A DNA stretch of 64,000 bases, taken from the NCBI RefSeq assembly GCF_034092395.1, contig NZ_CP139301.1, positions 62,001 to 126,000 of the forward strand, written 5' to 3'. Source of the DNA: Prochlorococcus sp. MIT 1307. Its GTDB lineage: Bacteria; Cyanobacteriota; Cyanobacteriia; PCC-6307; Cyanobiaceae. Both the position numbers and the translations under genes were made by a program. Shown here one piece after another: positions 1-64,000 of the stretch. Below the pieces are notes generated by a model. It worked only from the letters and a program-made list of their open reading frames with translations, was not told where the DNA came from and did not search any database. Every line of letters starts with the position of its first letter. The first letter of the stretch is position 1.

Positions 1-149
1 ATTTCCGTTGCCATTGCCATTGCCATTTCCGTTGCCATTGCCATTGCCGTTGCCATTTCCGTTGCCATTGCCATTGCCATTGCCATTGCCGTTGCCATTT
101 CCGTTGCCATTTCCGTTGCCATTGCCATTGCCATTTCCGTTGCCATTGC
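1..149 (-). repeat. Tandem hexamer repeat encoding (Gly-Asn)n
   Basis: Imperfect six-base units (GGCAAT, GGAAAT, GGCAAC on the minus strand) repeat to the window edge. All stay in frame with the pilin-like gene. The sequence varies only at codon third positions, so the amino-acid pattern seems to be selected rather than the DNA repeat. Confidence 0.9.
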
Positions 150-753
150 CGGATTCTGAATCAGCTTCACAAGTTATATAGGGTTTAGCTCCTTTTTCAT
201 CGACTTTGGAAGAATATTCTTTGACAATAGCAATACCATCAATAGGGTTATAGCAACCAAGGACTGCACTTCCATCACTTGCATATTCCCCTCCATTTGG
301 ATTGGCTTTTACTTGATAAATGGACTTGTTGTCATCAGTACTAATCTTTCTCATTTCAACTTTGTAATTTCCTGATGCTGAATAAAAAAGGGCATCATTT
401 TTATTAACTGAAACAGGAGTTGAGCCTTTACAAACTGAACTGCCTTCTGTTTCAACATAGTTAGCGTTACATTTCTGGATTTTTACAAATTTTGAAAGCT
501 GCCCCATATCTTCTGGAAGTCCTGCGTACAAGGCATAATTAGATTGAGCAGCTTTTATCATTGAATCAACGATCCCAGATGCTTCCTTTTGCTTGAATTT
601 ATTAAGAACAGGCTTAAATTGGGGGACAGCTATCGAAGAAATGGCACCAAAAATCATTATTACAACAATAAATTCCAAATAAGTAAATCCTTCTTCTTCT
701 GTTTTTTCTGAAAAGAAGGAGTTACTTATTTGTTTTAGAGATTGTTTTCTCAC
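1..753 (-). CDS. Type IV pilin-like protein with Gly-Asn repeat tail (3' end outside window)
   Basis: The frame is open from a GTG at 751-753 to the window edge (251 codons, no stop). About 23 residues in is a prepilin cleavage motif, [10 protein letters not shown], followed by a hydrophobic helix ([18 protein letters not shown]). The Glu at position 5 of the mature protein is present, so this is a class III-signal pilin or pseudopilin. The globular part has several Cys. The C-terminus is a run of alternating Gly and Asn. It follows the 786-1610 gene by 32 bases on the same strand, so the two are probably co-transcribed. Pilin-like identity is well supported. Whether it forms fibres is unknown. 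Confidence 0.8.
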
Positions 754-785
754 AGAGTCCTACTTCTTAGAGAGCTTTAGATTGA

Positions 786-1610
786 TTATTGTTCATTATT
801 ATTATATTTTGCTTCAAATATAAAAGGAGCAGTTGAGATAGACTCGACTTTTATTCCGTCTCCATAGACTTCTAGGCTGTTCTTAAGAGTAAGATCAAAA
901 TAACCATCAGAACTTTCTTTCAACGTTATTGGTGTTGACAATTCGAGCATATAAAACATATAAGTTACCTTGTCTCCATAGCTCTCAATAAAGTCAGTGT
1001 CTAAACCAATTGCAGTTATTTCATATCCATTGTAATTCATTTCACATCTTGAGAAGGTCCCACCATTGTTATCACAATAACCATTGTCTTTATTGTCCTT
1101 TCCCCGCCAATTTCTTAGCTTGGCTGCAAATTTAACTGGATCTCCTTTTTTTGTTGTTAAGTTCTTTTCATCAGAGCCTAGTGTTCTCCAGGTGGTTTCT
1201 CCGCTACGATATTTCCCTGAACTTATAAAACTATTTTTTAAAATCATAGTTAAATACTTATATTTCCCTGGCTTAACAACCTCCCTACCAGTTGTTGGAA
1301 GTTTATATTTAGAATCTTTTCCTAATTGATTTCTAAAAAGATTGCCATTGCCATTAAAAATAGTTATACATTCAGCTTCAGAATAATTTGCTGAACTACG
1401 AAAATCAGGGAAAGGACTTTTTTGACAAAGATCTACCCTATAAGTATCAATAACGTAGGAGCTAGGCTCTATTAAACAAGCAGTCTTATTTGGAATTTGT
1501 CCTGCACATTTTATAATTGTTGAAGCGGAATAAGTAGGTTGATTCTCAAAGCCTACTACCCCCCCCAAAATTGTGAGCAATGAAATGAATAAAGAGCTTT
1601 TTTTTATCAT
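786..1610 (-). CDS. Secreted protein of unknown function (274 aa)
   Basis: It starts with a Sec-type signal peptide (MIKKSSLFISLLTILGGVVG, then cleavage near YSAS). The mature part has about eight Cys residues spread through it, suggesting a disulfide-bonded exported protein. I recognise no domain. It lies directly upstream of the pilin-like gene on the same strand, so a role as a pilus-associated surface protein is a guess from context only. Confidence 0.75.
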   Translation of the reverse strand: MIKKSSLFISLLTILGGVVGFENQPTYSASTIIKCAGQIPNKTACLIEPSSYVIDTYRVDLCQKSPFPDFRSSANYSEAECITIFNGNGNLFRNQLGKDSKYKLPTTGREVVKPGKYKYLTMILKNSFISSGKYRSGETTWRTLGSDEKNLTTKKGDPVKFAAKLRNWRGKDNKDNGYCDNNGGTFSRCEMNYNGYEITAIGLDTDFIESYGDKVTYMFYMLELSTPITLKESSDGYFDLTLKNSLEVYGDGIKVESISTAPFIFEAKYNNNEQ

Positions 1611-1976
1611 GAAGACTTCGGAATTAATAGATTAAAACAAAAGCTGAACTTTTTGGTGGGTTTCATGAGGCCTGCTATTGGAATTATTTAACATAGTATT
1701 AGTCGACTTTTGGAAAGTACACAATTTTTTGCAAAGAAAAGATTAATCTGAAACTATTCTTTAGCGTTCCACTCTGCCTTTGCAGTTTTATATTTCAAGC
1801 AGTATCTTTCTTCTGAGATACGATTGAAGGCAATTATTTAACCAAGGGTATACAAAATAGTTTTTCAACTTACAGAACAAAGCGACAAGATATTTATTTG
1901 CACCTTAATGAGCAGTGAAACTCTAATTCCTGACTTGGTTGATATCGTCCCGCTTCTGCGCCTACAATCCAAACAA
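1611..1976. other. Intergenic stretch, nothing recognised
   Basis: About 365 bases between the secreted-protein gene and tRNA-Pro. I see no convincing reading frame, repeat or strong terminator. It presumably holds the promoters of the flanking transcripts. Confidence 0.5.
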
Positions 1977-2050
1977 CGGGGCGTGGCGCAGTTTGGTAGC
2001 GCGGGTGCTTTGGGAGCACTAGGTCGCAGGTTCGAATCCTGTCGCCCCGA
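1977..2050 (+). tRNA. tRNA-Pro (anticodon UGG)
   Basis: The sequence folds as a full cloverleaf. The acceptor stem CGGGGCG pairs with CGCCCCG (2043-2049), with discriminator A at 2050. The anticodon stem GGTGC/GCACT encloses loop TTTGGGA, giving anticodon TGG. The T arm is GCAGG-TTCGAAT-CCTGT. No CCA is encoded. Its 3' half is the integration target of the element to its right. Confidence 0.97.
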
Positions 2051-2052
2051 CT
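2006..2052 (+). repeat. Left attachment site (attL): 3' part of tRNA-Pro
   Basis: These 47 bases, from the anticodon stem to two bases past the tRNA, recur without mismatch at 26932-26978. The tRNA stays whole on this side. That is the usual outcome of tyrosine-recombinase integration into a tRNA 3' end. Confidence 0.92.
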
Positions 2053-2158
2053 GGCTTTTGGCGGAATCCCAATTTTCTTTCGCGGACAAAAAGCGGACAA
2101 AAGGGATCGTTTTTGCTGGGTTTTAATAAACCTGAGCAGAAAGCGGCATGATGTGGAG

Positions 2159-2272
2159 ATGGAAAATGACTTCGCCGCCACTATTCAGAAATACATCCTT
2201 TATGTGTTTTTAGGAGTAGGTTTGTTCGCCGCTCTTGGGTTGGTTGTTTTCTTGATAAAACTGATCTTCTAA
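2159..2272 (+). CDS. Small membrane protein (37 aa)
   Basis: ATG to TAA with a short polar N-terminus (MENDFAATIQK) and one long hydrophobic helix. The stop overlaps the next ATG (TAATG), so the pair is translationally coupled. A diverged copy sits in the same position after the second tRNA fragment (27085-27198). Conservation of this pair at both element ends supports it being a real gene. Function unknown. Confidence 0.65.
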   Translation: MENDFAATIQKYILYVFLGVGLFAALGLVVFLIKLIF

Positions 2273-2427
2273 TGGACTTAATCGCTTTAGACAAAAAAGC
2301 CGCACTGGCAATCCAGAACCGTTTTGGATTGAGCAACTACCAGATGCTTTGTCTGAGCTGGGTCATGGGTCTGGTAATGGGATTTGCTCTCGCCTTAATT
2401 CTGCACTGGCTTTTTTCTCCGCATTAA
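2272..2427 (+). CDS. Small membrane protein (51 aa), family with GLSNYQM motif
   Basis: The N-terminus is amphipathic (MDLIALDKKAALAIQ), followed by FGLSNYQM and a transmembrane helix ending HWLFSPH. It overlaps the preceding gene by one base. A frameshifted copy lies at 27198-27351, and a more distant relative (GISNYSL plus a helix) at 61527-61700. Function unknown. Small single-helix proteins near element ends could be holin-like, but nothing here proves that. Confidence 0.65.
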   Translation: MDLIALDKKAALAIQNRFGLSNYQMLCLSWVMGLVMGFALALILHWLFSPH

Positions 2428-2527
2428 TTAATTGGTTCCCTGGGGATGGATGGTTATTCAGTTTTTTAATGAGTGTTTTCTAAGAAAGAAAGTGTTGCTA
2501 TCAAACTGAGAGCAGCCTTTTTTGATA

Positions 2528-2842
2528 ATGCAGCACTATTTAATCGTTTGGGAGTTCCCGACAGTTGAAGGTGCGTGGTCTTCATGCCCAGGCTTCGCCG
2601 ATTACATCAACTCTGGAGCGCCTGGAGACAAATTCGATGGCTTTGAGTTGAAGTATCGAGTTTGTGAACCTATTAGTGGCAGCGGTGTAGCAATAGCCGT
2701 GGCTACAGATATTGGCAAGGTTTGGGCTCATCTTGGACCTTGGATCAAAGAGTACGGCATCCAGTTTGAAGTTACAGCTGTGGTATCAGATGCCGAATTT
2801 GCTGCCATGTGGCCCGGGGTTTCTGCTGCGGCATCTGTGTAA
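2528..2842 (+). CDS. DUF3303-like small protein
   Basis: About 104 residues from the ATG at 2528; a TTG two codons earlier is less likely. It begins MQHYLIVWEFPTVEGAW. The pattern of a short beta-rich start, Gly-rich middle and AEFAAMWP end resembles DUF3303 proteins common in marine picocyanobacteria. Biochemical function is unknown for the family. It stands alone, with no close neighbours on its strand. Confidence 0.6.
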   Translation: MQHYLIVWEFPTVEGAWSSCPGFADYINSGAPGDKFDGFELKYRVCEPISGSGVAIAVATDIGKVWAHLGPWIKEYGIQFEVTAVVSDAEFAAMWPGVSAAASV

Positions 2843-2955
2843 TGATCTGATCAATCAATAATGCTCCGTTAACTATTTAGTTTTCAAGGGGCAAATCGTT
2901 GTCGGAAAATGGTCCACTGGCCGCCAATTCAAAATGCAGCTAAAGCCGCATACAA

Positions 2956-3261
2956 ATGAATTATCAAATGCTGCTTGAGTGCCATGCAGCGGGTACAGCT
3001 ATTACCAAGAAAGAAGCTGAACTTTTAGATCTGGAGCTGGACTCTCAAATTGCAAGTATCAAAGTTTCCAGGACGCAGGGTTGTATTGAAGTTGCTCCAG
3101 ATCACATCTGTAAGTCTGCGCTTGTGTGCAAAGGGAGCTTTTGGATTACTTGCTTTGCTTCTGTACTTGATCAAATCAATCCAGTTTCGATGGGAACAAA
3201 AGCAAGAGGTGCAAGAGTTTTCGACGAATTGGTGAACAATGGATATGTAGTTACGGATTGA
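2956..3261 (+). CDS. Hypothetical protein (101 aa)
   Basis: Soluble, no signal peptide, four Cys. It begins MNYQMLLECHAAGTAITKKEAELL and ends VNNGYVVTD. I do not recognise the family. Codon use is ordinary and the frame is long enough to be plausible, but no paralogue in the window supports it. Confidence 0.5.
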   Translation: MNYQMLLECHAAGTAITKKEAELLDLELDSQIASIKVSRTQGCIEVAPDHICKSALVCKGSFWITCFASVLDQINPVSMGTKARGARVFDELVNNGYVVTD

Positions 3262-3419
3262 GATTGGTTGCCGTGGGATGGATAACTATTCAGTTTTCGA
3301 GGTTCAAAACAGGATGTGAATGATAAACAGAGCGGTGAGTAAAAAAGTGAGTGTGTTCTTTTTGCCCGTCAGGTCTCGGATTACTGCGTCTGCTGATCGA
3401 CCAACTCGCAAGCAGAAGT

Positions 3420-3455
3420 AATCACCTCGTCCTTAGAGGACGCTTTGGTGATTTT
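3420..3455 (+). terminator. Strong two-part hairpin, possible terminator
   Basis: AATCACC pairs with GGTGATT around an inner perfect stem CGTCCT/AGGACG, followed by TTTTC. It lies between the 2956 gene and the DUF1330 gene. The T-run is short, so it could also be a structured 5' leader. Confidence 0.5.
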
Positions 3456-3526
3456 CATTTGTTTGAAAAAAATGCTTTGATGTCGATGGAGGACACACGT
3501 CCTGCGTTTTCGACTCACTTATTCTT

Positions 3527-3868
3527 ATGGACAAAAAAGGTGCAAAAGGTTATTGGATCTCAACCTCAACAGTTATTAATCAAGAACTCTTTGCTGAATA
3601 CGTAGAAAAGGTAGGGCCTTGGCTAAAAGAAGTTGGGGGTAAAGTCTTCGCAAAAGACACTGAGCCACAAGGAAAAGAACAAACAGTAGGTGCAAACTTA
3701 GCTGTTATTTGTGAGTTCCCTTCCATGCGTAGAGCTGTTGAGGCTTATGAATCAGTGGAGTATCAAGAGCTAAGCAAAATCCGCAAAGCCGCTACAGAGA
3801 ATGCAACCTTCACGATCATGGAAGGGATGGATGAAGCAACAAAACTAAGAAGAGCAATGGGCAAGTAA
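3527..3868 (+). CDS. DUF1330 family protein, copy 1
   Basis: 113 residues beginning MDKKGAKGYWISTSTV, with an EFPSMRRAVEAYESVEYQ segment as in DUF1330. That family is a ferredoxin-like alpha/beta barrel, often dimeric, related to the ABM/DUF1330 fold. A close paralogue lies at 45716-46057 and a decayed fragment within 47789-48000. Catalytic function is not established for the family. It abuts the next gene directly (TAA then ATG). Confidence 0.85.
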   Translation: MDKKGAKGYWISTSTVINQELFAEYVEKVGPWLKEVGGKVFAKDTEPQGKEQTVGANLAVICEFPSMRRAVEAYESVEYQELSKIRKAATENATFTIMEGMDEATKLRRAMGK

Positions 3869-4090
3869 ATGTCTTTACGTCACCCCCTTTTCCATAGAAC
3901 CATCTTGGCTCTTCTATTAGATGTTCAAGAATCAGGGTATGAACCACCAACGCTTGAGAATAGAGAAGTATTTAAAGCTGAACTTCTACAAGAATTAGAA
4001 GAAGGTATAGCTCCCATTATTGATCGATGTTGTTATCGGAATCCATCAGTGAAAAGAAGCGAAGAAGAGTCAAACCTTCCCAAGTGTTGA
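3869..4090 (+). CDS. Hypothetical small protein downstream of DUF1330
   Basis: 73 residues starting at the ATG that follows the DUF1330 stop immediately, so probably the second gene of an operon. The sequence is soluble and acidic in the middle (ELEEGIAPIIDR). No family recognised. Confidence 0.5.
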   Translation: MSLRHPLFHRTILALLLDVQESGYEPPTLENREVFKAELLQELEEGIAPIIDRCCYRNPSVKRSEEESNLPKC

Positions 4091-4109
4091 TTGGGTCCCT
4101 CTGAGCTAT

Positions 4110-4152
4110 TCCTTTGTGGGTCGTCCGAAGGCTCGAAATCTTCCTAGAGTCG
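4110..4152 (+). repeat. GRPKA repeat, copy 1
   Basis: Reads GTGGGTCGTCCGAAGGCTCG and continues similarly in copies at 32149-32192 and 33641-33683. All three can be read in one frame as (V/M)G(R/H)PKA(R/S), so it may be a fossil of a gene start. Copies 1 and 3 lie within about 70 bases of the 3' end of a convergent HTH gene. Confidence 0.6.
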
Positions 4153-4215
4153 TGCCCTACAACTGGAGACACTTTTGTTGCTTCTAAGGAAGAGATAAGC
4201 AGTAATAGGAATGCT

Positions 4216-4509
4216 TTAGCGCTTTTTAGCGGTTGACAATTTGGTTAACTTTTTAGCCTGCTGTGCTTGCTCTTTTAGCCATACATCAGGGTCAAAATCA
4301 CGGATTGGATTGGTCGCTCTCCACTGAATGTTGTACATGATGTGCCTGGCAAGAGACATCTTCCCTCTGGGCTTCATGTTGAGGTGAAGCTTCCCTTCTA
4401 CATCTTCTAAGAAATCGTCTAAATAGCCGAGATCTTTCATCTTGTAGAGCTGACTTCGAGACGAATACCCAAGGAACTTGGCCGCTTCTGTGAAGGTACA
4501 AATCATCAT
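4216..4509 (-). CDS. HTH protein next to capsid gene, possible packaging or excision protein
   Basis: 97 residues from the Met at 4509; an upstream Met would add an unlikely hydrophobic stretch. The N-terminal motif CTFTEAAKFLGYSSRSQLYK is an excisionase/MerR-like helix-turn-helix. The rest is basic, with a conserved MKPRGKMSLARH block. A paralogue with the same layout lies at 33749-34027. It follows the capsid gene on the same strand, 80 bases away, so a small-terminase-like or regulatory role is possible. That role is inference. Confidence 0.65.
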   Translation of the reverse strand: MMICTFTEAAKFLGYSSRSQLYKMKDLGYLDDFLEDVEGKLHLNMKPRGKMSLARHIMYNIQWRATNPIRDFDPDVWLKEQAQQAKKLTKLSTAKKR

Positions 4510-4589
4510 TGGTTTAATTCCATAGAAAAAAGGCGGGGCCAACCAGGAGGAGACCACCACAGAATCCCCCTATCAACCCCGCCAAGCTC

Positions 4590-6197
4590 TTAAGACGCGA
4601 TTGCGTCCTTCATGGCAGCAAAGGATTCAGCATGTCTGACAGCAATGTCGATTGACTGCAAAGCCCGTATGCCAACAGTGCCTTTGGCGATGTCGGTGTA
4701 TGGATCGACCAGCACTTCGAGTGATCCCCACATGCCGATCAACAAGTCTTTGAAATTGCCGTAAAGGATTGCACTCAAGCCACTGCCTGAACCTTTTGTG
4801 AGGTCAGAAGGAACGTTGTTAGATACGTGGAAACGTCTTGAAAGAATCTGCTGCTTGCCTAACTCAGCACCATATGGAGAAAGGATGTAATCACCATTGG
4901 AGTCTTTGAGTTTGTGGACTGCACCTTCAACCTTTGCATTTGTTAGGAACGCACAGTTTTCGAGATCAGCATTGTCAACAGAGACAGCTTTTTTGAGGTC
5001 TACAAAATCATCCAAATCAGCCGCGGCTCCATTGGTCCCACCTGCTACAGATCCAATACCAGTTGTGTTGAGGATGCCTAAAGGTTGAGAACTTGAACCA
5101 CTGCCGTTAATTGCAGCTACATCAATACCTTCAGCAATCTTGGCGATGATGTCTGATTTGATCAGTTCCTCGATTTCTGGAGTGGACTGCAGAGACATCA
5201 AATGGCTGTACTTGCTGTATGCCCCGATAGTCTTTGGCTGCATGGAGATATTGCGCAGAGTGCCTGTTGATTCAGTCACGCTGTCAGCGTCATCAGCTCC
5301 AATCCAATAGGTAGTAGAGGAAGCATTTCTTGCAGGAATGTCTACGTTGCCAACCAATCCAGGCAACATGCGAGCACCTAATTCAACGACAGCAGAGCTT
5401 GGTCTTAAAGACTCAACGAACTGATCTGCGAGGTGTTCTGTAGCGACTGCATAACCACCTGCTGATGCAGAGGATGTGACATAAGCACGCTTGCTCCAAG
5501 CATTATTTGGGACGAGGAAACCTTGTGAACGCTTGCCAGTTTGTAGCTGCAATTCTTGGTTAACTTCTCGCTCAAGACCAGCTTGCGACCAATCGCCAGA
5601 GACAGAAGCTTGAATTGCTCTGACCATGCTGAAGTCTCTTGTCGCGTCTCGATATTCTGCGGATTGCCAATCGTTAGAGATGGTTTCTACTTCTTTGGGG
5701 ATTGAGGCAGTCATAGGTTCTGAATAAGAGGGGTGTGATCGGTGAATACCAATCGAGTTGTCACTTGGTACAGCGACCAAGGAGATCTCCACTGGTTGCC
5801 AGCGGGTCACTAAGGTTTTGCCGTCGTCGGTGTATTCGCTTTCGTTGATTTGATACCCAACCGAAATGTTCTGGAGGATTCCTTGTGTGACTTCTTTTCT
5901 CTTGGCAATAGCTTCATCAGATGTTCCCCAGCGAACAGTTGCTCGTCCTTTTTCATTAACGATTTCGGCAGATTCAACAACACCTAAAACTTCATTCGGT
6001 TGATGGTTCCAAAGGAAGGGCGCCCCATCATTTAGACGAGATAGATCAACGGCTTCCCTTTTATGAGAGAGCACTTCATCTCCTAGTGGAGTAGGGACTG
6101 GATTCTCTGAACTAAAAGACAGGTTAAAAGTGTCGCTATCAGCCGCCTTGGAATCGAGATCTAAGAATCTTGTCTTAATCGCTGTATCCGTAGTCAT
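4590..6197 (-). CDS. HK97-type prohead protease fused to major capsid protein
   Basis: 535 residues. Residues about 20-160 look like an S78-type prohead protease (APFLWNHQPNEVLGVVES with the His, NISVGYQI with the Ser, EISLVAVPSD). Residues about 230-530 are an HK97-fold capsid protein, with VVELGARMLPG, a Gly/Ser-rich glycine loop region (GSGSSSQPLGIL) and DIAVRHAESFAAM at the end. Protease-capsid fusions are known in phages and in capsid-encoding satellites. No portal, large terminase or tail genes are in the element, so packaging would need a helper phage or the missing parts elsewhere. Intact frame, no truncation. Confidence 0.92.
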   Translation of the reverse strand: MTTDTAIKTRFLDLDSKAADSDTFNLSFSSENPVPTPLGDEVLSHKREAVDLSRLNDGAPFLWNHQPNEVLGVVESAEIVNEKGRATVRWGTSDEAIAKRKEVTQGILQNISVGYQINESEYTDDGKTLVTRWQPVEISLVAVPSDNSIGIHRSHPSYSEPMTASIPKEVETISNDWQSAEYRDATRDFSMVRAIQASVSGDWSQAGLEREVNQELQLQTGKRSQGFLVPNNAWSKRAYVTSSASAGGYAVATEHLADQFVESLRPSSAVVELGARMLPGLVGNVDIPARNASSTTYWIGADDADSVTESTGTLRNISMQPKTIGAYSKYSHLMSLQSTPEIEELIKSDIIAKIAEGIDVAAINGSGSSSQPLGILNTTGIGSVAGGTNGAAADLDDFVDLKKAVSVDNADLENCAFLTNAKVEGAVHKLKDSNGDYILSPYGAELGKQQILSRRFHVSNNVPSDLTKGSGSGLSAILYGNFKDLLIGMWGSLEVLVDPYTDIAKGTVGIRALQSIDIAVRHAESFAAMKDAIAS

Positions 6198-6530
6198 CCT
6201 TTGAGTCCTCTATGAGTATTTTTTGGAAACGGCGAAATTGAGCCGATGAAAGTGAGTCTTCCAATGGATCAGAACGCGATGGCCTGTCATCACCCATAGG
6301 ATTTACGACTAAAATTAAAGTGGTCATATGGCTGATCTTAGAGTTTTTTGATCCCTATAAATGGCTGCAAATACTAGGGTTTTCAAGGCGAAAGCTTATT
6401 TATCATTAAGTCGCCGCTAATGTTTTTTATTTGACGCTATTGATTTGCTAAATAGCTCTTAAATGCGCTTAATTGCCGCTAATTAAATATTTCAATATGC
6501 TTATTGAAGATCAATAGAAGAATGGATTAG
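6198..6530. other. Intergenic region upstream of the capsid gene
   Basis: It holds the divergent promoter region for the capsid operon and the small membrane genes. The right part (about 6451-6505) has an AT-rich segment, TCTTAAATGCGCTTAATTGC plus TATTTCAATATGCTTAT, that recurs at about 7130-7180. Both copies precede small membrane-protein genes, so it may be a shared promoter or leader. Confidence 0.5.
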
Positions 6531-6809
6531 ATGCATATTCCCTCTATTTTGCTTGAGATTGGTCCTTTCTCTGACCCTATGACTTTTAGTGGCTTGTGGT
6601 TCGCAAGTTGGCTATTTACTTGGTTTTCAGGCGTAAGTTTTAACCATGTTATGAATAAAGAGATGTATTCAACAATGGCTTACTCCGAAAGCGGAAAAAA
6701 AATCAATAGGAATGGAGATACACCAAAAGCTGTTTGGGTGGCAGCTTTATGGGCATTACCACTTGCTATCTACATTTCTCATGCTTGGAATAGATGTCCA
6801 GTTAACTAA
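6531..6809 (+). CDS. Small membrane protein (92 aa)
   Basis: Two hydrophobic segments (FSGLWFASWLFTWFSGVSF and WVAALWALPLAIYISHAW) flank a polar loop. It is followed after two bases by another membrane-protein gene. Unknown function; part of a run of four tiny genes in the element. Confidence 0.6.
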   Translation: MHIPSILLEIGPFSDPMTFSGLWFASWLFTWFSGVSFNHVMNKEMYSTMAYSESGKKINRNGDTPKAVWVAALWALPLAIYISHAWNRCPVN

Positions 6810-6811
6810 AG

Positions 6812-7036
6812 ATGTTTGCAATCATTACTTTCCTTATTGGCTTATTCCTCGGCTGGGTTTTAACTTGCAGACGTTGGAACAAGGTCGAAAAACAGATAGA
6901 GAAAGAGAGAAGAAATGAGGAATCTAGATTGAGGCGTACCCCTGACAAGGAGCTTTCGCAAGTTGATCTATTAAGGAAACGCTGTCTAGAAGCTGAGTTT
7001 AAGGAGTTAGAGGAAACGCTTAAACGTCCAGTCTGA
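6812..7036 (+). CDS. Small membrane-anchored coiled-coil protein (74 aa)
   Basis: An N-terminal helix (MFAIITFLIGLFLGWVLTC) is followed by a highly charged, Glu/Lys/Arg-rich stretch likely to form a coiled coil. It directly follows the 6531 gene. The topology of one anchor plus a charged rod resembles phage spanin or lysis-accessory proteins, but that is only a shape similarity. Confidence 0.55.
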   Translation: MFAIITFLIGLFLGWVLTCRRWNKVEKQIEKERRNEESRLRRTPDKELSQVDLLRKRCLEAEFKELEETLKRPV

Positions 7037-7183
7037 TCTTCTCAACCTAGCGATCACAACAAAAGTCCTTAATCAACTCTTATTTATCGTTGATAGGTTT
7101 TAATTACCTCTAGTAATTAGCTATATAGATCTTAAATGCGCTTAATTGCCATTATTTAAATATTTCAATATGCTTATCAAGCT

Positions 7184-7348
7184 ATGAAAAAGTTTTTAAA
7201 TAGATTGAAAGCCGTTCTTAACGGTCAAGATTTCCTCTATGACGATGGAGAGAAGTACTTAAACCAGCCATTTGAGAAGCCGAAACTTCACGGTTGTCCG
7301 CTTCCATTACCTGAGATTCGAACCAAAGACAAATGGGATCAAACTTAG
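7184..7348 (+). CDS. Hypothetical small protein (54 aa)
   Basis: ATG to TAG, beginning MKKFLNRLKAVLNGQDF. Its last codons overlap the start of the next gene in another frame (ATG at 7333). A similar overlapping small frame precedes the paralogous gene at 42635, so the two-gene arrangement seems conserved. Soluble, basic. Confidence 0.45.
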   Translation: MKKFLNRLKAVLNGQDFLYDDGEKYLNQPFEKPKLHGCPLPLPEIRTKDKWDQT

Positions 7349-7611
7349 ATAAAGCTCTTAAAACAGTTGCAACACTTGCGCTCTGCGTGATTGCTGTTCA
7401 GTTGATCCCGATTTCTAAGCGTCATCAGCTTGAATATTTATGCTCTGTTAATAACTCAATAAAAACATCATTCGGACCAAGATCACGAAAACTTTCCGCT
7501 TATGATGAGATAGGAAAAAACGTTACCAAAATCGAGTCGATCGCCGGCTATTCCTATAAAAAAAATAGTTTTATGGTTTCAGATTTTTGCTCTGAACTTA
7601 AAAAGTTTTAG
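7333..7611 (+). CDS. Small exported or anchored protein with LALxVIAVQLIP motif, copy 1
   Basis: 92 residues with an N-terminal hydrophobic helix (TVATLALCVIAVQLIPISK) and two Cys in the outer part. The paralogue at 42635-42901 shares ALxVIAVQLIPxS and the same length. No known domain. The start overlaps the previous gene. Confidence 0.6.
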   Translation: MGSNLDKALKTVATLALCVIAVQLIPISKRHQLEYLCSVNNSIKTSFGPRSRKLSAYDEIGKNVTKIESIAGYSYKKNSFMVSDFCSELKKF

Positions 7612-8888
7612 TTATCCCCTATACCCGCACACCTAGGAAAACCTCTTTTACCTCTATAAACCCACTTAGGACGACCACCAACTTCAATACCTAACTTCTG
7701 TTTTTTGCGCTCAATCACTTCCTCTACAAAGAGATCCATCAAGACAGCTCTTGTATGTTCCTTGTTCTTACCAAAGTGGACTGCAACTTCTTCAATCGTT
7801 CTCCACTCTTCTGATTCAGACAAGTAAAGCTCTGCATAACTCCTCAAATCCTTTTTAACGGAAGGGAGCAATTCCTCTTCTCCAGTAACGCTCTCAAACA
7901 CCCAGGAAAGATCTTCCTTGTTTCCCTCAAGATTCCAACAAGTCCCGACTTCACAGTTCCTAGCTTTCTCTAAACAAGACAGAACGAATTGGCACTGTTT
8001 TGGCGTTGAATTTGGTGCTCGTGAAATTGCCCACACATCACTAACAGCACCAACCTGAGTACCAGCGCCCAGAATATCGAACATGGATACATCACCCCTT
8101 TGTTGATGTTCTGGTTTTCGCAAGTGGGAAGTAATAACAATGAGAATATTTTTCCTGCTGGCAAGGTTGTTGAGGTCATATAAAGGTTTTGCAAACTCAG
8201 GATCTTTTATTGAGACTCCACGATTTGCCAGGAGTGTGGTCACACTGTCCAACATGACAACGCCATAGCCACCCTCATCAATCAGTCGTTCAAGGCGTGG
8301 AAGATCGAGGCTGTTAAATCCGTCTTCGCCAAAAACAAAATCAAAGGCATCCTGGGTTAAACCCATGATTTTGCACTTACGCCAACAATCATTTTTAGGT
8401 TCATCCGCTTGAACAAAAAGCACCCTGCTTTTCTTTGTTGTGAGCTGGCCTATTCCTTCTTTATTCTTTAAAAACGGTTCTCCCTTCCCAATGCAGGAAG
8501 CAAGTGAGTAAAGGAAGGTTGTTTTTCCAGTTCCAACATCTGCCGCGAGACTTACCAACGCACCTTTAGCCCCAAAAGAATCAACAATCCATTCAGCGTT
8601 TTCTCTTGATTTGAGCAATTCGCCTACAGAAATAGGTTTCCCTAGGTCAGAGGGAATAGGGGCTTTTCTTGGTTTTACTTTCCCTAGATGTTTCCCTAGT
8701 GGTTTTCCTGTGTGTGTGGGTATAGGCCTTTTCCCTTCACGTTCCTCACGATCTCGTTTTTGAAGCTCAGCTTTTAAATCAGTTGAATAGTCATAGCCCT
8801 CTCTTTGTATGTGATCCCTTGGCAAAACTCCTAAAAGGATCAGTCTTTCAAAGGAATCTGTGTGATCGTTAAAAACCCTTCTAGACAT
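7608..8888 (-). CDS. RepA-like AAA ATPase (AAA_25 type) with C-terminal winged helix
   Basis: 426 residues. After a charged N-terminal region come Walker A (ADVGTGKTTFLYSLAS), a VLFVQADEP strand, Walker B (GVVMLDSVTT) and a sensor-like ILIVITSHLRKPE. This is the RecA-fold arrangement of RepA/RSF1010-type hexameric helicases. The C-terminal ~90 residues look like a winged helix ending GGRPKWVYRG. It probably loads or drives replication of the excised element. A fragment of a related protein's C-terminus lies at 35634-35819. It overlaps the upstream small gene by eight bases, an operon sign. Confidence 0.85.
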   Translation of the reverse strand: MSRRVFNDHTDSFERLILLGVLPRDHIQREGYDYSTDLKAELQKRDREEREGKRPIPTHTGKPLGKHLGKVKPRKAPIPSDLGKPISVGELLKSRENAEWIVDSFGAKGALVSLAADVGTGKTTFLYSLASCIGKGEPFLKNKEGIGQLTTKKSRVLFVQADEPKNDCWRKCKIMGLTQDAFDFVFGEDGFNSLDLPRLERLIDEGGYGVVMLDSVTTLLANRGVSIKDPEFAKPLYDLNNLASRKNILIVITSHLRKPEHQQRGDVSMFDILGAGTQVGAVSDVWAISRAPNSTPKQCQFVLSCLEKARNCEVGTCWNLEGNKEDLSWVFESVTGEEELLPSVKKDLRSYAELYLSESEEWRTIEEVAVHFGKNKEHTRAVLMDLFVEEVIERKKQKLGIEVGGRPKWVYRGKRGFPRCAGIGDN

Positions 8889-9048
8889 CGAATGGCCTCC
8901 AAATTGATAGTTGCTCCTTAAGCGTCAGATCGTTTTTTTCAGCAATAACTTTGATGGCAACAGTCAGCGCCAAGTCACGCCAAACAGGATGCAAAATTGC
9001 ATCAGTATTCTTTAGGACTTCACCGAAGCCCGGTAATTCTTGATCCAT
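8881..9048 (-). CDS. Small protein encoded upstream of the RepA-like ATPase
   Basis: 55 residues from Met at 9048 (MDQELPGFGEVLKN). I chose this start because the preceding frame ends just before it. Its stop overlaps the start of the ATPase gene, implying coupling. No family recognised; a replication accessory role is only suggested by position. Confidence 0.55.
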   Translation of the reverse strand: MDQELPGFGEVLKNTDAILHPVWRDLALTVAIKVIAEKNDLTLKEQLSIWRPFDV

Positions 9049-9049
9049 C

Positions 9050-9225
9050 TCATCGGCCCTCCAACTTCTCAAGCCGCTCAGAGAACGCCTTCATTTGGGC
9101 GAGTTGAGTTGCTCTTAATTCTTCAACTGCTGCTGTTGCGGCATGGACTGCTGCGGTGCATTGATGTAGAGCATCAGAGTTGATGGCATGCCCTTCTTGG
9201 CTTTATGACTATTTTTGGCGGCCAT
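9050..9225 (-). pseudogene. Small gene upstream of the replication operon, apparently frameshifted
   Basis: The start at 9225 reads MAAKNSHKAKKG and then runs to an early stop. After a shift near 9188 another frame reads INSDALHQCTAAVHAATAAV and continues as a helix to a TGA at 9050, next to the following ATG. The Lys-rich start plus helix suggests one original ~57-residue protein. A sequencing error or programmed shift is also possible. Confidence 0.4.
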
Positions 9226-9496
9226 TGCCAAAACACCTCATCGTTAGGGATGGATATATGGCCGTCTCCAGTTATTGGAAAGACTTTAAGGACGCAACCT
9301 AAAGGTCAAGCACTTTCGTGACCCGCCTAGAGGGAAAGCCCAGCGTTGTTGATATCTTAGTCCAAATATCAACCAATGTGTCTAGTCAAAGAGATATACA
9401 CTTTTCAGCTTTTAACTTTTTTATTAGCCCATAGCAAATGGATTGCCCCTTGATATGACAGAAATTAACTACTGGCTAATGAAAAGTTCCCGTTAG

Positions 9497-9640
9497 GTGA
9501 TAGCAAGCGATCTCAGCGAATCAGGAATTTCTATTCAAACTTTATTCAAACTTGCAAACCGACTGTTTGGAATCACCCCAAAAAACTCAGAACGAGAAGA
9601 AGATGTACACAATCGAGTAGCTGCAGCTATCAACCTTTTG
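9497..9640 (+). pseudogene. Remnant reading VIASDLSESGISIQTLFKLA
   Basis: An open stretch from GTG continues in frame through repeat copy 1 (GITPKNSEREEDV) into NRVAAAINLLRQ. A relative at 32284-32350 has the same beginning but an in-frame stop. It looks like a fragment of a duplicated gene whose inner segment is the six-copy repeat. No known family. Confidence 0.4.
9566..9607 (+). repeat. 44-bp repeat, copy 1
   Basis: TTTGGAATCACCCC... to GAAGAAGATGTA. Codon-wise it reads GITPKNSEREEDV. Lies ~210 bases before the exported peptide at 9818. Confidence 0.75.
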
Positions 9641-9817
9641 AGACAGATTTTGCATACATGGACACGGACCCACCGACACCTCCGTCTATGTTGAAAGGCT
9701 CTGAATCTTCAAAAGATATTCAGACAGTATCGAGATTCAATGATGGAGATCTGGCTAAGAATCTTGTCCTGCTTGATCGAGTGATCTTGAGCACAATGGA
9801 ATCAGCGATTGTTTTCT

Positions 9818-9952
9818 ATGCATCGATTAGCCCTCACTGTTGCTTCTGTGGCTGGTTTAAGTGCTATCACTCCTTCTGCTGAAGCAAGTTCATATTGTTT
9901 TATCAATCAAAATACTATGGATCTATGCAGAACTCACTGGATTGTTCGCTAG
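9818..9952 (+). CDS. Small exported peptide 1 (44 aa)
   Basis: MHRLALTVASVAGLSAITPS followed by AEAS, a Sec signal peptide with an AxA-type cleavage site. The mature part is only about 20 residues with two Cys (SYCFINQN...LCRTHWIVR). The signal resembles that of peptide 2 at 13651 (LALVASVAGLSAM). Followed by a clear terminator at 9984, so it is a self-contained gene. Confidence 0.6.
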   Translation: MHRLALTVASVAGLSAITPSAEASSYCFINQNTMDLCRTHWIVR

Positions 9953-9983
9953 AGACAAAACGAGAAGTAGTGGAAGCAAGAAA

Positions 9984-10011
9984 AAGCTCGGCTGAGGTCG
10001 AGCTTTTTTAT
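9984..10011 (+). terminator. Rho-independent terminator after exported peptide 1
   Basis: AGCTCG (9985-9990) pairs with CGAGCT (9999-10004) around an eight-base loop, followed by a run of T. Confidence 0.85.
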
Positions 10012-10045
10012 GTCTAAACAGCTCTCTAATTAAAGAGAAAAGTTC

Positions 10046-10087
10046 TTGGAATCACCTTAAAAGATCTGGAACAAGAAGAAGGTATTA
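10046..10087 (+). repeat. 44-bp repeat, copy 2
   Basis: TTGGAATCACCTTAAAAGAT... Reads GITLKDLEQEEGI. It ends ~18 bases before the ATG of the DnaB-like helicase, so it occupies that gene's leader. Confidence 0.7.
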
Positions 10088-10105
10088 ATCAACTCTCCTC
10101 TCTCT

Positions 10106-11011
10106 ATGGACCCAAATAATGCGCAAGAAGCCAGTCAGCAAAAGTCTTCAGATGAGTTGTCTGCGGTAGTAGACATCCTGTGCGAAACCTTTGATGAGAT
10201 TGAAAGTCGTTCTCTTGGAACTTCTGCTGCTGGTATCCCAGTCAATTTCTATGACTTTGATGCCATGACTCAAGGTCTACAACGAGGAGATTTAATTGTC
10301 ATTGGTGGTAGGCCAGCAATGGGGAAAACATCCATGTCGCTGAACATGGCGAAGAATGTTGCTCAATTACATGACCTTCCAGTTTGCATCTTTGGCTTTG
10401 AGATGGGCAAAGAGCAATTGACCTATCGCCTGCTTTCGATGGAAGTCGGCATCGAGACAGGAAGACTGAGGACTGGTCGACTCCAACAAGAGGAATGGAC
10501 GTTATTGGAGGAAGGAATTAATTGTCTTGGTCAAATGCCTATTTTCATCAGTGATAAAGCCACAATCACTGTCGAAGGAATGGTTGCTAAATGTCAGCAG
10601 ATCCAAGAGAGACAAAAGAAAGAGTTGGGACTTGTTGTTATTGACTATGTGCAACTAATGGATGGACCAAACAAAGCATCCCGCGATGAAGAGCTTTCGA
10701 AAATCATTGTGGATTTAAAAGAGATGGCAAAAACTTTGCAGGTTCCAATCCTTTTGTTATCTCAGATCACACGAGCTGTTGAGCATCGCAATAACAAACG
10801 CCCCATGCTCAGTGATTTAAGAGAAACCGCATCACTAGAAAGTCATGCGGACATAGTGGTGATGATCTATCGAGATGAGTACTACCACCCTGAATCAGAA
10901 GATCGAGGCATTACAGAATTGATCATCTGCAAACACAGAAATGGTCCTGTTGGAACAGTGAAATTACTTTTTGAACCCCAATACACTCGCTTTCGGAACC
11001 TTGCTATCTAA
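10106..11011 (+). CDS. DnaB-type replicative helicase C-terminal domain protein
   Basis: 301 residues. It has only the RecA-like ATPase half of DnaB: Walker A GGRPAMGKTSMSLNMAK, FGFEMGKEQLTYRLLS, Walker B LGLVVIDYVQLM, PILLLSQITRAVE, LRETASLESHADIVVMIYRD and the final CKHRNGPVGT. The N-terminal primase-interacting domain of chromosomal DnaB is missing, as in several phage and element helicases. It likely unwinds the element during replication. The next gene follows on the same strand. Confidence 0.93.
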   Translation: MDPNNAQEASQQKSSDELSAVVDILCETFDEIESRSLGTSAAGIPVNFYDFDAMTQGLQRGDLIVIGGRPAMGKTSMSLNMAKNVAQLHDLPVCIFGFEMGKEQLTYRLLSMEVGIETGRLRTGRLQQEEWTLLEEGINCLGQMPIFISDKATITVEGMVAKCQQIQERQKKELGLVVIDYVQLMDGPNKASRDEELSKIIVDLKEMAKTLQVPILLLSQITRAVEHRNNKRPMLSDLRETASLESHADIVVMIYRDEYYHPESEDRGITELIICKHRNGPVGTVKLLFEPQYTRFRNLAI

Positions 11012-11183
11012 ATTCGTATTAAAATCTAAAAACCTAAACAATTATGATTTTAGTGTGTCTAGCCCATATAGCGAGCTGAGATATTTGGATGTTACCGGGT
11101 CGGGTATAGGTAGGAAAAGTATCGAAATCTCATTTCAGTTTCTGCAAAAGCATGAACTTGAAATTGAAGAAGAATCAAATCAG

Positions 11184-12362
11184 ATGGATCAAAGCCTTTG
11201 GGCAATGAGTCGTAATCAACCAGATTCTTCAGAAGCATTACTTTGTCTGAGATGCAGGGTGAGCCATCCAATTGCTCAGAAGGTCAATCTAATATTTAAT
11301 AATTTTCGCGATAAGTATGAACTTGAATTAAAAGACATGTTGGTCTATGTGCTTGATGACACAGGAGAAGTCTTTTTGAGAAGCTCTTATAAAACGGATG
11401 AAGATAGTAATGAGATTCGGCGTCAACCTCTTAATTGGAACACCCTCTTAGAAATGGCCGACAAAGGAATCAGGCCATTTAGTACAGACATCATTCATAG
11501 TTTTGACCCTGATTTATCTGGTCTATCTACTTGGGCTAAAAATAAAGTGCAGGCCAATTCAGATCTCAAAACCTATTTACGTAGTTGTGGTTTGCTGCTG
11601 ATTAGTCCATGGGCTCTCATTGCAGATAGCACTCCTACGCGAGTGAGAGAAGCCTGGTCACGTTGTGGCGATGGGAATATACAGGTTATGGAAATGGAGA
11701 GTTTGCATCGCTCTTATTTAAGTAATTACAAAGCTGCAAAAGAGGTTTATAGGAAGAGCACAGGGAAAGCTACTGGCTGGGTTCCAGATGCTGAATTCCT
11801 TGCATCATTAAATCCACCTCAAAAGAACAGAGAGAACCTGGCGTTACTTGATCAAGCAATCCGTCAATATCTTGTCGGGACCAATTTCACTCGTCAATTT
11901 AAAGAAGGAGAAGAAGCCTTATTGCAGAGTGCTCCATCCACTAGTAGTGAATCCTCCAATTCGGATCTAGTCCAATCCATTCATCAAGCGCTTCAACGCT
12001 CAACACAACCAATCGTGAAAGCTGCGATTGAGTCAGATCGTCCTCGATGGGAGAAAGATCCTAGTCGTGAATTGGCTTGGCAGCTTTATGGACAGGGTCT
12101 TGGGCAAAGAGAAATAGCGACACGGTGTGATCACAAACAAGCTTGGGTTAGCAAGCTACTACTTGAGAAGACGCTTTCAGAAAACATTGCGCAAGAAGCA
12201 GCGGTTGCTCTTGTAAGACGTTCTGAATTCAAACCGCTACTTAAAGATCCAGCTGGTGTAGACCGCATGATTGAAGAATTACGGAATTATTTGGTGTCAT
12301 CAGAACAAAAAGGCAATACCTCTCTTCTTAGGCAAGCAGTCCATGAGGCTCTGCAATCATGA
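11184..12362 (+). CDS. Sigma-70-like cyanobacterial regulator with C-terminal HTH
   Basis: The frame is open from a TTG at 10971, which overlaps the helicase gene. I prefer the ATG at 11184 (MDQSLWAMSRN) because the extra N-terminus looks non-protein-like; starts are uncertain. The C-terminal part (ELAWQLYGQGLGQREIATRC then KQAWVSKLL) resembles sigma region 4. The middle (LLLISPWALIADSTPTRVRE) fits the divergent sigma-like proteins that precede DUF1822 and CHAT genes in other cyanobacteria. It overlaps the DUF1822-like gene by four bases. It may direct transcription of the cassette. Family assignment is from memory of pattern, not a search. Confidence 0.55.
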   Translation: MDQSLWAMSRNQPDSSEALLCLRCRVSHPIAQKVNLIFNNFRDKYELELKDMLVYVLDDTGEVFLRSSYKTDEDSNEIRRQPLNWNTLLEMADKGIRPFSTDIIHSFDPDLSGLSTWAKNKVQANSDLKTYLRSCGLLLISPWALIADSTPTRVREAWSRCGDGNIQVMEMESLHRSYLSNYKAAKEVYRKSTGKATGWVPDAEFLASLNPPQKNRENLALLDQAIRQYLVGTNFTRQFKEGEEALLQSAPSTSSESSNSDLVQSIHQALQRSTQPIVKAAIESDRPRWEKDPSRELAWQLYGQGLGQREIATRCDHKQAWVSKLLLEKTLSENIAQEAAVALVRRSEFKPLLKDPAGVDRMIEELRNYLVSSEQKGNTSLLRQAVHEALQS

Positions 12363-13573
12363 GCGAAAGCAATTCCCAGCGACCATCCATAGAGGCCTTC
12401 CCAATCCCGGAAGGATCAGTTTTGTTGGGAGCTATCAATGCCTCAGGATTCAGAGAATTTACGATTGCTGCGCTTAAGCAAGTTTTAAAAGATAGAGATC
12501 TGAACTTGCCTCTTGGTCCCGAATTAGATCTTGAGAACCCTGAGCGACTGATCAGCCTCAATCAGTTTGCGGTACAGATTGTTGTTGCTGGCTTCACTTC
12601 AGATGAAATCACTATCCCTTTGAAGGATTGGTATCAAGCTGGTGCAGCTCCACAACTTCTTTTAGCTGCACAAGTTGATGAAGAAAATAATGTTGTTTTC
12701 TTTCGTGGTGTACTAACAGGTCCAGAATTTGAGTCATTAATTTCCAAACGTCTCAATAATCAACAGGAAATCAATCTTTCCCTTGATCGGTTTGGAGGTG
12801 GCATTGATCGCCTCCTAAGGTTTGTGCGGCTTTTAGAGCCAAGTGCGATCCCAAGAGTTGGTTTATTTGAGGAATCCAGTCCTGAATGGAATTGGGCACC
12901 GATCCAAAAGAAAATGAAGGCAGTGATTTCAATAGCTGCATTGGGTGCTGGAACAATCCTTCTAGGGCCTGAACTTCTAAGGCCAAGACTCTCTGGAAGT
13001 ATTGCCTCACTCACACCTAGTCAGATTGCAGTTTTGGGATCTACACGCAGTGCTGATGGTATCGCAACAGTTTGCTTGCTAACTCCTGAAGTCACGCAGT
13101 CACGATCCAGCTCACTCCCGATTGCGTTGGTATCAGTAGATCGACCTCTGATCTTTTCTCTTGATCCTCTCAATGAACTCAAAATTTCCAAGAATGGAAC
13201 AATTGTCTTGAGCAAGCTTGCCTCTTTGAACAAACGAATTGAAGGCCCTATCACCTGGCCGATTCAATCCCCAATTCAACCAGGCGAGACATTTGACTTG
13301 AGCTTTAGACCGAAGGGCACTAGTCCTGGAAGCTGGACAACAATTCAAATCCAAACGAACCCCAGTACATCTTTCCAAAAGCTGGACACATTGATTGACG
13401 CTCTAGGCAAGAAAGAATCTCGATGGATCAATGCCATCAACCGAGAACTAAAGAAGGATAAGAATCTGGCGTTGACATTGTTGTTCTCTTCCAACGCACC
13501 TCAAACAAAAGCCTTGAATAAAGCTAGGACTTCTGTTCTTGTACGCGACGGCTGTCTAGAAACTGAGAATTGA
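12359..13573 (+). CDS. DUF1822-like protein
   Basis: 404 residues, start overlapping the previous stop (ATGA). The N-terminal half carries IPLKDWYQAGAAPQLLLAAQ and VDEENNVVFFRGVLTG, matching the pattern in DUF1822 where an acidic 'PPEVW...YVAVQLD...ATLLGF' block occurs. The middle is near-hydrophobic (KAVISIAALGAGTILLGPEL), and the C-terminus is beta-rich (GETFDLSFRPKG), perhaps an effector-type domain. DUF1822 genes commonly sit with sigma-like and CHAT genes in cyanobacteria. Function unknown. Confidence 0.6.
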   Translation: MSESNSQRPSIEAFPIPEGSVLLGAINASGFREFTIAALKQVLKDRDLNLPLGPELDLENPERLISLNQFAVQIVVAGFTSDEITIPLKDWYQAGAAPQLLLAAQVDEENNVVFFRGVLTGPEFESLISKRLNNQQEINLSLDRFGGGIDRLLRFVRLLEPSAIPRVGLFEESSPEWNWAPIQKKMKAVISIAALGAGTILLGPELLRPRLSGSIASLTPSQIAVLGSTRSADGIATVCLLTPEVTQSRSSSLPIALVSVDRPLIFSLDPLNELKISKNGTIVLSKLASLNKRIEGPITWPIQSPIQPGETFDLSFRPKGTSPGSWTTIQIQTNPSTSFQKLDTLIDALGKKESRWINAINRELKKDKNLALTLLFSSNAPQTKALNKARTSVLVRDGCLETEN

Positions 13574-13576
13574 CCG

Positions 13577-13619
13577 TTTTGGAATCACCCTAAAAGGATC
13601 AGAACGAGAAGGAAGTGTC
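13577..13619 (+). repeat. 44-bp repeat, copy 3
   Basis: TTTTGGAATCACCCTAAAAG..., reads GITLKGSEREGSV. Followed at once by the 13621 hairpin and exported peptide 2. Confidence 0.75.
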
Positions 13620-13620
13620 A

Positions 13621-13634
13621 GGAGGCAAGCCTCC
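13621..13634 (+). promoter_or_regulatory. 5'-leader hairpin before exported peptide 2
   Basis: GGAGGCAAGCCTCC is a perfect six-base-pair stem with an AA loop, 16 bases before the ATG. The identical sequence precedes exported peptide 4 (17117-17130). It contains a Shine-Dalgarno-like GGAGG that would be hidden when folded. Confidence 0.6.
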
Positions 13635-13650
13635 ATTACTTCTCAAAAAC

Positions 13651-13896
13651 ATGACCACTTCAACTTTTGATCTCAACTCTGCTTCTAACTCCAACAGGAA
13701 AAAAATCAAAAGAGTTGGAGCAGCCTTTGCTCTTGCACTTGTTGCTTCCGTAGCTGGACTAAGTGCAATGACTTCTTCTGCTCATGCTTCAGGGTGGAGT
13801 ATGCGCAATGGGCTAGGAGGTTACGATTACCATTTCAGCGATGGGAGTAGCGCCTGGAGTATGCCTAATGGTCTAGGTGGTTACGATTATTTCTAA
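13651..13896 (+). CDS. Small exported peptide 2, Gly/Ser/Tyr-rich (81 aa)
   Basis: After a polar start (MTTSTFDLNSASNSNRKKIKR) comes a signal helix (VGAAFALALVASVAGLSAM) with cleavage near SAHAS. The mature part is two near-identical units, GWSMRNGLGGYDY and AWSMPNGLGGYDY, separated by HFSDGSS. The start is the ATG after the leader hairpin; an in-frame upstream ATG would cross the hairpin. The N-terminus is shared with peptide 4 at 17148. No known function; the repeat units suggest a structural or signalling peptide. Confidence 0.65.
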   Translation: MTTSTFDLNSASNSNRKKIKRVGAAFALALVASVAGLSAMTSSAHASGWSMRNGLGGYDYHFSDGSSAWSMPNGLGGYDYF

Positions 13897-13925
13897 CAGC
13901 GACATTCTCAATACCACGAAAAATG

Positions 13926-13952
13926 CCTGGCAGTTGCTGGGCTTTTTTGATG
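13926..13952 (+). terminator. Terminator after exported peptide 2
   Basis: CCTGGCA pairs with TGCTGGG (including G-T pairs) and is followed by CTTTTTTGA. Confidence 0.65.
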
Positions 13953-13983
13953 CCTTTACATATCTGCATTAGCAAAGGAAACA

Positions 13984-14028
13984 GGCTTTGGAATCACCCT
14001 CAAAGACCCAGAACAAGAAGGAGATGTA
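13984..14028 (+). repeat. 44-bp repeat, copy 4
   Basis: GGCTTTGGAATCACCCTCAA..., reads GFGITLKDPEQEGDV. Preceded by an AKET-coding segment shared with copy 6 and followed by exported peptide 3; about 180 bases around it are duplicated at 17490-17670. Confidence 0.8.
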
Positions 14029-14052
14029 TTGATCGTTATTCCAGGTTCCATC

Positions 14053-14226
14053 ATGAAACTCCAATCCGTTGCTTTATCGGTTGCTTGTATTTGCATAGCT
14101 TCAACTGGTTTCGGCTTGTCATTAGTAATGCCGCGAGGAGCCAATGCAATGACTATTCCAAATGAATCAACAATATATGGGGAGGATCTTCCACGGGTAG
14201 GTCTTAACCTCAACCTGCTTGCTTAA
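14053..14226 (+). CDS. Small exported peptide 3 (57 aa)
   Basis: MKLQSVALSVACICIASTGF is a signal peptide almost identical to that of peptide 5 at 17584, while the mature ends differ (NESTIYGEDLPRVGLNLNLLA here). Conserved leader and divergent core is the pattern of precursor-peptide families. No modification enzyme is nearby, but a CHAT protease and an M48 peptidase are. Confidence 0.6.
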   Translation: MKLQSVALSVACICIASTGFGLSLVMPRGANAMTIPNESTIYGEDLPRVGLNLNLLA

Positions 14227-14288
14227 ATCAAATTCGCTTAGCTATTACTGAGTAGAGCACAAACCCTTCAAAAAAGACATAGTTACCT

Positions 14289-17072
14289 ATGAATCGCTTT
14301 GCCCTCATTACAGCTTTATTGATGCCAGTTGTGATCGATGGCGGGCTGGTTGTTGAAGCGATTCCTGAAGTACTTGTTGCTCAGAAGAAAGAAGAATTAG
14401 GACTTGATGATATTGACCGCCTAAGAGAGAGAGCTGAAGAAGCTAAAGAAAGTGCGTTGTACACAAAAGCAACTGAAATCTTAGAAACAGTTCTTTCAAT
14501 ACAGGAGAAAGATCTCGGAGCTGAACATCTGGCTGTAGCAAATACCCTCAATGATCTGGCTTTGTTATATGACACTCAAGGTTTCTATGACAAAGCAATA
14601 CCGCTCTTTCAACGTTCCTTAGCAGTTAAAGAAGAAGTACTAGGACCAAAGCATCCTGATACGGCTAAGGCTTTAAACAATCTTGCTTGGGTATACCTCG
14701 AACTAGATCTTTATAGCAAAGCCGAACCTCTTTTCCTTCGAGCTTTGGCTATTGACGAAAAAGCACTCGGGCCAGAACATCCTGATACAGCAATACATCT
14801 CAACAACCTAGGTTTGTTATATCGAGCTCAAGGTCAATACTACAAAGCCGAGCCACTACTTCGACGTGCTTTGGCTATCAATGAAAAAATACTTGGGCCA
14901 AAGCACCCTGATACTGCTAAGGCTTTAGATAATCTTGGGATAGTATTTTCCAATCAGAATCTATACAGCAAAGCTGAGCCTCTCTTTCTGCGTGCCTTAG
15001 CTATTCATGAAAAAGCACTAGGGTCAGAACACCCTGAGACCGGTGTCAGTATCAACAACCTTGCTGTCGTTTATTTCATCCAAGGGAAAAACAACAAGGC
15101 CGAACCTCTATTGCTACGTGCTTTAGCTATTCAAGAAAAAACGTTAGGACTTGAGCATCCAGAAACAGCTGAAAGACTCATCAATTTAGGTTCTTTCTAT
15201 AACAAGACTGGTCGTTACAACAAAGCAGAACCTTTATTGCTACGAGCTTTAGCAATCAATGAAAAAGTACTAGGACCAGACCACGCTGAAACAGCTTGGG
15301 GAATAAATAATTTAGCTTTCTTCTATAACAATCAAGAGCATTACAAGAAAGCTGAAATGCTCTATCAACGTGCTTTAACAATTAACAAAAAGGTTTTTGG
15401 CTTAGAGCATCCAGATACAACAATAACCCTCAACAATTTGGCGATGGTTTATGCCAGTCAAGGTGATTATGACCGAGCAGAACAACTGATAAGACAGGGA
15501 CTAGAAGTTGCATTAACTCTGATCCAACGAGAGGCTCCTTTCCTTGTCATTAATGAACGCAGTTCTTTTGCCCGAGCTTTTGACCTTGACCATGCAAGAG
15601 CTTTTTCCAGCTCGTTTTGGAGTGAATCAGGAGAAAGGCTTGCTTTATTTGCGAGGCTGAACCGTCAGGGTTTGTTAGAAGATATTGAGAAGCGTCAATC
15701 AGAGTTAGCCAATTTGCCTGGCCCACAGCAAGAAATAACACAAAGACTACAAGAAATCACCCAAGAGCTCTCATCAAAGAATTTGAAGGTTGAACAACGT
15801 CAAACTTTGCGCTCAAAAAAAGAACAATTAGAACGCAATCTTTATCGTTTACTACCCAAACTCAGACCACGCATTATTCAAGTCGACCAAGTTGCCAAAG
15901 CAATGCCAAGTGACTCTTTACTAGTGGAGTATCAGCGCTATCAACTTTTTGATGGTGCTAAATCAATAAATCAGCGTTGGAGTGATGCTCGTTATCTTGC
16001 AATGCTCTTAAAACCCAACGGAGAGATCACCTCTGTTGATTTAGGTCTTGCAGAACCAATAGAAGAAAAGATTGAACAAGCTCTTGCAGCTTCTGAGGAA
16101 GGCTTGACGGGTGCTCAGGATCTATGGAATGAAGTTAGTCAGTTAGTTATGACGCCATTAGAAGAAGCAATTGGAGGAGCGGAAACTTTATTTATTTCAC
16201 CAGATGCTGAGCTCAACCGAATCCCATTCGCAGCACTTAGTTCACCAACTGGCGATGGATTATTAGGAGAAGCTGTTCAACTTCGTTTATTCACGACTGG
16301 CCGAGAGTTATTGGATCTTGCCAAAAAGTCAAAGCAAACTAATCAACAACCGCTGGTCGTAGCCAATCCTACTTTTAGCCCTAGGAAGTTTTGGCCTCGC
16401 ACAAAAGAGTCGAATTTGATTTCTTCCACTCAACGACGCTCTGGTGATCTCAGCTCAATGAGTTGGAAACCATTACCTGGAACAGCCAAGGAAGGAAAAG
16501 CGATTGCCAAACTCACTAATGCAAACTTGTTGCTACGAGAAAAAGCAACAGCATTAGCTGTTCAAGAACAAGAATCACCCAAGGTCTTGCACCTAGCAAG
16601 TCATGCTTATTACCTAGAAGATCAAGATAAAGGCGAAAACCCACTTCTTAGAAGTGGAATAGTTCTAGCTGGTGCGAATCAACCTGATGCTAATAGCAAA
16701 GATGATGGTTATCTCACTGCTTTAGAAGTGACCAAGCTCGATTGGCAAGGCACAGAGCTTGTCGTTGTCTCTGGTTGTGAATCTGGGAAAGGCGACATAC
16801 AAGCAGGAGAAGGTGTTTATGGTCTTAAACGTGCCATTGCTGTAGCAGGTGCTCGCTCTAGTTTGCTATCGCTTTGGAAGGTGGATGATCAAGCAACCGC
16901 TGCTTTTATGGAAAGTTTTTATCAACGGCTCAAAGCTGGAGTAGGAAGAGCAGATGCTTTAGCCGCAACGCAAAAGGAATTTAGGAATCACCCAACCAAC
17001 GAGACCTGGCGACTTCCTTATGTATGGGCAGCCTTCCAGCTCAGTGGGGATTGGAGACCAATTAAATGGTGA
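14289..17072 (+). CDS. TPR-CHAT protein (secreted-type caspase-like protease)
   Basis: 927 residues. An N-terminal hydrophobic stretch (FALITALLMPVVIDGGLVV) suggests export or anchoring. Residues about 60-410 are some eight 42-residue kinesin-light-chain-type TPRs with LGxEHPDTA and KAEPLLLRALAI patterns. The C-terminal third is a CHAT domain with catalytic His near 772 (LHLASHAYYL) and Cys near 828 (VVSGCESGKGD), ending AAFQLSGDWRP. CHAT proteins are caspase-fold cysteine peptidases that cut specific protein partners in several bacterial systems. Here exported peptides flank it on both sides, making them candidate substrates (inference). Confidence 0.93.
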   Translation: MNRFALITALLMPVVIDGGLVVEAIPEVLVAQKKEELGLDDIDRLRERAEEAKESALYTKATEILETVLSIQEKDLGAEHLAVANTLNDLALLYDTQGFYDKAIPLFQRSLAVKEEVLGPKHPDTAKALNNLAWVYLELDLYSKAEPLFLRALAIDEKALGPEHPDTAIHLNNLGLLYRAQGQYYKAEPLLRRALAINEKILGPKHPDTAKALDNLGIVFSNQNLYSKAEPLFLRALAIHEKALGSEHPETGVSINNLAVVYFIQGKNNKAEPLLLRALAIQEKTLGLEHPETAERLINLGSFYNKTGRYNKAEPLLLRALAINEKVLGPDHAETAWGINNLAFFYNNQEHYKKAEMLYQRALTINKKVFGLEHPDTTITLNNLAMVYASQGDYDRAEQLIRQGLEVALTLIQREAPFLVINERSSFARAFDLDHARAFSSSFWSESGERLALFARLNRQGLLEDIEKRQSELANLPGPQQEITQRLQEITQELSSKNLKVEQRQTLRSKKEQLERNLYRLLPKLRPRIIQVDQVAKAMPSDSLLVEYQRYQLFDGAKSINQRWSDARYLAMLLKPNGEITSVDLGLAEPIEEKIEQALAASEEGLTGAQDLWNEVSQLVMTPLEEAIGGAETLFISPDAELNRIPFAALSSPTGDGLLGEAVQLRLFTTGRELLDLAKKSKQTNQQPLVVANPTFSPRKFWPRTKESNLISSTQRRSGDLSSMSWKPLPGTAKEGKAIAKLTNANLLLREKATALAVQEQESPKVLHLASHAYYLEDQDKGENPLLRSGIVLAGANQPDANSKDDGYLTALEVTKLDWQGTELVVVSGCESGKGDIQAGEGVYGLKRAIAVAGARSSLLSLWKVDDQATAAFMESFYQRLKAGVGRADALAATQKEFRNHPTNETWRLPYVWAAFQLSGDWRPIKW

Positions 17073-17073
17073 T

Positions 17074-17115
17074 TGTGGAATCACCCTGAAACACTCAGAA
17101 CAAGAAGGAGTTGTA
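17074..17115 (+). repeat. 44-bp repeat, copy 5
   Basis: TGTGGAATCACCCTGAAACA..., reads GITLKHSEQEGVV. It begins just after the CHAT gene stop and ends at the 17117 hairpin. Confidence 0.75.
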
Positions 17116-17116
17116 A

Positions 17117-17130
17117 GGAGGCAAGCCTCC
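17117..17130 (+). promoter_or_regulatory. 5'-leader hairpin before exported peptide 4
   Basis: GGAGGCAAGCCTCC, identical to 13621-13634, 17 bases before the ATG. Confidence 0.6.
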
Positions 17131-17147
17131 ACCACCTCTACAAAACA

Positions 17148-17408
17148 ATGACCAACTTTGCCTCTAACTCAGATAAAAAGAATGTAAAAAGGATTAGCAC
17201 CATCTTTGCTTTCGCTTTAGTTTCTTCCGTAGTTGGACTAGGTGCTGTCGTTACTGAACCTGCTTCTGCATCTTGTTATGGCAGCGGTTACTCAAGATAT
17301 TGTGACGGAGTTGGCGGACCTGGAGCTACTTATTCTTCACGCGGTGATTTTGGAAGTACAACCTATTCAGATGGCAGCAGCCAAACCTATAGCACTTATT
17401 ACTACTAA
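17148..17408 (+). CDS. Small exported peptide 4, Gly/Ser/Tyr-rich (86 aa)
   Basis: The N-terminus (MTNFASNSDKKNVKR) and signal helix (ISTIFAFALVSSVVGLGAVV, cleavage near ASAS) match peptide 2. The mature part is Tyr/Ser/Gly-rich, with FGSTTYSDGSSQTYSTYYY at the end and two Cys near the front. Same leader hairpin and repeat as peptide 2. Likely paralogue with a rapidly changing mature region. Confidence 0.65.
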   Translation: MTNFASNSDKKNVKRISTIFAFALVSSVVGLGAVVTEPASASCYGSGYSRYCDGVGGPGATYSSRGDFGSTTYSDGSSQTYSTYYY

Positions 17409-17514
17409 ATCATTCACCGAATCTATACAAAGACAGTTGAGTTCTTTCTCAAAGTTCTGCTTTTTAGCGGGGCTTTTTTTATGCCCTTACACCTCTCCAA
17501 TAGCAAAGGAAACA

Positions 17515-17559
17515 GGCTTTGGAATCACCTTCAAATACTCAGAACAAGAAGGAGATGTA
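17515..17559 (+). repeat. 44-bp repeat, copy 6
   Basis: GGCTTTGGAATCACCTTCAA..., reads GFGITFKYSEQEGDV. Lies in the same duplicated context as copy 4, upstream of exported peptide 5. Confidence 0.8.
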
Positions 17560-17583
17560 TTGATCGTTATTCCAATTTCCATC

Positions 17584-17778
17584 ATGAAACTCCAATCCGT
17601 TGCTTTATCGGTTGCTTGTATTTGCATAGCTTCTACTGGATTCGGTTTGTCATTACTGACTCCTCACAGGGCTAGTGCCTCGGAAATTTATGCAGACAAT
17701 CTTCTATCTATCGGTATTAATCCAGATTCTCTAGGTATTGGAAATGCTCTAAGCCTAGATAAAGCTGGTTGGCTCTAA
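17584..17778 (+). CDS. Small exported peptide 5 (64 aa)
   Basis: Signal peptide identical to peptide 3 for more than 20 residues, with ASAS at the cleavage site. The mature end, EIYADNLLSIGINPDSLGIG and on, differs from peptide 3 apart from the IYxxDL start. A longer in-frame start would run through repeat copy 6. I prefer the internal ATG that matches peptide 3. Confidence 0.6.
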   Translation: MKLQSVALSVACICIASTGFGLSLLTPHRASASEIYADNLLSIGINPDSLGIGNALSLDKAGWL

Positions 17779-17838
17779 TAGAAAGGAATTCCTCTATATA
17801 GATGAGGTTATTGATTTACCTGATTATCACATCGCACA

Positions 17839-18717
17839 ATGACTAGAAATTTCTCAAGGAAAAGAATATTTTATTTAGCTGCTATAGCTGTAGGTTTGCT
17901 TGGGATATTTGGCAGCATTAATAAACTCAAGAATTCTCAACTATTGATGCCATCTGAATACAAGACCATCAAGACAATAGTCAATCAAATAGCAGACAAA
18001 AATGATTTAGGAGAACAACAAATTACTTTTACGATTAATGCAGGAAGCCGTACAAAGTGGTCTGCTGAAGAATTAAAATTATGTGAAGAGGATAAATGTC
18101 AATTCTATGGAGAAATTAATCCCTTCAAAGTCTATGAGGGAGAAGCTGCTAAAGATATCAATGAGGCAATAAGACAGTCTTACCTATTAAATGGAATCGA
18201 AGCGTATGCTTTCTCACATGGAACAATTAATATCAGTAGGTCTACATTCCGAACCTATGACAAAAAGAAAGATTTACTAGCTTGTACAATAGGACATGAG
18301 TTGAGTCATTTCATTAATCATGACTCTTTTAAAGATTCGCTTCAAGAGGGAAAAGAAGGAAAAGGTTTAAAAGAAAATAAACGCAAGTTATTGTCAAATC
18401 GTATTTCCAGGAGAACAGAAATCAATGCTGATATCAATGCAACTAAAATGTTGATTAATTCCGGCTTTCCATCAGAAACCTGCCTAAACAATATTTCATT
18501 TTTCTCTTTAATGGAAGGAGATGGAGAAGAAACTAAAGAAGATAGTACTCATCCTGGATATGAAGACAGATATGCTGCCTTGGAAGAATTTCTAGAAAAA
18601 TATAAGGCTAATTCTGAGAGGGAAAACTTGAATGGAACTAAAGGGTATTGGAAATACAATCGAGAGTTAAATGCTTTGACATTTAGCCCTATAGAAAACA
18701 ATCAATCAATGATATGA
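17839..18717 (+). CDS. M48-family membrane-anchored metallopeptidase
   Basis: 292 residues. The N-terminal signal anchor is FYLAAIAVGLLGIFG. The zinc-binding motif HELSH lies near residue 153 (CTIGHELSHFINH), and the third ligand Glu is in RRTEINADINATKM near 195. This is the gluzincin pattern of M48/Ste24-like peptidases. It follows the peptide genes on the same strand and could process exported peptides or other envelope proteins. Intact. It ends the cassette before a broken integrase. Confidence 0.82.
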   Translation: MTRNFSRKRIFYLAAIAVGLLGIFGSINKLKNSQLLMPSEYKTIKTIVNQIADKNDLGEQQITFTINAGSRTKWSAEELKLCEEDKCQFYGEINPFKVYEGEAAKDINEAIRQSYLLNGIEAYAFSHGTINISRSTFRTYDKKKDLLACTIGHELSHFINHDSFKDSLQEGKEGKGLKENKRKLLSNRISRRTEINADINATKMLINSGFPSETCLNNISFFSLMEGDGEETKEDSTHPGYEDRYAALEEFLEKYKANSERENLNGTKGYWKYNRELNALTFSPIENNQSMI

Positions 18718-18740
18718 ATTTCAAGCCAATTGAACTCGTG

Positions 18741-19209
18741 TTAATTGAAAGAAATTTTCTTATTAGCAATTTCAAAAGCTTTGGCAGTACTGGCTTTTGA
18801 TGCCCAAGGATAAGCCCTTAAATGTGCTTCAAGGCTATGCCCCATCGACATGGCTACTGAGCCTGCATCGATACCTCGAATATGCGCGCGCAGACTGTAA
18901 GAGTGCCTAAAACTGTAAGGAACAATATTTACTCCTTGAGTCTTCTTCATCACTTCCCGCAAACTGTTCCAACTCTCTCGACGTTTTAAATAAGTGTTGG
19001 CAGCTTCCCCCATTTTGTTTTCACGGCAAGAAGGAAGTTCAATTAATCCTGCTTTCCAGCGTTCAATCAGATTCCATTTCTGAACTTCACCATCACTATT
19101 GATTAGTGGAAGAGGGAAGACTCTTCTGGGCTCTGTGGTTCCAGCACCTGCTTTCTTTTGATATGTGCACCACCAATAATGTTCCTTAGTTTTTGGATCT
19201 TTTCTAATC
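18741..19209 (-). pseudogene. Truncated tyrosine recombinase (C-terminal part)
   Basis: The frame reads from a WWCTYQKKAGAGTTEPRR segment without a start codon through YSFRHSYSLRAHIRG and MGHSLEAHLRAYPW to the stop. It keeps Arg-His, Gly-His and Tyr of the catalytic core but has lost the N-terminal domain and first Arg. The first ~250 bases match 35873-36131 (opposite strand) nearly exactly. It abuts the terminase-like scar at 19211, so a deletion or recombination ended the gene there. Confidence 0.8.
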
Positions 19210-19210
19210 T

Positions 19211-19249
19211 TTAAATGCGTTAGAAGGCGGCAGGGTTATCGATGTATGA
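19211..19249 (+). repeat. Scar: 3' end of terminase-like gene (LNALEGGRVIDV)
   Basis: Reads TTAAATGCGTTAGAAGGCGG and on, ending in TGA; encodes LNALEGGRVIDV. The same ending is found in the pseudogene at 39857-40305 and as fragments at 36165-36203 and 46068-46110. Confidence 0.6.
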
Positions 19250-19394
19250 GCTTTGATTTGAAATCGAAAATTAAAACTCACGGCTAGTGAAGTGATCCAC
19301 AACCTATGAGATAAAAAATGCAAAATCTAAATTTTATACATATTTGCTACCCAAGAAAGCTTGGGTGAAGCATGTCTTGAAAAGGAAATCAGCA

Positions 19395-19415
19395 TGATAA
19401 TGGTAACCATTTTCA
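19395..19415 (+). promoter_or_regulatory. Zur-type box upstream of the ZNG1 gene
   Basis: Contains AATGGTAACCATT, a near-perfect palindrome flanked by TGAT and TTCA, 34 bases before the ATG. The TGATAAT...ATTxTCA pattern fits Fur-family Zur operators of cyanobacteria. With zinc genes downstream, Zur is the likely regulator. Confidence 0.75.
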
Positions 19416-19448
19416 ATACAATAGAGCTGTTTTTCTGCTTTTAAGGCT

Positions 19449-20831
19449 ATGAACGGTACTCAAAAAGTACCTGTAACTATCCTTACGGGATTTCTTGGTT
19501 CTGGAAAGACGACTCTTCTTAACAAGATTCTGAGTGAAGAACACGGTAAACGAATCGCCGTCATCGAAAATGAATATGGTGAAGTTGGAATTGATCAGGG
19601 ACTGGTGATCAATGCTGACGAAGAGGTTTTTGAGATGTCCAACGGATGCATCTGCTGCACCGTTCGAGGCGATCTAATTCGCGTACTTGGGAACCTCATG
19701 AAGAGACGCGATAAGTTCGATTATGTATTGGTTGAGACCACGGGGCTTGCCGACCCCGGTCCTGTTGCTCAAACATTCTTCATGGACGATGAAATTCGTT
19801 CAGAATTTTCACTCGATGGGATCGTTACGCTTGTTGATGCAGCTCATATTGATCAGCAATTGGGACGCAGTGATGAGAGTTCCGAGCAGGTTGCATTTGC
19901 CGACGTACTGGTTCTGAACAAAACTGATCTCGTTTCTGATGAGTCACTCGATACTCTTGAAGCACGACTACGTGACATGAACCGTATGGCGCGTGTCGTA
20001 CGTAGTAAGCAAGCGGATGTCTCTGTTGAAACTGTTCTAAACCTCGGTGCTTTTGACCTTGACCAGGTTTTGGAGCGGCGCCCCAGCTTCCTAGAACCAG
20101 AGTATCCATTCGAGTGGACGGGTGTTTTTCTACTTGAGCCTGGTCGTTACGAAGTTAGTCTCGAAGAGGGGCCTGACCCGATGATGTCTCTCGTCGTTGT
20201 AGCTGACCAAGGTACAGACGAAGAATCTCTCAATGAAGGTGCAGAATCATGTGTGCGACTTTACGCTGAATCTGCTGAACTCCTACATCCAGGTGACAAA
20301 ATCCCACTGAATAAGCATGTGAACCTTCAGCTGCAGTCCGAGGGGCGCAAGTCGTTTTCGCTTGAAGTTGAAAAATCTGGACATCTTGGTTTATTCACTC
20401 AGCACACGGCCGAGGAATTCGATATCAAAGTAAGAAGAATGGATACTTCAGTTTCTGAGTCAGGAAGTAATCAACAGAATGATCTTTTAATTCCTCCTAT
20501 AGCAGAGCGAACTTGGGTAGCACAACACGAACACGATGATGAAGTGGGTTCAATTGCTATTGAGCGGAATGGCAATGTCGATCCTGAAAAGCTCAACACT
20601 TGGCTGAGCCGACTTCTCTCAGAGAAAGGTGTGGACATCTTTCGCATGAAGGGTTTCATCAGCTTTGCCGACGAGCCGCGGAGAATAGTTTTTCAAGGTG
20701 TACATATGCTCTTTACCTCACAGCCTGATAGGGAGTGGGGTAATGAACCTCGCCGAAATCAACTCGTGTTTATCGGTCGGAACCTTGATGAAGAGGCCTT
20801 GCAAAGTGGGTTCGACAAATGCCTGACATAA
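19449..20831 (+). CDS. COG0523 (CobW/ZNG1-type) zinc metallochaperone GTPase
   Basis: 460 residues. P-loop GFLGSGKTTLLNK near residue 14, the family CxCC motif NGCICCTVRGD near 66, and NKTD (VLNKTDLV) near 155. The C-terminal CobW domain ends FQGVHMLFTSQPDREWG. Between about 215 and 330 is an inserted domain starting FEWTGVFLLEPGRYEVSLEE and ending LGLFTQHTAEEF; a similar one lies inside ZnuA in this element. His-rich AQHEHDDE follows. Predicted to hand zinc to target proteins under zinc shortage. First gene of a two-gene unit with the WD40 protein. Confidence 0.9.
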   Translation: MNGTQKVPVTILTGFLGSGKTTLLNKILSEEHGKRIAVIENEYGEVGIDQGLVINADEEVFEMSNGCICCTVRGDLIRVLGNLMKRRDKFDYVLVETTGLADPGPVAQTFFMDDEIRSEFSLDGIVTLVDAAHIDQQLGRSDESSEQVAFADVLVLNKTDLVSDESLDTLEARLRDMNRMARVVRSKQADVSVETVLNLGAFDLDQVLERRPSFLEPEYPFEWTGVFLLEPGRYEVSLEEGPDPMMSLVVVADQGTDEESLNEGAESCVRLYAESAELLHPGDKIPLNKHVNLQLQSEGRKSFSLEVEKSGHLGLFTQHTAEEFDIKVRRMDTSVSESGSNQQNDLLIPPIAERTWVAQHEHDDEVGSIAIERNGNVDPEKLNTWLSRLLSEKGVDIFRMKGFISFADEPRRIVFQGVHMLFTSQPDREWGNEPRRNQLVFIGRNLDEEALQSGFDKCLT

Positions 20832-21898
20832 GAGAACTCGGCCCTCAGGGTCGGGGGATGCTGCACGAGGGGTGGAGTACTGAAGTCGCCGATTATGTCA
20901 TTGTTTGCGGATGGGCACTAGAAGGTAATGCTTTTTTGGTGGGTGATGCTGCAGGAGGCCTTTATGCCTTTGAAGGCAAGTCTGGAACCACCCTTTGGCA
21001 TCGAAAGGAAGTCCATGAAGGTGGCTTACTTGCGATGTCCATTCATCCAGATGGAGATATTTTTGCTACTGCAGGTCAGGATGGACGTGTTCTGATTTGG
21101 AAGAGTAAAGAAGGTGAGTCAAATAAGGCATTAGAACTTGGTAAAGGATGGGTCGAACATCTCCAATGGTCACCAGATGGACAATTCTTAGCCGTAGTCT
21201 TTTCGCAGTACGTCTATGTTTTTGGTGCTGATGGGGAAGAACATTGGCGCTCAGATAAACATCCTAGTACTGTCAGCGCGGTTGCTTGGTCAAAGTCGAA
21301 TGAATTAGCAACTGCATGCTACGGCCGAGTCACTTTTTATGATGTAATTCGTGACCAGGTCAATCAGAAGCTGGAATGGCAAGGCTCACTCGTGTCGATG
21401 GTGCTTAGCCCTGATGGCGACATTGTGGCTTGCGGTAGTCAAGACAATTCTGTTCATTTCTGGAGACGTTCAACTGCGCAAGATGCTGAAATGACTGGGT
21501 ATCCATGCAAGCCAAGTCAACTAGCATTTGATCAAACCGGCATGGTTCTTGCCACTGGAGGAGGTGAACGAATAACAGTTTGGAGTTTTCAAGGCAATGG
21601 TCCTGAAGGAACGGTACCAGGAGAGTTAGACCTTCACATTGGAGCGATTTCTAGCCTCGCTTTCTCCAATCGAGGGTCACTATTAGCCTCTGGATCAAGG
21701 GATGGTTCGGTTTTTGTTTGGCTTCTCCAGAAGAATGGTCATGGTGAGCCACTTGGCGGTGCATTCGTAGGAGGCCGTGTCGAAGCAATTGCTTGGCGAC
21801 CTGATGACTGTGCTCTAGCTGCCGTTAATGCAAACGGAGGAATTAATGTTTGGGATTTTAAAAATCGCATAAAAACATCTCCTAAAGGATTTTCATAA
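20819..21898 (+). CDS. WD40-repeat protein of the zinc operon
   Basis: 359 residues forming about seven WD-type blades (LLAMSIHPDGDIFATAGQDG, SLVSMVLSPDGDIVACGSQD, ISSLAFSNRGSLLASGSRDG). The start overlaps the end of the GTPase gene by 13 bases, so the two are co-translated. WD40 partners of COG0523 GTPases occur in other cyanobacterial zinc clusters. It is presumably a scaffold for a zinc-dependent target. Followed by a terminator. Confidence 0.88.
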   Translation: MPDIRELGPQGRGMLHEGWSTEVADYVIVCGWALEGNAFLVGDAAGGLYAFEGKSGTTLWHRKEVHEGGLLAMSIHPDGDIFATAGQDGRVLIWKSKEGESNKALELGKGWVEHLQWSPDGQFLAVVFSQYVYVFGADGEEHWRSDKHPSTVSAVAWSKSNELATACYGRVTFYDVIRDQVNQKLEWQGSLVSMVLSPDGDIVACGSQDNSVHFWRRSTAQDAEMTGYPCKPSQLAFDQTGMVLATGGGERITVWSFQGNGPEGTVPGELDLHIGAISSLAFSNRGSLLASGSRDGSVFVWLLQKNGHGEPLGGAFVGGRVEAIAWRPDDCALAAVNANGGINVWDFKNRIKTSPKGFS

Positions 21899-21943
21899 AT
21901 CGAATACAACTGCGAAATCGTCCTCCTACTCCAATCTTGTTAC

Positions 21944-21967
21944 ACCCCTGCTTAGTCAGGGTTTTTT
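21944..21967 (+). terminator. Terminator of the ZNG1-WD40 operon
   Basis: CCCTG (21946-21950) pairs with CAGGG (21957-21961) around CTTAGT, followed by six T. Confidence 0.85.
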
Positions 21968-22037
21968 ATGCACAAAGTTCTGCCTTTTAGTTTAAAAGCA
22001 AGCCAATAACTTCGTAGGTCTAATTACACAAAACAGA

Positions 22038-22874
22038 TCAATTATTTCTTTTTCTAGGTAACAATCCTATTAAGAGAATGCATAAAACAGCGACAAGGGG
22101 ACCTGGAGACATATTGAAAGTAAGCGCAAGCAAAAAACCTAAAACTGAGATTAAAGATCCAAACATTGCAGATCTAACCATAGCAACCCATAAAGATGGG
22201 GCTTGTTGCAGACCTAATAAGGCAGGAGTGGAAAGCAAAGCAATTACAAGGATGACTCCAATTGCAGACATTGAACTAACAATAACAAGCGCAGTCGTAA
22301 GGCCAAGCAGTAAATTTAAATAAGACACTTTTATGCCACTGTCAGAAGCTCCTTCCGGGTCTAATCCAATATGTACAAGCTTTTCGTAACCAAAAAGTAT
22401 CAAAGAAATAAATACTAAGAAAGAAATAATAGTTCTTGTTAAGTCGCCTAAATTTGCAGTTAATAAATCACCAAATAGAACAGATTCTAAATCGATCCTA
22501 ATTCCAAGAAGAGGTATAAGAAGAACACCAAGTCCAAGAGAACCAGCAAGAATTGTATTCATTATTGCTTCATAATTTTCATTTTTTTTGTTGGTTAATG
22601 CTTCTGCTGCAAGAGATCCAAACAATCCACTGAAAACACCACCTATGGAAGGACTAACGCCAAGTGCTACTGCCAAAGCCAACCCTGGCAGGACACAATG
22701 AGAGATTAAATTAACTTGCAGAAGTCGCTTATGGGTAATTAATACAGTGCCCATCGCCGGGCAAAGTATTCCTGTCATTAGAATTACGCAAAAAGGAATT
22801 AACCACCAAGTTTCTAGGGTTGAGTAAAGATTAAGCACGGCAATAGCTACCATGCATACAGCTAAATGAATCAA
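22038..22874 (-). CDS. znuB: Zinc ABC transporter permease ZnuB
   Basis: 278 residues with about eight hydrophobic helices. Typical ABC-3 family features: CPAMGTVLITHKRLLQVNLI at the start, and the LLGLTTALVIVSSMSAIGVI and LVIALLSTPALLGLQQ blocks near the end. It overlaps the end of znuC by 44 bases on the same strand. It forms the membrane channel of the ZnuABC importer. Confidence 0.93.
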   Translation of the reverse strand: MIHLAVCMVAIAVLNLYSTLETWWLIPFCVILMTGILCPAMGTVLITHKRLLQVNLISHCVLPGLALAVALGVSPSIGGVFSGLFGSLAAEALTNKKNENYEAIMNTILAGSLGLGVLLIPLLGIRIDLESVLFGDLLTANLGDLTRTIISFLVFISLILFGYEKLVHIGLDPEGASDSGIKVSYLNLLLGLTTALVIVSSMSAIGVILVIALLSTPALLGLQQAPSLWVAMVRSAMFGSLISVLGFLLALTFNMSPGPLVAVLCILLIGLLPRKRNN

Positions 22875-23535
22875 GCTTTTCTTTCACTACTTCAGGAGTA
22901 CCAGAAGCCAAAACATGCTTATCCAAAGCAACGACCTTGTCATACGCGTTTAGAGATGTACCCCAATCGTGACTACTAACAAAAAGTGATAACCCAGCTT
23001 CAGCCAGCTGGCGAATGATTAATAGAAAGTCTTCTCTTGCAGGTGGATCTAAAGCAGAACAAGGTTCATCAAGAAGCAAGATTTTTGCTGGTGTCATTAA
23101 AGTTTTTGCAAGTAATGCTCTTTGTTGTTGCCCGCCAGATAATGAATCGAGTCTCCTTTTTCCTAAATCAGATATTCCAACTCGTTGTAGTGCAGCTTCT
23201 ACTTCGCAACATGTTGATCTTGAATGATTCACTCGTCCTAACGCAACCAATCCTTCAACAGTGATTGGAAAATTCCAGTTCAACTTTCCTCTTTGAGGCA
23301 TTAGAGAAATTTGGGATCGACTATCAAGCAACGGATGACTATCAATGGTGATTTCACCTTTGTCAGGCTTACTGCGGCCTTGAAGTAGACCTAGCAATGT
23401 TGACTTACCAGCACCATTTGGACCAACAAGTGCAGTCAAAGTTCCAGGTTTGAGCTCAACTGAGACCTCATCCAAAACAAGTTGACTTTGCCTTGAATAG
23501 GAATATGTCAAATTTTCAGCAATCAAACTGGCCAT
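22831..23535 (-). CDS. znuC: Zinc ABC transporter ATP-binding protein ZnuC
   Basis: 234 residues from Met at 23535 (MASLIAENLTYSY). Upstream in-frame codons would overlap znuA's promoter. Walker A GPNGAGKST, Q-loop LMPQRG, signature LSGGQQQR, Walker B KILLLDEP and H-loop SSHD are all present. Divergent from znuA across a shared Zur-type box. Confidence 0.95.
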   Translation of the reverse strand: MASLIAENLTYSYSRQSQLVLDEVSVELKPGTLTALVGPNGAGKSTLLGLLQGRSKPDKGEITIDSHPLLDSRSQISLMPQRGKLNWNFPITVEGLVALGRVNHSRSTCCEVEAALQRVGISDLGKRRLDSLSGGQQQRALLAKTLMTPAKILLLDEPCSALDPPAREDFLLIIRQLAEAGLSLFVSSHDWGTSLNAYDKVVALDKHVLASGTPEVVKEKLDSFSCMHGSYCRA

Positions 23536-23582
23536 GAATAGGAGCATTTCCACATGAAACAACAATATGCTTGCCAATATGA

Positions 23583-23601
23583 AATGATAACCATTATCGT
23601 T
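23583..23601 (+). promoter_or_regulatory. Zur-type box between znuC and znuA
   Basis: ATGATAACCATTATCGTT is an AT-rich inverted repeat (TGATAA/TTATC core). It lies between two divergent zinc genes, so one operator could control both. Confidence 0.75.
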
Positions 23602-23625
23602 TAAATCCACATTTGTTCCCTTCGC

Positions 23626-25116
23626 ATGGCAGATCACTTCGGGCAATCAAGCCAGAGAAGGCTTTCGATCAATAGATCAATTTTAAAAACTTCTCTTTTA
23701 GCAGGTGCGGTTTTTTTATCTGGAACAGCTCAAGGAGTTCAAGCCAAGGAGAAAGCAATAGTTGCAATAGAGCCGCTGGTCTGTGACTTGGTCAAGGCAA
23801 TTGCTCCACCTTCAAAGCAAGTTAAGTGTTTGATTGGCAGAAAAGTGGACGTTCATGATGTCAAATTTTCTCCTAGACAGGCTCAAGCTCTAAATAATGC
23901 AAGTCAAGTTTTCACACTTGGTCAAGAGATGACTCCTGCAATAAAAAAATGGCAAGATAATCCCATAACTACTGTTGTCGGTGTAAGTGCAATAGAGATT
24001 GATGACCATGACGATCATGATGACCATGACGACCATGATGAACACTCATCTTCGAAGCATGACGATCATGATGACCACGGCAAAGGTCATGGAGAAGAAG
24101 CTTTTGAATGGGCTGGTGTCTTTGAACTTTCACCAGGAACCTACACATGGTCTTTTGCAAAAGTCGATGGAGACTATGCCGACCCTGCTATGAAAATGGT
24201 CATTCTCAAGTCTGGTGATATTGAAGCATCAGAAGAACTTGCTGAAGAATTATTAGAATCTAAAAATTCAGAATTTAAACGTAATGATGATCAACTTGTT
24301 GCACAGGAAAAAGCATATGTTCTCACATTTAATGAGAGGAAAGAAAGCACAACATTCAATGTAGAAATTAAAAAAGCTGGTAAATATGTATTCTTTACTG
24401 AGCATATGCCCTTTGAGTTTGAAGCCGATGAGCATTTCTTTAAAGATGTTTCAGGCGATGATGTCGAACCGATAGCCCAAGTTCCAGACGAAGGCGGTGA
24501 TCATCATCACCATGACCATGGAGGAGCAGATCCTCATATCTGGCATGATCCTCATAACATTATCAAGATGGGAAATATTATTTCTAGAAGCATCAAGAAG
24601 AACATGTCATTTTTTGATAGAGAAAATAGGAAAATTGTCAGTGAAAGATCTAAATCTGTTAATTCTATTTTAGAAGATTTAGATCAATGGACTCAAAGAC
24701 AAGTATCCACAATTCCTTCTAATCAAAGGACGATCGTTTCTAAGCACAAAGCTATGGAATACTACGGAGATGCGTTTGGTTTGAAAACTATTAGCTTATT
24801 GGATTTTCTTGGTCATTCAGCGAGCCTTAGGCCTCAGACCATTGTCAGAGTATTAGGGGAGCTAAAAGAAGAAAATGTGAAAGTCTTATTTGCTGAGCAA
24901 AAACCTCCTTCGAAATTATTAAAAAACTTGAGTCGGCAAACTTCCACTCCTATAGCAAAACAACAAATTTATGTTGATGGTTTAATGCCAACGGGAAACA
25001 CCATTTCTGTTGCTGTTCATAACACTTGTTCTATTGTTAATTCCTTGGGTGGTTCATGCAATAAGGCCACGGGCGCACAAATTGAAACCAGGTGGGATTC
25101 GTTGACAAAACGTTGA
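23626..25116 (+). CDS. znuA: Zinc-binding lipo/periplasmic protein ZnuA with inserted domain
   Basis: 496 residues, much longer than the ~300 of ordinary ZnuA. Signal peptide LLAGAVFLSGTAQGVQA. Metal-site features: VDVHDVKFSPRQ, DPHIWHDPHN and VSKHKAMEYYGDAFGL. Between the first and second site are a His/Asp-rich loop (DDHDDHDDHDEH...) and a ~120-residue domain beginning FEWAGVFELSPGTYTWSF and ending FFTEHMPFEFEADEHFF, then a second His cluster (HHHHDHGG). The domain resembles the insert in the ZNG1 GTPase of the same element. Captures zinc in the periplasm for ZnuBC. Confidence 0.94.
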   Translation: MADHFGQSSQRRLSINRSILKTSLLAGAVFLSGTAQGVQAKEKAIVAIEPLVCDLVKAIAPPSKQVKCLIGRKVDVHDVKFSPRQAQALNNASQVFTLGQEMTPAIKKWQDNPITTVVGVSAIEIDDHDDHDDHDDHDEHSSSKHDDHDDHGKGHGEEAFEWAGVFELSPGTYTWSFAKVDGDYADPAMKMVILKSGDIEASEELAEELLESKNSEFKRNDDQLVAQEKAYVLTFNERKESTTFNVEIKKAGKYVFFTEHMPFEFEADEHFFKDVSGDDVEPIAQVPDEGGDHHHHDHGGADPHIWHDPHNIIKMGNIISRSIKKNMSFFDRENRKIVSERSKSVNSILEDLDQWTQRQVSTIPSNQRTIVSKHKAMEYYGDAFGLKTISLLDFLGHSASLRPQTIVRVLGELKEENVKVLFAEQKPPSKLLKNLSRQTSTPIAKQQIYVDGLMPTGNTISVAVHNTCSIVNSLGGSCNKATGAQIETRWDSLTKR

Positions 25117-25167
25117 CTTACTTCTAATAATAAATAACCCCTTAATTAACTTTCAATGGAGTGAATA

Positions 25168-25494
25168 ATGTATAGCAAAAAAGGATTCCAGGCCTATAAA
25201 ACATACTGGGAAGATCAAGCAAGTTTCATGGATAAATCTCCATGGAATCTGAAGAAGATCTTAAAACTAACTATCTCAAAAGATTTTAATAGAAATATTG
25301 AAGAACTTGAATTTTCCAATCACTCCATTTCAAGAGAAGAGGGGCAATTAACCTTACGGGTAAATGTTCCTTACAACTACTTTGAACTTGATGGTTTTGA
25401 ATTAAAGGCTATTGAACTCCTTGGTATTGATAAAAATTGGTTAATAGATATGAGCTTAGAAGACTCTAGTTGTACTCATCAATTAACAAGGTAA
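25168..25494 (+). CDS. Hypothetical protein between znuA and integrase (108 aa)
   Basis: Soluble, mixed charged sequence starting MYSKKGFQAYKTYWEDQASF. No domain recognised. Its end overlaps the 3' end of the convergent integrase gene by 16 bases. Possibly a zinc-cluster gene by position only. Confidence 0.5.
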   Translation: MYSKKGFQAYKTYWEDQASFMDKSPWNLKKILKLTISKDFNRNIEELEFSNHSISREEGQLTLRVNVPYNYFELDGFELKAIELLGIDKNWLIDMSLEDSSCTHQLTR

Positions 25495-26765
25495 GAGGTG
25501 AGATCTCTATATCGAATACCGCGCTCCATCGATGCTTCCAGCATTGATTCACTACTCCATTGGGCATAAGCAGCGTTATGCACTTGAACGGTGTGCCCCA
25601 TAAATGCTGCCATTTCTGTATCAGAAAGCTTGTAGACCTGATGCCCTCGTTTGCTGTATGAATGCCGAAAGCTGTAGGGCACGACTCCATTTTCAGCTTT
25701 TAACCTTTTCCAGACTGGGTTAAAGCCCAGGTAATTTTTAAAAGCATCACCAGCTCCTGCCTTCATTCGAGGAAGTGGATCCTTACGTTTGATCCTTTCA
25801 ATTAGCTTCCATTCTTTTTCCCACTCAGGATGCAATGGCCATAATCTTCTTGGTTTAGTAATGCCGCCACCAGCTTTCTTGCAGTAAGTGCAGAAGAGAT
25901 AGTCCTTTCCATTCTTTTTGATCTCTAAATAGTCATAGCTGACTTCAATGGGACGCAATCCATAAACGATTGCAAGCTTGAGAGCTAAATCCCACTTCAT
26001 CGCACGATCCCTTAGGAGGTGTTTCTTCTCAGCCTTATCAATATCAATCGGTAATGAGTTGAGAAGCTCCTTCAGGTCCTCATCTTCTATAACCACAGTC
26101 GGATTAGAGGATTCTTGTTGCTTCTTGGCAGACTTACGTCCCACATAGTCTCCTAGGGCGTTTTTGGGAGGTGGAGTCCAGTTATCAGCAGGCAAAAAAT
26201 GATTTGAGGCTTTAGAGGTGGCCCACCTCAAGAAAGCCGCTATATGTTGCACTTTGATCTGTCTGCTTCTAGACCCTGGTTCGTTTTGTTTGCCAATCTC
26301 AATCAGTAGATCATTAGCATTCGACGCTGCCACTTCCTTGAGTCTGCGGAACGTCTTTCCATATTCGACGTCCCATGTCTTTTGACTCACGTCTCCACTG
26401 ACTTTGACTTTGTAATTTCCATAGCTCTCCCATGCAGTAATTAAAAGTTTTGGATTAGGTCTCCTAGATGCTCTTGGCCCATCAGAGTTTGTCTTTTTAA
26501 CTCGTTCTATAGCTTCATCGAGTGGAACTTTTTTAACCATATGCAGTTCAAAAATTTCATCAGCTAGTTTTCTGATTCTTGGTTCTTGTGCTCTTTCCCA
26601 ATATGCGGGGAGGTTTCTATAAATTCTCGATCCATCTTCTAATCGAATTCCCAAACAAGCTCTCCTACCTTTTCTCTCAATCACCTGCCAATGAGGCGAG
26701 AGATTATCGCGCAAATGAGTTCTAAGGCCCTGTACCCAATCTGGAGAATCAGTTCTAGCTTTCAT
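25479..26765 (-). CDS. Tyrosine recombinase (integrase) of the tRNA-Pro element
   Basis: 428 residues. SAM-like core-binding region about 120-230, catalytic domain 240-420 with Arg (VYGLRPIEV), the YSFRHSYSKRG box, MGHTVQVH and the nucleophile Tyr in NAAYAQW. A His in the usual HxxR position is replaced by Tyr, as in many picocyanobacterial elements. It lies 170 bases from the right attachment site, facing inward. Should catalyse integration and excision at tRNA-Pro. Confidence 0.94.
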   Translation of the reverse strand: MKARTDSPDWVQGLRTHLRDNLSPHWQVIERKGRRACLGIRLEDGSRIYRNLPAYWERAQEPRIRKLADEIFELHMVKKVPLDEAIERVKKTNSDGPRASRRPNPKLLITAWESYGNYKVKVSGDVSQKTWDVEYGKTFRRLKEVAASNANDLLIEIGKQNEPGSRSRQIKVQHIAAFLRWATSKASNHFLPADNWTPPPKNALGDYVGRKSAKKQQESSNPTVVIEDEDLKELLNSLPIDIDKAEKKHLLRDRAMKWDLALKLAIVYGLRPIEVSYDYLEIKKNGKDYLFCTYCKKAGGGITKPRRLWPLHPEWEKEWKLIERIKRKDPLPRMKAGAGDAFKNYLGFNPVWKRLKAENGVVPYSFRHSYSKRGHQVYKLSDTEMAAFMGHTVQVHNAAYAQWSSESMLEASMERGIRYRDLTSYLVN

Positions 26766-26931
26766 TGACCACTAGATCGTATGACGGGGAGCTCAAGGGG
26801 AGCTCTTGACTAAATAGATTTAAATAGATCTATTTATCTTACACAAGATTGAGTCTCAAATCACCCTTTTATACTACATTCGAGCTCGTAGTTGACTGGG
26901 ATTTGCTGCTTGTCTCATTTTTACAACCCAA

Positions 26932-26978
26932 TGCTTTGGGAGCACTAGGTCGCAGGTTCGAATCCTGTCGCCCCGACT
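26932..26978 (+). repeat. Right attachment site (attR): duplicated tRNA-Pro 3' end
   Basis: Exact 47-base copy of 2006-2052; only the 3' part of the tRNA is present, so this is not a functional gene. Flanks differ on both sides, which defines the repeat limits. Confidence 0.92.
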
Positions 26979-27084
26979 AGGTTTTGGATGATTTGTGTTT
27001 TTGCTCGTGGGCAAAACGTGGGCAAAGAGGGTCGTTTTTGCTAGTTGTTATTGAACGCTGTGGATGAAACGTCATGATGTGGGT

Positions 27085-27198
27085 ATGGAGAACGATTTCG
27101 CCGCCACTATTCAGAAATACATTCTTTATCTGCTTTTAGTGGTGGGTTTGTTCACCACCATTGGGTTGATTGCATTCCTGATCAAACTCATCTTCTAA
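27085..27198 (+). CDS. Small membrane protein, second copy of the element-end gene
   Basis: 37 codons, MENDFAATIQKYILYLLLVV and on, ending in a helix FLIKLIF as in 2159-2272. Same distance from the tRNA fragment as copy 1. It shows that the DNA right of attR once began like an element's left end. Confidence 0.6.
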   Translation: MENDFAATIQKYILYLLLVVGLFTTIGLIAFLIKLIF

Positions 27199-27351
27199 TG
27201 GATTTAATCGCCTTAGAGAAAAAAGCTGCTCAGGCTGTACAGATGCGTTTCGGTCTTGGCAACTATCAAATGCTCAACTGAGTTTGGTATTCGGCTTCGT
27301 AGCAGGAGTTGTTGCCACTCTGATTCTGCACTGGCTTTTCAAGCCGCATTA
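27198..27351 (+). pseudogene. Frameshifted copy of the GLSNYQM membrane protein
   Basis: Starts MDLIALEKKAAQAVQMRFGL, then a one-base deletion after GNYQML causes an early stop; the rest (LVFGFVAGVV...HWLFKPH) is readable in another frame. Otherwise collinear with 2272-2427. Confidence 0.75.
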
Positions 27352-27368
27352 ATCAATTTGAAACGGCT

Positions 27369-27503
27369 ATGACGATCCGAGTTTTAGAGCTAGCTAAAAA
27401 GCTAAAAGTAGGTACTGATGAGTTGCTGGCTGTCTGCGCACTTCTTGAAATACCTGCAACATCGCTTATTAGCTGCCTCAACAAAGAGCACATCAAAAAC
27501 TAA
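27369..27503 (+). CDS. IF2 N-terminal-domain-like small protein, shortened copy
   Basis: 44 residues, MTIRVLELAKKLKVGTDELL and on. The RVxELAKxLxVxxxELL pattern is that of the IF2_N domain of translation initiation factor 2, here alone. Compared with 46434-46628 it stops early because of a one-base change in an A-run. No other IF2 domain follows. Confidence 0.6.
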   Translation: MTIRVLELAKKLKVGTDELLAVCALLEIPATSLISCLNKEHIKN

Positions 27504-27525
27504 CTGATTATCACCAGAGCTAAAA

Positions 27526-27621
27526 ATGTTTTGGACGCCCTACGCCGATTGGATTTATGTATTTGTGAGCCTGACAGGACTCGTGTTCATTGCCTGGATG
27601 GTACTAAGACCTAGGCAATAA
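27526..27621 (+). CDS. Small single-helix membrane protein (31 aa)
   Basis: MFWTPYADWIYVFVSLTGLV and then IAWMVLRPRQ. Decayed copies with in-frame stops lie at 46588-46686 and 52029-52124 (minus), so this is the only intact one. The stop runs into the terminator of the RNA unit on the other strand. Confidence 0.5.
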   Translation: MFWTPYADWIYVFVSLTGLVFIAWMVLRPRQ

Positions 27622-27875
27622 AAAAGGCCCTTGCGAAACACGCCGGGCCTGGGTGATGGGGAGCTTATTTTCTAAGCGGAATTCAATAGAAAATCAAGTC
27701 CTACTACAAGTGGTGTTGGAAGTTAAAGATAGGTTAAGTCAAATCTATATCTAGTGTTACGACTGTCCCATTTGGTCTTGACACCCACTATCGTCTTTGT
27801 GGCCGGGTGATGGGGATCAAACGGTCTTAATAAAGAGAGCCTCTTTTATGCATGGGGGGCTTTTTTATTGGATAT
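27620..27875 (-). ncRNA. Candidate multicopy RNA unit, copy N1
   Basis: A ~255-bp unit bracketed by terminators facing outward: on the minus strand GGCCC...GGGCC with a T-run ending at 27620, on the plus strand GAGCC...GGGGGGC with T-run near 27870. Inside are two direct copies of GGGTGATGGGGA (27651 and 27805 on plus). No long frame. The minus-strand RNA would carry CCCCATCACCC twice, once right before its terminator. Related units are at 43851, 46685, 51780 and partly 62199. Confidence 0.5.
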
Positions 27876-27931
27876 TGATTGAAGACTTGCCTGTAAAGGT
27901 CATGATGGAAATATGATATTCAATCAGATTC

Positions 27932-28117
27932 ATGGGAGAAGCTAAGCGACGAAAGGAGCAAGGCCTGCCGCCTAAGCAAAAGAAAAATGAAAAGAAAGAA
28001 GAGAAGTCAAACTCCTTCAATTCTTTATTCAAAGGTCCCAGGCTCGGTTTATATCTTGGTGCCGCTTTTGTTATTTATCTAATTTATGACGTAATCCACT
28101 ACTACACGCGTGGATAA
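27932..28117 (+). CDS. DUF2839-like small membrane protein, copy 1
   Basis: 61 residues: MGEAKRRKEQGLPPKQKK, a Lys/Glu-rich linker, then a helix (LGLYLGAAFVIYLIYDVI). The MGEAKRRK start is characteristic of small cyanobacterial proteins in the DUF2839 group. A near-identical copy lies inverted at 51529-51714. Function unknown. Confidence 0.7.
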   Translation: MGEAKRRKEQGLPPKQKKNEKKEEKSNSFNSLFKGPRLGLYLGAAFVIYLIYDVIHYYTRG

Positions 28118-28210
28118 TTAGTAGTGATCGGATGATGGGACAGCAGACCTTCATCCAGCCAAGATCATCTCAGATCTTTGGATACTTGCTCAATACAACA
28201 AGACAGCCTT

Positions 28211-28639
28211 ATGCGTACAGAAACGATTTCAATTCATACCAACTCATCATTTTCATGTCACGCAATCACTAATCAAATTGAGAGCATTATCGAATGCGGG
28301 ACACAGTTAGAAGGTGTTGTATGTGTGTCTTGCTTGCATACGACAACAGCCTTAATTGTCAATGAGATGGAAGAGAGATTGATACTGGATCTGGAAAAAT
28401 GGTTAAAGGAATTAGCGCCACCATTGCAGGGATATAAACATGATGATCTACATCTAAGAGATAACATCCCGGAAGATGAGCCGAAGAACGCTCATTCCCA
28501 TATGCAAGCCTTATTGCTTGGTAATGATGTGAGCGTGCCATTTAAAGATGGAAAGTTGCAATTAGGTCAATATCAAGATGTAATCTTCGTTGAGCTAGAT
28601 GGCCCTAAAAAAAGGAACGTTGTAGTCAGCATTCAGTAA
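28211..28639 (+). CDS. YjbQ/UPF0047 family protein
   Basis: 142 residues from Met at 28211 (MRTETISIHTNSS). Family signatures: CLHTTTALIVNE, the HDDLHLRDNIPEDEPKNAHSH block (key His residues) and FVELDGPKKRNVVV. YjbQ proteins show thiamine-phosphate-synthase-like side activity. Intact, alone on its strand. Confidence 0.9.
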   Translation: MRTETISIHTNSSFSCHAITNQIESIIECGTQLEGVVCVSCLHTTTALIVNEMEERLILDLEKWLKELAPPLQGYKHDDLHLRDNIPEDEPKNAHSHMQALLLGNDVSVPFKDGKLQLGQYQDVIFVELDGPKKRNVVVSIQ

Positions 28640-28676
28640 AGGAAACAATAGGAATGCTGCCCAAAAAACCTGCATA

Positions 28677-28706
28677 AGAAAAAGGGGCCAGTTACGGCCC
28701 CTTGAA
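28677..28706 (-). terminator. Terminator of the 97-residue gene, copy 1
   Basis: On the minus strand AAGGGGCCGTAACTGGCCCC followed by TTTTTC: a GGGGCC/GGCCCC stem. Same hairpin at 43774-43800. Confidence 0.85.
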
Positions 28707-28715
28707 TACGTCCTT

Positions 28716-28731
28716 AGTGATCCCCATCACT
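28716..28731 (-). promoter_or_regulatory. 3'-UTR hairpin AGTGATGGGGATCACT, copy 1
   Basis: Perfect stem AGTGAT/ATCACT with GGGG loop between the gene stop and terminator. Identical at 43747-43762 and 56429-56444. Complementary over 12 bases to TGATCCCCATCA in the RNA units. Confidence 0.65.
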
Positions 28732-28747
28732 CAGCTAGTTGAAAGGA

Positions 28748-29041
28748 TTAAGCCTTAACAGCGCACTTTTCAGGTTCTTCAGCAGGAAGTTCAGTTTTTT
28801 TTTCTGCTGGTGCTAGCGCCTTGAGTTCTTCTTGAAGCTCGTGTTCACGTTCATCAATGATTTTGATCCGTGACTGATAAGTCTCTTCTAGCCTCTTGCG
28901 AGAAGCTTCAAGATCGTCGAGCTCCTGTTGACGTTGATTACGCTTGATCTCCTCAAGTTGGCTATCAGAGACCACATACACAGTCCTGGTAGGTGAGAAG
29001 AAAGAGTCGGTAAAGAAAGTATCGAATAAAGAGGTGTACAT
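28748..29041 (-). CDS. 97-residue coiled-coil protein, copy 1
   Basis: MYTSLFDTFFTDSFFSPTRT, then VYVVSDSQLEEIK and a long charged helix (RQQELDDLEASRKRLEETYQ...) ending in EKCAVKA. No signal peptide; the conserved hydrophobic start may be a targeting or membrane-contact segment. Two close paralogues at 43437 and 56119 share promoter-side and 3'-UTR elements. No family recognised. Retained in three copies, all intact, so under selection. Confidence 0.75.
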   Translation of the reverse strand: MYTSLFDTFFTDSFFSPTRTVYVVSDSQLEEIKRNQRQQELDDLEASRKRLEETYQSRIKIIDEREHELQEELKALAPAEKKTELPAEEPEKCAVKA

Positions 29042-29089
29042 GATTACCCTTGCGAGACTTCCCTACTTTGCTCAAAGTTTTTAAAATAC

Positions 29090-29150
29090 CTAATGATGTA
29101 AACCGAAGAAATTGATTCGGTCATTATCACTCACTTCGGTTAATAACACT
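29090..29150 (-). promoter_or_regulatory. CCGAA leader element, copy 1
   Basis: On minus: AACCGAAGTGAGTGATAATG, then ACCGAAT and CTTCGGTTTAC. AACCGAA and TTCGGTT can pair across ~30 bases. The same element precedes the paralogues (43335-43382 and 55996-56062) at similar distance. Confidence 0.6.
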
Positions 29151-29442
29151 TTAGTGAGTGAGAACCGTAAAGCCTAAATACTTGAGTAAAAGCCCTATAT
29201 CTAATTCTTATAGATGTGTTAGAAAGGAAGTAACCGAATAGGAGGATTATGAAGCTAAGAACTCCTTTTACTGTTGTTGCGAACCCACTTAGAGATATTG
29301 ATCGTATTCACGATTTCTCTTATCAGTTACCGAATGAAAGGCAGGGTGACTTTTGGGAACAGGAATGCAAACTTCATCCCACAAAATCCACCTGTAAGCT
29401 CTACGAAGTGTAGACAGGATTCTTTGTCGCTATCTTGGAGAT

Positions 29443-30354
29443 TTGCATACCGAGGCTCAGCATGAGCAATCAGGACAAAAGCTGAGAACGGATGCACCTG
29501 TTGACCATGCAGGTAAAGGTGAAAATTTTGCTCCGACTGATTTACTAGCTACAGCTGTAGGAACTTGCTTCCTTACAGTGATGGGAATTGCCGCTAAAGA
29601 GCAAGGATGGAAATTAAATGGAATGAGAGTTGAAATTGATAAGAAAATGACAACTCAAGGACCTCGCAAGATCGAATCTTTATCACTTCAAATTGAGATG
29701 CCAGCTGATATCAAATCGGATCAATTAAAGGCCCTGAAGAAAGCCACCAAGGACTGTCCGGTTTTACGAAATTTAAATGACTCCATACAAATCAACGTCA
29801 ACTGGAATCAAGAGAAAAAGAAAGAAAATACTTCTCTGAACTTTGTCCCAACTCATGTCTTTCGGGAAACGCCCCAAGTGACATTCTTTGATGCAGGTGT
29901 CAAAGGATCTAATGGATCTGATGTTGTTATTCACAAAGGTAGAGCAATTTCTCCTCCTGATGACGAAGACTATGAGCAGTATTACATCCATAAGCATCAA
30001 ATTGACCACAATTTAGTTTTGTCAGGTAAGCGGATTTTTACCTTGTTGAACCCTGAATGGCATGAACCTCATCACGTGATTTATCTCAATCAAAAAATGG
30101 GTGCCCTACAAATTCCTATTGGGACATACCATCGCTCTGTATCAGGATCGAAAGGCAGCATCGTCCTTAATCAAGCAGTTCGTGATGAGAACTTCGATTC
30201 TTCTAAAGAATTTGTTCCTGTAAGTTTGCGTGAAAGACCTGATTTAAAGGCGGCTAAAGCAGTTGATCCGGTTTATTGGATTTGGGAAGGGGACCAACTC
30301 AAAAGAACGAAGTTAAATTCTTTCCTAGTGACGACTCAACAGGTCGAGGCTTAA
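29443..30354 (+). CDS. OsmC-like domain fused to a cupin-type domain
   Basis: 303 residues. Residues 1-125 are OsmC-like with both redox Cys (AVGTCFLTVMGIA and DCPVLRNL). The frame upstream already reads CRYLGDLHTEA, the normal OsmC start, but has no ATG; a TTG at 29443 or a non-standard start is used, or the start has decayed. Residues 150-300 look like a cupin (YYIHKHQIDHNLVLSGKRIF, IPIGTYHRSVSG). OsmC proteins reduce organic peroxides. The fusion is unusual. Confidence 0.75.
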   Translation: MHTEAQHEQSGQKLRTDAPVDHAGKGENFAPTDLLATAVGTCFLTVMGIAAKEQGWKLNGMRVEIDKKMTTQGPRKIESLSLQIEMPADIKSDQLKALKKATKDCPVLRNLNDSIQINVNWNQEKKKENTSLNFVPTHVFRETPQVTFFDAGVKGSNGSDVVIHKGRAISPPDDEDYEQYYIHKHQIDHNLVLSGKRIFTLLNPEWHEPHHVIYLNQKMGALQIPIGTYHRSVSGSKGSIVLNQAVRDENFDSSKEFVPVSLRERPDLKAAKAVDPVYWIWEGDQLKRTKLNSFLVTTQQVEA

Positions 30355-30464
30355 CCATTCCCCAATCTTGGTGAACTAGCACTTATAACCAAAATGAGCA
30401 TTAAGACGGATTGCAATAATGTATCGGTTGCTACAAAATCATTGCAAGTCGCACGGAGGGATTG

Positions 30465-30665
30465 ATGATCGACACTCCACCTGAGTATCAAATAGAAGCG
30501 AATTGACTTGCGGTCCCTGCTCCAACAGTCTCATTTTATAAGTGGGCTGGTCATTAAAACATTGATGACACTCCTCTGCATCGTTTAGGTGCCCTCAATG
30601 GAGTCTTATCAGCCTTACACCTAGAAACTTGGCCCCAGGCGATTAATAGCAAGAAGCTTCACTAA
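30465..30665 (+). pseudogene. Decayed small gene with two in-frame stops
   Basis: Good Shine-Dalgarno (GGAGGG) before ATG, then MIDTPPEYQIEAN-stop, LAVPAPTVSFYKWAGH-stop, and IDDTPLHRLGALNGVLSALH to TAA, all in one frame. Family unknown. Confidence 0.55.
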
Positions 30666-30870
30666 AAAACGCAAATTAAGATTGGCCTTTCTTTTTTCCG
30701 TGAGGATCAAAGAAGGGTCAATTTTGTTATTTAATTGCAAATAATATGTACTAGTTAAGTCCTTATTCCTAGCCATTGAATAATAAATAGGTACTTTACA
30801 TTTTGCAGGAGAAAGGTCGCAATTGTCGATTCAATGCTAGTTTCTTTGCCTGATTAAGGAGGTGCTAGTT

Positions 30871-31053
30871 ATGACTAGTAAGTTGACTATTCGAGCGGAT
30901 GAAATCGATATCGAGCATGGCGCTATTGATGAGTATTTTGCATGTGTTACTGCCTGTTCTTTAAATGATAATAGTATGCATTGTATAACTCAATGTATTG
31001 AAATTCAGCATCACCACGCCGCTCAGAATCGCTTAACAAAGGAGGAAGAGTAA
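30871..31053 (+). CDS. Small Cys/His-containing protein (60 aa)
   Basis: ATG at 30871 preceded by AAGGAGGTG at correct spacing. MTSKLTIRADEIDIEHGAID, then a CVTAC...CITQC pair and IQHHHAAQ, fitting a metal or disulfide site. The stop overlaps the next ATG (TAATG). Not recognised. No lanthipeptide or other modification gene nearby. Confidence 0.6.
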   Translation: MTSKLTIRADEIDIEHGAIDEYFACVTACSLNDNSMHCITQCIEIQHHHAAQNRLTKEEE

Positions 31054-31430
31054 TGATTACTAGAAACCCTCTACTTGTAACACCTAAAGGCAGTACAATT
31101 ACTTGTTTTAGAGGTGATAATGGTCGGATATATCTATCATGCTCAAGAAGCCGTTGTGTGTACTCAGCTGACCTACATTCCGCGAAAGCTTATTTAGATA
31201 ACCTTGAATTGAGGAAAAGTTTACCTGCTGCTAAAAGTGCAGTTCCTCCTGTTCAGCGAAAAACCACACTGAAATGGTCTAGCGATGGAGAACTATCAGC
31301 AATAGATATGGCTAGGATTCTTGATAGAATTTCTAATCCATCGCTGACTCAGTGTGATTTACTTTGTGATTTAGAAGATCAACAAAAATCGTTTCAAGAC
31401 CCTTTACCTACAACTTCTTGGCTTCCATAA
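31053..31430 (+). CDS. Hypothetical protein coupled to the Cys/His peptide (125 aa)
   Basis: Start overlaps the upstream stop. Soluble, begins MITRNPLLVTPKGSTITCFR, with CSRSRC and QCDLLC cysteine pairs. No family recognised. Likely works with its small neighbour. Confidence 0.6.
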   Translation: MITRNPLLVTPKGSTITCFRGDNGRIYLSCSRSRCVYSADLHSAKAYLDNLELRKSLPAAKSAVPPVQRKTTLKWSSDGELSAIDMARILDRISNPSLTQCDLLCDLEDQQKSFQDPLPTTSWLP

Positions 31431-31586
31431 AAAGACAACAGTTAGCCTTTAATCTGAAGCATATGAATCTAGAAAATTGAGCTTAAATGCTTTAGTGATT
31501 GCACCATAGATATTTCCCTAATTATTAATTAGAACATATTCAGAGCCTAGATGGGCAGAAACAATTTAATGCTCTGAGTGGCTTTA

Positions 31587-31611
31587 GAGGGGCTTTGGTC
31601 GGAAGCCCCTC
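31587..31611 (+). terminator. Hairpin with weak T-run
   Basis: GAGGGGCTT pairs with AAGCCCCTC around TGGTCGG (nine base pairs). It sits 25 bases before the ATG at 31637, so it may be a leader structure rather than a terminator. Confidence 0.5.
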
Positions 31612-31636
31612 GCAAAACTTCCTCAGGAGGTCTGTA

Positions 31637-31777
31637 ATGAACTATCAAGAAGGACTCAACTTAATTGAATCTATTCTTCCTATCGCGGTGGGAATGTCCC
31701 TAGTCGGATTAGCTTTTATTGGTATTCGAGAATTTTGGCATGAATTTGCAGTTGCATGCAAAGGAGGATTTCAATGA
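31637..31777 (+). CDS. Small membrane protein (46 aa)
   Basis: ATG after CAGGAGG; MNYQEGLNLIESILPIAVGM then a helix and HEFAVACKGGFQ. Its stop overlaps the next ATG (ATGA). Confidence 0.55.
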   Translation: MNYQEGLNLIESILPIAVGMSLVGLAFIGIREFWHEFAVACKGGFQ

Positions 31778-32001
31778 AGTTAACTACACCATTCTCTATT
31801 CTCAAAGATGTATTAAAGAACAAGTCTCCAAAGATAATATCACCGGAAAAAATATCTTGTTCTGTTGATAACAAAATAGTTCCACTTAAGGAATGTGGGT
31901 TCGAACGAGAAGTTGCGAAGAACTTCTCTGATTTAGGTTTTTGGCATGAAGAGTACGAAGGTCATCCTGATAATTCACATTGCAAAGTTCACGATGATTG
32001 A
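31774..32001 (+). CDS. Small soluble protein (75 aa)
   Basis: ATG preceded by AAAGGAGG. MKLTTPFSILKDVLKNK, ending DNSHCKVHDD; two Cys, three His. Coupled to the preceding membrane protein. Unknown. Confidence 0.55.
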   Translation: MKLTTPFSILKDVLKNKSPKIISPEKISCSVDNKIVPLKECGFEREVAKNFSDLGFWHEEYEGHPDNSHCKVHDD

Positions 32002-32002
32002 T

Positions 32003-32142
32003 TTCAGAGTTTTTACAAAAAAATAATCACTCTTTTGTCTGCAGGAGCTTTTATTTATTTGGTGATGACTTCTCCTAATGCAGATGCAACCCTGCACACT
32101 TATTTAATAGATCCAATTAAGAACAAAATAGGTTCCTCCTAG
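32003..32142 (+). pseudogene. Broken copy of the 59-residue membrane protein
   Basis: Matches 33520-33638 (SAGAFIYLVMTSPNADATLH) but lacks a proper start. Followed, like the intact copy, by the GRPKA repeat at 32149. Confidence 0.7.
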
Positions 32143-32148
32143 GCTTTC

Positions 32149-32192
32149 ATCGTGGGTCATCCGAAAGCTCGAAGTGTCCCTAGATTCGACGG
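32149..32192 (+). repeat. GRPKA repeat, copy 2
   Basis: TTTCATCGTGGGTCATCCGA and on; reads VGHPKARSVPRF. See copies at 4110 and 33641. Confidence 0.6.
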
Positions 32193-32283
32193 TTAACAAG
32201 TATGGACAGTTGGTTAACTCATCGAGTTAACGACTTAATACGCTCCCATTTGCACGTGGCAGGGTATTCAATGAAAACCTCCT

Positions 32284-32352
32284 TTTTAGTGATAGCAAAA
32301 GATCTCAGCGAATAAGAAATTTCTATTCACGCTTTATTCAAACTAGAAAGAC
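32284..32352 (+). repeat. Second copy of the VIASDLSE fragment
   Basis: About 70 bases similar to 9494-9562 (GTGATAGCAAAAGATCTCAG...). It has an in-frame stop (SE-stop) and lacks the 44-bp repeat that follows in the first copy. Confidence 0.6.
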
Positions 32353-32387
32353 CAAATCCAGTGTATTTATTAGATAATTAACTTGCT

Positions 32388-33290
32388 ATGGCTCGCATAA
32401 AAGATCGGCTAAAAAATAATTCACCTGGTCCATTTTTTGTGGATTCAAGCTGCATTGATTGTGGTAGTTGCTGGCACATAGACCCTGAACATTTTGCACC
32501 AACTGGAAGCAGTTCATACGTTCACACTCAGCCAGATGGGAAACAAGAAGTTGAGAAAGCTCTTTTAGCCCTAATCGATTGTCCTGTTGCAGCAATTGGC
32601 GCTCCAAAACACTTGACTGCCAAATCATCTGCTGATGTTTTCCCAATACTGGTTAACAAACATCCTGCAGGAGATGTCTATTACTGCGGTTGGAGTTCAA
32701 AACGTAGTTTTGGCGCCAGCAGTTGGCTAATTCATGGTGCAGAAGGCAATGTGCTTATCGACTCCCCTCGCTGGAGTGCTCCACTTGCCAAACAAATCAA
32801 AAAGATGGGTGGTATTAACCAAATAGTTCTAACTCATCGAGATGATGTAGCAGACCACGCAAAATGGGCCAAAGCTTTTAACTGTGAAAGGTGGATTCAC
32901 CAAGACGATGCAGATGCAGCACCTGAAGCAGAAAAGCAAGTCATAGGAATTGATCTTCTATCTCTTCGAAAGAACCTTAAGTTAATTCCAACGCCTGGAC
33001 ATACCAAAGGATCAATGGTCGCTGTACTTGGTGATCAACAACAAATTTTGTTTAGCGGAGATCACCTTTGGTGGAATCCCAAAAAGTCCGTAATAGTTGC
33101 ATCAAAAGATTATTGCTGGTGGAATTGGACCGAGCAATTGAAATCAGTAGAAAGGCTTCTCGATCTAGAAGTTCACTGGTTACTACCTGGGCATGGATAT
33201 GCCCATCAATTCATGCCAGGACAATGGAACAAGGCTCTCGAACAAACATTGCGTCATGCAGGAAGAACAACCTCAACTGGACAGATTTAG
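32388..33290 (+). CDS. Ferredoxin-metallo-beta-lactamase fusion protein
   Basis: 300 residues. The N-terminal ~70 is a ferredoxin-like domain (SCIDCGSCWHIDPE and a later DCPVAAIG, one cluster). Residues 95-290 are a metallo-hydrolase: VLTHRDDVADHAKWA (THxxD-DH variant), TPGHTKGSM, FSGDHLWW and LLPGHGYAH. The glyoxalase-II-like set of metal ligands is complete. The redox partner domain suggests a flavin-free oxidoreductase or hydrolase; substrate unknown. Such fusions are common in cyanobacteria. Confidence 0.88.
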   Translation: MARIKDRLKNNSPGPFFVDSSCIDCGSCWHIDPEHFAPTGSSSYVHTQPDGKQEVEKALLALIDCPVAAIGAPKHLTAKSSADVFPILVNKHPAGDVYYCGWSSKRSFGASSWLIHGAEGNVLIDSPRWSAPLAKQIKKMGGINQIVLTHRDDVADHAKWAKAFNCERWIHQDDADAAPEAEKQVIGIDLLSLRKNLKLIPTPGHTKGSMVAVLGDQQQILFSGDHLWWNPKKSVIVASKDYCWWNWTEQLKSVERLLDLEVHWLLPGHGYAHQFMPGQWNKALEQTLRHAGRTTSTGQI

Positions 33291-33299
33291 GAGTAGAAG

Positions 33300-33458
33300 A
33301 TGCCACAAGAACTCATTTGTTTTTTCTTACTTGGAGTCGCAGCATTGCTTCTAAATGCTGGACTTTCTTCTCAAGCTCTTCCACTCTTTTGGCTTGTTCT
33401 TCCATTGGCTATAAAACTCTTTTTCGACACCAAGAAAAGCAGCGCTCTGGGCAAATAA
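33300..33458 (+). CDS. Small membrane protein (52 aa)
   Basis: MPQELICFFLLGVAALLLNA and WLVLPLAIKLFF: two short helices. A related sequence, fused out of context with DUF1330 debris, lies at 47789-48100 (minus). Directly followed by the next ATG. Confidence 0.6.
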   Translation: MPQELICFFLLGVAALLLNAGLSSQALPLFWLVLPLAIKLFFDTKKSSALGK

Positions 33459-33638
33459 ATGAAAGAGAAAAAAACGCTTAAGCAAGATCCGAATTATCCA
33501 GAAAACTTTTGGCCGAGAATAATCTTTTTGTTATCAAGCGGAGCTTTTATTTATTGGGTTATGACTTCTCCTAATGCAGAGGCAACACTGCACACATATT
33601 TGCTAGATCCAATCAAGAACAAAATGGGTCCTTCCTAA
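33459..33638 (+). CDS. Small membrane protein (59 aa) with PNAEATLHTYLLDP
   Basis: Starts one base after the previous stop. Basic N-terminus MKEKKTLKQDPNYPENFW, one helix, then a conserved tail. A decayed copy lies at 32003-32142. Confidence 0.6.
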   Translation: MKEKKTLKQDPNYPENFWPRIIFLLSSGAFIYWVMTSPNAEATLHTYLLDPIKNKMGPS

Positions 33639-33640
33639 GG

Positions 33641-33683
33641 TTTCATCGTGGGTCGTCCGAAGGCTTCAAGTCTCTCTAGGTTT
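33641..33683 (+). repeat. GRPKA repeat, copy 3
   Basis: Reads VGRPKASSLSRFQP; 66 bases from the 3' end of the convergent HTH gene, as for copy 1. Confidence 0.6.
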
Positions 33684-33748
33684 CAACCTTTCAAATAGGA
33701 GACACCCTTCACCAGTCTCAAATGCATAAGAACTCTTATAGATAGCGT

Positions 33749-34027
33749 TTAAGCAGGTTTAGGGGATGCAGCGATTTGTTTAGCTAACTCATTTAAATAC
33801 TCATCAGGATCAAAGTCGATGATCTCAATATTTGTACTGCGATAAGCCAATACGCCCATGCAATGCCTTGCGAGAGAATCCTTCCCACTGGGCTTCATGT
33901 CTAAATATCGTTTACCTTCAATCGTCTCCTCATAGTCTTTTAGCCATCCATCTCTTCTTAATCGATAGAGCGTCGCTCTTGATTTCCACCCCAAAAAGCG
34001 ACTGGCTTCTGAATAACTACAAAGCAT
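33749..34027 (-). CDS. HTH protein, paralogue of the capsid-linked gene
   Basis: 92 residues, MLCSYSEASRFLGWKSRATL and on; shares the HTH, the DMKPSGKDSLARH block and FDPDEYLNELAKQ tail with 4216-4509. No capsid gene remains next to it, so the rest of that module was lost. Confirms that region 3 holds remains of a similar element. Confidence 0.7.
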   Translation of the reverse strand: MLCSYSEASRFLGWKSRATLYRLRRDGWLKDYEETIEGKRYLDMKPSGKDSLARHCMGVLAYRSTNIEIIDFDPDEYLNELAKQIAASPKPA

Positions 34028-34219
34028 TGATTAAACAAGAAAAGTGGTATGACTGGACTTCGCTAGAAGAGCCCTAAACAAAGTGTTATGGGAGATATGT
34101 TAGGTAGCTTTTTTGTTAACTGTCTCCAACTTTGAAAACTGGCGCTAACGAATAAGCGAGATTCGAATACCCCTCTTGAACAAAGCTCTACGAAGGACCC
34201 ATAACCAGCTCTATTGTCT

Positions 34220-34837
34220 CTATCGCTTCTGAAAAATGACAGACAGGTTATTGGCAGGCATTTCAAAAACATCATGGTTCTCAAATCCGTTCTTTATTCC
34301 TACTTCACTGACCACATCTAAATCCCGAACACCCCAAGTTGGGTTTTGTACCTTTAGTGACTGGTCAAATCGCGCATTGCTTTCACTAGTGTGTTCACCA
34401 TTCCTTTTGAAAGGTCCATATAACATCAACCATTGATCCTCCTTTAAGAGGTTCCCAGATTCTTCAAACATCGCCTGTGTACAACCCCATGGAGATATAT
34501 GGATCATGTTGATACAGACGATGGCTTTAAGAGACGATCGAAATTCGTAAGTTAAGGGCCAAGGTCTTTTTTGAACATCCAGATCTAATGGTTGGGGCAT
34601 CTTGGCAATTAATCCTTGATGCTTAATCCACGCGCTAATGCTTTTTCTATAGGAGGGATCCGGATCACTTGTCTGCCAATGAATGTTGGGAAAGCGTTCT
34701 TGAAATGTCACTCCATGTTCTCCACTACCACTAGCTATTTCTAGAACAAATCCATTTGAAGGAAGGATTTTCGAAAGGACCTCTCCTATGGGGCCTCTGT
34801 TTCGTTCAGTTGCCGGAAAAAAGAGTCTTTCGTCCAT
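34220..34837 (-). CDS. DUF938 family SAM-dependent methyltransferase
   Basis: 205 residues, RLFFPATERNRGPIGEVLSK at the start, SAM motif VLEIASGSGEHG, then CINMIHISPWGCTQAMFEES and LYGPFKRNGEHTSESNARFD, all typical of DUF938. Substrate not known. Same strand as the hydrolase upstream. Confidence 0.9.
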   Translation of the reverse strand: MDERLFFPATERNRGPIGEVLSKILPSNGFVLEIASGSGEHGVTFQERFPNIHWQTSDPDPSYRKSISAWIKHQGLIAKMPQPLDLDVQKRPWPLTYEFRSSLKAIVCINMIHISPWGCTQAMFEESGNLLKEDQWLMLYGPFKRNGEHTSESNARFDQSLKVQNPTWGVRDLDVVSEVGIKNGFENHDVFEMPANNLSVIFQKR

Positions 34838-34877
34838 TGGTGCATCTAGTAAGAATCATTTAAGCCTTATCTCCTAA

Positions 34878-35597
34878 CTAAGCATTCAGCTTCTCTAGAA
34901 GTAAACCCCAACCAAGTTCAGAAGCCTCGGCATTAAAACTTGAGCGTTGCTCACACATAAATCCGTGATCGGCAGACACAACTTCGATATAGGTCATTCG
35001 GCTCCCTTCTGGATCTTCTTTCCTCAAGGCTTCTTGTATTGAGGTTCGATCAGATAGGGGAATTAGAGGATCAGAGGTGCCACATAAACAAGTCAATTCT
35101 CCGGAAACAGTTGGGAGTAATTCCAAGCTGGGCGAACCACCACCAGGCCGACTGATACTCACGCCTGCACCATAAAAGTCAAAAGTGGAGCTGACTGTTG
35201 GGAGTGTTGAAGTAATCAGTGCAGCATGACCACCAAAACAAAATCCAACGACCGTGATCTTTGATTGTTGATTTTGCTGTTTTAACCAAGCAATAGCTGC
35301 AGAAGCATCGGCAAGAATCTGCTCAGTAGTAGTGAGTTCTTTGTGTCGTCGTCCTTCAATCAAATCGTCTTCGCTATAGCCAAGATCCAACTCTGGAGCT
35401 GTACGAGCAAAAAGAGGCATCGCCAAAGAAGCGATACCTTTCTCCTCTAATCGATCAACAACAGAGCGAACCCAGCTATTAATTCCAAAGACCTCAGGCA
35501 AGACCAATACAACATTTTGATTACCTTTATTTGGGTTAGCCCACCAGCAGCGCAAGGGAACTTGACCACCATCGATTACTACCCATCTTCCTGCCAT
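34878..35597 (-). CDS. Dienelactone hydrolase family protein
   Basis: 239 residues, alpha/beta hydrolase with Cys nucleophile in GFCFGGHAALI, Asp in CGTSDPLIPL and His in SADHGFMCEQR. EVFGINSWVR is the family's conserved early motif. Acts on lactones or esters; substrate unknown. 41 bases upstream of the methyltransferase start. Confidence 0.9.
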   Translation of the reverse strand: MAGRWVVIDGGQVPLRCWWANPNKGNQNVVLVLPEVFGINSWVRSVVDRLEEKGIASLAMPLFARTAPELDLGYSEDDLIEGRRHKELTTTEQILADASAAIAWLKQQNQQSKITVVGFCFGGHAALITSTLPTVSSTFDFYGAGVSISRPGGGSPSLELLPTVSGELTCLCGTSDPLIPLSDRTSIQEALRKEDPEGSRMTYIEVVSADHGFMCEQRSSFNAEASELGWGLLLEKLNA

Positions 35598-35633
35598 TAG
35601 TCAGAACACAAACTACTGAACTCACTACACACC

Positions 35634-35819
35634 CTATGTAGGAAAAGTCTTAACGCCATAAACCCATAACGGTCGCCCGCCTCCTGAGGGACGTTGTTGT
35701 CGTTCAAGTTCACCTGTTAAATAAAGGTTTTTACAGATACGACGAGCATGTTCAGGGTTACAACCAAGTGACATTCCAATCTCATTAGAGGTCAGCCATT
35801 CATTTTGAGAACAAACCAA
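35634..35819 (-). pseudogene. C-terminal fragment of a RepA-like ATPase
   Basis: Reads as a winged helix (LTSNEIGMSLGCNPEHARRI) and GGGRPLWVYGVK, matching the end of the 7608-8888 protein (GGRPKWVYRG). The ATPase domain is absent. It lies head to head with an integrase fragment, so two broken genes meet here. Confidence 0.6.
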
Positions 35820-35869
35820 ATTAAGGATTTGAAAACTCAGTTCTTGTTTTTGTTGTGGGAGGACATCAG

Positions 35870-36131
35870 CATTGCCAACACTTATTTAAAACGTCGAGAG
35901 AGTTGGAACAGTTTGCGGGAAGTGATGAAGAAGACTCAAGGAGTCAATATTGTTCCTTACAGCTTTAGGCACTCTTACAGTTTGCGTGCACATATCCGAG
36001 GTGTTGATGCAGGTTCAGTAGCTATGTCGATGGGGCATAGCCTAGAAGCACATTTAAGGGCTTATCCTTGGGCGTCAAAAGCCAGTACTGCCAAAGCTTT
36101 TGAGATTGCTAATAAAAAGATTTTTGCATGA
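35870..36131 (+). pseudogene. C-terminal fragment of a tyrosine recombinase
   Basis: From ANTYLKRRESWNSLREVMKK through the RHSYS box, MGHSLEAHLRAYPW and the stop; almost identical to the minus-strand fragment at 18741-18997. Only the upstream codons differ. Lacks the N-terminal two thirds. Confidence 0.8.
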
Positions 36132-36164
36132 GAAAGATCTATACTTACAGGCCATTAAATAGCC

Positions 36165-36203
36165 CTTGAATGCACTTGAGGGTGGGAAGCTTATTGATAT
36201 TTG
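36165..36203 (+). repeat. Scar: 3' end of terminase-like gene, copy 2
   Basis: Reads LNALEGGKLIDI and stop, 33 bases after the integrase fragment. Confidence 0.6.
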
Positions 36204-36333
36204 AAGAGTTTGCTTCTAGAAGCAAGAATCCCAAATCCTTAGTCATTTAGGCCAAAAAATTTAGTGATTTGTCAAAAAGAAAAGATCTGACAATTGGATG
36301 TCAAAAGTGTTCTCTAATTGCACAAACCAATAT

Positions 36334-36474
36334 TCAAGTCATGTTCGTTCCTTGACCATCGCTGTCTCGTCGACCACTAATAAAGAAAGCCAAGTAGCAA
36401 GCCGTTCCAACCATTCCACAAATAGCAGCAAACAAATTCATTGAATTTTGGCTCAAGGGTAAGGTCTTATTCAT
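36334..36474 (-). CDS. Small membrane protein (46 aa)
   Basis: MNKTLPLSQNSMNLFAAICG then MVGTACYLAFFISGRRD: one clear helix with a positive tail. Divergent from the ligase-like gene. No family recognised, but the composition is typical of real small membrane proteins. Confidence 0.5.
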   Translation of the reverse strand: MNKTLPLSQNSMNLFAAICGMVGTACYLAFFISGRRDSDGQGTNMT

Positions 36475-36517
36475 ACACCAATCAAACAAGATATTTCGTA
36501 AAATTCACGCAAGTGAT

Positions 36518-37249
36518 TTGGCTTCGATAGTCAAAAAGCTAGATAATGCCTATAGATCAGGAAAGGCTCTAGTGAGCGATCAACAGTTCGATCACTTGCT
36601 CACCAATCTGCGTAGGGTTGATCCTGATAATGACATTTTTAAAGGCAACAAGCTGCTAAGCCTTGCTAATGGCGATTTCAAGGAGTGGCTGGAGGAGAAG
36701 CTCTTGCCTGATACACGCCTGATCATCGAACCCAAGATTGATGGTTGTGCAATCGCACTCTCATATGAGAAAGGAGTTCTAAATAAGGCCATCAATAGAA
36801 AAGGTACGGATAAGACTGAACCGCTTAGGACAATTCAAAACATCCCTTCCACACTGCCAATTGATCAAGACATCCAGATTAGAGGTGAGTTGTATGGACC
36901 TGGTCTAGAACCCGCCAAATCGCAGCGTTTAGCAGCTGGGCACCTAAGGAAGAAAGTGCCTACTGGAGAAGGTTTAGCGTTTTGTGCGTTTCAGATTCTC
37001 AACTCTGATCTCAACCACAGCACTCAACTTCTAGAACTCGAGAAACTTTGTTTTGAGGTTCCTGAATCTGAGTTCACTAAATTTTCTACCTCTGAAGTTG
37101 AGCTATATCGAAAACTATGGCTACAAGGAAAACTGTTTAATAACTATCCCACCGATGGAATTGTGATTAAGGTCAACTCAAGGAAACTACAAAAACAACT
37201 GGGTGAAAATAGTGTGTGTCCTAATTGGGCGTTAGCTATAAAGGTATGA
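36518..37249 (+). CDS. Stand-alone NAD-dependent DNA ligase adenylation domain
   Basis: 243 residues from a TTG (no in-frame ATG upstream before a stop). The nucleotidyltransferase lysine motif is EPKIDGCAIAL, with RGELYGPG, and motif V TDGIVIKVN, ending ALAIKV where LigA continues into the OB fold. The zinc finger, helix-hairpin-helix and BRCT parts of LigA are absent. It could charge AMP but probably not seal DNA alone. Either a degraded ligA-like element gene or a minimal partner protein. Confidence 0.75.
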   Translation: MASIVKKLDNAYRSGKALVSDQQFDHLLTNLRRVDPDNDIFKGNKLLSLANGDFKEWLEEKLLPDTRLIIEPKIDGCAIALSYEKGVLNKAINRKGTDKTEPLRTIQNIPSTLPIDQDIQIRGELYGPGLEPAKSQRLAAGHLRKKVPTGEGLAFCAFQILNSDLNHSTQLLELEKLCFEVPESEFTKFSTSEVELYRKLWLQGKLFNNYPTDGIVIKVNSRKLQKQLGENSVCPNWALAIKV

Positions 37250-37342
37250 CGAGAGTCTTGATTAATGCCTAAGCAAGTTTGGGAAGCAGAAGATGGAACT
37301 CAATTTTAGGACGAAAAAGAATGCATACAATATGAATACTCT

Positions 37343-37771
37343 TTGAAAGAAATAACAAAACAGATTAAGAATTCCGGAGGGTTCAAGAACGCAATTAAGG
37401 TAGTTGGAGACTGGTATGACAGTATTGATTTATTTCACGAATGTCATTCAGTTGGACATAATTATCTAGTTGGTAAGGATGGAGATGAATTTGCTCTTGG
37501 TCAAGGAGCAAATAGGCTAGCTAAGGATTTCGACTCATATCTAGAGGATTCTCGAAAAATCAATGCATTTTTAGAATCAGTAAAAAAGATGGCTAATCCA
37601 AATAGTGAGGCCTACAAGGAAAGGCTAGAAAAAGAGCAACGTGAATTAAAAATAGAAGAACAAAAGCAGAAAGAAGTGGAACAAAGAAAGAAAGATAAAG
37701 GATGGTGGTCTTTTTTAAAGGAAGGAAAAAAAGATCCATTAGATGGATGCCATGATGACCCCTGGATTTAG
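37343..37771 (+). CDS. Hypothetical protein with charged C-terminal coiled coil (142 aa)
   Basis: Starts at a TTG (no nearby ATG in frame). Helical first half with HECHSVGHNYLVGK, then a Glu/Lys/Gln-rich coiled coil and WWSFLKEGKKDP. Unrecognised. Confidence 0.5.
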   Translation: MKEITKQIKNSGGFKNAIKVVGDWYDSIDLFHECHSVGHNYLVGKDGDEFALGQGANRLAKDFDSYLEDSRKINAFLESVKKMANPNSEAYKERLEKEQRELKIEEQKQKEVEQRKKDKGWWSFLKEGKKDPLDGCHDDPWI

Positions 37772-37856
37772 GAAGAAAGCATTGAAAACTGACCACTAAA
37801 GCCACTACTCAACTAATAGCAGGTCTTCAGTGGAGATGTGAGGAGATTAGGGATAT

Positions 37857-38509
37857 TTGTTTCGAGTTTTTCTAATGACAGTTCCAGGCTTTTTTGCTTT
37901 GGTTGTTGTAGCGGGTTCAGCGGCAGCACCAGTTGGTAAGGACTTTTATGCAACCAATGCAGTCGGCTTTAGTTCCCCACGTGACTGGGAAGCTCAGCTA
38001 GAAGAAGTAGAAAAAGAAATCGATTTAAGTGATGGTATCGCTGGTGAAGTTGCTTTTGGTCGCAAACTGACCAATTGGAGATTGGAAGCAAGTTATGGGC
38101 TCAACTACAGCTCATGGAAGTCAATGAAAGTCACTTCATCAACTTCTGAGGCAGAAGCAAAAATAGGAATGAAAGGTCGAATCAATGTTCAAACCTTCCT
38201 GATCTCTAGTTTTTATGACTTTAAAAATCAGAGCAAGTTCTCTCCCTATGTAGGTTGAGGATTGGGACTCTCTCAATTAGGAAGCCCAAAAGTCCGATGA
38301 CTCATGGTGGAGATTCATACACCTCATCAATGAACGGTCTTGCCTAAAGTGGCCAATTAACCGCAGGTGTTACTTACAAGCTGGATCACACCAACGATAT
38401 TTATCTAGAGGGTGGACTACTTCAATTGTTCCCAATGGGGGATGAAGACATTTCAATCGACCCACTCAGATTTGCAGGAGTAAAAATCGGGACGAGATGG
38501 AGGTTCTAA
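37857..38509 (+). pseudogene. Outer-membrane beta-barrel protein, broken
   Basis: The first 133 codons have a signal peptide (MFRVFLMTVPGFFALVVVAG) and alternating strands (WRLEASYGLNYSSWKS). A TGA follows SPYVG, and the rest is split among frames, ending YLEGGLLQLFPMGDED...GVKIGTRWRF. The final Phe is typical of outer-membrane barrels. So an OmpA/OprF-barrel-like gene interrupted by at least one stop and a frameshift. Confidence 0.75.
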
Positions 38510-38542
38510 AAGAGTTTTGAAGGGGTCTGCAATCCAATTCCT

Positions 38543-38815
38543 TTAAATAGGAATCTGCATCCAACCCCTAGCTAATAAAAAGCCTAGACCTAAAGCAAGT
38601 GCTTTCATAGAGAGAAAGCCAAAGAGAAAAGCGGCTAGATTTAATGAATCGATCAAGCTTGTAATGCTGATTGCAGCGGCATTTACTGAGGTTCTCAATT
38701 CGCCTGTAGGGGTCTTACTGGTAGTGGTGTTTTTCGCTTCCTTCCTTACGCTAAGCGTGACTGCTTTTGGTTTTGGAACTAGGAACGAGAACCGCAGAGC
38801 ACAAGGGTTAGACAA
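38543..38815 (-). CDS. Hypothetical membrane protein (90 aa)
   Basis: Basic Ser/Lys-rich first half, then two helices (NLAAFLFGFLSMKALALGLG). Not recognised. Could instead be a shadow frame, since a tail of the barrel pseudogene precedes it. Confidence 0.4.
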   Translation of the reverse strand: MSNPCALRFSFLVPKPKAVTLSVRKEAKNTTTSKTPTGELRTSVNAAAISITSLIDSLNLAAFLFGFLSMKALALGLGFLLARGWMQIPI

Positions 38816-38827
38816 GGACTAACCACC

Positions 38828-38962
38828 ATGAACCACCTAACTGCCACCTACATAGATTTCATCCAAACCATTGGTGGGATTGTGATCTTTGCTGTTGCGG
38901 TTTATGCCGTTAAGGAGATGCTTTTACGAGTAGAGAAAGCACAAATCAAGATTGAGAAATGA
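38828..38962 (+). CDS. Small membrane protein (44 aa)
   Basis: MNHLTATYIDFIQTIGGIVI with a helix and a charged end (VEKAQIKIEK). The stop overlaps the next ATG. Confidence 0.5.
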   Translation: MNHLTATYIDFIQTIGGIVIFAVAVYAVKEMLLRVEKAQIKIEK

Positions 38963-39111
38963 TTAACCCTTTAAAGCTCATTTGGAACGGATTGAACAAG
39001 GCACGCATGAAGGTTGCCAGGAAGATATTGGATGCTTTAGTGCCGTCTATTGAGGGGAGAGAATTAGAGAAAAAGATTAAGGATTATCCAAGTCAATCTC
39101 AGGAGAAGTGA
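38959..39111 (+). CDS. Small basic protein (50 aa)
   Basis: MINPLKLIWNGLNKARMKVA and a Lys/Glu-rich tail. ATG overlaps the previous stop (ATGA), so the two are coupled. Function unknown. Confidence 0.5.
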   Translation: MINPLKLIWNGLNKARMKVARKILDALVPSIEGRELEKKIKDYPSQSQEK

Positions 39112-39263
39112 CGATCTGACATTTCAGTAAGCATTTTTCTAACGTGTTCATCAGTTGTTCTGGTCTCTTCTTTGAGCTTTTTACAGGCACCCATAACTTG
39201 CATCCATACAGCCTGCATAACCTCTTTTTCTTTTTCAGAAGGGACCCATTTTTCTGAGGACAT
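39099..39263 (-). CDS. Small helical protein (54 aa)
   Basis: MSSEKWVPSEKEKEVMQAVW and on, amphipathic helices, no signal. Start chosen at Met 39263; an upstream Met would add hydrophobic residues. Convergent with the preceding small gene. Confidence 0.45.
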   Translation of the reverse strand: MSSEKWVPSEKEKEVMQAVWMQVMGACKKLKEETRTTDEHVRKMLTEMSDRHFS

Positions 39264-39381
39264 AGGGAGTAATAAATAAGTTGTCAGCTCTTTTAAAGGA
39301 ATGTAGATGGAGCGACCCAATAATGCCGTTTCGGCCCTTTAATAGGGGTAAATGCGACGCTTTAGAGGAGAAAAGATCAGC

Positions 39382-39543
39382 ATGCTGGATGGTTTACTCA
39401 ACAGCGAAAGAGCCAAGGTCCTCGCTGTGATTGCAATAGTTGCAGTAGGAACTGGTGTCACAGCCAAAAACGTCATAAGTTATCCAATTGAGTGCATGAC
39501 AGAACAGCAAGCCCATGTGTATGAGCCAGTAAAACGAGCATGA
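39382..39543 (+). CDS. Small membrane protein (53 aa)
   Basis: MLDGLLNSERAKVLAVIAIV followed by TAKNVISYPIECM. One helix near the start. A chain of four small genes runs to 39652, resembling the small-gene run inside the tRNA-Pro element. Confidence 0.45.
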   Translation: MLDGLLNSERAKVLAVIAIVAVGTGVTAKNVISYPIECMTEQQAHVYEPVKRA

Positions 39544-39562
39544 AAAAGCACGAGTCACTCAA

Positions 39563-39652
39563 ATGAGTACATCCTGGATTATTGGAATTTCAGTTGTAGA
39601 TACTTTTGTGTTAATTGGAATAGCGGCTTACTTGATTAAGCGAAAGTTATAG
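39563..39652 (+). CDS. Single-helix peptide (29 aa)
   Basis: MSTSWIIGISVVDTFVLIGI then AAYLIKRKL. Very short; plausible because of the helix and its basic end, in a run of similar tiny genes. Confidence 0.35.
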   Translation: MSTSWIIGISVVDTFVLIGIAAYLIKRKL

Positions 39653-39856
39653 CAGTGGTTTTAGCTGTCTTCCTAAGAAGGGGGGGAGGGGTAAGAGACT
39701 TTTGAGATTGTGATCAGCGTCCAGGGAACCTGTAGCGATAGCTCACCACCCTCGTCAATAATTCCTAGTGTGCTACACCCCGCAAGATTTTAAGTCTCAG
39801 CTTATGATTAGCAGTCATATTGAGCCTTCTAAAAGTATTCCTAGATCTATGAATTG

Positions 39857-40305
39857 ATGACAATTAGAAGTCATGGAAAACGTGAGAGTAGAGGTCGTCC
39901 TCCTATCGATCAAGTACCACTACCACCCCATGTTCAAAGGGCCTTAACTCTCAGGAGTGGTGGTGCGTCTTAGAAAGATGCAGCGGCTGCAGTGGATATG
40001 GACATCGCACCTTAAGGAGATACGTCAGGTCTCATCCGGATAGTTTGCAATTACTCGAAGAGCAAACCAAAGATCACATCGATCAAAGTCACTCTGTATT
40101 GATAGCGAGTGCCCCTGCAGTAGCAGAACGGCTACTGCAAATAGCGTTAGACCCTAATACCAAAAACTATGCTGCGGTAACTGCTTGCCAGGCAGTCTTT
40201 GTCATCATCGATAAGGGTGTCACTGACAGGGAAAATGCTGAGCAACTAAAGGCAATTAGAGAGTCCTTGAATGCTTTAGAAGGCGGCAGGGTTATTAATT
40301 TTTGA
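39857..40305 (+). pseudogene. HTH protein, small-terminase-like, broken
   Basis: Reads MTIRSHGKRESRGRPPIDQV, then RSGGAS-stop-KDAAAAVDMDIA, then after a one-base shift LRRYVRSHPDSLQLLEEQTK and on to LNALEGGRVINF. The helix-turn-helix (KDAAAAVDMDIATLRRYV) plus a helical C-terminus matches small terminase or regulatory proteins of elements. One in-frame stop and one frameshift inactivate it. Its 3' end is the source of the scar repeats. Confidence 0.65.
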
Positions 40306-40447
40306 ACTCTGAATAAATAAAATCATAATCCTCTTCTTCTTATTTAAGACCAAGAAAATGAAAACAGTAAACCTAAGTGTCTAGACAAATTTTCTGATCC
40401 CAAAAGAGAGCTTAAGTCAGGAAACTGTGACTTAATACCAAATATAA

Positions 40448-40464
40448 TGATAATCGTTATCATA
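40448..40464 (+). promoter_or_regulatory. Fur/Zur-type box before the porin
   Basis: ATGATAATCGTTATCAT: perfect seven-base arms around TCG, 44 bases before the ATG. It has the TGATAAT/ATTATCA character of the boxes in the zinc island, so the porin is probably metal-repressed. Fur or Zur cannot be told apart by eye. Confidence 0.75.
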
Positions 40465-40507
40465 TTCAAGCTTGTTTTTGAATGAGCATTTACTGTGAGG
40501 AATCTCA

Positions 40508-41959
40508 ATGAAACTTTTCCAGCAACTGCTGGTGGCACCTGCTGCATTGGGGCTAATGGCTCCTGTAGCAGCAACCGCTGCAGAGCTCAATGTCAATGGA
40601 GTCTCTGAATACTCCAACCCAGGTCAAGTAGAGAGCATCTCTAACTTTTCTGACGTACATCCAAGCGATTGGGCCTTCCAGGCTTTAAACAATCTTCGCC
40701 AGCGTCATGGTTGTGCAGCTGCAAATCCAAACAGCAGCATGACTCGTTATGAAGCAGCTGCCCTTCTGAACAAGTGCCTTGGCAATGTTGCTCAGGTAAA
40801 CGAAGAGGAGCAGTCACTAATTGACGAGTTCGGTGCTGAGCTTGCTGTCATCAAAGGTCGCCTGACCCTAGATGGTATTGAGGCTGGTGTTGGGCATGGT
40901 CATGGAGGCGTTGGGTTCTCACCAACCACTCAGATTCATGCAAAGAGTATCTTCTTACTTGGGGGAGTTGATTCTGGAGTCGGTGGAACTGACGAGGCAG
41001 TCACTTTCACCTATCACAATATTATCGAAGCTGAAACTAGTTTTAATGGGAATGACTTGTTGCTAACCGAGATAGAAGCTTGTAATTCTGGTGACACTCC
41101 TTTTACCGGAGCGGCTGCCCTTGAATCTGCCTGTGATGATGGTGATACTTTGACTCTTGCGAGATCGTTTTACCAGTTCCCTGTTAGCGACGATTTCACT
41201 GCAACCATTGGTGCCAAAGTTCGCCAAGACCAAATGTTGGGTGTATGGCCTAGTGAATATCCAAGTGACTCTGTCTTAGACGTATTAACTTATGCCGGAG
41301 CCAATGACGCTTACAACTTGGCAGTGGGTGCTGGTGCAGGTGTTACTTACGCAAAAGACAAGTTCAGCACGTCGATTCTATTCGTTTCAGAAGACGCATC
41401 CAATGCTTCCTCTCAAGAAGCTACACCTGGAGGAGTTTTAACCGCCCAGGGTAAGGACACCGTCACAACTCAGCTTGCTTGGGTCGACGATAACTTCACT
41501 CTTGCAGCGGTCTACACCGTTGATGACAACGGAAACTGGAATGACAGTATTGATGCTGGCGATTACTCTGCTTATGGAATCAGTGGCGTCTACAACCTAG
41601 ACAACGGTTCTGAATGGATTCCAGCATCCATAAGTGCTGGTTACGGTTGGAAGGATGTAGACCAAGAAGATCCCACTGATAGCGCAGCAAATTCTAATGA
41701 AGACGGCAATACCTGGAGCCTGGGCCTTATTTGGAATGATGCCTTTGTAGAGGGCAACAACCTTGGCTTTGGTTTAGGCTCTGCCGAAACACATAGAGAT
41801 GACACTGGTTATGATGACCCATTGGCCTGGGAAGTCTTCTACCAGATGTCTGTAAGTGACAACATCACAGTTACACCAGCACTGTTTGTTGTTCAAAGGG
41901 ATGGCGCACAGAATGATGACTATACAGGAGGTGTAATTAAGACAACCTTCTCCTTCTAG
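40508..41959 (+). CDS. SLH-domain porin
   Basis: 483 residues with signal peptide (VAPAALGLMAPVAATAA), an SLH domain near 50-95 (FSDVHPSDWAFQALNNLRQR, NSSMTRYEAAALLNKCL), a short coiled-coil, then a beta barrel ending VIKTTFSF with terminal Phe. Typical of cyanobacterial Som-type porins anchored to peptidoglycan-linked polymers. With the metal box upstream it may admit metal complexes. A C-terminal remnant lies at 46211-46402. Terminator follows. Confidence 0.93.
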   Translation: MKLFQQLLVAPAALGLMAPVAATAAELNVNGVSEYSNPGQVESISNFSDVHPSDWAFQALNNLRQRHGCAAANPNSSMTRYEAAALLNKCLGNVAQVNEEEQSLIDEFGAELAVIKGRLTLDGIEAGVGHGHGGVGFSPTTQIHAKSIFLLGGVDSGVGGTDEAVTFTYHNIIEAETSFNGNDLLLTEIEACNSGDTPFTGAAALESACDDGDTLTLARSFYQFPVSDDFTATIGAKVRQDQMLGVWPSEYPSDSVLDVLTYAGANDAYNLAVGAGAGVTYAKDKFSTSILFVSEDASNASSQEATPGGVLTAQGKDTVTTQLAWVDDNFTLAAVYTVDDNGNWNDSIDAGDYSAYGISGVYNLDNGSEWIPASISAGYGWKDVDQEDPTDSAANSNEDGNTWSLGLIWNDAFVEGNNLGFGLGSAETHRDDTGYDDPLAWEVFYQMSVSDNITVTPALFVVQRDGAQNDDYTGGVIKTTFSF

Positions 41960-41992
41960 TCAACAGAAATCTTGATCAACTCACGCATCGCT

Positions 41993-42021
41993 ACTCCCAC
42001 CTCTAATGGTGGGAGTTTTTT
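41993..42021 (+). terminator. Terminator of the porin gene
   Basis: ACTCCCACC pairs with GGTGGGAGT around TCTAAT, followed by six T. Confidence 0.92.
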
Positions 42022-42107
42022 ATATCTACAAATAACATTTAAACAGTTATATAAGTATCGTTTTCTGCTTGTTTTCTGAGAGATTCTGCAAGTGCGTTCT
42101 TTTAAGA

Positions 42108-42210
42108 AGACGTGAGATCTCTATATCGAATACCGCGTTCCATCAATGTTGGAAGACTCAATGCAACGGGCGATACGATTTAGAGATCTCACTGATAAAA
42201 AGAAGAAATG
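42108..42210. repeat. Two integrase 3' ends joined tail to tail
   Basis: Left half on minus matches the end of the 25479 integrase (GIRYRDLTS); right half on plus reads MLEDSMQRAIRFRDLTDKKK to a TGA at 42208-42210, another integrase end. Together they form an inverted repeat GTGAGATCTCT...AGAGATCTCAC. A recombination scar, not a gene. Confidence 0.7.
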
Positions 42211-42579
42211 AGCAAGGAGATCACAGCTGAATATGCCAAGAAAGCTCAAGGAGAAGCTGAATGGGCCTATGAGAAGGCAAAGGAAAAGTTCTACTACTCA
42301 ATGTTGGAAGTTGTTTTCCTAAGAATTAAAAGTCATCTCAGCGAGCAAGGCCTAAAGAAAGTCATGGAGATAGATGAGAGAAGGAATAACAACGAAAACT
42401 TGGGGGTGGAATTTAGTCAAAAAACTTGGGTGGCTTTAGCAGAGTCTTGGGCAAGTGCAGAAGGTCTAGCGATGACCAAAATTGCTGATCTATATGGGCT
42501 TGAGATAGCTGACTTGGATATGTCTAAGATCTCTCCTCCTAAAGAGGAAGATTGTGAGGATGATTGCTCTTGTTGCTAG
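42208..42579 (+). CDS. Hypothetical helical protein (123 aa)
   Basis: MSKEITAEYAKKAQGEAEWA, mostly alpha-helical, with an acidic Cys-rich end (EEDCEDDCSCC) that could bind metal. ATG overlaps the TGA of the integrase remnant. No family recognised. Confidence 0.6.
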   Translation: MSKEITAEYAKKAQGEAEWAYEKAKEKFYYSMLEVVFLRIKSHLSEQGLKKVMEIDERRNNNENLGVEFSQKTWVALAESWASAEGLAMTKIADLYGLEIADLDMSKISPPKEEDCEDDCSCC

Positions 42580-42634
42580 ATGATCAACTTACTCAAAGCA
42601 CGCTATAAGAGTTGGAGACCTAAAAAGCAAATAC

Positions 42635-42901
42635 ATGGGAGATTCAGTCCACAAAGCCTGTTCATTTATTACGGCTTTAGCTTTAAGCGTGATCGCTGTA
42701 CAACTAATCCCCTTTAGCCGAGACAAAGAACTATCAAATTACTGTAGAGAATATCTTGCTCTTCTTAAAATCCGACCAGATGAAGAAATTGCTCAAAAAA
42801 TAATAGATAAAAGAAGGTTCATTGCAAGCAAAACAGAGCTAAGTGTTGATATCCTGCAAATTAATAACTATTGTAATTCTTTCTACTTAAACCAAAAGTA
42901 G
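42635..42901 (+). CDS. Small exported or anchored protein with LALxVIAVQLIP motif, copy 2
   Basis: 88 residues, MGDSVHKACSFITALALSVI and on; relative of 7333-7611. A short frame (ATG 42580, MINLLKARYKSWRPKKQ) overlaps its start as in the first copy, so the module was duplicated as a pair. Confidence 0.6.
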   Translation: MGDSVHKACSFITALALSVIAVQLIPFSRDKELSNYCREYLALLKIRPDEEIAQKIIDKRRFIASKTELSVDILQINNYCNSFYLNQK

Positions 42902-42912
42902 ATGTATCTAAT

Positions 42913-43275
42913 TCAGTAGCACTCAAGAGGCTTATATTTATTTTCTAAAAGGATTTGCTCTTTAGGGAAATAGCCGTTCGACCTCGATAAACCATAACTT
43001 GACGATGCAAATGCAATCTCACTGCTTTTGCTAAAGCTAAACGCTCTGTACCTCTTCCTTTTCGAATGAAATCTTCAATCTCATCACGATGACTCACATG
43101 CACAATGGTTTGTTCGATAATTGGCCCATTGTCTAATTCTTCTGTTACAGAATGAGCAGTTGCACCTATTAACTTTCCTCCTCTTTGCCATGCTTTTTGA
43201 TAGGGCGTGTGAGCTTTTAAAAGCCGGTAAGAATGAATGATGAATATTAATAATAGGAATCCTTCTTTCTCGCAT
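42913..43275 (-). pseudogene. purU: purU fragment (formyltetrahydrofolate deformylase)
   Basis: Minus frame starts RRIPIINIHHSFLPAFK, the catalytic region of PurU; a frameshift near 43210 moves the rest (GGKLIGATAHSVTEELDNGP, VSHRDEIEDFIRKGR) to another frame, ending LLENKYKPLECY. The N-terminal half is absent. Non-functional remnant. Confidence 0.85.
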
Positions 43276-43334
43276 TTTATTGAGGTGCGAGTTAAATGTC
43301 TGTACGTATGGGTTTCCTCGACCTTTTAGTTGTA

Positions 43335-43382
43335 CTAACCGAAGTTGGTGATATTTACCGTATAAATTTCTTCGGTTTACAT
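43335..43382 (+). promoter_or_regulatory. CCGAA leader element, copy 2
   Basis: AACCGAAGTTGGTGATATTT, ACCGTAT, CTTCGGTTTAC; same order as copies 1 and 3, then TCAAAGTAGTCGTGTA before the ATG. Confidence 0.6.
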
Positions 43383-43436
43383 CCTATTCGTTCTTATCTG
43401 TCGGGTTCAAAGTAGTCGTGTACTCGCAAGAAAATT

Positions 43437-43730
43437 ATGTACACCTTATTATTCGACACTCTTGTTGCTGACTCCTTCTTCTCCCCTATGAGAACTATTT
43501 ATGTGGTCTCTGATAGCCAGCTAGAAGAGATCAAGCACAAACAACGTCAAGAAGAACTCGACAATCTTGAAGCTTCCCGCAAGAGATTGGAGGAGAACTA
43601 TCAATCACGGATCAAAATCCTTGATGAACGTCAGCATGAGCTTCAAGAAGAACTCAAGGCGCTAGCACCAGCAGAAAAAAAAACTGAACTTTTTGCTGAA
43701 GGAACTGAAAAGTGCGCTGTCAAGGCTTAA
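43437..43730 (+). CDS. 97-residue coiled-coil protein, copy 2
   Basis: MYTLLFDTLVADSFFSPMRT, VYVVSDSQLEEIK-like segment and a long charged helix ending EKCAVKA. Differences from copies 1 and 3 are scattered conservative changes, so all three probably work. It has the leader element, the 3'-UTR hairpin and the terminator in common. Confidence 0.75.
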   Translation: MYTLLFDTLVADSFFSPMRTIYVVSDSQLEEIKHKQRQEELDNLEASRKRLEENYQSRIKILDERQHELQEELKALAPAEKKTELFAEGTEKCAVKA

Positions 43731-43746
43731 TCCTCTCAACTGGCTG

Positions 43747-43762
43747 AGTGATGGGGATCACT
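43747..43762 (+). promoter_or_regulatory. 3'-UTR hairpin AGTGATGGGGATCACT, copy 2
   Basis: As at 28716-28731, 17 bases after the stop. Confidence 0.65.
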
Positions 43763-43773
43763 AAGGACGTGTT

Positions 43774-43800
43774 TAGGGGCCGTAACTGGCCCCTTTTACT
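43774..43800 (+). terminator. Terminator of the 97-residue gene, copy 2
   Basis: GGGGCC/GGCCCC hairpin followed by TTTT; same as 28677-28706. Confidence 0.85.
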
Positions 43801-43850
43801 TGTCCAGCTTTTGACCAAAGTTCTTTTGCTCATAGAGATTTGAACAGCAA

Positions 43851-44052
43851 TAAAAAAGCCTCCTATGCAGAAAAGAGGCTCTCTTATGCAGACCGTTTGA
43901 TCCCCATCACCCGGCCGTTGTGCGGACAATAAAGCGTGTCAAGAGATTTGTCATGAGTAGTAAGCACTAGATGTGGGGTTGCGCACCCGTGGCAGAATAT
44001 GTATCCCCATCACCCAGGCCCTGTGCGTATCGCAAGGGTCTTTTTTTTGCCT
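43851..44052 (+). ncRNA. Candidate multicopy RNA unit, copy N2
   Basis: TTGATCCCCATCACCCGGCC at 43897, a variable ~85-base centre, then ATCCCCATCACCCAGGCC at 44003 and a strong terminator (GGCCCTGTGCG...CGCAAGGGTC plus eight T). At the left edge a GCCTC/GAGGC hairpin faces the other way. Same architecture as N1. It lies directly before the nuclease gene. Confidence 0.55.
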
Positions 44053-44066
44053 CAACAGCATTAGTA

Positions 44067-44489
44067 ATGATTAAAAGCTGTTTTGGTTGCATTTGGAATT
44101 TGCTCAAGCTCGGTCTTACTGCCTTACTGGCTTTTACTGTATTTGTATATTTTTCAAATAAGGAAGAGCAGGTCACAATCAAGAGCTGCTACGACGGTGA
44201 CACATGCACAACGGCTAGAGGAGAAAAAATTAGATTGGCTTGTATCGACACACCAGAACTTCGAGGGAATCGAGCTAATCGAATGCCAGCCAAAGCAGCA
44301 CGGGACTATCTCAATGGTTTAGTTGCAGGAGAGAAAGTCTCCATCCGTCGGATTACTAAAGACCGTTATGGCAGAACGGTTGCTGAACTCTCCAAGGGGC
44401 GAATCAATATTCAAAAGCGATTGGTATCTAAAGGCTATGCGCAAATATATCAGCGATATGCAAATCAATGTCGCTGGTCAAAATTATGA
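44067..44489 (+). CDS. Thermonuclease-type (SNase) protein, membrane-anchored
   Basis: 140 residues from Met at 44067. N-terminal helix LLKLGLTALLAFTVFVYF, then SNase motifs: SCYDGDTCTT, IRLACIDTPELRG, YGRTVAELSKG. The Asp, Arg and Glu positions of the catalytic core are mostly recognisable. Short for the family but complete in core strands. A decayed relative is at 48536-48769. Stop overlaps the rhomboid start. Confidence 0.85.
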   Translation: MIKSCFGCIWNLLKLGLTALLAFTVFVYFSNKEEQVTIKSCYDGDTCTTARGEKIRLACIDTPELRGNRANRMPAKAARDYLNGLVAGEKVSIRRITKDRYGRTVAELSKGRINIQKRLVSKGYAQIYQRYANQCRWSKL

Positions 44490-45061
44490 GCAGGACATCC
44501 AAATCAGTCCGATTTTTCGTTCCTTTGGCTTTGATTGGAATCGCCTGTTTACAAGAGCTCATCGACCAAATCTGGTTTGGTGGAAATTGGAACTTTCTCA
44601 TGGGAGGAGGTGCTCCATGGTGGGGACTCTTTACCGCTCCTTTTAGCCATAGTGGATTTGGACATTTGCTTTCAAATACTCTCCTGTTCCTCCCTTTGAG
44701 TTGGCTAGTTCTTTCCAAAGGACTCCGTGATTACATCTCAATCTGGGTCTGTGTTTTATTTGTCGAAATTTTCCAAGCATTCTTTTGGGCTATTCCAGCT
44801 CATGGGATGTCTGCAATAGTTTTTGGTTTACTTGGATATTTGTTGATAATTGGTTTTCTAGAAAAACGTTTTCTAGCGATTGTCCTCACCATTATCTGTT
44901 TTGGGATGTATGGCTATTTTCTTCCATCGTTACTCCCATGGAATGTCCCCCAAGGAATTAGCTGGATAGGTCATTTCAGTGGTTTTCTAGGTGGTTTATT
45001 AGGAGCACTTGCTATTTATAGAGAACCGAATAAGGGTAGGGGTAAAATATGGTTGGAGTAA
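44486..45061 (+). CDS. Rhomboid-family intramembrane serine protease
   Basis: 191 residues from the ATG overlapping the nuclease stop (ATGA). Six helices. The serine site is AHGMSAIVFGLLGY and the His is in WIGHFSGFLGGLLGA, with FSHSGFGHLLSNTLLFLPLS in loop 1/helix 2. The Ser-His dyad is present though the usual GxSG is GMSA. Cleaves transmembrane substrates; substrate unknown. Confidence 0.88.
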   Translation: MSRTSKSVRFFVPLALIGIACLQELIDQIWFGGNWNFLMGGGAPWWGLFTAPFSHSGFGHLLSNTLLFLPLSWLVLSKGLRDYISIWVCVLFVEIFQAFFWAIPAHGMSAIVFGLLGYLLIIGFLEKRFLAIVLTIICFGMYGYFLPSLLPWNVPQGISWIGHFSGFLGGLLGALAIYREPNKGRGKIWLE

Positions 45062-45135
45062 AGATTCTCTGATATACAAGATCCATGGTCGAAAGAAGAA
45101 TTATCTCTCAAGAAATCAAGAAGGTCCATTAGAAA

Positions 45136-45360
45136 ATGATTGATGCTTACACACTTGAGCAATGCAAAAAAGATGAAAAGGTTCTTCAAATTAAAATTAC
45201 CAATATTCAGCATGCCATTAAACAATCAGAAGCAATGATTGTTGAGTCAAAGATGGATGATGCCGCGTTGGCCTTTTTGAGACGTAAGATTGCCGATTCC
45301 TTACAAGACCTTGAGGTTCTTTATTTAGTAAAGCAGGAGCAAAAAGAATTTGGGAAATAG
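45136..45360 (+). CDS. Small coiled-coil protein (74 aa)
   Basis: MIDAYTLEQCKKDEKVLQIK and on; all-helical with heptad-like spacing. Unknown. Confidence 0.5.
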   Translation: MIDAYTLEQCKKDEKVLQIKITNIQHAIKQSEAMIVESKMDDAALAFLRRKIADSLQDLEVLYLVKQEQKEFGK

Positions 45361-45416
45361 TAGGATCCTAAAATTGCGGCTAAATATGAATCAGAATTAC
45401 ATGCTCTATCTAAGGT

Positions 45417-45530
45417 TTAAACTACTCCTAATTTCATGCCTCTTTTTACCTTTGCAAGGATCTTGTCATCAAGATCATTATCTGTTTGAAGGACAAGCCA
45501 CTCAATGGCACTGATGATGAAAACCTTCAT
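45417..45530 (-). CDS. Small protein (37 aa), uncertain
   Basis: MKVFIISAIEWLVLQTDNDL then DDKILAKVKRGMKLGVV. Start chosen at the internal Met; a longer version would add a hydrophobic segment. Resembles a short C-terminal fragment of a phage-type protein. Weak. Confidence 0.3.
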   Translation of the reverse strand: MKVFIISAIEWLVLQTDNDLDDKILAKVKRGMKLGVV

Positions 45531-45715
45531 TTGCTTTTTAAAAAACTTTTTAAGCATTAAAAAGAGTATCGGCTTAAGCAATAAAAAAAGGAAGCTAACC
45601 ATGATGAAACTTTCAATAAGTCAAGGCTAGGTAATCCCCAAATTTCACGCACCGGATTAAAAATGCTTTTAATATTGGTGGAGAGAACAAACCCTGCGCT
45701 ATCAATCAATTCATT

Positions 45716-46057
45716 ATGGACAAAAAAGGAGCTAAGGGGTATTGGCTTTCAACCTCAACAGTTGTCAACCAAGAGTTGTTTTCTGAATATGTAGAAGCCG
45801 TAGGCCCTTGGCTTAAGTCTGTGGGTGGAGAAGTTTTTGCAAAAGATACAGAGCCACAAGGAAAAGAGCTCACTGAACTTGCAAACTTGGCCGTTATTTG
45901 CGAGTTTCCTTCTATGCGAGCAGCTGTAGATGCTTATGAGTCAACTGAGTATCAACAATTATCGAAGATTCGAAAGGCTGCAACGAAAAATGCAACTTTC
46001 ACGATTATGGAAGGAATGGATGAAGCGACCAAATTAAGAAGAGCGATGGGTAAATAA
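45716..46057 (+). CDS. DUF1330 family protein, copy 2
   Basis: 113 residues, MDKKGAKGYWLSTSTVVNQE and on, very close to 3527-3868 over its full length, including AKDTEPQGKE and MEGMDEATKLRRAMGK. A terminase-like scar follows 11 bases after its stop. Confidence 0.85.
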   Translation: MDKKGAKGYWLSTSTVVNQELFSEYVEAVGPWLKSVGGEVFAKDTEPQGKELTELANLAVICEFPSMRAAVDAYESTEYQQLSKIRKAATKNATFTIMEGMDEATKLRRAMGK

Positions 46058-46067
46058 AGTTTGTTTG

Positions 46068-46110
46068 CTTAATGCACTTCAATGCGGCAGGCATGGCTAT
46101 TGATATTTGA
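46068..46110 (+). repeat. Scar: 3' end of terminase-like gene, copy 3
   Basis: CTTAATGCACTTCAATGCGG and on to ATTGATATTTGA; one base out of frame compared with LNALEGGRVIDI. Confidence 0.55.
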
Positions 46111-46210
46111 AGCTACAGCGCTAAATCAAAAACAAAAAGAAGCTCCCACCATTTTTGGCGAGAGCAATTATTACTATCTTCAATCTGATTCAAAGGGGCG
46201 TTACTTAAAA

Positions 46211-46402
46211 TCAGAATTTGAAGGTTGTTTTAACTAATGCACCAGTGATGTCATCGTTACGCTCGCCATCTCTTTGAATAACAAAGATTGCAGGAGTAAC
46301 TGTGATGTTGTCACTAGCAGACATCTGGTAGAAAACTTCCCAAGTCACTGGATCCTCATAGCCTGTATCGCTTCTGTGAGGCTCTGCTGTTCCAAATTGG
46401 TT
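46211..46402 (-). pseudogene. C-terminal remnant of an SLH porin
   Basis: From FGTAEPHRSDTGYEDPVTWE to ALVKTTFKF, matching the last ~62 residues of the porin at 40508. Everything upstream is missing; the frame continues into unrelated antisense sequence. Confidence 0.85.
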
Positions 46403-46433
46403 TTTTCTCCTAATCAATCTATTGAATACGGCC

Positions 46434-46628
46434 ATGACGATCCGAGTTTTAGAGCTAGCCAAAAAACTAAAAGTAGGTACGGATGAGTTGCTTGCTGATT
46501 GTGCACTCCTTGAAATTCCTGCAACTTCCCGCATTAGTTGCCTAACCAATGAGCACATAAAAAAACTAACTGATTATCACCAGAGCCAAAAATGTTTTAG
46601 AGGCCCAACGCCGATTGGATTTATGTGA
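46434..46628 (+). CDS. IF2 N-terminal-domain-like small protein
   Basis: 64 residues, MTIRVLELAKKLKVGTDELL then ADCALLEIPATSRIS... The first ~45 residues match the IF2_N fold that in InfB binds near the ribosome. Here it stands alone. Shortened copy at 27369-27503; a few tail codons persist near 52130-52155. Confidence 0.65.
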   Translation: MTIRVLELAKKLKVGTDELLADCALLEIPATSRISCLTNEHIKKLTDYHQSQKCFRGPTPIGFM

Positions 46629-46686
46629 TTGTGAGCCTGACAGGTCTCACTTTCATTAACTGGAAGGTGCTGAGGCCTAGACAATA
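46588..46686 (+). pseudogene. Broken copy of the 31-residue membrane peptide
   Basis: MF-stop-RPNADWIYVIVSLTGL and INWKVLRPRQ; the third codon is TAG. Intact version at 27526-27621. Confidence 0.6.
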
Positions 46687-46955
46687 AAAAAGGCCCTTGC
46701 GAAACGCGCAGGACCTAGGTGATGGGGAGCTTTTTTCTAAGAGAGATTTACCCCAAAATCAACCCCCCCCACCCACCCACCACCACAAGTAGTGGCTTTG
46801 TAAATGAGCTGTATAGGTCACACTATAAATAGCGTGTATCTACCGATGACAAATCCCTTGACAGTGATTATTGTCATAACAATGACCTGGTGATGGGGAT
46901 CAAACGGTCTTATGTAGCCTCTTTTGATAAAGGGGTCTTTTTTATTGGTAAAGGG
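46685..46955 (-). ncRNA. Candidate multicopy RNA unit, copy N3
   Basis: Same layout as N1: minus-strand terminator at the left edge, GGTGATGGGGAGC at 46719, GGTGATGGGGATC at 46889, plus-strand hairpin with T-run near 46950. The centre has a C-rich insertion not seen in N1. Confidence 0.5.
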
Positions 46956-46980
46956 GAACGGCTTTAACTATTCAGTTTTA

Positions 46981-47091
46981 ATGAGCACTAGATCCGGTTT
47001 GTTTGATCGAGAGCGACTCAAGAAAATTAGAGAAATGTGAGAAATTTCAGAAGCATTAGAAGACAACGAACCACAAGTTAATGACGTTTGA
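46981..47091 (+). pseudogene. Small broken gene
   Basis: MSTRSGLFDRERLKKIREM-stop-EISEALEDNEPQVNDV; one TGA inside an otherwise open frame. Confidence 0.4.
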
Positions 47092-47194
47092 GGAAGTCGA
47101 TCATTATTGCCATTGCCAAAAAGGTTTAGAACAATGGTCAGCTAAAAAATTTGCCAGAGTTTCAAGATGCATTAGATGTTGGAGTAATAATTAG
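47081..47194 (+). CDS. Small zinc-finger-like peptide (37 aa)
   Basis: MTFEEVDHYCHCQKGLEQWS then AKKFARVSRCIRCWSNN: a CxC and a CxxC could hold a metal. ATG overlaps the end of the broken gene. Low support beyond the Cys pattern. Confidence 0.4.
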   Translation: MTFEEVDHYCHCQKGLEQWSAKKFARVSRCIRCWSNN

Positions 47195-47394
47195 TGAGTA
47201 ATTGTTCACAAGCATCAAATATTGATGTGGCTATGAAATGTTTGATTGTCCTTGAGCTGAATAGCAAAAATACAAGACCTCAAAGTTAAAATGCATTTTC
47301 TTCTTTTTTGGCTCTGCATCATTCCAACTATTTACCTCATCGCAACTTGACAACTAAAGGTATTGGTTGATCTTTATAGAGAATCAATTTTCTA

Positions 47395-47751
47395 ATGAGA
47401 ACCACTACAATTGTTGGAGTAGCTGCTGCTGCTATTGGAGTTTTGACTGGTAGTCAACTCCCAAGCGGGGTTGTTTCTGCTCCAATTTCTATAACTACTT
47501 TCAAAATCAAAGTTCCATTTGATCAATGGGCTTCAGGCTTCGATAGCAAAGAAGCTGATCAGATGCATAAAGCCAATTCTATTAAGCCCCTATTTAGAGG
47601 TGTCAATATCGATGACCCAAGTCAGGTTGTTGTAATTCACCAGTCGAGACCAGGTTCCGTTGAAAAGATCCTTTCAGAAAATAAAAAAATGATGGAAGCA
47701 GGTGGCCATATTATGAGAACCACTCAAACAACGAATTGGGTATTCCAGTAG
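47395..47751 (+). CDS. DUF3764-like exported protein
   Basis: 118 residues. A signal-like start (TTIVGVAAAAIGVLTG) is followed by KIKVPFDQWASGFDSKEADQ, KPLFRGVNIDDPSQVVVIHQ and on. The FDxWxxxFD and LFRGVxxDDPxxVVVIHQ patterns recall DUF3764, frequent in marine picocyanobacteria. Function unknown. Confidence 0.65.
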   Translation: MRTTTIVGVAAAAIGVLTGSQLPSGVVSAPISITTFKIKVPFDQWASGFDSKEADQMHKANSIKPLFRGVNIDDPSQVVVIHQSRPGSVEKILSENKKMMEAGGHIMRTTQTTNWVFQ

Positions 47752-47788
47752 AGGTCTTTTGTTTTGATGAACAATTGAGGCATGATCA

Positions 47789-48100
47789 TTAGTGAGATAT
47801 CGAACCATTCATAATCGTGATATTGGGATCAGAAGAGTTAGTCCAGCGTAATTTACTTAACTCTTGATAGTCGCCTTTTTTATAAGTATTTGAAGCTACT
47901 TCTTTAGAGGGGAAATTCAATAATCGCAGCGAGGTGAGCGCCTTTCCCTTCAATAGTTTTTGTATCGAAGCCTTTAGCAGCAACCTTGCTACCAATGGAA
48001 GAACTAACCAAAAGAGTGGAAGAGCTTGAGAAGATAGTCCAGCATTCAGAAGCAACGCTGCGATTCCAAGCCAGAAAAAGCAAATGAGTTCTGTAGTCAT
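47789..48100 (-). pseudogene. Chimera of a small membrane protein and DUF1330 debris
   Basis: The first ~36 residues (ELICFFWLGIAALLLNAGLS) match 33300-33458; the rest (KGDYQELSKLRWTNSS, ITIMNG) is a shifted DUF1330 end. Looks like two broken genes joined into one frame. Confidence 0.55.
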
Positions 48101-48137
48101 ACTTGCTTAACAAGAAATTTATCTTTTTTAGACATTT

Positions 48138-48530
48138 TCAACCCTTCTTCTTTGCTGGCGAAACTTCGGTTTCGAGAGTAAACGAGACGTTTTCATTAGG
48201 GTTGAAGCGATCAACTAAAGATTGGAGTTCTTCTTTTAACTGTGCCTCAGAAACAGGTTCGATTGATTCTTGGGCGATGGCTTCTTTCCAAACCTGGTCG
48301 ATGAGTTTCTCTAGTGCTGATGCTTTTATTCGTGTTATACCAATCTGCTGAATAATGACGGGCTTAGGGACTTTCCCTGGACGAAAGCCCGGAAGTCTTA
48401 TACTGCTACCCATACGGGCTATAGCAGCTTCATAACTCGACTTACAGCGGTCTGCTGGTACTTCAATATCAACAACTACTTTGTTATCAGCCAATTCATT
48501 GATTTTTACTTTCAATGCCTGCTTGCTCAT
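48138..48530 (-). CDS. Trigger factor N-terminal (ribosome-binding) domain alone
   Basis: 130 residues from Met at 48530. It carries the whole ribosome-binding domain including the signature GFRPGKVPK, then ends VSFTLETEVSPAKKKG instead of continuing into the PPIase and chaperone arms (~330 residues missing). The clean Lys-rich ending argues for a retained mini-protein rather than a random break. It could compete with full trigger factor at the ribosome exit; that is inference. Confidence 0.8.
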   Translation of the reverse strand: MSKQALKVKINELADNKVVVDIEVPADRCKSSYEAAIARMGSSIRLPGFRPGKVPKPVIIQQIGITRIKASALEKLIDQVWKEAIAQESIEPVSEAQLKEELQSLVDRFNPNENVSFTLETEVSPAKKKG

Positions 48531-48535
48531 CGACT

Positions 48536-48769
48536 TTAAGGGCATTGATCCGCTGACCTTTTGTAGACACGAGCGAATCTCTTTTCAACAAGATGTTCTT
48601 GGATATTTACGTTATTCATTGATATCTCAACAACAGCCCTGCAATACCTGTCTTTATTAGCAAGCCTAATAGCAACCTCTTCTACAGTTACTAAACCATT
48701 GAGGTAACCCCGTGTTGCTTCGGCTGGAACTGGATAAGGCTTTGCAGTCACGTAGTTTTGGCCCAACAT
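48536..48769 (-). pseudogene. Degraded SNase fragment
   Basis: RGYLNGLVTVEEVAIRLANK and VNIQEHLVEKRFARVYKR resemble the C-terminal half of the nuclease at 44067. The N-terminal catalytic part (DGDT, DTPE) is lost. Confidence 0.65.
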
Positions 48770-49159
48770 CTTTGTTAGTAAGTTCGAGAAATGGTTGGGA
48801 GCCTGCTAAGCAAGTTCTCGTATTGCTTTTGCCTCCTCAATTCCCTCATGCTCTTCCGAGAATTTAGCGATCTCTCAGGAGCAGCAAAATAGAAGGGATA
48901 TAGAAGCAGATCAGAGCCCCACAAAATCAAGCCTGAACGCTGGTTGAATGACTACATCTTGACTGTGCTGGAAAAATTACTTCGACCTATAGCTCAGAGG
49001 GAAGGAGTTTCTAGAAGATTGCATTATGGGAATGATGTAATGGTGACCAAACAATCCCTATAGAAAATTAGAGACGTAGTGTCTCGCAATTGAGCCGTTT
49101 TGGACTAGATAAAGTCTGAACCTTCGGATGAAACACCTGAATCCCTCGGAAGGACTCTT
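48770..49159. other. Region without recognised genes
   Basis: Short broken frames only. A stretch near 48985 (CTATAGCTCAGAGGG) recalls a tRNA 5' part but does not fold into a cloverleaf. Confidence 0.4.
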
Positions 49160-49500
49160 TATTTCGGAATTCTGTTTTCGACTCGATCTATATAAGCCAA
49201 TGATTTTTTGACGTATTCCATCCTCTTCTCAGTGGATCGAAGAGTGCGTGTCAGTTCAAACCTTCGAACTTTTCGCCATAGACGCATTATAAAATCAGGG
49301 ATAGGTTTTTTTAGGGGCATTTAAGAGGGTCGGAATAAATTAAGGAGTCGAAATAAGTAAACTAATAGCGATACCACTAACGACTGGGAAATAAAAAGTT
49401 GAGTTTTCTTCCTTTGAAATACTTTATCTGGCAGTTGTCCTAAACCTAATTATTTCATTAAGCATAAAAGAAATCTAAGGCAGCAATTGAAAAATTATAA
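49160..49500 (-). pseudogene. Decayed DUF2905 copy with its flank
   Basis: Matches 54935-55278 over about 300 bases (TTCGACTCGATCTATATAAG near the left end, LLVSxLLNLLR codons in the middle) but with frameshifts and no start. The intact gene is at 55075-55278. Confidence 0.65.
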
Positions 49501-49523
49501 ATTATTAGTGTTTTTGCATGCTT

Positions 49524-49652
49524 TTAATCTAGATCGGCCTTGCTTTCTTCTACTGCCTTTCTACCTTCTTTAAGCGTTTGTCGAATCCACCAAATTGAGA
49601 TTGCAATTATAACAAGAGCTAGCAAAGCTATCGAAGTTATTGATGGATTCAT
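49524..49652 (-). CDS. Single-helix peptide (42 aa)
   Basis: MNPSITSIALLALVIIAISI then WWIRQTLKEGRKAVEESK. Similar in plan to 56700-56876 (helix with WWI, then charged). Probably a real small membrane protein. Confidence 0.5.
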   Translation of the reverse strand: MNPSITSIALLALVIIAISIWWIRQTLKEGRKAVEESKADLD

Positions 49653-49818
49653 AATTCTAGGCTGTTTGCATAATCTCTAAGGATTTCTGACTTCTGGTGT
49701 GGTTGAATCTCTTGCTGGTATGTCTTGCACAACCCAAAGAACTTAGCCTGGAAGAGTTCATTGTGGTTTTTGAGATCTACAGTCATAGTTATTAGTTACC
49801 TGCTGTTTTCTTTGATTC

Positions 49819-50208
49819 TTATACCCGGCTATATCCACATTTGCTTTCAAAGATTTTCAAAGGTAGACCAGTTGCCTCCATAGCAGCTTTGCATTTATTC
49901 CCTACAGTTCCATATACCTCTACGGTGAAACTATCACCTAGTTTTGCGTGCCCTTTTAAATATTCTCCAACAGGTGGATTAGCGAGGTGTGCAAGGAACG
50001 CATTATCATTTTTGTACACCTCTGACCATGTAAAGCAAAGAGGGTTGTCTGGATCCTGGTCAAAAGTGTGATGCAACATTCCTGGTTCAGAAGCTTCTAC
50101 AGCGGCATCAGTTTTAGTTGCTAGCTCTAAATATTCCTCAACCTTGCCTGGCTTAACTTGAATACGAGCAATAAGGATAAAAGGAGTTGAATTATCAAAT
50201 GTCGGCAT
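49819..50208 (-). CDS. ABM-type (antibiotic biosynthesis monooxygenase) domain protein
   Basis: 129 residues from Met at 50208. FILIARIQVKPGKVEEYLEL, ASEPGMLHHTFDQDPDNP and FTWSEVYKNDNAFLAHLANP are the typical ABM dimeric alpha/beta barrel. An extra C-terminal segment has two Cys. Substrate unknown; family members act on quinols or haem. Confidence 0.85.
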   Translation of the reverse strand: MPTFDNSTPFILIARIQVKPGKVEEYLELATKTDAAVEASEPGMLHHTFDQDPDNPLCFTWSEVYKNDNAFLAHLANPPVGEYLKGHAKLGDSFTVEVYGTVGNKCKAAMEATGLPLKIFESKCGYSRV

Positions 50209-50883
50209 AAACTTATTTCGATTAAATGGAAGTATCTCACATTTCAAATATATTAGCTGTGTCAGAGGACAACTCTTTAGGCTCTGCTGACAAGCAGCAT
50301 TGTCATGAATTCTGGTTGCAGTTGGTCGATCAGGAAAAGGTAGTAATCAAAGACCTCACTTGCAAAAAAAACATACTCACTTTCTTACTTGCTGATCTCT
50401 TTCTCATTTACATCCTTCTTTCAATTTTCTAAATTAACTATTTAATTGTTAGTGTTTTCATCTCAAGCGCTGAGCCATCAGGGGATTTCGTATAGAGAAA
50501 ATAAGGGGGGCACAGCAGCGGGTGTGTTTCTGAGACGTCAAAGTATGCCCTCGTCAAAAAGAAATGATCAGATTAATTGTCTTGGCTTCCTTCCTTACCT
50601 TGATAGTTTCCGCTATAAGACGATTGTTTATCTCTCTGCGACCTAAACAACCGTTGTCGATGTGCAAGCCATGGACGACGACTATGACTGGTTTGAGTTT
50701 CTCCTTCATTTCCAATGACAGAAACGAACTTCGAACTTGAACCGAAATGGTTTAAGGGAAGTCGAGACCGAGGCTACAGAGGGACGCTTAACAGCGAACA
50801 ACATATTCCCGGCTCTTGCGTCTATAAACGATTCAAGACCTTTGGGACTCAGAAAAAAACAACGAGAGTATCGCCGCTTCATT
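50209..50883. other. Region with only doubtful frames
   Basis: Several overlapping short frames exist (for example 50226-50432 with a hydrophobic end) but none has a convincing start, ribosome site or paralogue. It may include the promoters of the ABM gene and of the membrane pair at 50884. Confidence 0.4.
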
Positions 50884-51078
50884 ATGGAATCTATCAAATT
50901 CTGGCAAAACCTTTCTGACGAGAACAAGTCATTGGTTAAAGGAATTGCTCTTGCAGCATTTGGCCTTTATGTCCTCTTGCAGCTTGCAACTTTATTGTTG
51001 CCAATGGCAATTATTGCAGGCATTGGCTATTGGGCTTACAAAGCATTCATCGATAAAAATCCAAAGGTTTTTAAATGA
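50884..51078 (+). CDS. Small membrane protein (64 aa)
   Basis: MESIKFWQNLSDENKSLVKG then GIALAAFGLYVLLQLATLLL and a second helix. I chose this ATG because the in-frame upstream part is not protein-like. Overlaps the next gene by four bases. Confidence 0.6.
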   Translation: MESIKFWQNLSDENKSLVKGIALAAFGLYVLLQLATLLLPMAIIAGIGYWAYKAFIDKNPKVFK

Positions 51079-51254
51079 CTCTTTTTGCTGTTTCTGGAAT
51101 GATTACTCCTCTGGAATTAGGAGTAGCAATATTCGCTGGACTTGCTTTTTTAATTACTTTTGTCATCGCTTCCGCTGGCGGTGGATTCCAAGATCTTGTT
51201 AAAACCACCTTGGATAATGATGCCGCTGCAAGAAAGAGAAAAGGAGTTGGATAA
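51075..51254 (+). CDS. Small membrane protein (59 aa)
   Basis: ELGVAIFAGLAFLITFVIAS then GGGFQDLVKTTLDND and a basic tail. ATG overlaps the previous stop, so the two helix proteins form a coupled pair. Confidence 0.6.
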   Translation: MTLFAVSGMITPLELGVAIFAGLAFLITFVIASAGGGFQDLVKTTLDNDAAARKRKGVG

Positions 51255-51346
51255 AAAGACTAGTTATCTGATTCACTGATCAATAATTGACTTTGTGCTG
51301 TACTGCTCCAAGCAAGCAATAATGCGATCGTTGGGCAAAAAACTAA

Positions 51347-51532
51347 ATGGAATTTCTACTTGCCATAGGTATTCCTCTTGTTGTTTTAGGACTGGTTTAT
51401 ATCCTTATCAGTGAGAATCAAGGACTTCCTTTGTGGTTGGAAAGGCTGACGGATAGGAGTGGTTCAATTTGGACTTTTGGAATCATATTGATCGCTGTTC
51501 TTTCTATCGTTAAATTCGCAAGCAATAATTAG
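51347..51532 (+). CDS. Small membrane protein (61 aa)
   Basis: MEFLLAIGIPLVVLGLVYIL, a loop with LERLTDRSGS, and a second helix. Overlaps the end of the convergent DUF2839-like gene by four bases. Confidence 0.55.
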   Translation: MEFLLAIGIPLVVLGLVYILISENQGLPLWLERLTDRSGSIWTFGIILIAVLSIVKFASNN

Positions 51533-51714
51533 CCACGTGTGTAGTAATGAATTACGTCATAAATCAGATAAAGCACAAAAGCCGCGCCTAGATATAAGCC
51601 GAGCCTGGGACCTTTGAATAATGAATTGAAGGAATTTGAGTTTTCTTCTTTTTTCCCTTTTTTCTTTCGCTTGGGCGGTAGTCCTTGCTCTTTTCGTCGT
51701 TTGGCTTCTCCCAT
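51529..51714 (-). CDS. DUF2839-like small membrane protein, copy 2
   Basis: MGEAKRRKEQGLPPKRKKKG and the same helix as 27932-28117; only a few residues differ. It is part of a ~590-bp inverted duplicate (27526-28117 versus 51529-52120) that includes the RNA unit. Confidence 0.7.
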   Translation of the reverse strand: MGEAKRRKEQGLPPKRKKKGKKEENSNSFNSLFKGPRLGLYLGAAFVLYLIYDVIHYYTRG

Positions 51715-51779
51715 GAATCTGATTGGTTTTCATGTCTCCATCATGGCCCTTACAGATACGTACTTCAATCAATATCCAA

Positions 51780-52028
51780 TAAGAAAGCCTCCTGCGCAGA
51801 AAAGAGGCTTTCTTGTTAAGACTGATTGATCCCCCATCACCCGGCCACGAAAAGTTAGTGGGTGTCAAGATCAAAGGGGGACAGTCGTAACACTAGATAT
51901 AGATTTGACTTAACCTGTCTTTAACTTCAGACACCAGTTGTAGTAGGACTTGATTTTCTGTTGAATTCCGCTTAGAAAATAAGCTCCCCATCACCTAGGT
52001 CCTGCGCGTTTCGCAAGGGCCTTTTTTA
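51780..52028 (+). ncRNA. Candidate multicopy RNA unit, copy N4
   Basis: TTGATCCCCCATCACCCGGC at 51826, centre ~85% like N1 by eye (GTCGTAACACTAGATATAGA shared), AGCTCCCCATCACC at 51982 and the GGTCC...GGGCC terminator with T-run at 52022. The left edge has a GCCTC/GAGGC hairpin. Inverted relative to N1. Confidence 0.55.
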
Positions 52029-52124
52029 TTGTCTAGGCCTCAGCACCTTCCAGTTAATGAAAGTGAGACCTGTCAGGCTGACCACCACATAGATTCAATC
52101 ATCAAAGGGCGCCCAAAACATTTT
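52029..52124 (-). pseudogene. Broken copy of the 31-residue membrane peptide, second
   Basis: MFWAPFDD-stop-IYVVVSLTGLTF then INWKVLRPRQ; TGA at codon nine. Confidence 0.6.
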
Positions 52125-52153
52125 TAGCTCTGGTGAATATCCGTCAGTGTTCG

Positions 52154-52384
52154 TTAATCCTGCATTGGTAAGAAATCCTGTTCCACTGCATTGCCCCTGC
52201 CCTCTACTCGATCAATTGAGTCAATAGATTTCATTACATAATTCCTGACATAAATCGCACGTTTTTCTCGACGTTGCTCTTGAACTTTCATGTGACGCAA
52301 TGTACGAGACAACTCATTCCTGCGCACTCGCCTCCATTGATGCAACAGTTGGTCCCGAAGCGTTCGGTGCCGACGACTCATCAA
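52154..52384 (-). CDS. Basic Arg-rich protein (76 aa), uncertain
   Basis: MSRRHRTLRDQLLHQWRRVR and on, very Arg/Gln-rich, mixed helical. Could bind nucleic acid. No paralogue in the window; base composition is a little richer in G+C than around it. Confidence 0.35.
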   Translation of the reverse strand: MMSRRHRTLRDQLLHQWRRVRRNELSRTLRHMKVQEQRREKRAIYVRNYVMKSIDSIDRVEGRGNAVEQDFLPMQD

Positions 52385-52407
52385 TAAGATTGCATTCTGA
52401 GTCCATA

Positions 52408-52551
52408 TTATTCTGAATTTTCTTGTTCAGTTCCTTTTGCTGTAACAACAGTTTGTTGTGTCTCTATCTCTGCCTGGTCAATCGCTATTGCACGCTTTGC
52501 ACCACCTTGATTAGTCGAGGAGCAATCACGAACTAACAGATCACGATTCAT
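52408..52551 (-). CDS. Small protein (47 aa), uncertain
   Basis: MNRDLLVRDCSSTNQGGAKR then AIAIDQAEIETQQTVVTAKG. Lies just upstream of the Arg-rich frame on the same strand. Open frame with ATG, but no other support. Confidence 0.3.
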   Translation of the reverse strand: MNRDLLVRDCSSTNQGGAKRAIAIDQAEIETQQTVVTAKGTEQENSE

Positions 52552-52720
52552 CTATTCGCAGGTCGGACAAACGAAAGCTTGAAATAGTTGACAAATGCAC
52601 ACTGGAGTAGCTAGTACAGATGTACTGCCAGGAAAACATGGCTCCAGCTTCCTCTCCTTATGCCGTTTTTCGTGCGTCTGACTGGAGTCCTGTGGTAGCA
52701 GAACCTATTGGACTCGGTCA

Positions 52721-53002
52721 ATGCCTACGTATCCAACCCAAAAAGTACTATCCCCAAAGAGATATTCAGAAGAAAAGCAATGGGAATACCTTGGGGAAGG
52801 TTCCCCCAAAAAGTTACGTTCAGCTTGCGTTTGCCTGATATGCCAACACTTCAATTATGTAGGCGACAAGCATTGTCATACTCTTCTCACTTGCCAAGTC
52901 AACCAACGACTCATCCCATATGGCGAGCATCTGACTTCACGGTGTCCTCTTTGGATGCCGCGACACGAGAAAGAGATTGGTTGGTGTCCCGAGGCGGCTT
53001 AA
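52721..53002 (+). CDS. Zinc-ribbon-like small protein
   Basis: 93 residues. A Cys/His-rich core CVCLICQHFNYVGDKHCHTL then CQVNQ...HLTSRCPLW suggests a metal-bound fold. A decayed copy with the same Cys pattern is at 59830-60120. Start chosen at 52721; the start is not certain. Confidence 0.5.
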   Translation: MPTYPTQKVLSPKRYSEEKQWEYLGEGSPKKLRSACVCLICQHFNYVGDKHCHTLLTCQVNQRLIPYGEHLTSRCPLWMPRHEKEIGWCPEAA

Positions 53003-53006
53003 CACT

Positions 53007-53252
53007 ATGAACCCTGAAGGATGGCTTGCTGATCCAAAAGGTATGTGGCTACTGCTCTTTCATAAAGATCCGATGTCTTGGCAGCGATGGCCCAAGTTCT
53101 ACATGGACAAGTGGAGTGTCACTCCTGTTGGCACTCCTTGCACCTTAAAAAGCAGAAGGAAAGTCGAGTTAGAACCTGCCTTAGAGACGTGGAATGAACT
53201 TATTCAAAACGGTTGGAGGAAAGTTAATGACGAATTTGGAGAAGCAGCATGA
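53007..53252 (+). CDS. DUF1651 family protein
   Basis: 81 residues, MNPEGWLADPKGMWLLLFHK then SWQRWPKFYMD, LKSRRKVELEPALETWNELI and GWRKV. The EGWLxDPKGxWxxxFHxDP start and the W..L...GW end are diagnostic of DUF1651, a family of marine picocyanobacteria. Stop overlaps the next ATG (ATGA). Function unknown. Confidence 0.85.
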   Translation: MNPEGWLADPKGMWLLLFHKDPMSWQRWPKFYMDKWSVTPVGTPCTLKSRRKVELEPALETWNELIQNGWRKVNDEFGEAA

Positions 53253-53413
53253 CTAAAGAAGAGCTTGCAATTCACATCACTAGAGCCATGTATAAAGATC
53301 GTCGCAATCTTGAGAGCTTCAATGCTTATCAAGCCATCAAGAGCTATTTTCTAGATCTAGAGATGGCTGACTTGATAGGTATAGCCAGTCAATACGGCAT
53401 CTATGTATCTTAG
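53249..53413 (+). CDS. Small protein following DUF1651 (54 aa)
   Basis: MTKEELAIHITRAMYKDRRN and LDLEMADLIGIASQYGIYV. Coupled to DUF1651 by a four-base overlap. A copy with an in-frame stop lies at 60340-60500. Confidence 0.6.
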   Translation: MTKEELAIHITRAMYKDRRNLESFNAYQAIKSYFLDLEMADLIGIASQYGIYVS

Positions 53414-53526
53414 TTTGAAGGCTTTGATTAACCGCTAATCAGGTCCTATATATCTGTACTAAATAGGCATTGATTGACCAAAGTCTCATGTTCTGCTAGG
53501 TGTGGAAGGTAGGAATTCTCACCCTA

Positions 53527-54009
53527 ATGTCTCAGTTAAAGATCAGTGTAAGCGCCAAGGCAGATGCCATGATCGCTCAACTTCAAAAGGAAATTTTCAA
53601 CAGAAGACGTAAGAAAATCACAGCTGAGGGTGTGGTTGAGTCTTTGGTTGAAAGTGGTGCAAAGTCTCAGTCAGACAAGCGTTTCGCTGCTTCTTGGAAG
53701 AACCTCATTAAGGACATCGAGAAGGCTGCAAAAGCTTCTGAGGTTCATGGCAACAAGCCAGCTAATATCAGTGCTGATGAGTGGGCGTTGATTATTTCTC
53801 ACCGTACTCGTAAAGGAACAACCGCTAAAAAGCCTGCTGCGAAAAAGGCAACAGTGAAGAAGGTTGCCACTAGAAAGCCTGCTGCGAAAAAAGCAGTGTC
53901 AAAAAAAGCAGCCCCTAAAGCAGCAGCCAAACCAGCAACTAAACCAGCCGCAGGTAGACCTGCCAGACGTGCAAGAAAAGCAAGGAAGGCAGCACCAGCA
54001 GCAGCTTAG
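53527..54009 (+). CDS. Histone H1-like DNA-binding protein, copy 1
   Basis: 160 residues. Residues 1-95 are a conserved globular part (MSQLKISVSAKADAMIAQLQ, RRRKKITAEGVVESLVESG, reminiscent of ribbon-helix-helix). Residues 96-160 are a Lys/Ala-rich tail (KKPAAKKATVKKVATRKPA...) typical of H1-like proteins. Likely binds DNA non-specifically. A second copy is at 60617-61168; the globular parts are nearly identical and the tails differ. Confidence 0.8.
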   Translation: MSQLKISVSAKADAMIAQLQKEIFNRRRKKITAEGVVESLVESGAKSQSDKRFAASWKNLIKDIEKAAKASEVHGNKPANISADEWALIISHRTRKGTTAKKPAAKKATVKKVATRKPAAKKAVSKKAAPKAAAKPATKPAAGRPARRARKARKAAPAAA

Positions 54010-54085
54010 GAAATCCCTTAAGTCAGATCCGTAAAAGCGGCTAGAGAGGTGCAATGCCCCTCCCTGACTATTTTGAGAATGGATA

Positions 54086-54240
54086 ATGAAATAGCATTGT
54101 CGAGATTGTTTTGATGCCTACGATCCAGAAAGAGGTGATCTTGCACATGGCATATCCCCTGGGACCAAAGTTGAGGAGCTTCCTGCAACTTTGGTGTGCC
54201 TTATTTTGTTGCAAAAAAAAGACGATTCAAAGGGATATTG
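54086..54240 (+). pseudogene. Rubredoxin pseudogene
   Basis: MK-stop-HCRDCFDAYDPERGDLAHGI and SPGTKVEELPATLVC. A TAG at codon three, and the second CxxC is lost. Intact relative at 62818-62973. Confidence 0.8.
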
Positions 54241-54243
54241 GGT

Positions 54244-54774
54244 ATGGCTAGACTAAATAAAGGCTTTTGGCTTTGGTGTGAGTTTTCTTCTGTAGACACT
54301 GAGTACATAATTGAGATTCAAAATAAAGTCCAAAACGAGCTTAGAGGTCCAGAATTCAAAATCCATTTGACCTTGGCTGGTCCATTCGATCAGATCACTC
54401 ATTCCTCAATCGATGGAATAAGAACCTATTGCAGTCAAAAATCTCCAATTGAGGTCAAACTCTTTAAGTACGACTATCAGGAGAAGTTCTTTCAATCATT
54501 TTTTATTGCTGTACTTCAATCAAAAGAATTAGATGGTCTGAGAAATGCAATGTTTAAAATTAATAATCAAAAGCCAACGTATCCCTACTTACCTCATATA
54601 AGCCTGGCATATGGCAATTATAAAAAGACAGTCAAAGAGAATTTAATTGCTTCGCTTCCTTGCCTAAACAATTCTATTGACATTGACAAGGTTTCTATTG
54701 TTGAGATAGGTGAGGACATAAACCTTTGGAAAGTATCAGAGCGTTTTTCTTTCAGTACTGCGGCTCTCGTTTGA
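54244..54774 (+). CDS. 2H phosphoesterase (LigT-like)
   Basis: 176 residues from Met at 54244 (MARLNKGFWLWCEF). Two HxT/Sx motifs: KIHLTLAGPF near residue 39 and PHISLAYGNY near 120, the signature of 2H phosphoesterases that act on 2'-5' or cyclic phosphates. Substrate not known. Confidence 0.85.
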   Translation: MARLNKGFWLWCEFSSVDTEYIIEIQNKVQNELRGPEFKIHLTLAGPFDQITHSSIDGIRTYCSQKSPIEVKLFKYDYQEKFFQSFFIAVLQSKELDGLRNAMFKINNQKPTYPYLPHISLAYGNYKKTVKENLIASLPCLNNSIDIDKVSIVEIGEDINLWKVSERFSFSTAALV

Positions 54775-55074
54775 AAGCAATAATTGTTCATGATTTGGTA
54801 GCCCAAGGATATTCACGGCAATAAGCTTGGTCATAGTGGACCCTTTGCCATTGTCCTTGAGCTCCATCAATATCAAGCTGATGTGTTCTTACTGAATAGG
54901 TGTTTCTAAAGCTATAAATGCCAATGTGTTTAATCTTCGACTCTATCTATATAGGTCAATGATTTTTTGACGTATTCGATCTTCTTCTTAGTGGAACGAA
55001 GACTGCTTTTTATTCCAACCTGCGAACACGCTGCCCTAGGCGCATAATTGAATCAGGGATGTTTCCTAAGGGGG

Positions 55075-55278
55075 TTAGGAGGACCGTAATAAATTAAGCA
55101 GAACTGAAACAAGCAAACTAATTGCAACACAACTAACTATTGGGAAATAAAAAGTTGAGTGTTCTCCCTTCAAAATTATGTCTCCTGGCAGTTGTCCTAC
55201 ACCCAATTGCCTTAAGTAAGGGTATAGAACACCTATAGCCGCAATTCCAAGTCCAAGAGTGATTAGCAGTTTTTGCAT
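55075..55278 (-). CDS. DUF2905 family membrane protein
   Basis: 67 residues, MQKLLITLGLGIAAIGVLYP, LGVGQLPGDIILKGE and FYFPIVSCVAISLLVSVLL. The G-LPGDI and FYFP motifs between two helices define DUF2905. Function unknown. Decayed copy at 49160-49500. Confidence 0.88.
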   Translation of the reverse strand: MQKLLITLGLGIAAIGVLYPYLRQLGVGQLPGDIILKGEHSTFYFPIVSCVAISLLVSVLLNLLRSS

Positions 55279-55514
55279 TATTTATTTCCTAAGAATCTTT
55301 TGAACAGCCAAACCAAATATGTAGTGGATTCTGCGAAAAGAAGCAGAGCAACTGTTCAAGGAACTGATTGACAGATTCTACTATTGACATTCATCCCATT
55401 TTACAGACTTTCTGAAGATGAATTATGCCACTCTAGCTGCAGTGTGTCTCTACGCATAAAGAGAAGCGGTATCGCTTTATTTGCTTAAAATATTTTTTTG
55501 ATTTCGAAACCTCA

Positions 55515-55904
55515 ATGGCTGATAAAGATCAAATTCTTTTAATCCTTGAGGAGTTTGCATCCAAGGATCGGATGGGTTCTTTCTTGATCGATAACACAAC
55601 ACCAGACTTTTTATTTATTCGCCCAAGTGGCAACCCAATAGATGCAAAAGGATTTGCAGAGATGTGGTCTTCAGGGGATCTTGTCTTAGAAACTGCTGAA
55701 ATCACTAAGGTTCATAAATTTGATTTCTTGTGTGACGACGTTGCTATGTGCGTATTCACTATGGGATCAAAATTTACTTATAAAGGAATGCCTAATAGTG
55801 ACCTGCCAACAGTAACGTCAATTTTCAAGAGGGTTGATGGTTCTTGGAAAATCAAGTGGATGCAAAGGTCAACTGGTCAATCAGATATGTCTTTGTGGAA
55901 TTAA
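55515..55904 (+). CDS. SnoaL/NTF2-like fold protein
   Basis: 129 residues, typical helix-then-strands layout: MADKDQILLILEEFASKDRM, KFDFLCDDVAMCVFTMGSKF, FKRVDGSWKIKWMQRST. The WKIKWMQRS end matches SnoaL-like/DUF4440 members. Probably a small-ligand binder or enzyme. Confidence 0.7.
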   Translation: MADKDQILLILEEFASKDRMGSFLIDNTTPDFLFIRPSGNPIDAKGFAEMWSSGDLVLETAEITKVHKFDFLCDDVAMCVFTMGSKFTYKGMPNSDLPTVTSIFKRVDGSWKIKWMQRSTGQSDMSLWN

Positions 55905-55995
55905 GAAATTACTAGTTGCAAAAACTAATGGTTTAATCTCACTCCTTTGGGTTGCAATTTGCACTTAAAAAAGAGATTGATACATCTGTGGGTTT

Positions 55996-56062
55996 TTACC
56001 ACATTCTAGTGGTACTAACCGAAATGAGTGATAATGACCGAATAATTTTCTTCGGTTTACAA
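55996..56062 (+). promoter_or_regulatory. CCGAA leader element, copy 3
   Basis: AACCGAAATGAGTGATAATG, ACCGAAT, CTTCGGTTTAC, followed by TCAAAGTAGTCGTGTA; almost identical to copy 2. Confidence 0.6.
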
Positions 56063-56118
56063 CCTTTTCGTTCTCACCTGTCAGGTTCAAAGTAGTCGTG
56101 TAACTCGCACAGGTAATC

Positions 56119-56412
56119 ATGTACACATCTCTATTCAATACTTTGATTGCTGACTCTTTCTTGTCACCTATGAGGACTGTTTATGTTGTTTCTGATAGCC
56201 AACTTGAGGAGTTCAGATGTAACCAACGTCAACAGGAACTCGACGATCTCGAAGTGTCCCGAAAAAGACTAGAGGAGACTTATCACTCACGCATCAAAAT
56301 TATTGATGAAAGAGAGCATGAGCTTCTAGAAGAGCTGAAAGCGTTAGCGCCAGGAGAAAAAAAAACTGAACTCACTGCTGAAGAAACTGAAAAGTGTGCT
56401 GTTAAGGCTTAA
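56119..56412 (+). CDS. 97-residue coiled-coil protein, copy 3
   Basis: MYTSLFNTLIADSFLSPMRT, VYVVSDSQLEEFR, and a charged helix ending EKCAVKA. More divergent in the helix than copies 1 and 2 but intact, with the same leader and 3'-UTR elements. Confidence 0.75.
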   Translation: MYTSLFNTLIADSFLSPMRTVYVVSDSQLEEFRCNQRQQELDDLEVSRKRLEETYHSRIKIIDEREHELLEELKALAPGEKKTELTAEETEKCAVKA

Positions 56413-56428
56413 TCCTTTCGACTAACTT

Positions 56429-56444
56429 AGTGATGGGGATCACT
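56429..56444 (+). promoter_or_regulatory. 3'-UTR hairpin AGTGATGGGGATCACT, copy 3
   Basis: As for copies 1 and 2; followed by a GGGCC/GGCCC terminator-like hairpin at about 56459-56480. Confidence 0.65.
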
Positions 56445-56699
56445 AAGGACGTATTTGTGGGCCTTAACTGGCCCCTCTTTAAGGGGCATGCGCTTCCATT
56501 CGCTTTTTCTTCAGGTTTGAGCTAGTTCCAAATTATTAAACTACATCTACTACAAGCCCAACTCTGACCGGCATAACCATTTTTATCTGGAGGCTCAGAT
56601 CTTCATTCAAGACAGTGATATTTGGGTTTGTTCCAAGCTTCTTCGGTCGGCCATGCTTAAAGGGTATCCATTCTTCTGCAAACAATTTGAATAAGCTTG

Positions 56700-56876
56700 T
56701 TATTTGGAGAAAAGCTTCTCGAGTTTCTTTTTGATTTCGTCAGTTTGATTTTGATTGAGGAGAACCTTTTCATTCTTTTCATCTTTAATGGTCATGCTTA
56801 TCCACCAAAACTGAAGACCTAGGAAAACAATTCCGACAACAATAAGAGCTACATATCCTCCGTTGATGTTTCCCAC
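56700..56876 (-). CDS. Small membrane protein (58 aa), GTG start
   Basis: Reads GNINGGYVALIVVGIVFLGL, QFWWISMTIKDEKNEKVLLN and a charged helical tail. GTG is the only reasonable start. Same plan as 49524-49652. Confidence 0.5.
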   Translation of the reverse strand: MGNINGGYVALIVVGIVFLGLQFWWISMTIKDEKNEKVLLNQNQTDEIKKKLEKLFSK

Positions 56877-57441
56877 AGGCCCTCCTTCTCTTGGTAAACT
56901 TAGGCACTCTAAGATGTCTTTCTGCAGAAATGGCTGTTTTGGACAGGTTCTATATAGAAGTTCGCTCCAATTTATTAAGGCTCGGAGTTATGGATGGTTA
57001 GGTGTAAAAAACTTGCTTGGCCTAAGGATGATCAGATGCTGCCTGCCATTGCTAAGACTATCAAAAGTGGTAGACTTCAATAAGTCAAGCTGTCCTATTT
57101 GGCCGACCTAATAGAAAACCTCTTGGTAATTTAAGAAGATATTCATCAATAATCTTCTATTTATAGAAGTAGCAATTGTGAGTCTAGTAGCCTGCTAGGG
57201 GTCCTTATAAATGCTAAATGTGATTTAATTGTTCTAGATAGATTTGGCAGCCACAAGACGCTACAAAAGACTCAAGAAACGATGAACTAAACTTTAAAGA
57301 ATAGCCACCTTAGGTATAAATTAGTCTCAATCTAACAGGTAGCTATGATATTCGTCATGGCTCCAGAAGTTATCTCATAGATTTAACAAGATATTGCCAT
57401 AACTCAAGCCAGTAGTAGGGCCAATAATTAAGCGTTTTTTT
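56877..57441. other. Region without recognised genes
   Basis: AT-rich, only short frames with no ribosome site. Marks the boundary between the repeat-rich island and selO. Confidence 0.4.
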
Positions 57442-59160
57442 TCAGGAGGAGCAGCTGTAGTGGGACACGCCCCCGGCGTTGAAGAATTTCTTGGGTTTTT
57501 GGCGGTTGTACTTTGTATCCATCTCCGATGATTGTTCATCGTAGGGATTGCTGAACATAGCCTGTAACTCCATAATGAGGCTGTAATCACCTTGTTCGGC
57601 CTTCTTGTAAGCGGGCTCGACCAGCCATTCGCGCCAGGTGTATTTGGGGTTGCTGCGTTTCATCGCTGCGGATGTCACGCTGACGTCACCACAGCTGATG
57701 ATGCGATCCCGCCATCGTTGCAGCCATCTCTCCCACTGGGTATCAACTTGTTCTGAGCTGGGCTGGTAGAAGCTTTCTTTTAAGTCCTTAAGCTGGTCTG
57801 GAATGTGAGACAGTTTTCGAAAAAAGATTGTGTAGTCTACCTTGGAGAGAACTAAGAGCTGTAGCAGTTCATTCATCAGAGTTGTGTCATAGCTGATCAG
57901 TCCGAGCTTCTTTGCCCACATAGCCTCGAGCTCTTGATTCATGGCTTCGGCGAATTCGTCTCGGATTTTGTCCAGCCTTATCAGTGCCTTTTTGTTGTCG
58001 GCGAGCAAAGGTCGGATGGCTACCCAAAACATATGATAATTGGATTCGGCCGCAACTGGTTGGTTGAAGAATGAGAAATGGTCGCCGCCTCCTGTCCAAG
58101 GCTGAAATCTGGGATCGAATAGTTCGCAAAATCCGAAAGGACCGTAGTCAAGGGTGAAGCCACCCGCTGCACAGTTGTCACTGTTGAAATTGCCTTGGCA
58201 GTACCCAACTCGCATCCAGTTAGCCACCAGTGATGTGATCCGTTTGCGAAACAGGTAGGCTAGTTCGACCACTTGATCGGTGAAGGTAAGAGTTGGATCA
58301 ATCACTTTCTTGTAGTTTCGCTCGATCAAATGCTTCACGATCATCTTCAGCTCGATCTCAGCATCCTGATGCGAATTGCTGCGTGCTCGACGGGCAAACA
58401 GCTCAATCTGGCCGACACGAAGAAAGGATGGTGCTACGCGTGTTGTGATTGCCGTAGGGCTTTCCACCAGGATGTCGGGATTAATGGATGTGGAGCCCTG
58501 GGCGTACCAGGGCCTGCGCACTGTTTCGGATCGGGACACATACAGCGTCAGAGATCGTGAGGTCGGAACTCCCAGGGCATGCATGTAATCCTGCGCAAGA
58601 AACTCCCTTACGCTGGATCGGAGTACGGCACGTCCATCGGCGCCACGGCAGTACGGTGTCGGGCCTCCTCCTTTTAGTTGCATCTCCCAGCGTCTACCGT
58701 TGAAGAGGCCTTCGAACACGGAAATTGCCCGGCCATCGCCGTAGCCGTTGCCGGTTCCAAATGGACACTGCTCTATGTATTCAGTGCCGTAGATCGTGAG
58801 GGCATAACCAGTAGCCCAACCAAAGGGACGCATTGGCGCCTTCGCCACGCTGATGTCGCCTGAAAACAGACGGCGAAATTGTTCTTCTAGGGCAAGCTCA
58901 TGACTTAGTCCTAGTTCGTTGAATAATGCTTTACTGTGTGCGATGTATTCCGGCGCCGGAATGGCAGTGGGAGTTACCGGTACGTAATGACCGGAGAACA
59001 CTTGTCGGGGTTGGTGATCGTCGCCATCGCTAGTTGCATGAGGATCCACCTGGAGTGAATCCATGAGCGAATAGTCGGCTCGTTGTGAAAACTCAGCGAA
59101 AGTTTTTGTTGTGGGCGATTCGAATGCGCTCGATGTAGCTGGCATGGGGGCGCTCGTCAT
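57442..59160 (-). CDS. selO: SelO/YdiU family protein adenylyltransferase
   Basis: 572 residues. The pseudokinase core is complete: [79 protein letters not shown] (metal and catalytic Asn/Asp), and a C-terminal HYSCSS, with Cys where some SelO have selenocysteine. SelO moves AMP onto Ser/Thr/Tyr of proteins and responds to redox stress. G+C is visibly higher than in the island on both sides, so it is core or recently acquired. Confidence 0.95.
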
Positions 59161-59340
59161 TTACCTCCAAGGTTTTGGGCTTCCTGGACATGGTTCTGTA
59201 GCTGGGGTCATAATCGACCTTTTTTTTATTATCGACTAAAGAGACAATCTAAGTGAGTGAGTAGTGGAGGCCAACTAACAATAAAAACCGAGGGTTTACT
59301 TCCTATTCAGTACTAGTCTCACCTCTTCATGAGATAGGTC

Positions 59341-59664
59341 TCAGCAGAAGTCTCTTAGTTCTCTCCATTTGTTCAAACCAAGTTCAAAGTTTTCAATCCC
59401 ATCAGTAGAACCATTGATCTTCATCGCTTTAATAAGCGATTCAGTTGCTTCAATTCCGTATTTACTAGCCTTTCGTTGGGTTGTGCAGCTAATAGCTTCA
59501 TCCCCTTCCTTCAAAGCTCGCTCAGCATCTCGTAGATACTGGGTTGCTAATTCTCTTTTTTCATTCCACTCCTGCATATAAGACTCAAAGTCCTCAGCAA
59601 ATGCCGCCCCATCTTGAATGGTGATCAATAAGAAGATGAGAGAAATAGCAAGGAGAAGTTTCAT
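59341..59664 (-). CDS. Small exported helical protein (107 aa)
   Basis: Signal peptide MKLLLAISLIFLLITIQDGA then AFA; the mature part is helical with two Cys (EAISCTTQRKASKYG and a final C). Unrecognised. Confidence 0.65.
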   Translation of the reverse strand: MKLLLAISLIFLLITIQDGAAFAEDFESYMQEWNEKRELATQYLRDAERALKEGDEAISCTTQRKASKYGIEATESLIKAMKINGSTDGIENFELGLNKWRELRDFC

Positions 59665-59829
59665 TTCTCGAGCCTAGGAGAAGGATCATAAGCTGCCAAG
59701 ACCAGGCAAAAACATAACCCCTCACCAGTGCGATTGTACTACTATTATTTTGTGTCTTTATCTGGCTCTCCATTTCTTCTTTGAGGGCTAAGGATTGGAT
59801 GACTCAATCTTCTTTTATTGGATTAGGTC

Positions 59830-60340
59830 AATACGTAAGGATCAGGAGAGAAGTGAGTTGCCTCCAAAATGCTTCAACTCAGAAGAAGAATGGGAGCACC
59901 TCTAATATGGAGCCCTCAAAAATTTTCGTTCAGCTTGCGTTTGTATAACATGCAATCACTTCAGCTATTGCTGTAACAAGCATTGCCAGATTCTTCTCAT
60001 CTGTCATGCAGGCAACGACTCATTTCACATGGCGAGCAATCTGACTTCACGGTGTTCGCTTGGGATACAGCGACGAGAGAAAGCGATTAATTGGTCTTCC
60101 GAGGTGGTGTGACATTAGAATCCTGAAGATTGGTCTTGGTTACTGCTGTCTCATGAAAATCAAATAACTTGGGACCGATGACTAAAGTTGTATAGGGAGT
60201 CATGTAGTGCCACTCTGTTGTATTTATGCGATTTCTCAATCAGAGGAAAAGTTGTGGAAGAGCCTGCTTTAAACATTTGCAATGATTAACTTATTCAAGG
60301 ATGTTGGAGCAGAGTTGATGATCAAATTGAAGGAGCTATA
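59830..60340 (+). pseudogene. Decayed copy of the zinc-ribbon and DUF1651 genes
   Basis: Collinear with 52690-53250. CVCITCNHFSYCCNKHCQIL and NLTSRCSLG are readable in pieces; the DUF1651 start (ILKIGLG...) and middle are broken by several stops and shifts. Confidence 0.7.
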
Positions 60341-60500
60341 TGACTCAAGAGAAGTTTGCACATTGTATTGCTAATGCCATGTATAAAGAACGGCAAAATA
60401 TTCAGAGCGTCAACTCTTATCAACCGATTAAGAGCTAGTTCTAGATCTTGAGATGGCTGACTTAATAGATATAGCAAGTCAATACGGCATCAAGACACCT
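60340..60500 (+). pseudogene. Broken copy of the 54-residue gene after DUF1651
   Basis: MTQEKFAHCIANAMYKERQN then SYQPIKS-stop; a TAG interrupts the match to 53249-53413. Confidence 0.7.
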
Positions 60501-60616
60501 TTGTGGGGGGGGATTGAATTACCGCTAACTTGGCTCCATACACCTGTACTAAATAGCTATTAATTGACCAAAGTCTCAAATTCTGCTAGGTGTAGAAGGT
60601 AGGAATACATGATCAA

Positions 60617-61168
60617 ATGTCTCAATTAAAGATCAATGTGAGCGCGAAGGCCGATGCCATGATCGCTCAACTTCAGAAGGAAATTTTTAATAGGAGACGT
60701 AAAAAGATCACTGCTGAAGGTGTAGTGGAGTCTTTAGTTGAAAGCGGTGCAAAGTCACAATCAGACAAACGATTCGCAGCTTCTTGGAAGAACCTAATTA
60801 AGGATATTGAGAAGGCCGCTAAGGCTTCTGAAGTGCATGGCAATAAGCCACCTAACATTAGTGCTGATGAATGGGCTTTGATTATTTCTCATCGCACACG
60901 CAAAGGATCAGCTACAAAAAAGTCAACTACTAAGAAAGTTGCTACCAAAAAGACGACAGAAAAGAAAGCTGCCGCTAAAAAAGCAGCTCCTAAGAAAGCA
61001 GCTCCTAAGAAAGCTGCCGCTAAGAAAGCAGCTCCTAAGAAAGCTGCCGCTAAGAAAGCAGCTCCCAAGAGAGTTACTCCTAAGGCAACTGCCAAGCCAT
61101 CTGCTGGAAGACCTGCAAGACGTGCAAGAAAGGCAAGAAAGGCTCCAGTAGTATCAATAGCGGACTAG
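60617..61168 (+). CDS. Histone H1-like DNA-binding protein, copy 2
   Basis: 183 residues. The globular part differs from copy 1 at only a few positions. The tail is longer, with repeated KKAAPKKAA units, and ends in a conserved GRPARRARKARKA. The surrounding genes of this block are broken but this one is intact, so it is under selection. Confidence 0.82.
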   Translation: MSQLKINVSAKADAMIAQLQKEIFNRRRKKITAEGVVESLVESGAKSQSDKRFAASWKNLIKDIEKAAKASEVHGNKPPNISADEWALIISHRTRKGSATKKSTTKKVATKKTTEKKAAAKKAAPKKAAPKKAAAKKAAPKKAAAKKAAPKRVTPKATAKPSAGRPARRARKARKAPVVSIAD

Positions 61169-61179
61169 GGATTAAATAA

Positions 61180-61217
61180 CTAAAAAAGACCAATCACAAG
61201 TGACTGGACCTTTTTGT
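61180..61217 (+). terminator. Terminator of the H1-like gene, copy 2
   Basis: GACCAATCAC pairs imperfectly with GTGACTGGAC, followed by CTTTTTG. Confidence 0.65.
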
Positions 61218-61526
61218 ACTAGCCATGAAAAAAATTCGCTTGATTTCTATGTATAAGGCTGTATGAGGCGATCGATGGCACGTCTTTTCAGCACAATTGG
61301 CGTGGCAAACTACATAACTTAACTGATGGGTGTAAAATCAAAAAAAAACATAAGGCTGCTCACAGAAAACCCTTAGAAAATCGCTGCTAACAAGTAAACT
61401 GCATAAGACTTAATCGATTCTTGGAAGGTGTTTCTGTCGATCAAACATGGATAGTGGCTAATGTTATGGCTGAATTGTCTATAGACAAATCTCTACTGAC
61501 TTTGCATTCGATTAGGACATGACTTC
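61218..61526. other. Region without recognised genes
   Basis: Short stop-rich frames only, with an A-run near 61340. No promoter or repeat assigned. Confidence 0.4.
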
Positions 61527-61700
61527 ATGAAAAAACTGTTTGCCTGGCATAAGTCACTTGTAGAAAGGGCCCAGAAACAAATGGGAATATCCAACTATTC
61601 TTTGTATTGGTTTGGTTTCTTTGAAGGGACTCTAGTTATGTGGTTCGTTATGAAACTTGCCTCTTCTTTTTCGGGTAGATCTGCTGAACTTCCTTTTTAA
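61527..61700 (+). CDS. Small membrane protein (57 aa), related to GLSNYQM family
   Basis: MKKLFAWHKSLVERAQKQMG then ISNYSLYWFGFFEGTLVMWF. The amphipathic start, G(I/L)SNY and the following helix match 2272-2427 and its copy. Here it is not next to a tRNA fragment. Confidence 0.55.
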   Translation: MKKLFAWHKSLVERAQKQMGISNYSLYWFGFFEGTLVMWFVMKLASSFSGRSAELPF

Positions 61701-62198
61701 CTACATTGCCATTTGTTTTTTGATAGTAATAATGGTTGCCGCTCCACCTTTTAATTCGTTGATGGCTTCTTTAGGCTTCCTAAAAGCAAGGAACTAAGTC
61801 TCATGGCATGATCAAACCTACAAACCTACAAACCTACAGCTATAAAATTAGATAAAGGTCAGGCCTGGAGATCTTGAACATTTATTGCTGGATTATATTT
61901 TTTCACTTTGAATGGTTGCTTTTATTCTGCGCCTAAATCATTGAGATAATTTCTAGTTGCTCTACCTGTTAGTGGATTCTTTACTATTGCCTCAAAGTCT
62001 TAGTGTATTAATGCAAGTAAGTTTGATAGTGACTCTTAGTTGCTCTGTCTAGGTGTCGATGCAGTAGTTGCTTTTAATTATAGCCACTCCTAATTCGAGA
62101 TATATACAAGTTCAGCGAAAACAGCCAGGTTATTAAGACCACCTTGAACAAAAACCAAAAAAAGCCAAATAGCCTTGATCCTTGTTAATGCTATTTAG
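61701..62198. other. Region without recognised genes
   Basis: About 500 bases with scattered short frames and many T-rich runs. No clear repeats. Confidence 0.35.
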
Positions 62199-62370
62199 GC
62201 AAAAAAAGAGACCCTTGCGAAGTGCATTGGGCCTGGGTGATGGGGAACCTCTTTTCTAAGCGGGATTCAATAAAAAATCAAGTCCTCCTACAGCTAGTGT
62301 CTGAGGTTACAGATAGATCAATTCAGATCTATCCCTAGTGTTCTGGCTGTCTTGTTCCTCCTTGACGCTT
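62199..62370 (-). ncRNA. Diverged RNA unit, copy N5 (partial)
   Basis: A-run and GAGACCCTTGCG...GGGCC terminator on minus, GGGTGATGGGGAAC at 62235, then ~110 bases similar to N1 (AATCAAGTCCT, GTTCTGGCTGTC). The second motif and right-hand hairpin are missing. Confidence 0.4.
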
Positions 62371-62396
62371 ACTGATGTTTCTTCTTGTTTGAGATG

Positions 62397-62642
62397 TTAT
62401 GACTTTGATTCTTTCAATGATTTCCAATATTCACCAATAACATCAGCACTCTGAACATAAGAGGCAGCGTGACCATGTGGAACTTGAGAGACAACCTCAA
62501 ATACCTTTAAATCAAAAGAATTAGGGTGACTGATGCTCAAAAAGCTTAAATGAGTGAATTCGTTCAGACCGACTAGAAAAATCGGCAGTAAAAGTAATGA
62601 TATCAATTTCGAGAAGAAAGCTATACCTTGGCGCATTTCCAA
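62397..62642 (-). CDS. Small exported or anchored protein (81 aa)
   Basis: N-terminal helix (FFSKLISLLLLPIFLVGL) and soluble end with VSQVPHGHAASYVQSADVIG. No family recognised. Confidence 0.5.
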   Translation of the reverse strand: MEMRQGIAFFSKLISLLLLPIFLVGLNEFTHLSFLSISHPNSFDLKVFEVVSQVPHGHAASYVQSADVIGEYWKSLKESKS

Positions 62643-62715
62643 GAAGTCGTTAGCTTTAGAAAAACTTTTATGTCGATGAATGGCAGGCTTATTTTGTCGA
62701 CTGCCAACTTTGCTT

Positions 62716-62811
62716 ATGAACTTGATTTCTAGGGTGATTGCAGTCAGTGTGGTTGCAATATTTGTAATTTCTGCCTTCGCAGGATTATTTGGGACTCTTC
62801 TAACTAATTAG
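62716..62811 (+). CDS. Single-helix peptide (31 aa)
   Basis: MNLISRVIAVSVVAIFVISA then FAGLFGTLLTN; six bases before the rubredoxin ATG on the same strand, so possibly co-transcribed. Confidence 0.4.
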   Translation: MNLISRVIAVSVVAIFVISAFAGLFGTLLTN

Positions 62812-62817
62812 AAACTG

Positions 62818-62973
62818 ATGAAATACCAATGCCGAGATTGTGTTTATGCCTACTACCCAGAGAGAGGTGATCCAGCAAATGGGATACCACCTAAAACTAA
62901 ATTTGAAGAATTACCGGAGAACTGGCTATGTCCTGTGTGCGGTGCTAGGAAAGCGAGGTTCAAAATTATATAA
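62818..62973 (+). CDS. Rubredoxin
   Basis: 51 residues with both iron-binding pairs, CRDC and CPVC, and the standard YYPERGDPANGIPPKTKFEE centre. A one-electron carrier; no membrane anchor, unlike the thylakoid rubredoxin RubA. Its broken copy is at 54086-54240. Confidence 0.9.
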   Translation: MKYQCRDCVYAYYPERGDPANGIPPKTKFEELPENWLCPVCGARKARFKII

Positions 62974-63241
62974 ATTTAACGCATATCTTTTTGCTTCTTA
63001 CCAGTTATTATTACCATCCCTTTTTGCTATAAGGAGCTTAATAATTGCATATAGATGATTTTGCAATTGGACAAAATCACAGTTTTTGTGTAAATGATAG
63101 AAGTAATTACAGTTAAAAACTAGGCTTTGTAAGCTTAGCTTGCAAGAAAACAATGATAGAGCAGATTTTTAAGCACAAAAAATGTCTATAGAACCAATTT
63201 GAACAAAGGAACTGCACATTAAGAATCAACCTCTATTGATA

Positions 63242-64000
63242 ATGTCTCGTCTCTCCACAGCTTGGGCAATCTTTCAAGGGCTATTACTAGAGGCTTTGCC
63301 TTTTTTATTGATTGGAGTTGCTATTGCCGGGTTGTCTAGATGGCTTGCTCCTCAGGCTGCTTGGATAAGACGCATTCCTCGACAGCCTTTGTTGGCACCA
63401 GTTATTGGGGCACTATTAGGATTTGCTTTGCCAGCTTGTGAATGCGGAAATGTTCCCGTTGCACGACGCCTATTGGCTAATGGAGCTCCTTTGGGGACGG
63501 GATTGGGATTTTTATTTGCGGCACCTGTTCTGAATCCGATTGTTCTAGTAAGCACGTGGGTTGCATTTCCCGATAAACCTTGGCTGTTGTTGGCACGGCC
63601 TCTATCTGCATTCTTGATAGCGCTTGCACTCTCAGTAGTGCTCACGAAAATCCCTGAAGCCAAGCTCTTGGATCCTGCGCTATTGACAGAACGTCGTCTT
63701 AACCAGCCTCTAGGTATTGCTGGGCTTCTTGAACGAAGTAGTGGAATGTTAAATGCAACTCCTCGATACCAAGAGTACCGGCCTTTCTCAGAACGACTCA
63801 ATCCTGTTCAGATTTTGCTCAAAAGCACTAATGAATTTCTTGATCTTTTGGCATTACTTATTCTGGGTTGTGCCATAGCAGCTGCTGTTCAGAGTGGGTT
63901 GCCGCGCAGTTGGCTCCTTTCAGTTGGATCGTCTCCGACACTTTCAATACTTGCACTGATGTTATTAGCGCTTGTTGTATCAGTCTGTTCAAGTGTTGAT
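63242..64000 (+). CDS. ArsP/UPF0718-type permease (3' end outside window)
   Basis: At least 253 residues, multi-helix. The first part has LLLEALPFLLIGVAIAGLSR and the Cys motif FALPACECGNVPVARRLLAN with APVLNPIVLVSTW, typical of ArsP_1 (DUF318) permeases, some of which export organoarsenicals. Substrate cannot be judged. Open to the window edge. Confidence 0.88.
   Translation, partial: MSRLSTAWAIFQGLLLEALPFLLIGVAIAGLSRWLAPQAAWIRRIPRQPLLAPVIGALLGFALPACECGNVPVARRLLANGAPLGTGLGFLFAAPVLNPIVLVSTWVAFPDKPWLLLARPLSAFLIALALSVVLTKIPEAKLLDPALLTERRLNQPLGIAGLLERSSGMLNATPRYQEYRPFSERLNPVQILLKSTNEFLDLLALLILGCAIAAAVQSGLPRSWLLSVGSSPTLSILALMLLALVVSVCSSVD

Follow-up and report, generated by a model that had tools for sequence, protein, structure and literature searches.

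Marine picocyanobacteria swap nutrient and defence genes via tRNA islands. Tycheposons, reportedly described by Hackl et al. in Cell in 2023, are said to include viral satellites as well as elements that carry cargo. In later work they were named as proposed phage satellites (PMC11389934, PMC10803314). Among satellites with capsids of their own, capsid-forming PICIs (cf-PICIs) encode portal, connectors, TerS, TerL and HNH (PMC10690885), and so do, for portal and both terminase subunits, the Mulch/Flayer satellites of Streptomyces (PMC10690885). Of the latter, MiniFlayer and MulchRoom possess TerS, TerL, portal and scaffold, and their genomes are linear, with repeats of ∼1 kb at the termini (PMC10690885). 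PICMIs contain no capsid-remodelling genes (PMC10803314), and the integrases of VEIME are described as distinct groups (PMC10187409).

Like cf-PICIs, the picocyanobacterial family reported here is integrative, encodes capsid and head protease and would depend on helpers for tails. Different from cf-PICIs, portal and TerL are both absent from the picocyanobacterial elements, and TerS was found in one contig (L149) only. Since the cf-PICI gene set includes portal, connectors and the two terminase subunits, the family falls outside the cf-PICI definition on the tested features; its way of working may be similar. Judged by gene content, the picocyanobacterial lineage appears more reduced than the published capsid-forming satellites. 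MiniFlayer and MulchRoom also have their own capsid, but are distinguished by TerS, TerL, portal, scaffold and linear genomes. Classical PICIs and SaPIs share Int, Xis and a replication module with the family, and some encode TerS to redirect packaging; however, they remodel helper capsids and have no capsid of their own. PICMIs of Vibrionaceae and VEIME resemble the family in being small, marine and integrative. Charybdis elements (PMC12324425) were considered and set aside, as they lack a hallmark capsid and have an archaeal host.

The Synechococcus siphoviruses S-CBS1 and S-CBS3 encode a homologous protease-capsid. Compared to the family, they are complete phages in which a GpA-type TerL and a lambda-like portal lie upstream of the capsid, and their capsid ORF is 836 aa in length versus about 535–565 aa. 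Tycheposons share the marine picocyanobacterial host, the tRNA-flanked islands and nutrient cargo, and their distinctive tyrosine recombinase may have a counterpart in the divergent integrase found here; as a difference, a single att pair of the element analyzed here encloses both a capsid module and a nutrient cassette. Insertion at tRNA-Pro or tRNA-Ala with att repeats, a tycheposon feature, was observed in these marine picocyanobacteria, and the general satellite features of att sites, own integrase and an incomplete virion gene set were found in this element and its relatives. By host, tRNA sites and cargo, the family appears to fit the satellite branch of tycheposons.

The protease-capsid module and its island

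The window is a stretch of 64,000 nucleotides (C1:62001-126000) from the 2.03-Mb single-contig genome of Prochlorococcus sp. MIT 1307. A first-pass annotation of this DNA had singled out a capsid-HTH pair at 4216-6197. The pair is present, and the element is larger than that span, extending over 25 kb from the tRNA-Pro att to the distal att copy, which is adjoined by the recombinase (Table 1).

Table 1. Features of the tRNA-Pro island, in window positions
Feature	Position	Strand	Evidence and remarks
tRNA-Pro(tgg), integration site	1977..2051	+	ARAGORN; 3' half from 2004 = attL; 47-bp run common with distal copy
Winged-HTH protein (HTH), 96 aa	4216..4506	-	Homologues downstream of capsid in relatives; AlphaFold2 model
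Prohead protease (about 1-150), linker/delta region, HK97-type major capsid protein (mature from about residue 247)	4590..6197	-	Pfam/PHROG
Small conserved ORF c13, 50 aa, DP-ED-L-SAQ-RRY motif	6175..6327	-	Overlaps capsid start by 23 nt
AAA_25 (RepA/DnaB-like) ATPase	7608..8888	-	PF13481 1.5e-19; homologues upstream of capsid in relatives
Small ORF overlapping ATPase start	8881..9072	-	Homologue in same place in L127 (gene clustering)
Zinc-uptake cargo: CobW GTPase, WD40 protein, ZnuB, ZnuC, ZnuA	19449..25116	.	Pfam; within same att pair as capsid
Tyrosine recombinase (integrase) of element	25479..26765	-	In integrase alignment; beside att; catalytic R/K/R/H/Y pattern present
attR, copy of tRNA-Pro 3' end	26932..26978	+	Repeat comparison with tRNA-Pro

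The capsid gene encodes 535 residues, with an S78 protease fused to an HK97-type capsid. It matches Phage_capsid PF05065 (E=1.3e-45) and Peptidase_S78 PF04586 (E=1.7e-6) in Pfam, and PHROG 617 'major head protein' (6.4e-119) and PHROG 4523 'major head and protease protein' (4.2e-35). The catalytic His/Ser/Glu of the protease are intact, and H66, S113 and E137 (L047 numbering) are invariant in the alignment of 17 homologues. These profile matches and the invariant triad confirmed the initial reading that the element codes for its own capsid and maturation protease, and the protein is an ordinary HK97-type capsid. As the alignment with the solved mature capsid of PDB 8gta starts at query residue 247, processing may release a shell protein of about 289 residues; the AlphaFold model of the capsid (pLDDT 50.6) was too poor for use. 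Among phages, it is 34–37% identical to siphovirus capsids, which include those of Synechococcus phages S-CBS1 and S-CBS3 and of CRP-811.

The HTH gene beside the capsid, previously placed at 4216-4560, is real and encodes a winged helix, but its start was corrected: conservation favours 4506, and the 4560 start is probably too early. The AlphaFold2 model shows a winged HTH (wHTH) with a C-terminal helix (pLDDT 85.7), and the gene is conserved downstream of the capsid in the elements with downstream sequence to inspect. Foldseek and PDB fold searches gave no significant match for the HTH protein, HTH_17 and excisionase profiles matched below threshold only, and as a candidate TerS it found nothing significant by sequence profile against PDB or by Foldseek. 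The c13 ORF lies upstream of the capsid with the same overlap in most relatives, and its dN/dS outside the overlap is 0.15–0.49, from few codons. As phages show the same 23-nt overlap at the capsid, c13 was considered as a remnant of the C-terminal end of portal, an idea rejected on an hhalign probability of 0.2%. The ATPase, for which tblastn found no phage match, is a probable replication protein of the module.

A counterpart in the same genus sheds light on the composition of the island. At the same tRNA-Pro, genome G052 has a 22-kb element without capsid, in which an excisionase and a primase-like gene take the place of the capsid module. Its integrase region is 90% identical in DNA to that of the window element, and it contains a stretch 97.5% identical to the zinc cassette. 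Because this counterpart shares integrase and zinc cassette and is free of the capsid module, the window element is a mosaic in which a capsid module stands beside a zinc-uptake cassette. Gene-content comparison with relatives showed that the excisionase-like gene and small upstream genes of compact members are absent from the window element, whose att-bounded length is ∼3 times that of intact members. Its capsid module is oriented opposite to that of the closest relative, L127. An inversion of the module was suspected from its orientation versus L127 and L137; such an event is not required, as L132 shares the window orientation with intact att. Given its 25-kb mosaic make-up, which includes zinc cargo, and the loss of excisionase and most upstream genes, the mobility of the window copy itself appears doubtful: the claim for the family is good, and that of this copy still moving is weak. 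Within the family, the copy probably represents a member that has decayed in part or is burdened by its cargo, and we regard it as rather unlikely that it can still be packaged.

Several other features of the window were recorded. Inside the same island, a large TPR-CHAT (caspase-like) protein is encoded at 14289-17072. The region 10106-13573 holds a gene for a DnaB-like helicase C-domain protein and, after it, two ORFs that overlap each other (463 aa, with a helix-turn-helix-like stretch, and 404 aa); it is perhaps another mobile-element replication module. An integrase C-terminal fragment at 18741-19013 matches 35873-36123 at 94% identity in the inverse orientation, and may mark a hot spot for inversion or the scar left by an older element. 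The sequences past each att, 2006-2433 and 26932-27358, are 77% alike, which would fit a second, same-family element placed in tandem behind the first. A second, degraded satellite occupies 33749-37249, with an HTH paralogue (33749-34027, minus strand), an ATPase fragment (35634-35819, minus), an integrase C-terminal fragment (35805-36131, plus) and an NAD-ligase adenylation-domain gene (36518-37249, plus). The left edge of the window (1-160) is a simple-sequence coding repeat of GCC ATT/TTT CCG units.

Compact relatives and the search for packaging genes

We searched 400 genomes of the family Cyanobiaceae for the capsid and then compared the surroundings of the relatives. A capsid match was present in 49 of the 400 genomes, and 16 near-full-length copies besides that of the window, 51–66% identical, were recovered, two of them on one contig; the named public-genome relatives of the capsid locus are mostly Prochlorococcus. 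Compact att-bounded elements with the same capsid family recur across Prochlorococcus and Synechococcus genomes. At ten picocyanobacterial loci, tRNA-derived direct repeats surround complete capsid elements of 7.1–9.5 kb. Those at tRNA-Pro are L141 (7.3 kb), L137 (8.2 kb), L139 (8.75 kb), L131 (7.8 kb), L130 (8.35 kb), L136 (7.15 kb), L133 (9.5 kb) and L132 (9.4 kb); those at tRNA-Ala are L135 (8.7 kb) and L134 (8.6 kb). Two different elements, L130 and L131, stand in tandem in genome G377. The carrier contigs that end inside the element include L127 and L128.

The layout recurs as well. From the tRNA/att inwards, an excisionase-like wHTH, small genes, a replication gene, an ORF of ∼50 aa and the capsid follow one another, and after the capsid come a wHTH, often an NAD-ligase adenylation-domain gene, a tyrosine recombinase and the second att. 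The replication gene is interchanged among elements, being of AAA_25, VapE-like or DUF3987/primase-helicase type, and L138 uses a large serine recombinase instead of the tyrosine recombinase. The integrase is divergent: no Pfam integrase model matched the recombinase of L137 or of the window, and PHROG 1 matched that of L137 only (7.2e-11). Among six satellite ORFs tested for anti-phage defence cargo, PADLOC gave no matches. Two side features concern the neighbourhoods: at L130, six copies of att are spread over 18 kb and delimit, in addition to the satellite, several short segments, a tRNA-Pro array of mini-elements, and at L134 (734-8824) a capsid-less sister element with integrase, wHTH, zinc finger and ATPase lies beside the capsid satellite at tRNA-Ala.

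The absence of portal, large terminase and tail, asserted earlier for the window element, was borne out by Pfam and PHROG scans. The other scanned ORFs of the element matched no packaging or tail family, and its own 2.03-Mb genome contains neither TerL by four Pfam models (PF05876, PF03354, PF03237 and PF17289) nor portal by PF05136 and PF04860. A terminase or portal elsewhere in the element, named beforehand as refuting, was not found in the scanned element ORFs or the whole genome by these profiles. When the same profiles were run on 15 other carriers, portal was found in none of the 16 genomes in total, and TerL at E<=1e-3 in none of 12 of the 16. Of the TerL models, PF03237 had a match in G296 and one under its cut-off in G278, and PF17289 matched in two genomes, G255 and G261. 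In G261, the deep capsid-clade member L140 has a Terminase_6C-like ORF (6572-8233) located 2.5 kb from the capsid; G261 has members of this family at five further places, perhaps as a repeated element. Because portal was lacking in 16/16 and TerL in 12/16 carrier genomes, these profile searches gave no evident sign of a resident helper.

A pool of 57 additional ORFs, most of them taken from these elements, gave a single packaging match in PHROG, the TerS of L149, and no head or tail families; other matches were helicases, primases and an excisionase-like protein. L149 is a viral contig that has the same capsid and integrase families together with TerS (PHROG 57, 8.4e-27), and no large terminase subunit or portal was found on it. 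In most viral contigs with related capsids, portal, and TerL where the contig reaches, lie directly upstream of the capsid, whereas the same GpA/lambda-type profiles detected no such upstream portal or TerL in the picocyanobacterial elements. Another viral contig, L047 from IMG/VR, is 8,725 bp long; its two ends repeat 99 bp perfectly and it contains one att site, corresponding to a circle of ∼8.6 kb, and its gene order closes into the layout of L132. Assembly of an excised circle, or of a packaged genome that is circularly permuted, would give such a contig.

Capsid lineage and alternative explanations

To place the capsid, a tree of 98 capsids was built by a quick method, with SH-aLRT support and no bootstrap. 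The 19 satellite capsids form one side of one branch (SH-aLRT 99) with no phage members inside, and the 17 main satellite capsids form a clade at 100. The label 'satellite' changes once on the tree, compared to a shuffled mean of 17.6 (0/500). Since this label was set by contig content, partly by absent portal and TerL profiles, the tree is an independent check of it. Among isolates, S-CBS1 and S-CBS3 come nearest to the neighbouring sister group of phages, at 38% identity. The dN/dS of the capsid is 0.11 between the window and L127 and 0.08–0.26 over seven pairs, in which values with dS above 1 are rough; the capsid gene is under purifying selection. Taken together, the tree and the dN/dS values point to one selected capsid lineage of single origin.

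These results bear on whether the capsid-protease and HTH genes are leftovers of a decayed temperate siphovirus. The homology to the capsids of S-CBS1, S-CBS3 and CRP-811 would agree with such a remnant, as would the C-terminal capsid fragments and frameshifted copies that occur in other genomes and the loss of the upstream genes from the window module. However, independent decay would not leave the same ordered gene set between intact tRNA repeats across genera, the capsid clade is monophyletic without phage members, dN/dS is near 0.1, and L047 looks like a circular free form. An ordinary prophage remnant is thus already disfavoured, and we consider it unlikely.

The capsid might instead poison or resize helper assembly without forming a complete shell of its own. 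Satellites commonly remodel helper capsids (PMC11389934, PMC10690885), capsid and protease alone were kept with no portal, and the capsid is coupled to a conserved ORF, c13. Such a decoy seems quite improbable, since conservation of the whole capsid and the protease active site goes beyond dominant-negative needs, and identity below 40% to known cyanosiphovirus capsids makes co-assembly doubtful. HK97-fold shells are also known to be reused as gene-transfer-agent (GTA) or nanocompartment shells, and the shell could have been kept for the host, with its carriage on the island due to chance. Relatedness to the RcGTA capsid can be detected (6tb9, E=1.9e-5) and the window island holds zinc cargo useful to the cell; but no other GTA genes were found, and in the relatives the capsid goes together with genes for integrase, excisionase and replication, which are missing from GTAs, so that domestication is very improbable.

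A satellite origin of the module is, on this evidence, very likely, and the capsid-HTH pair is likely the particle module of a picocyanobacterial phage-satellite family integrating at tRNA genes. The first-pass annotation had proposed a capsid-encoding satellite with borrowed parts. Its satellite reading gained strong support from the att-bounded relatives, the excised-type circle and the single clade, whereas the match to published capsid-encoding satellites is not an exact one, as those possess portal and both terminase subunits (PMC10690885).

Proposed satellite cycle and its meaning

The family most likely consists of satellites that have a shell and protease of their own and rely on the portal, motor and tail of a helper. 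In the cycle that we propose, a helper phage would infect the cell and the integrase would excise the element, the DNA of which would be amplified by its replication protein. The capsid and protease of the element would build a shell, probably smaller than that of the helper, and the shell would be completed with the portal, terminase motor and tail of the helper. The motor of the helper may be directed to satellite DNA by a DNA-binding protein of the satellite (TerS in L149, possibly a wHTH elsewhere). The steps that rest on data are the integration sites, the gene content, the selection acting on the capsid and the excised-type circle. From these we infer particle formation by the element, with helper dependence, assembly of its own shell, size selection and steering of packaging by TerS or wHTH. 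As resident prophages are not evident in most carriers, the helpers would be infecting phages. For the intact relatives, we lean towards a particle completed by the helper.

More speculatively, a satellite lineage with shell and protease only may have been made once from a cyanosiphovirus-like capsid, been long inherited, and build hybrid virions in which a satellite shell sits on the portal, motor and tail of a lytic cyanophage; in the window it would be joined to a zinc-uptake cassette, linking phage piracy to the spread of nutrient genes. We hold this whole picture as a tentative possibility, with the balance against it. A satellite family with its own shell, and with neither portal nor motor, would be a more reduced solution than that of capsid-forming PICIs, and it raises the question of how a satellite shell accepts the portal of another phage. 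It predicts that, after phage infection, element DNA would be found in small particles built from a known protein. Such a family would give a concrete vehicle for the movement of island DNA between cells.
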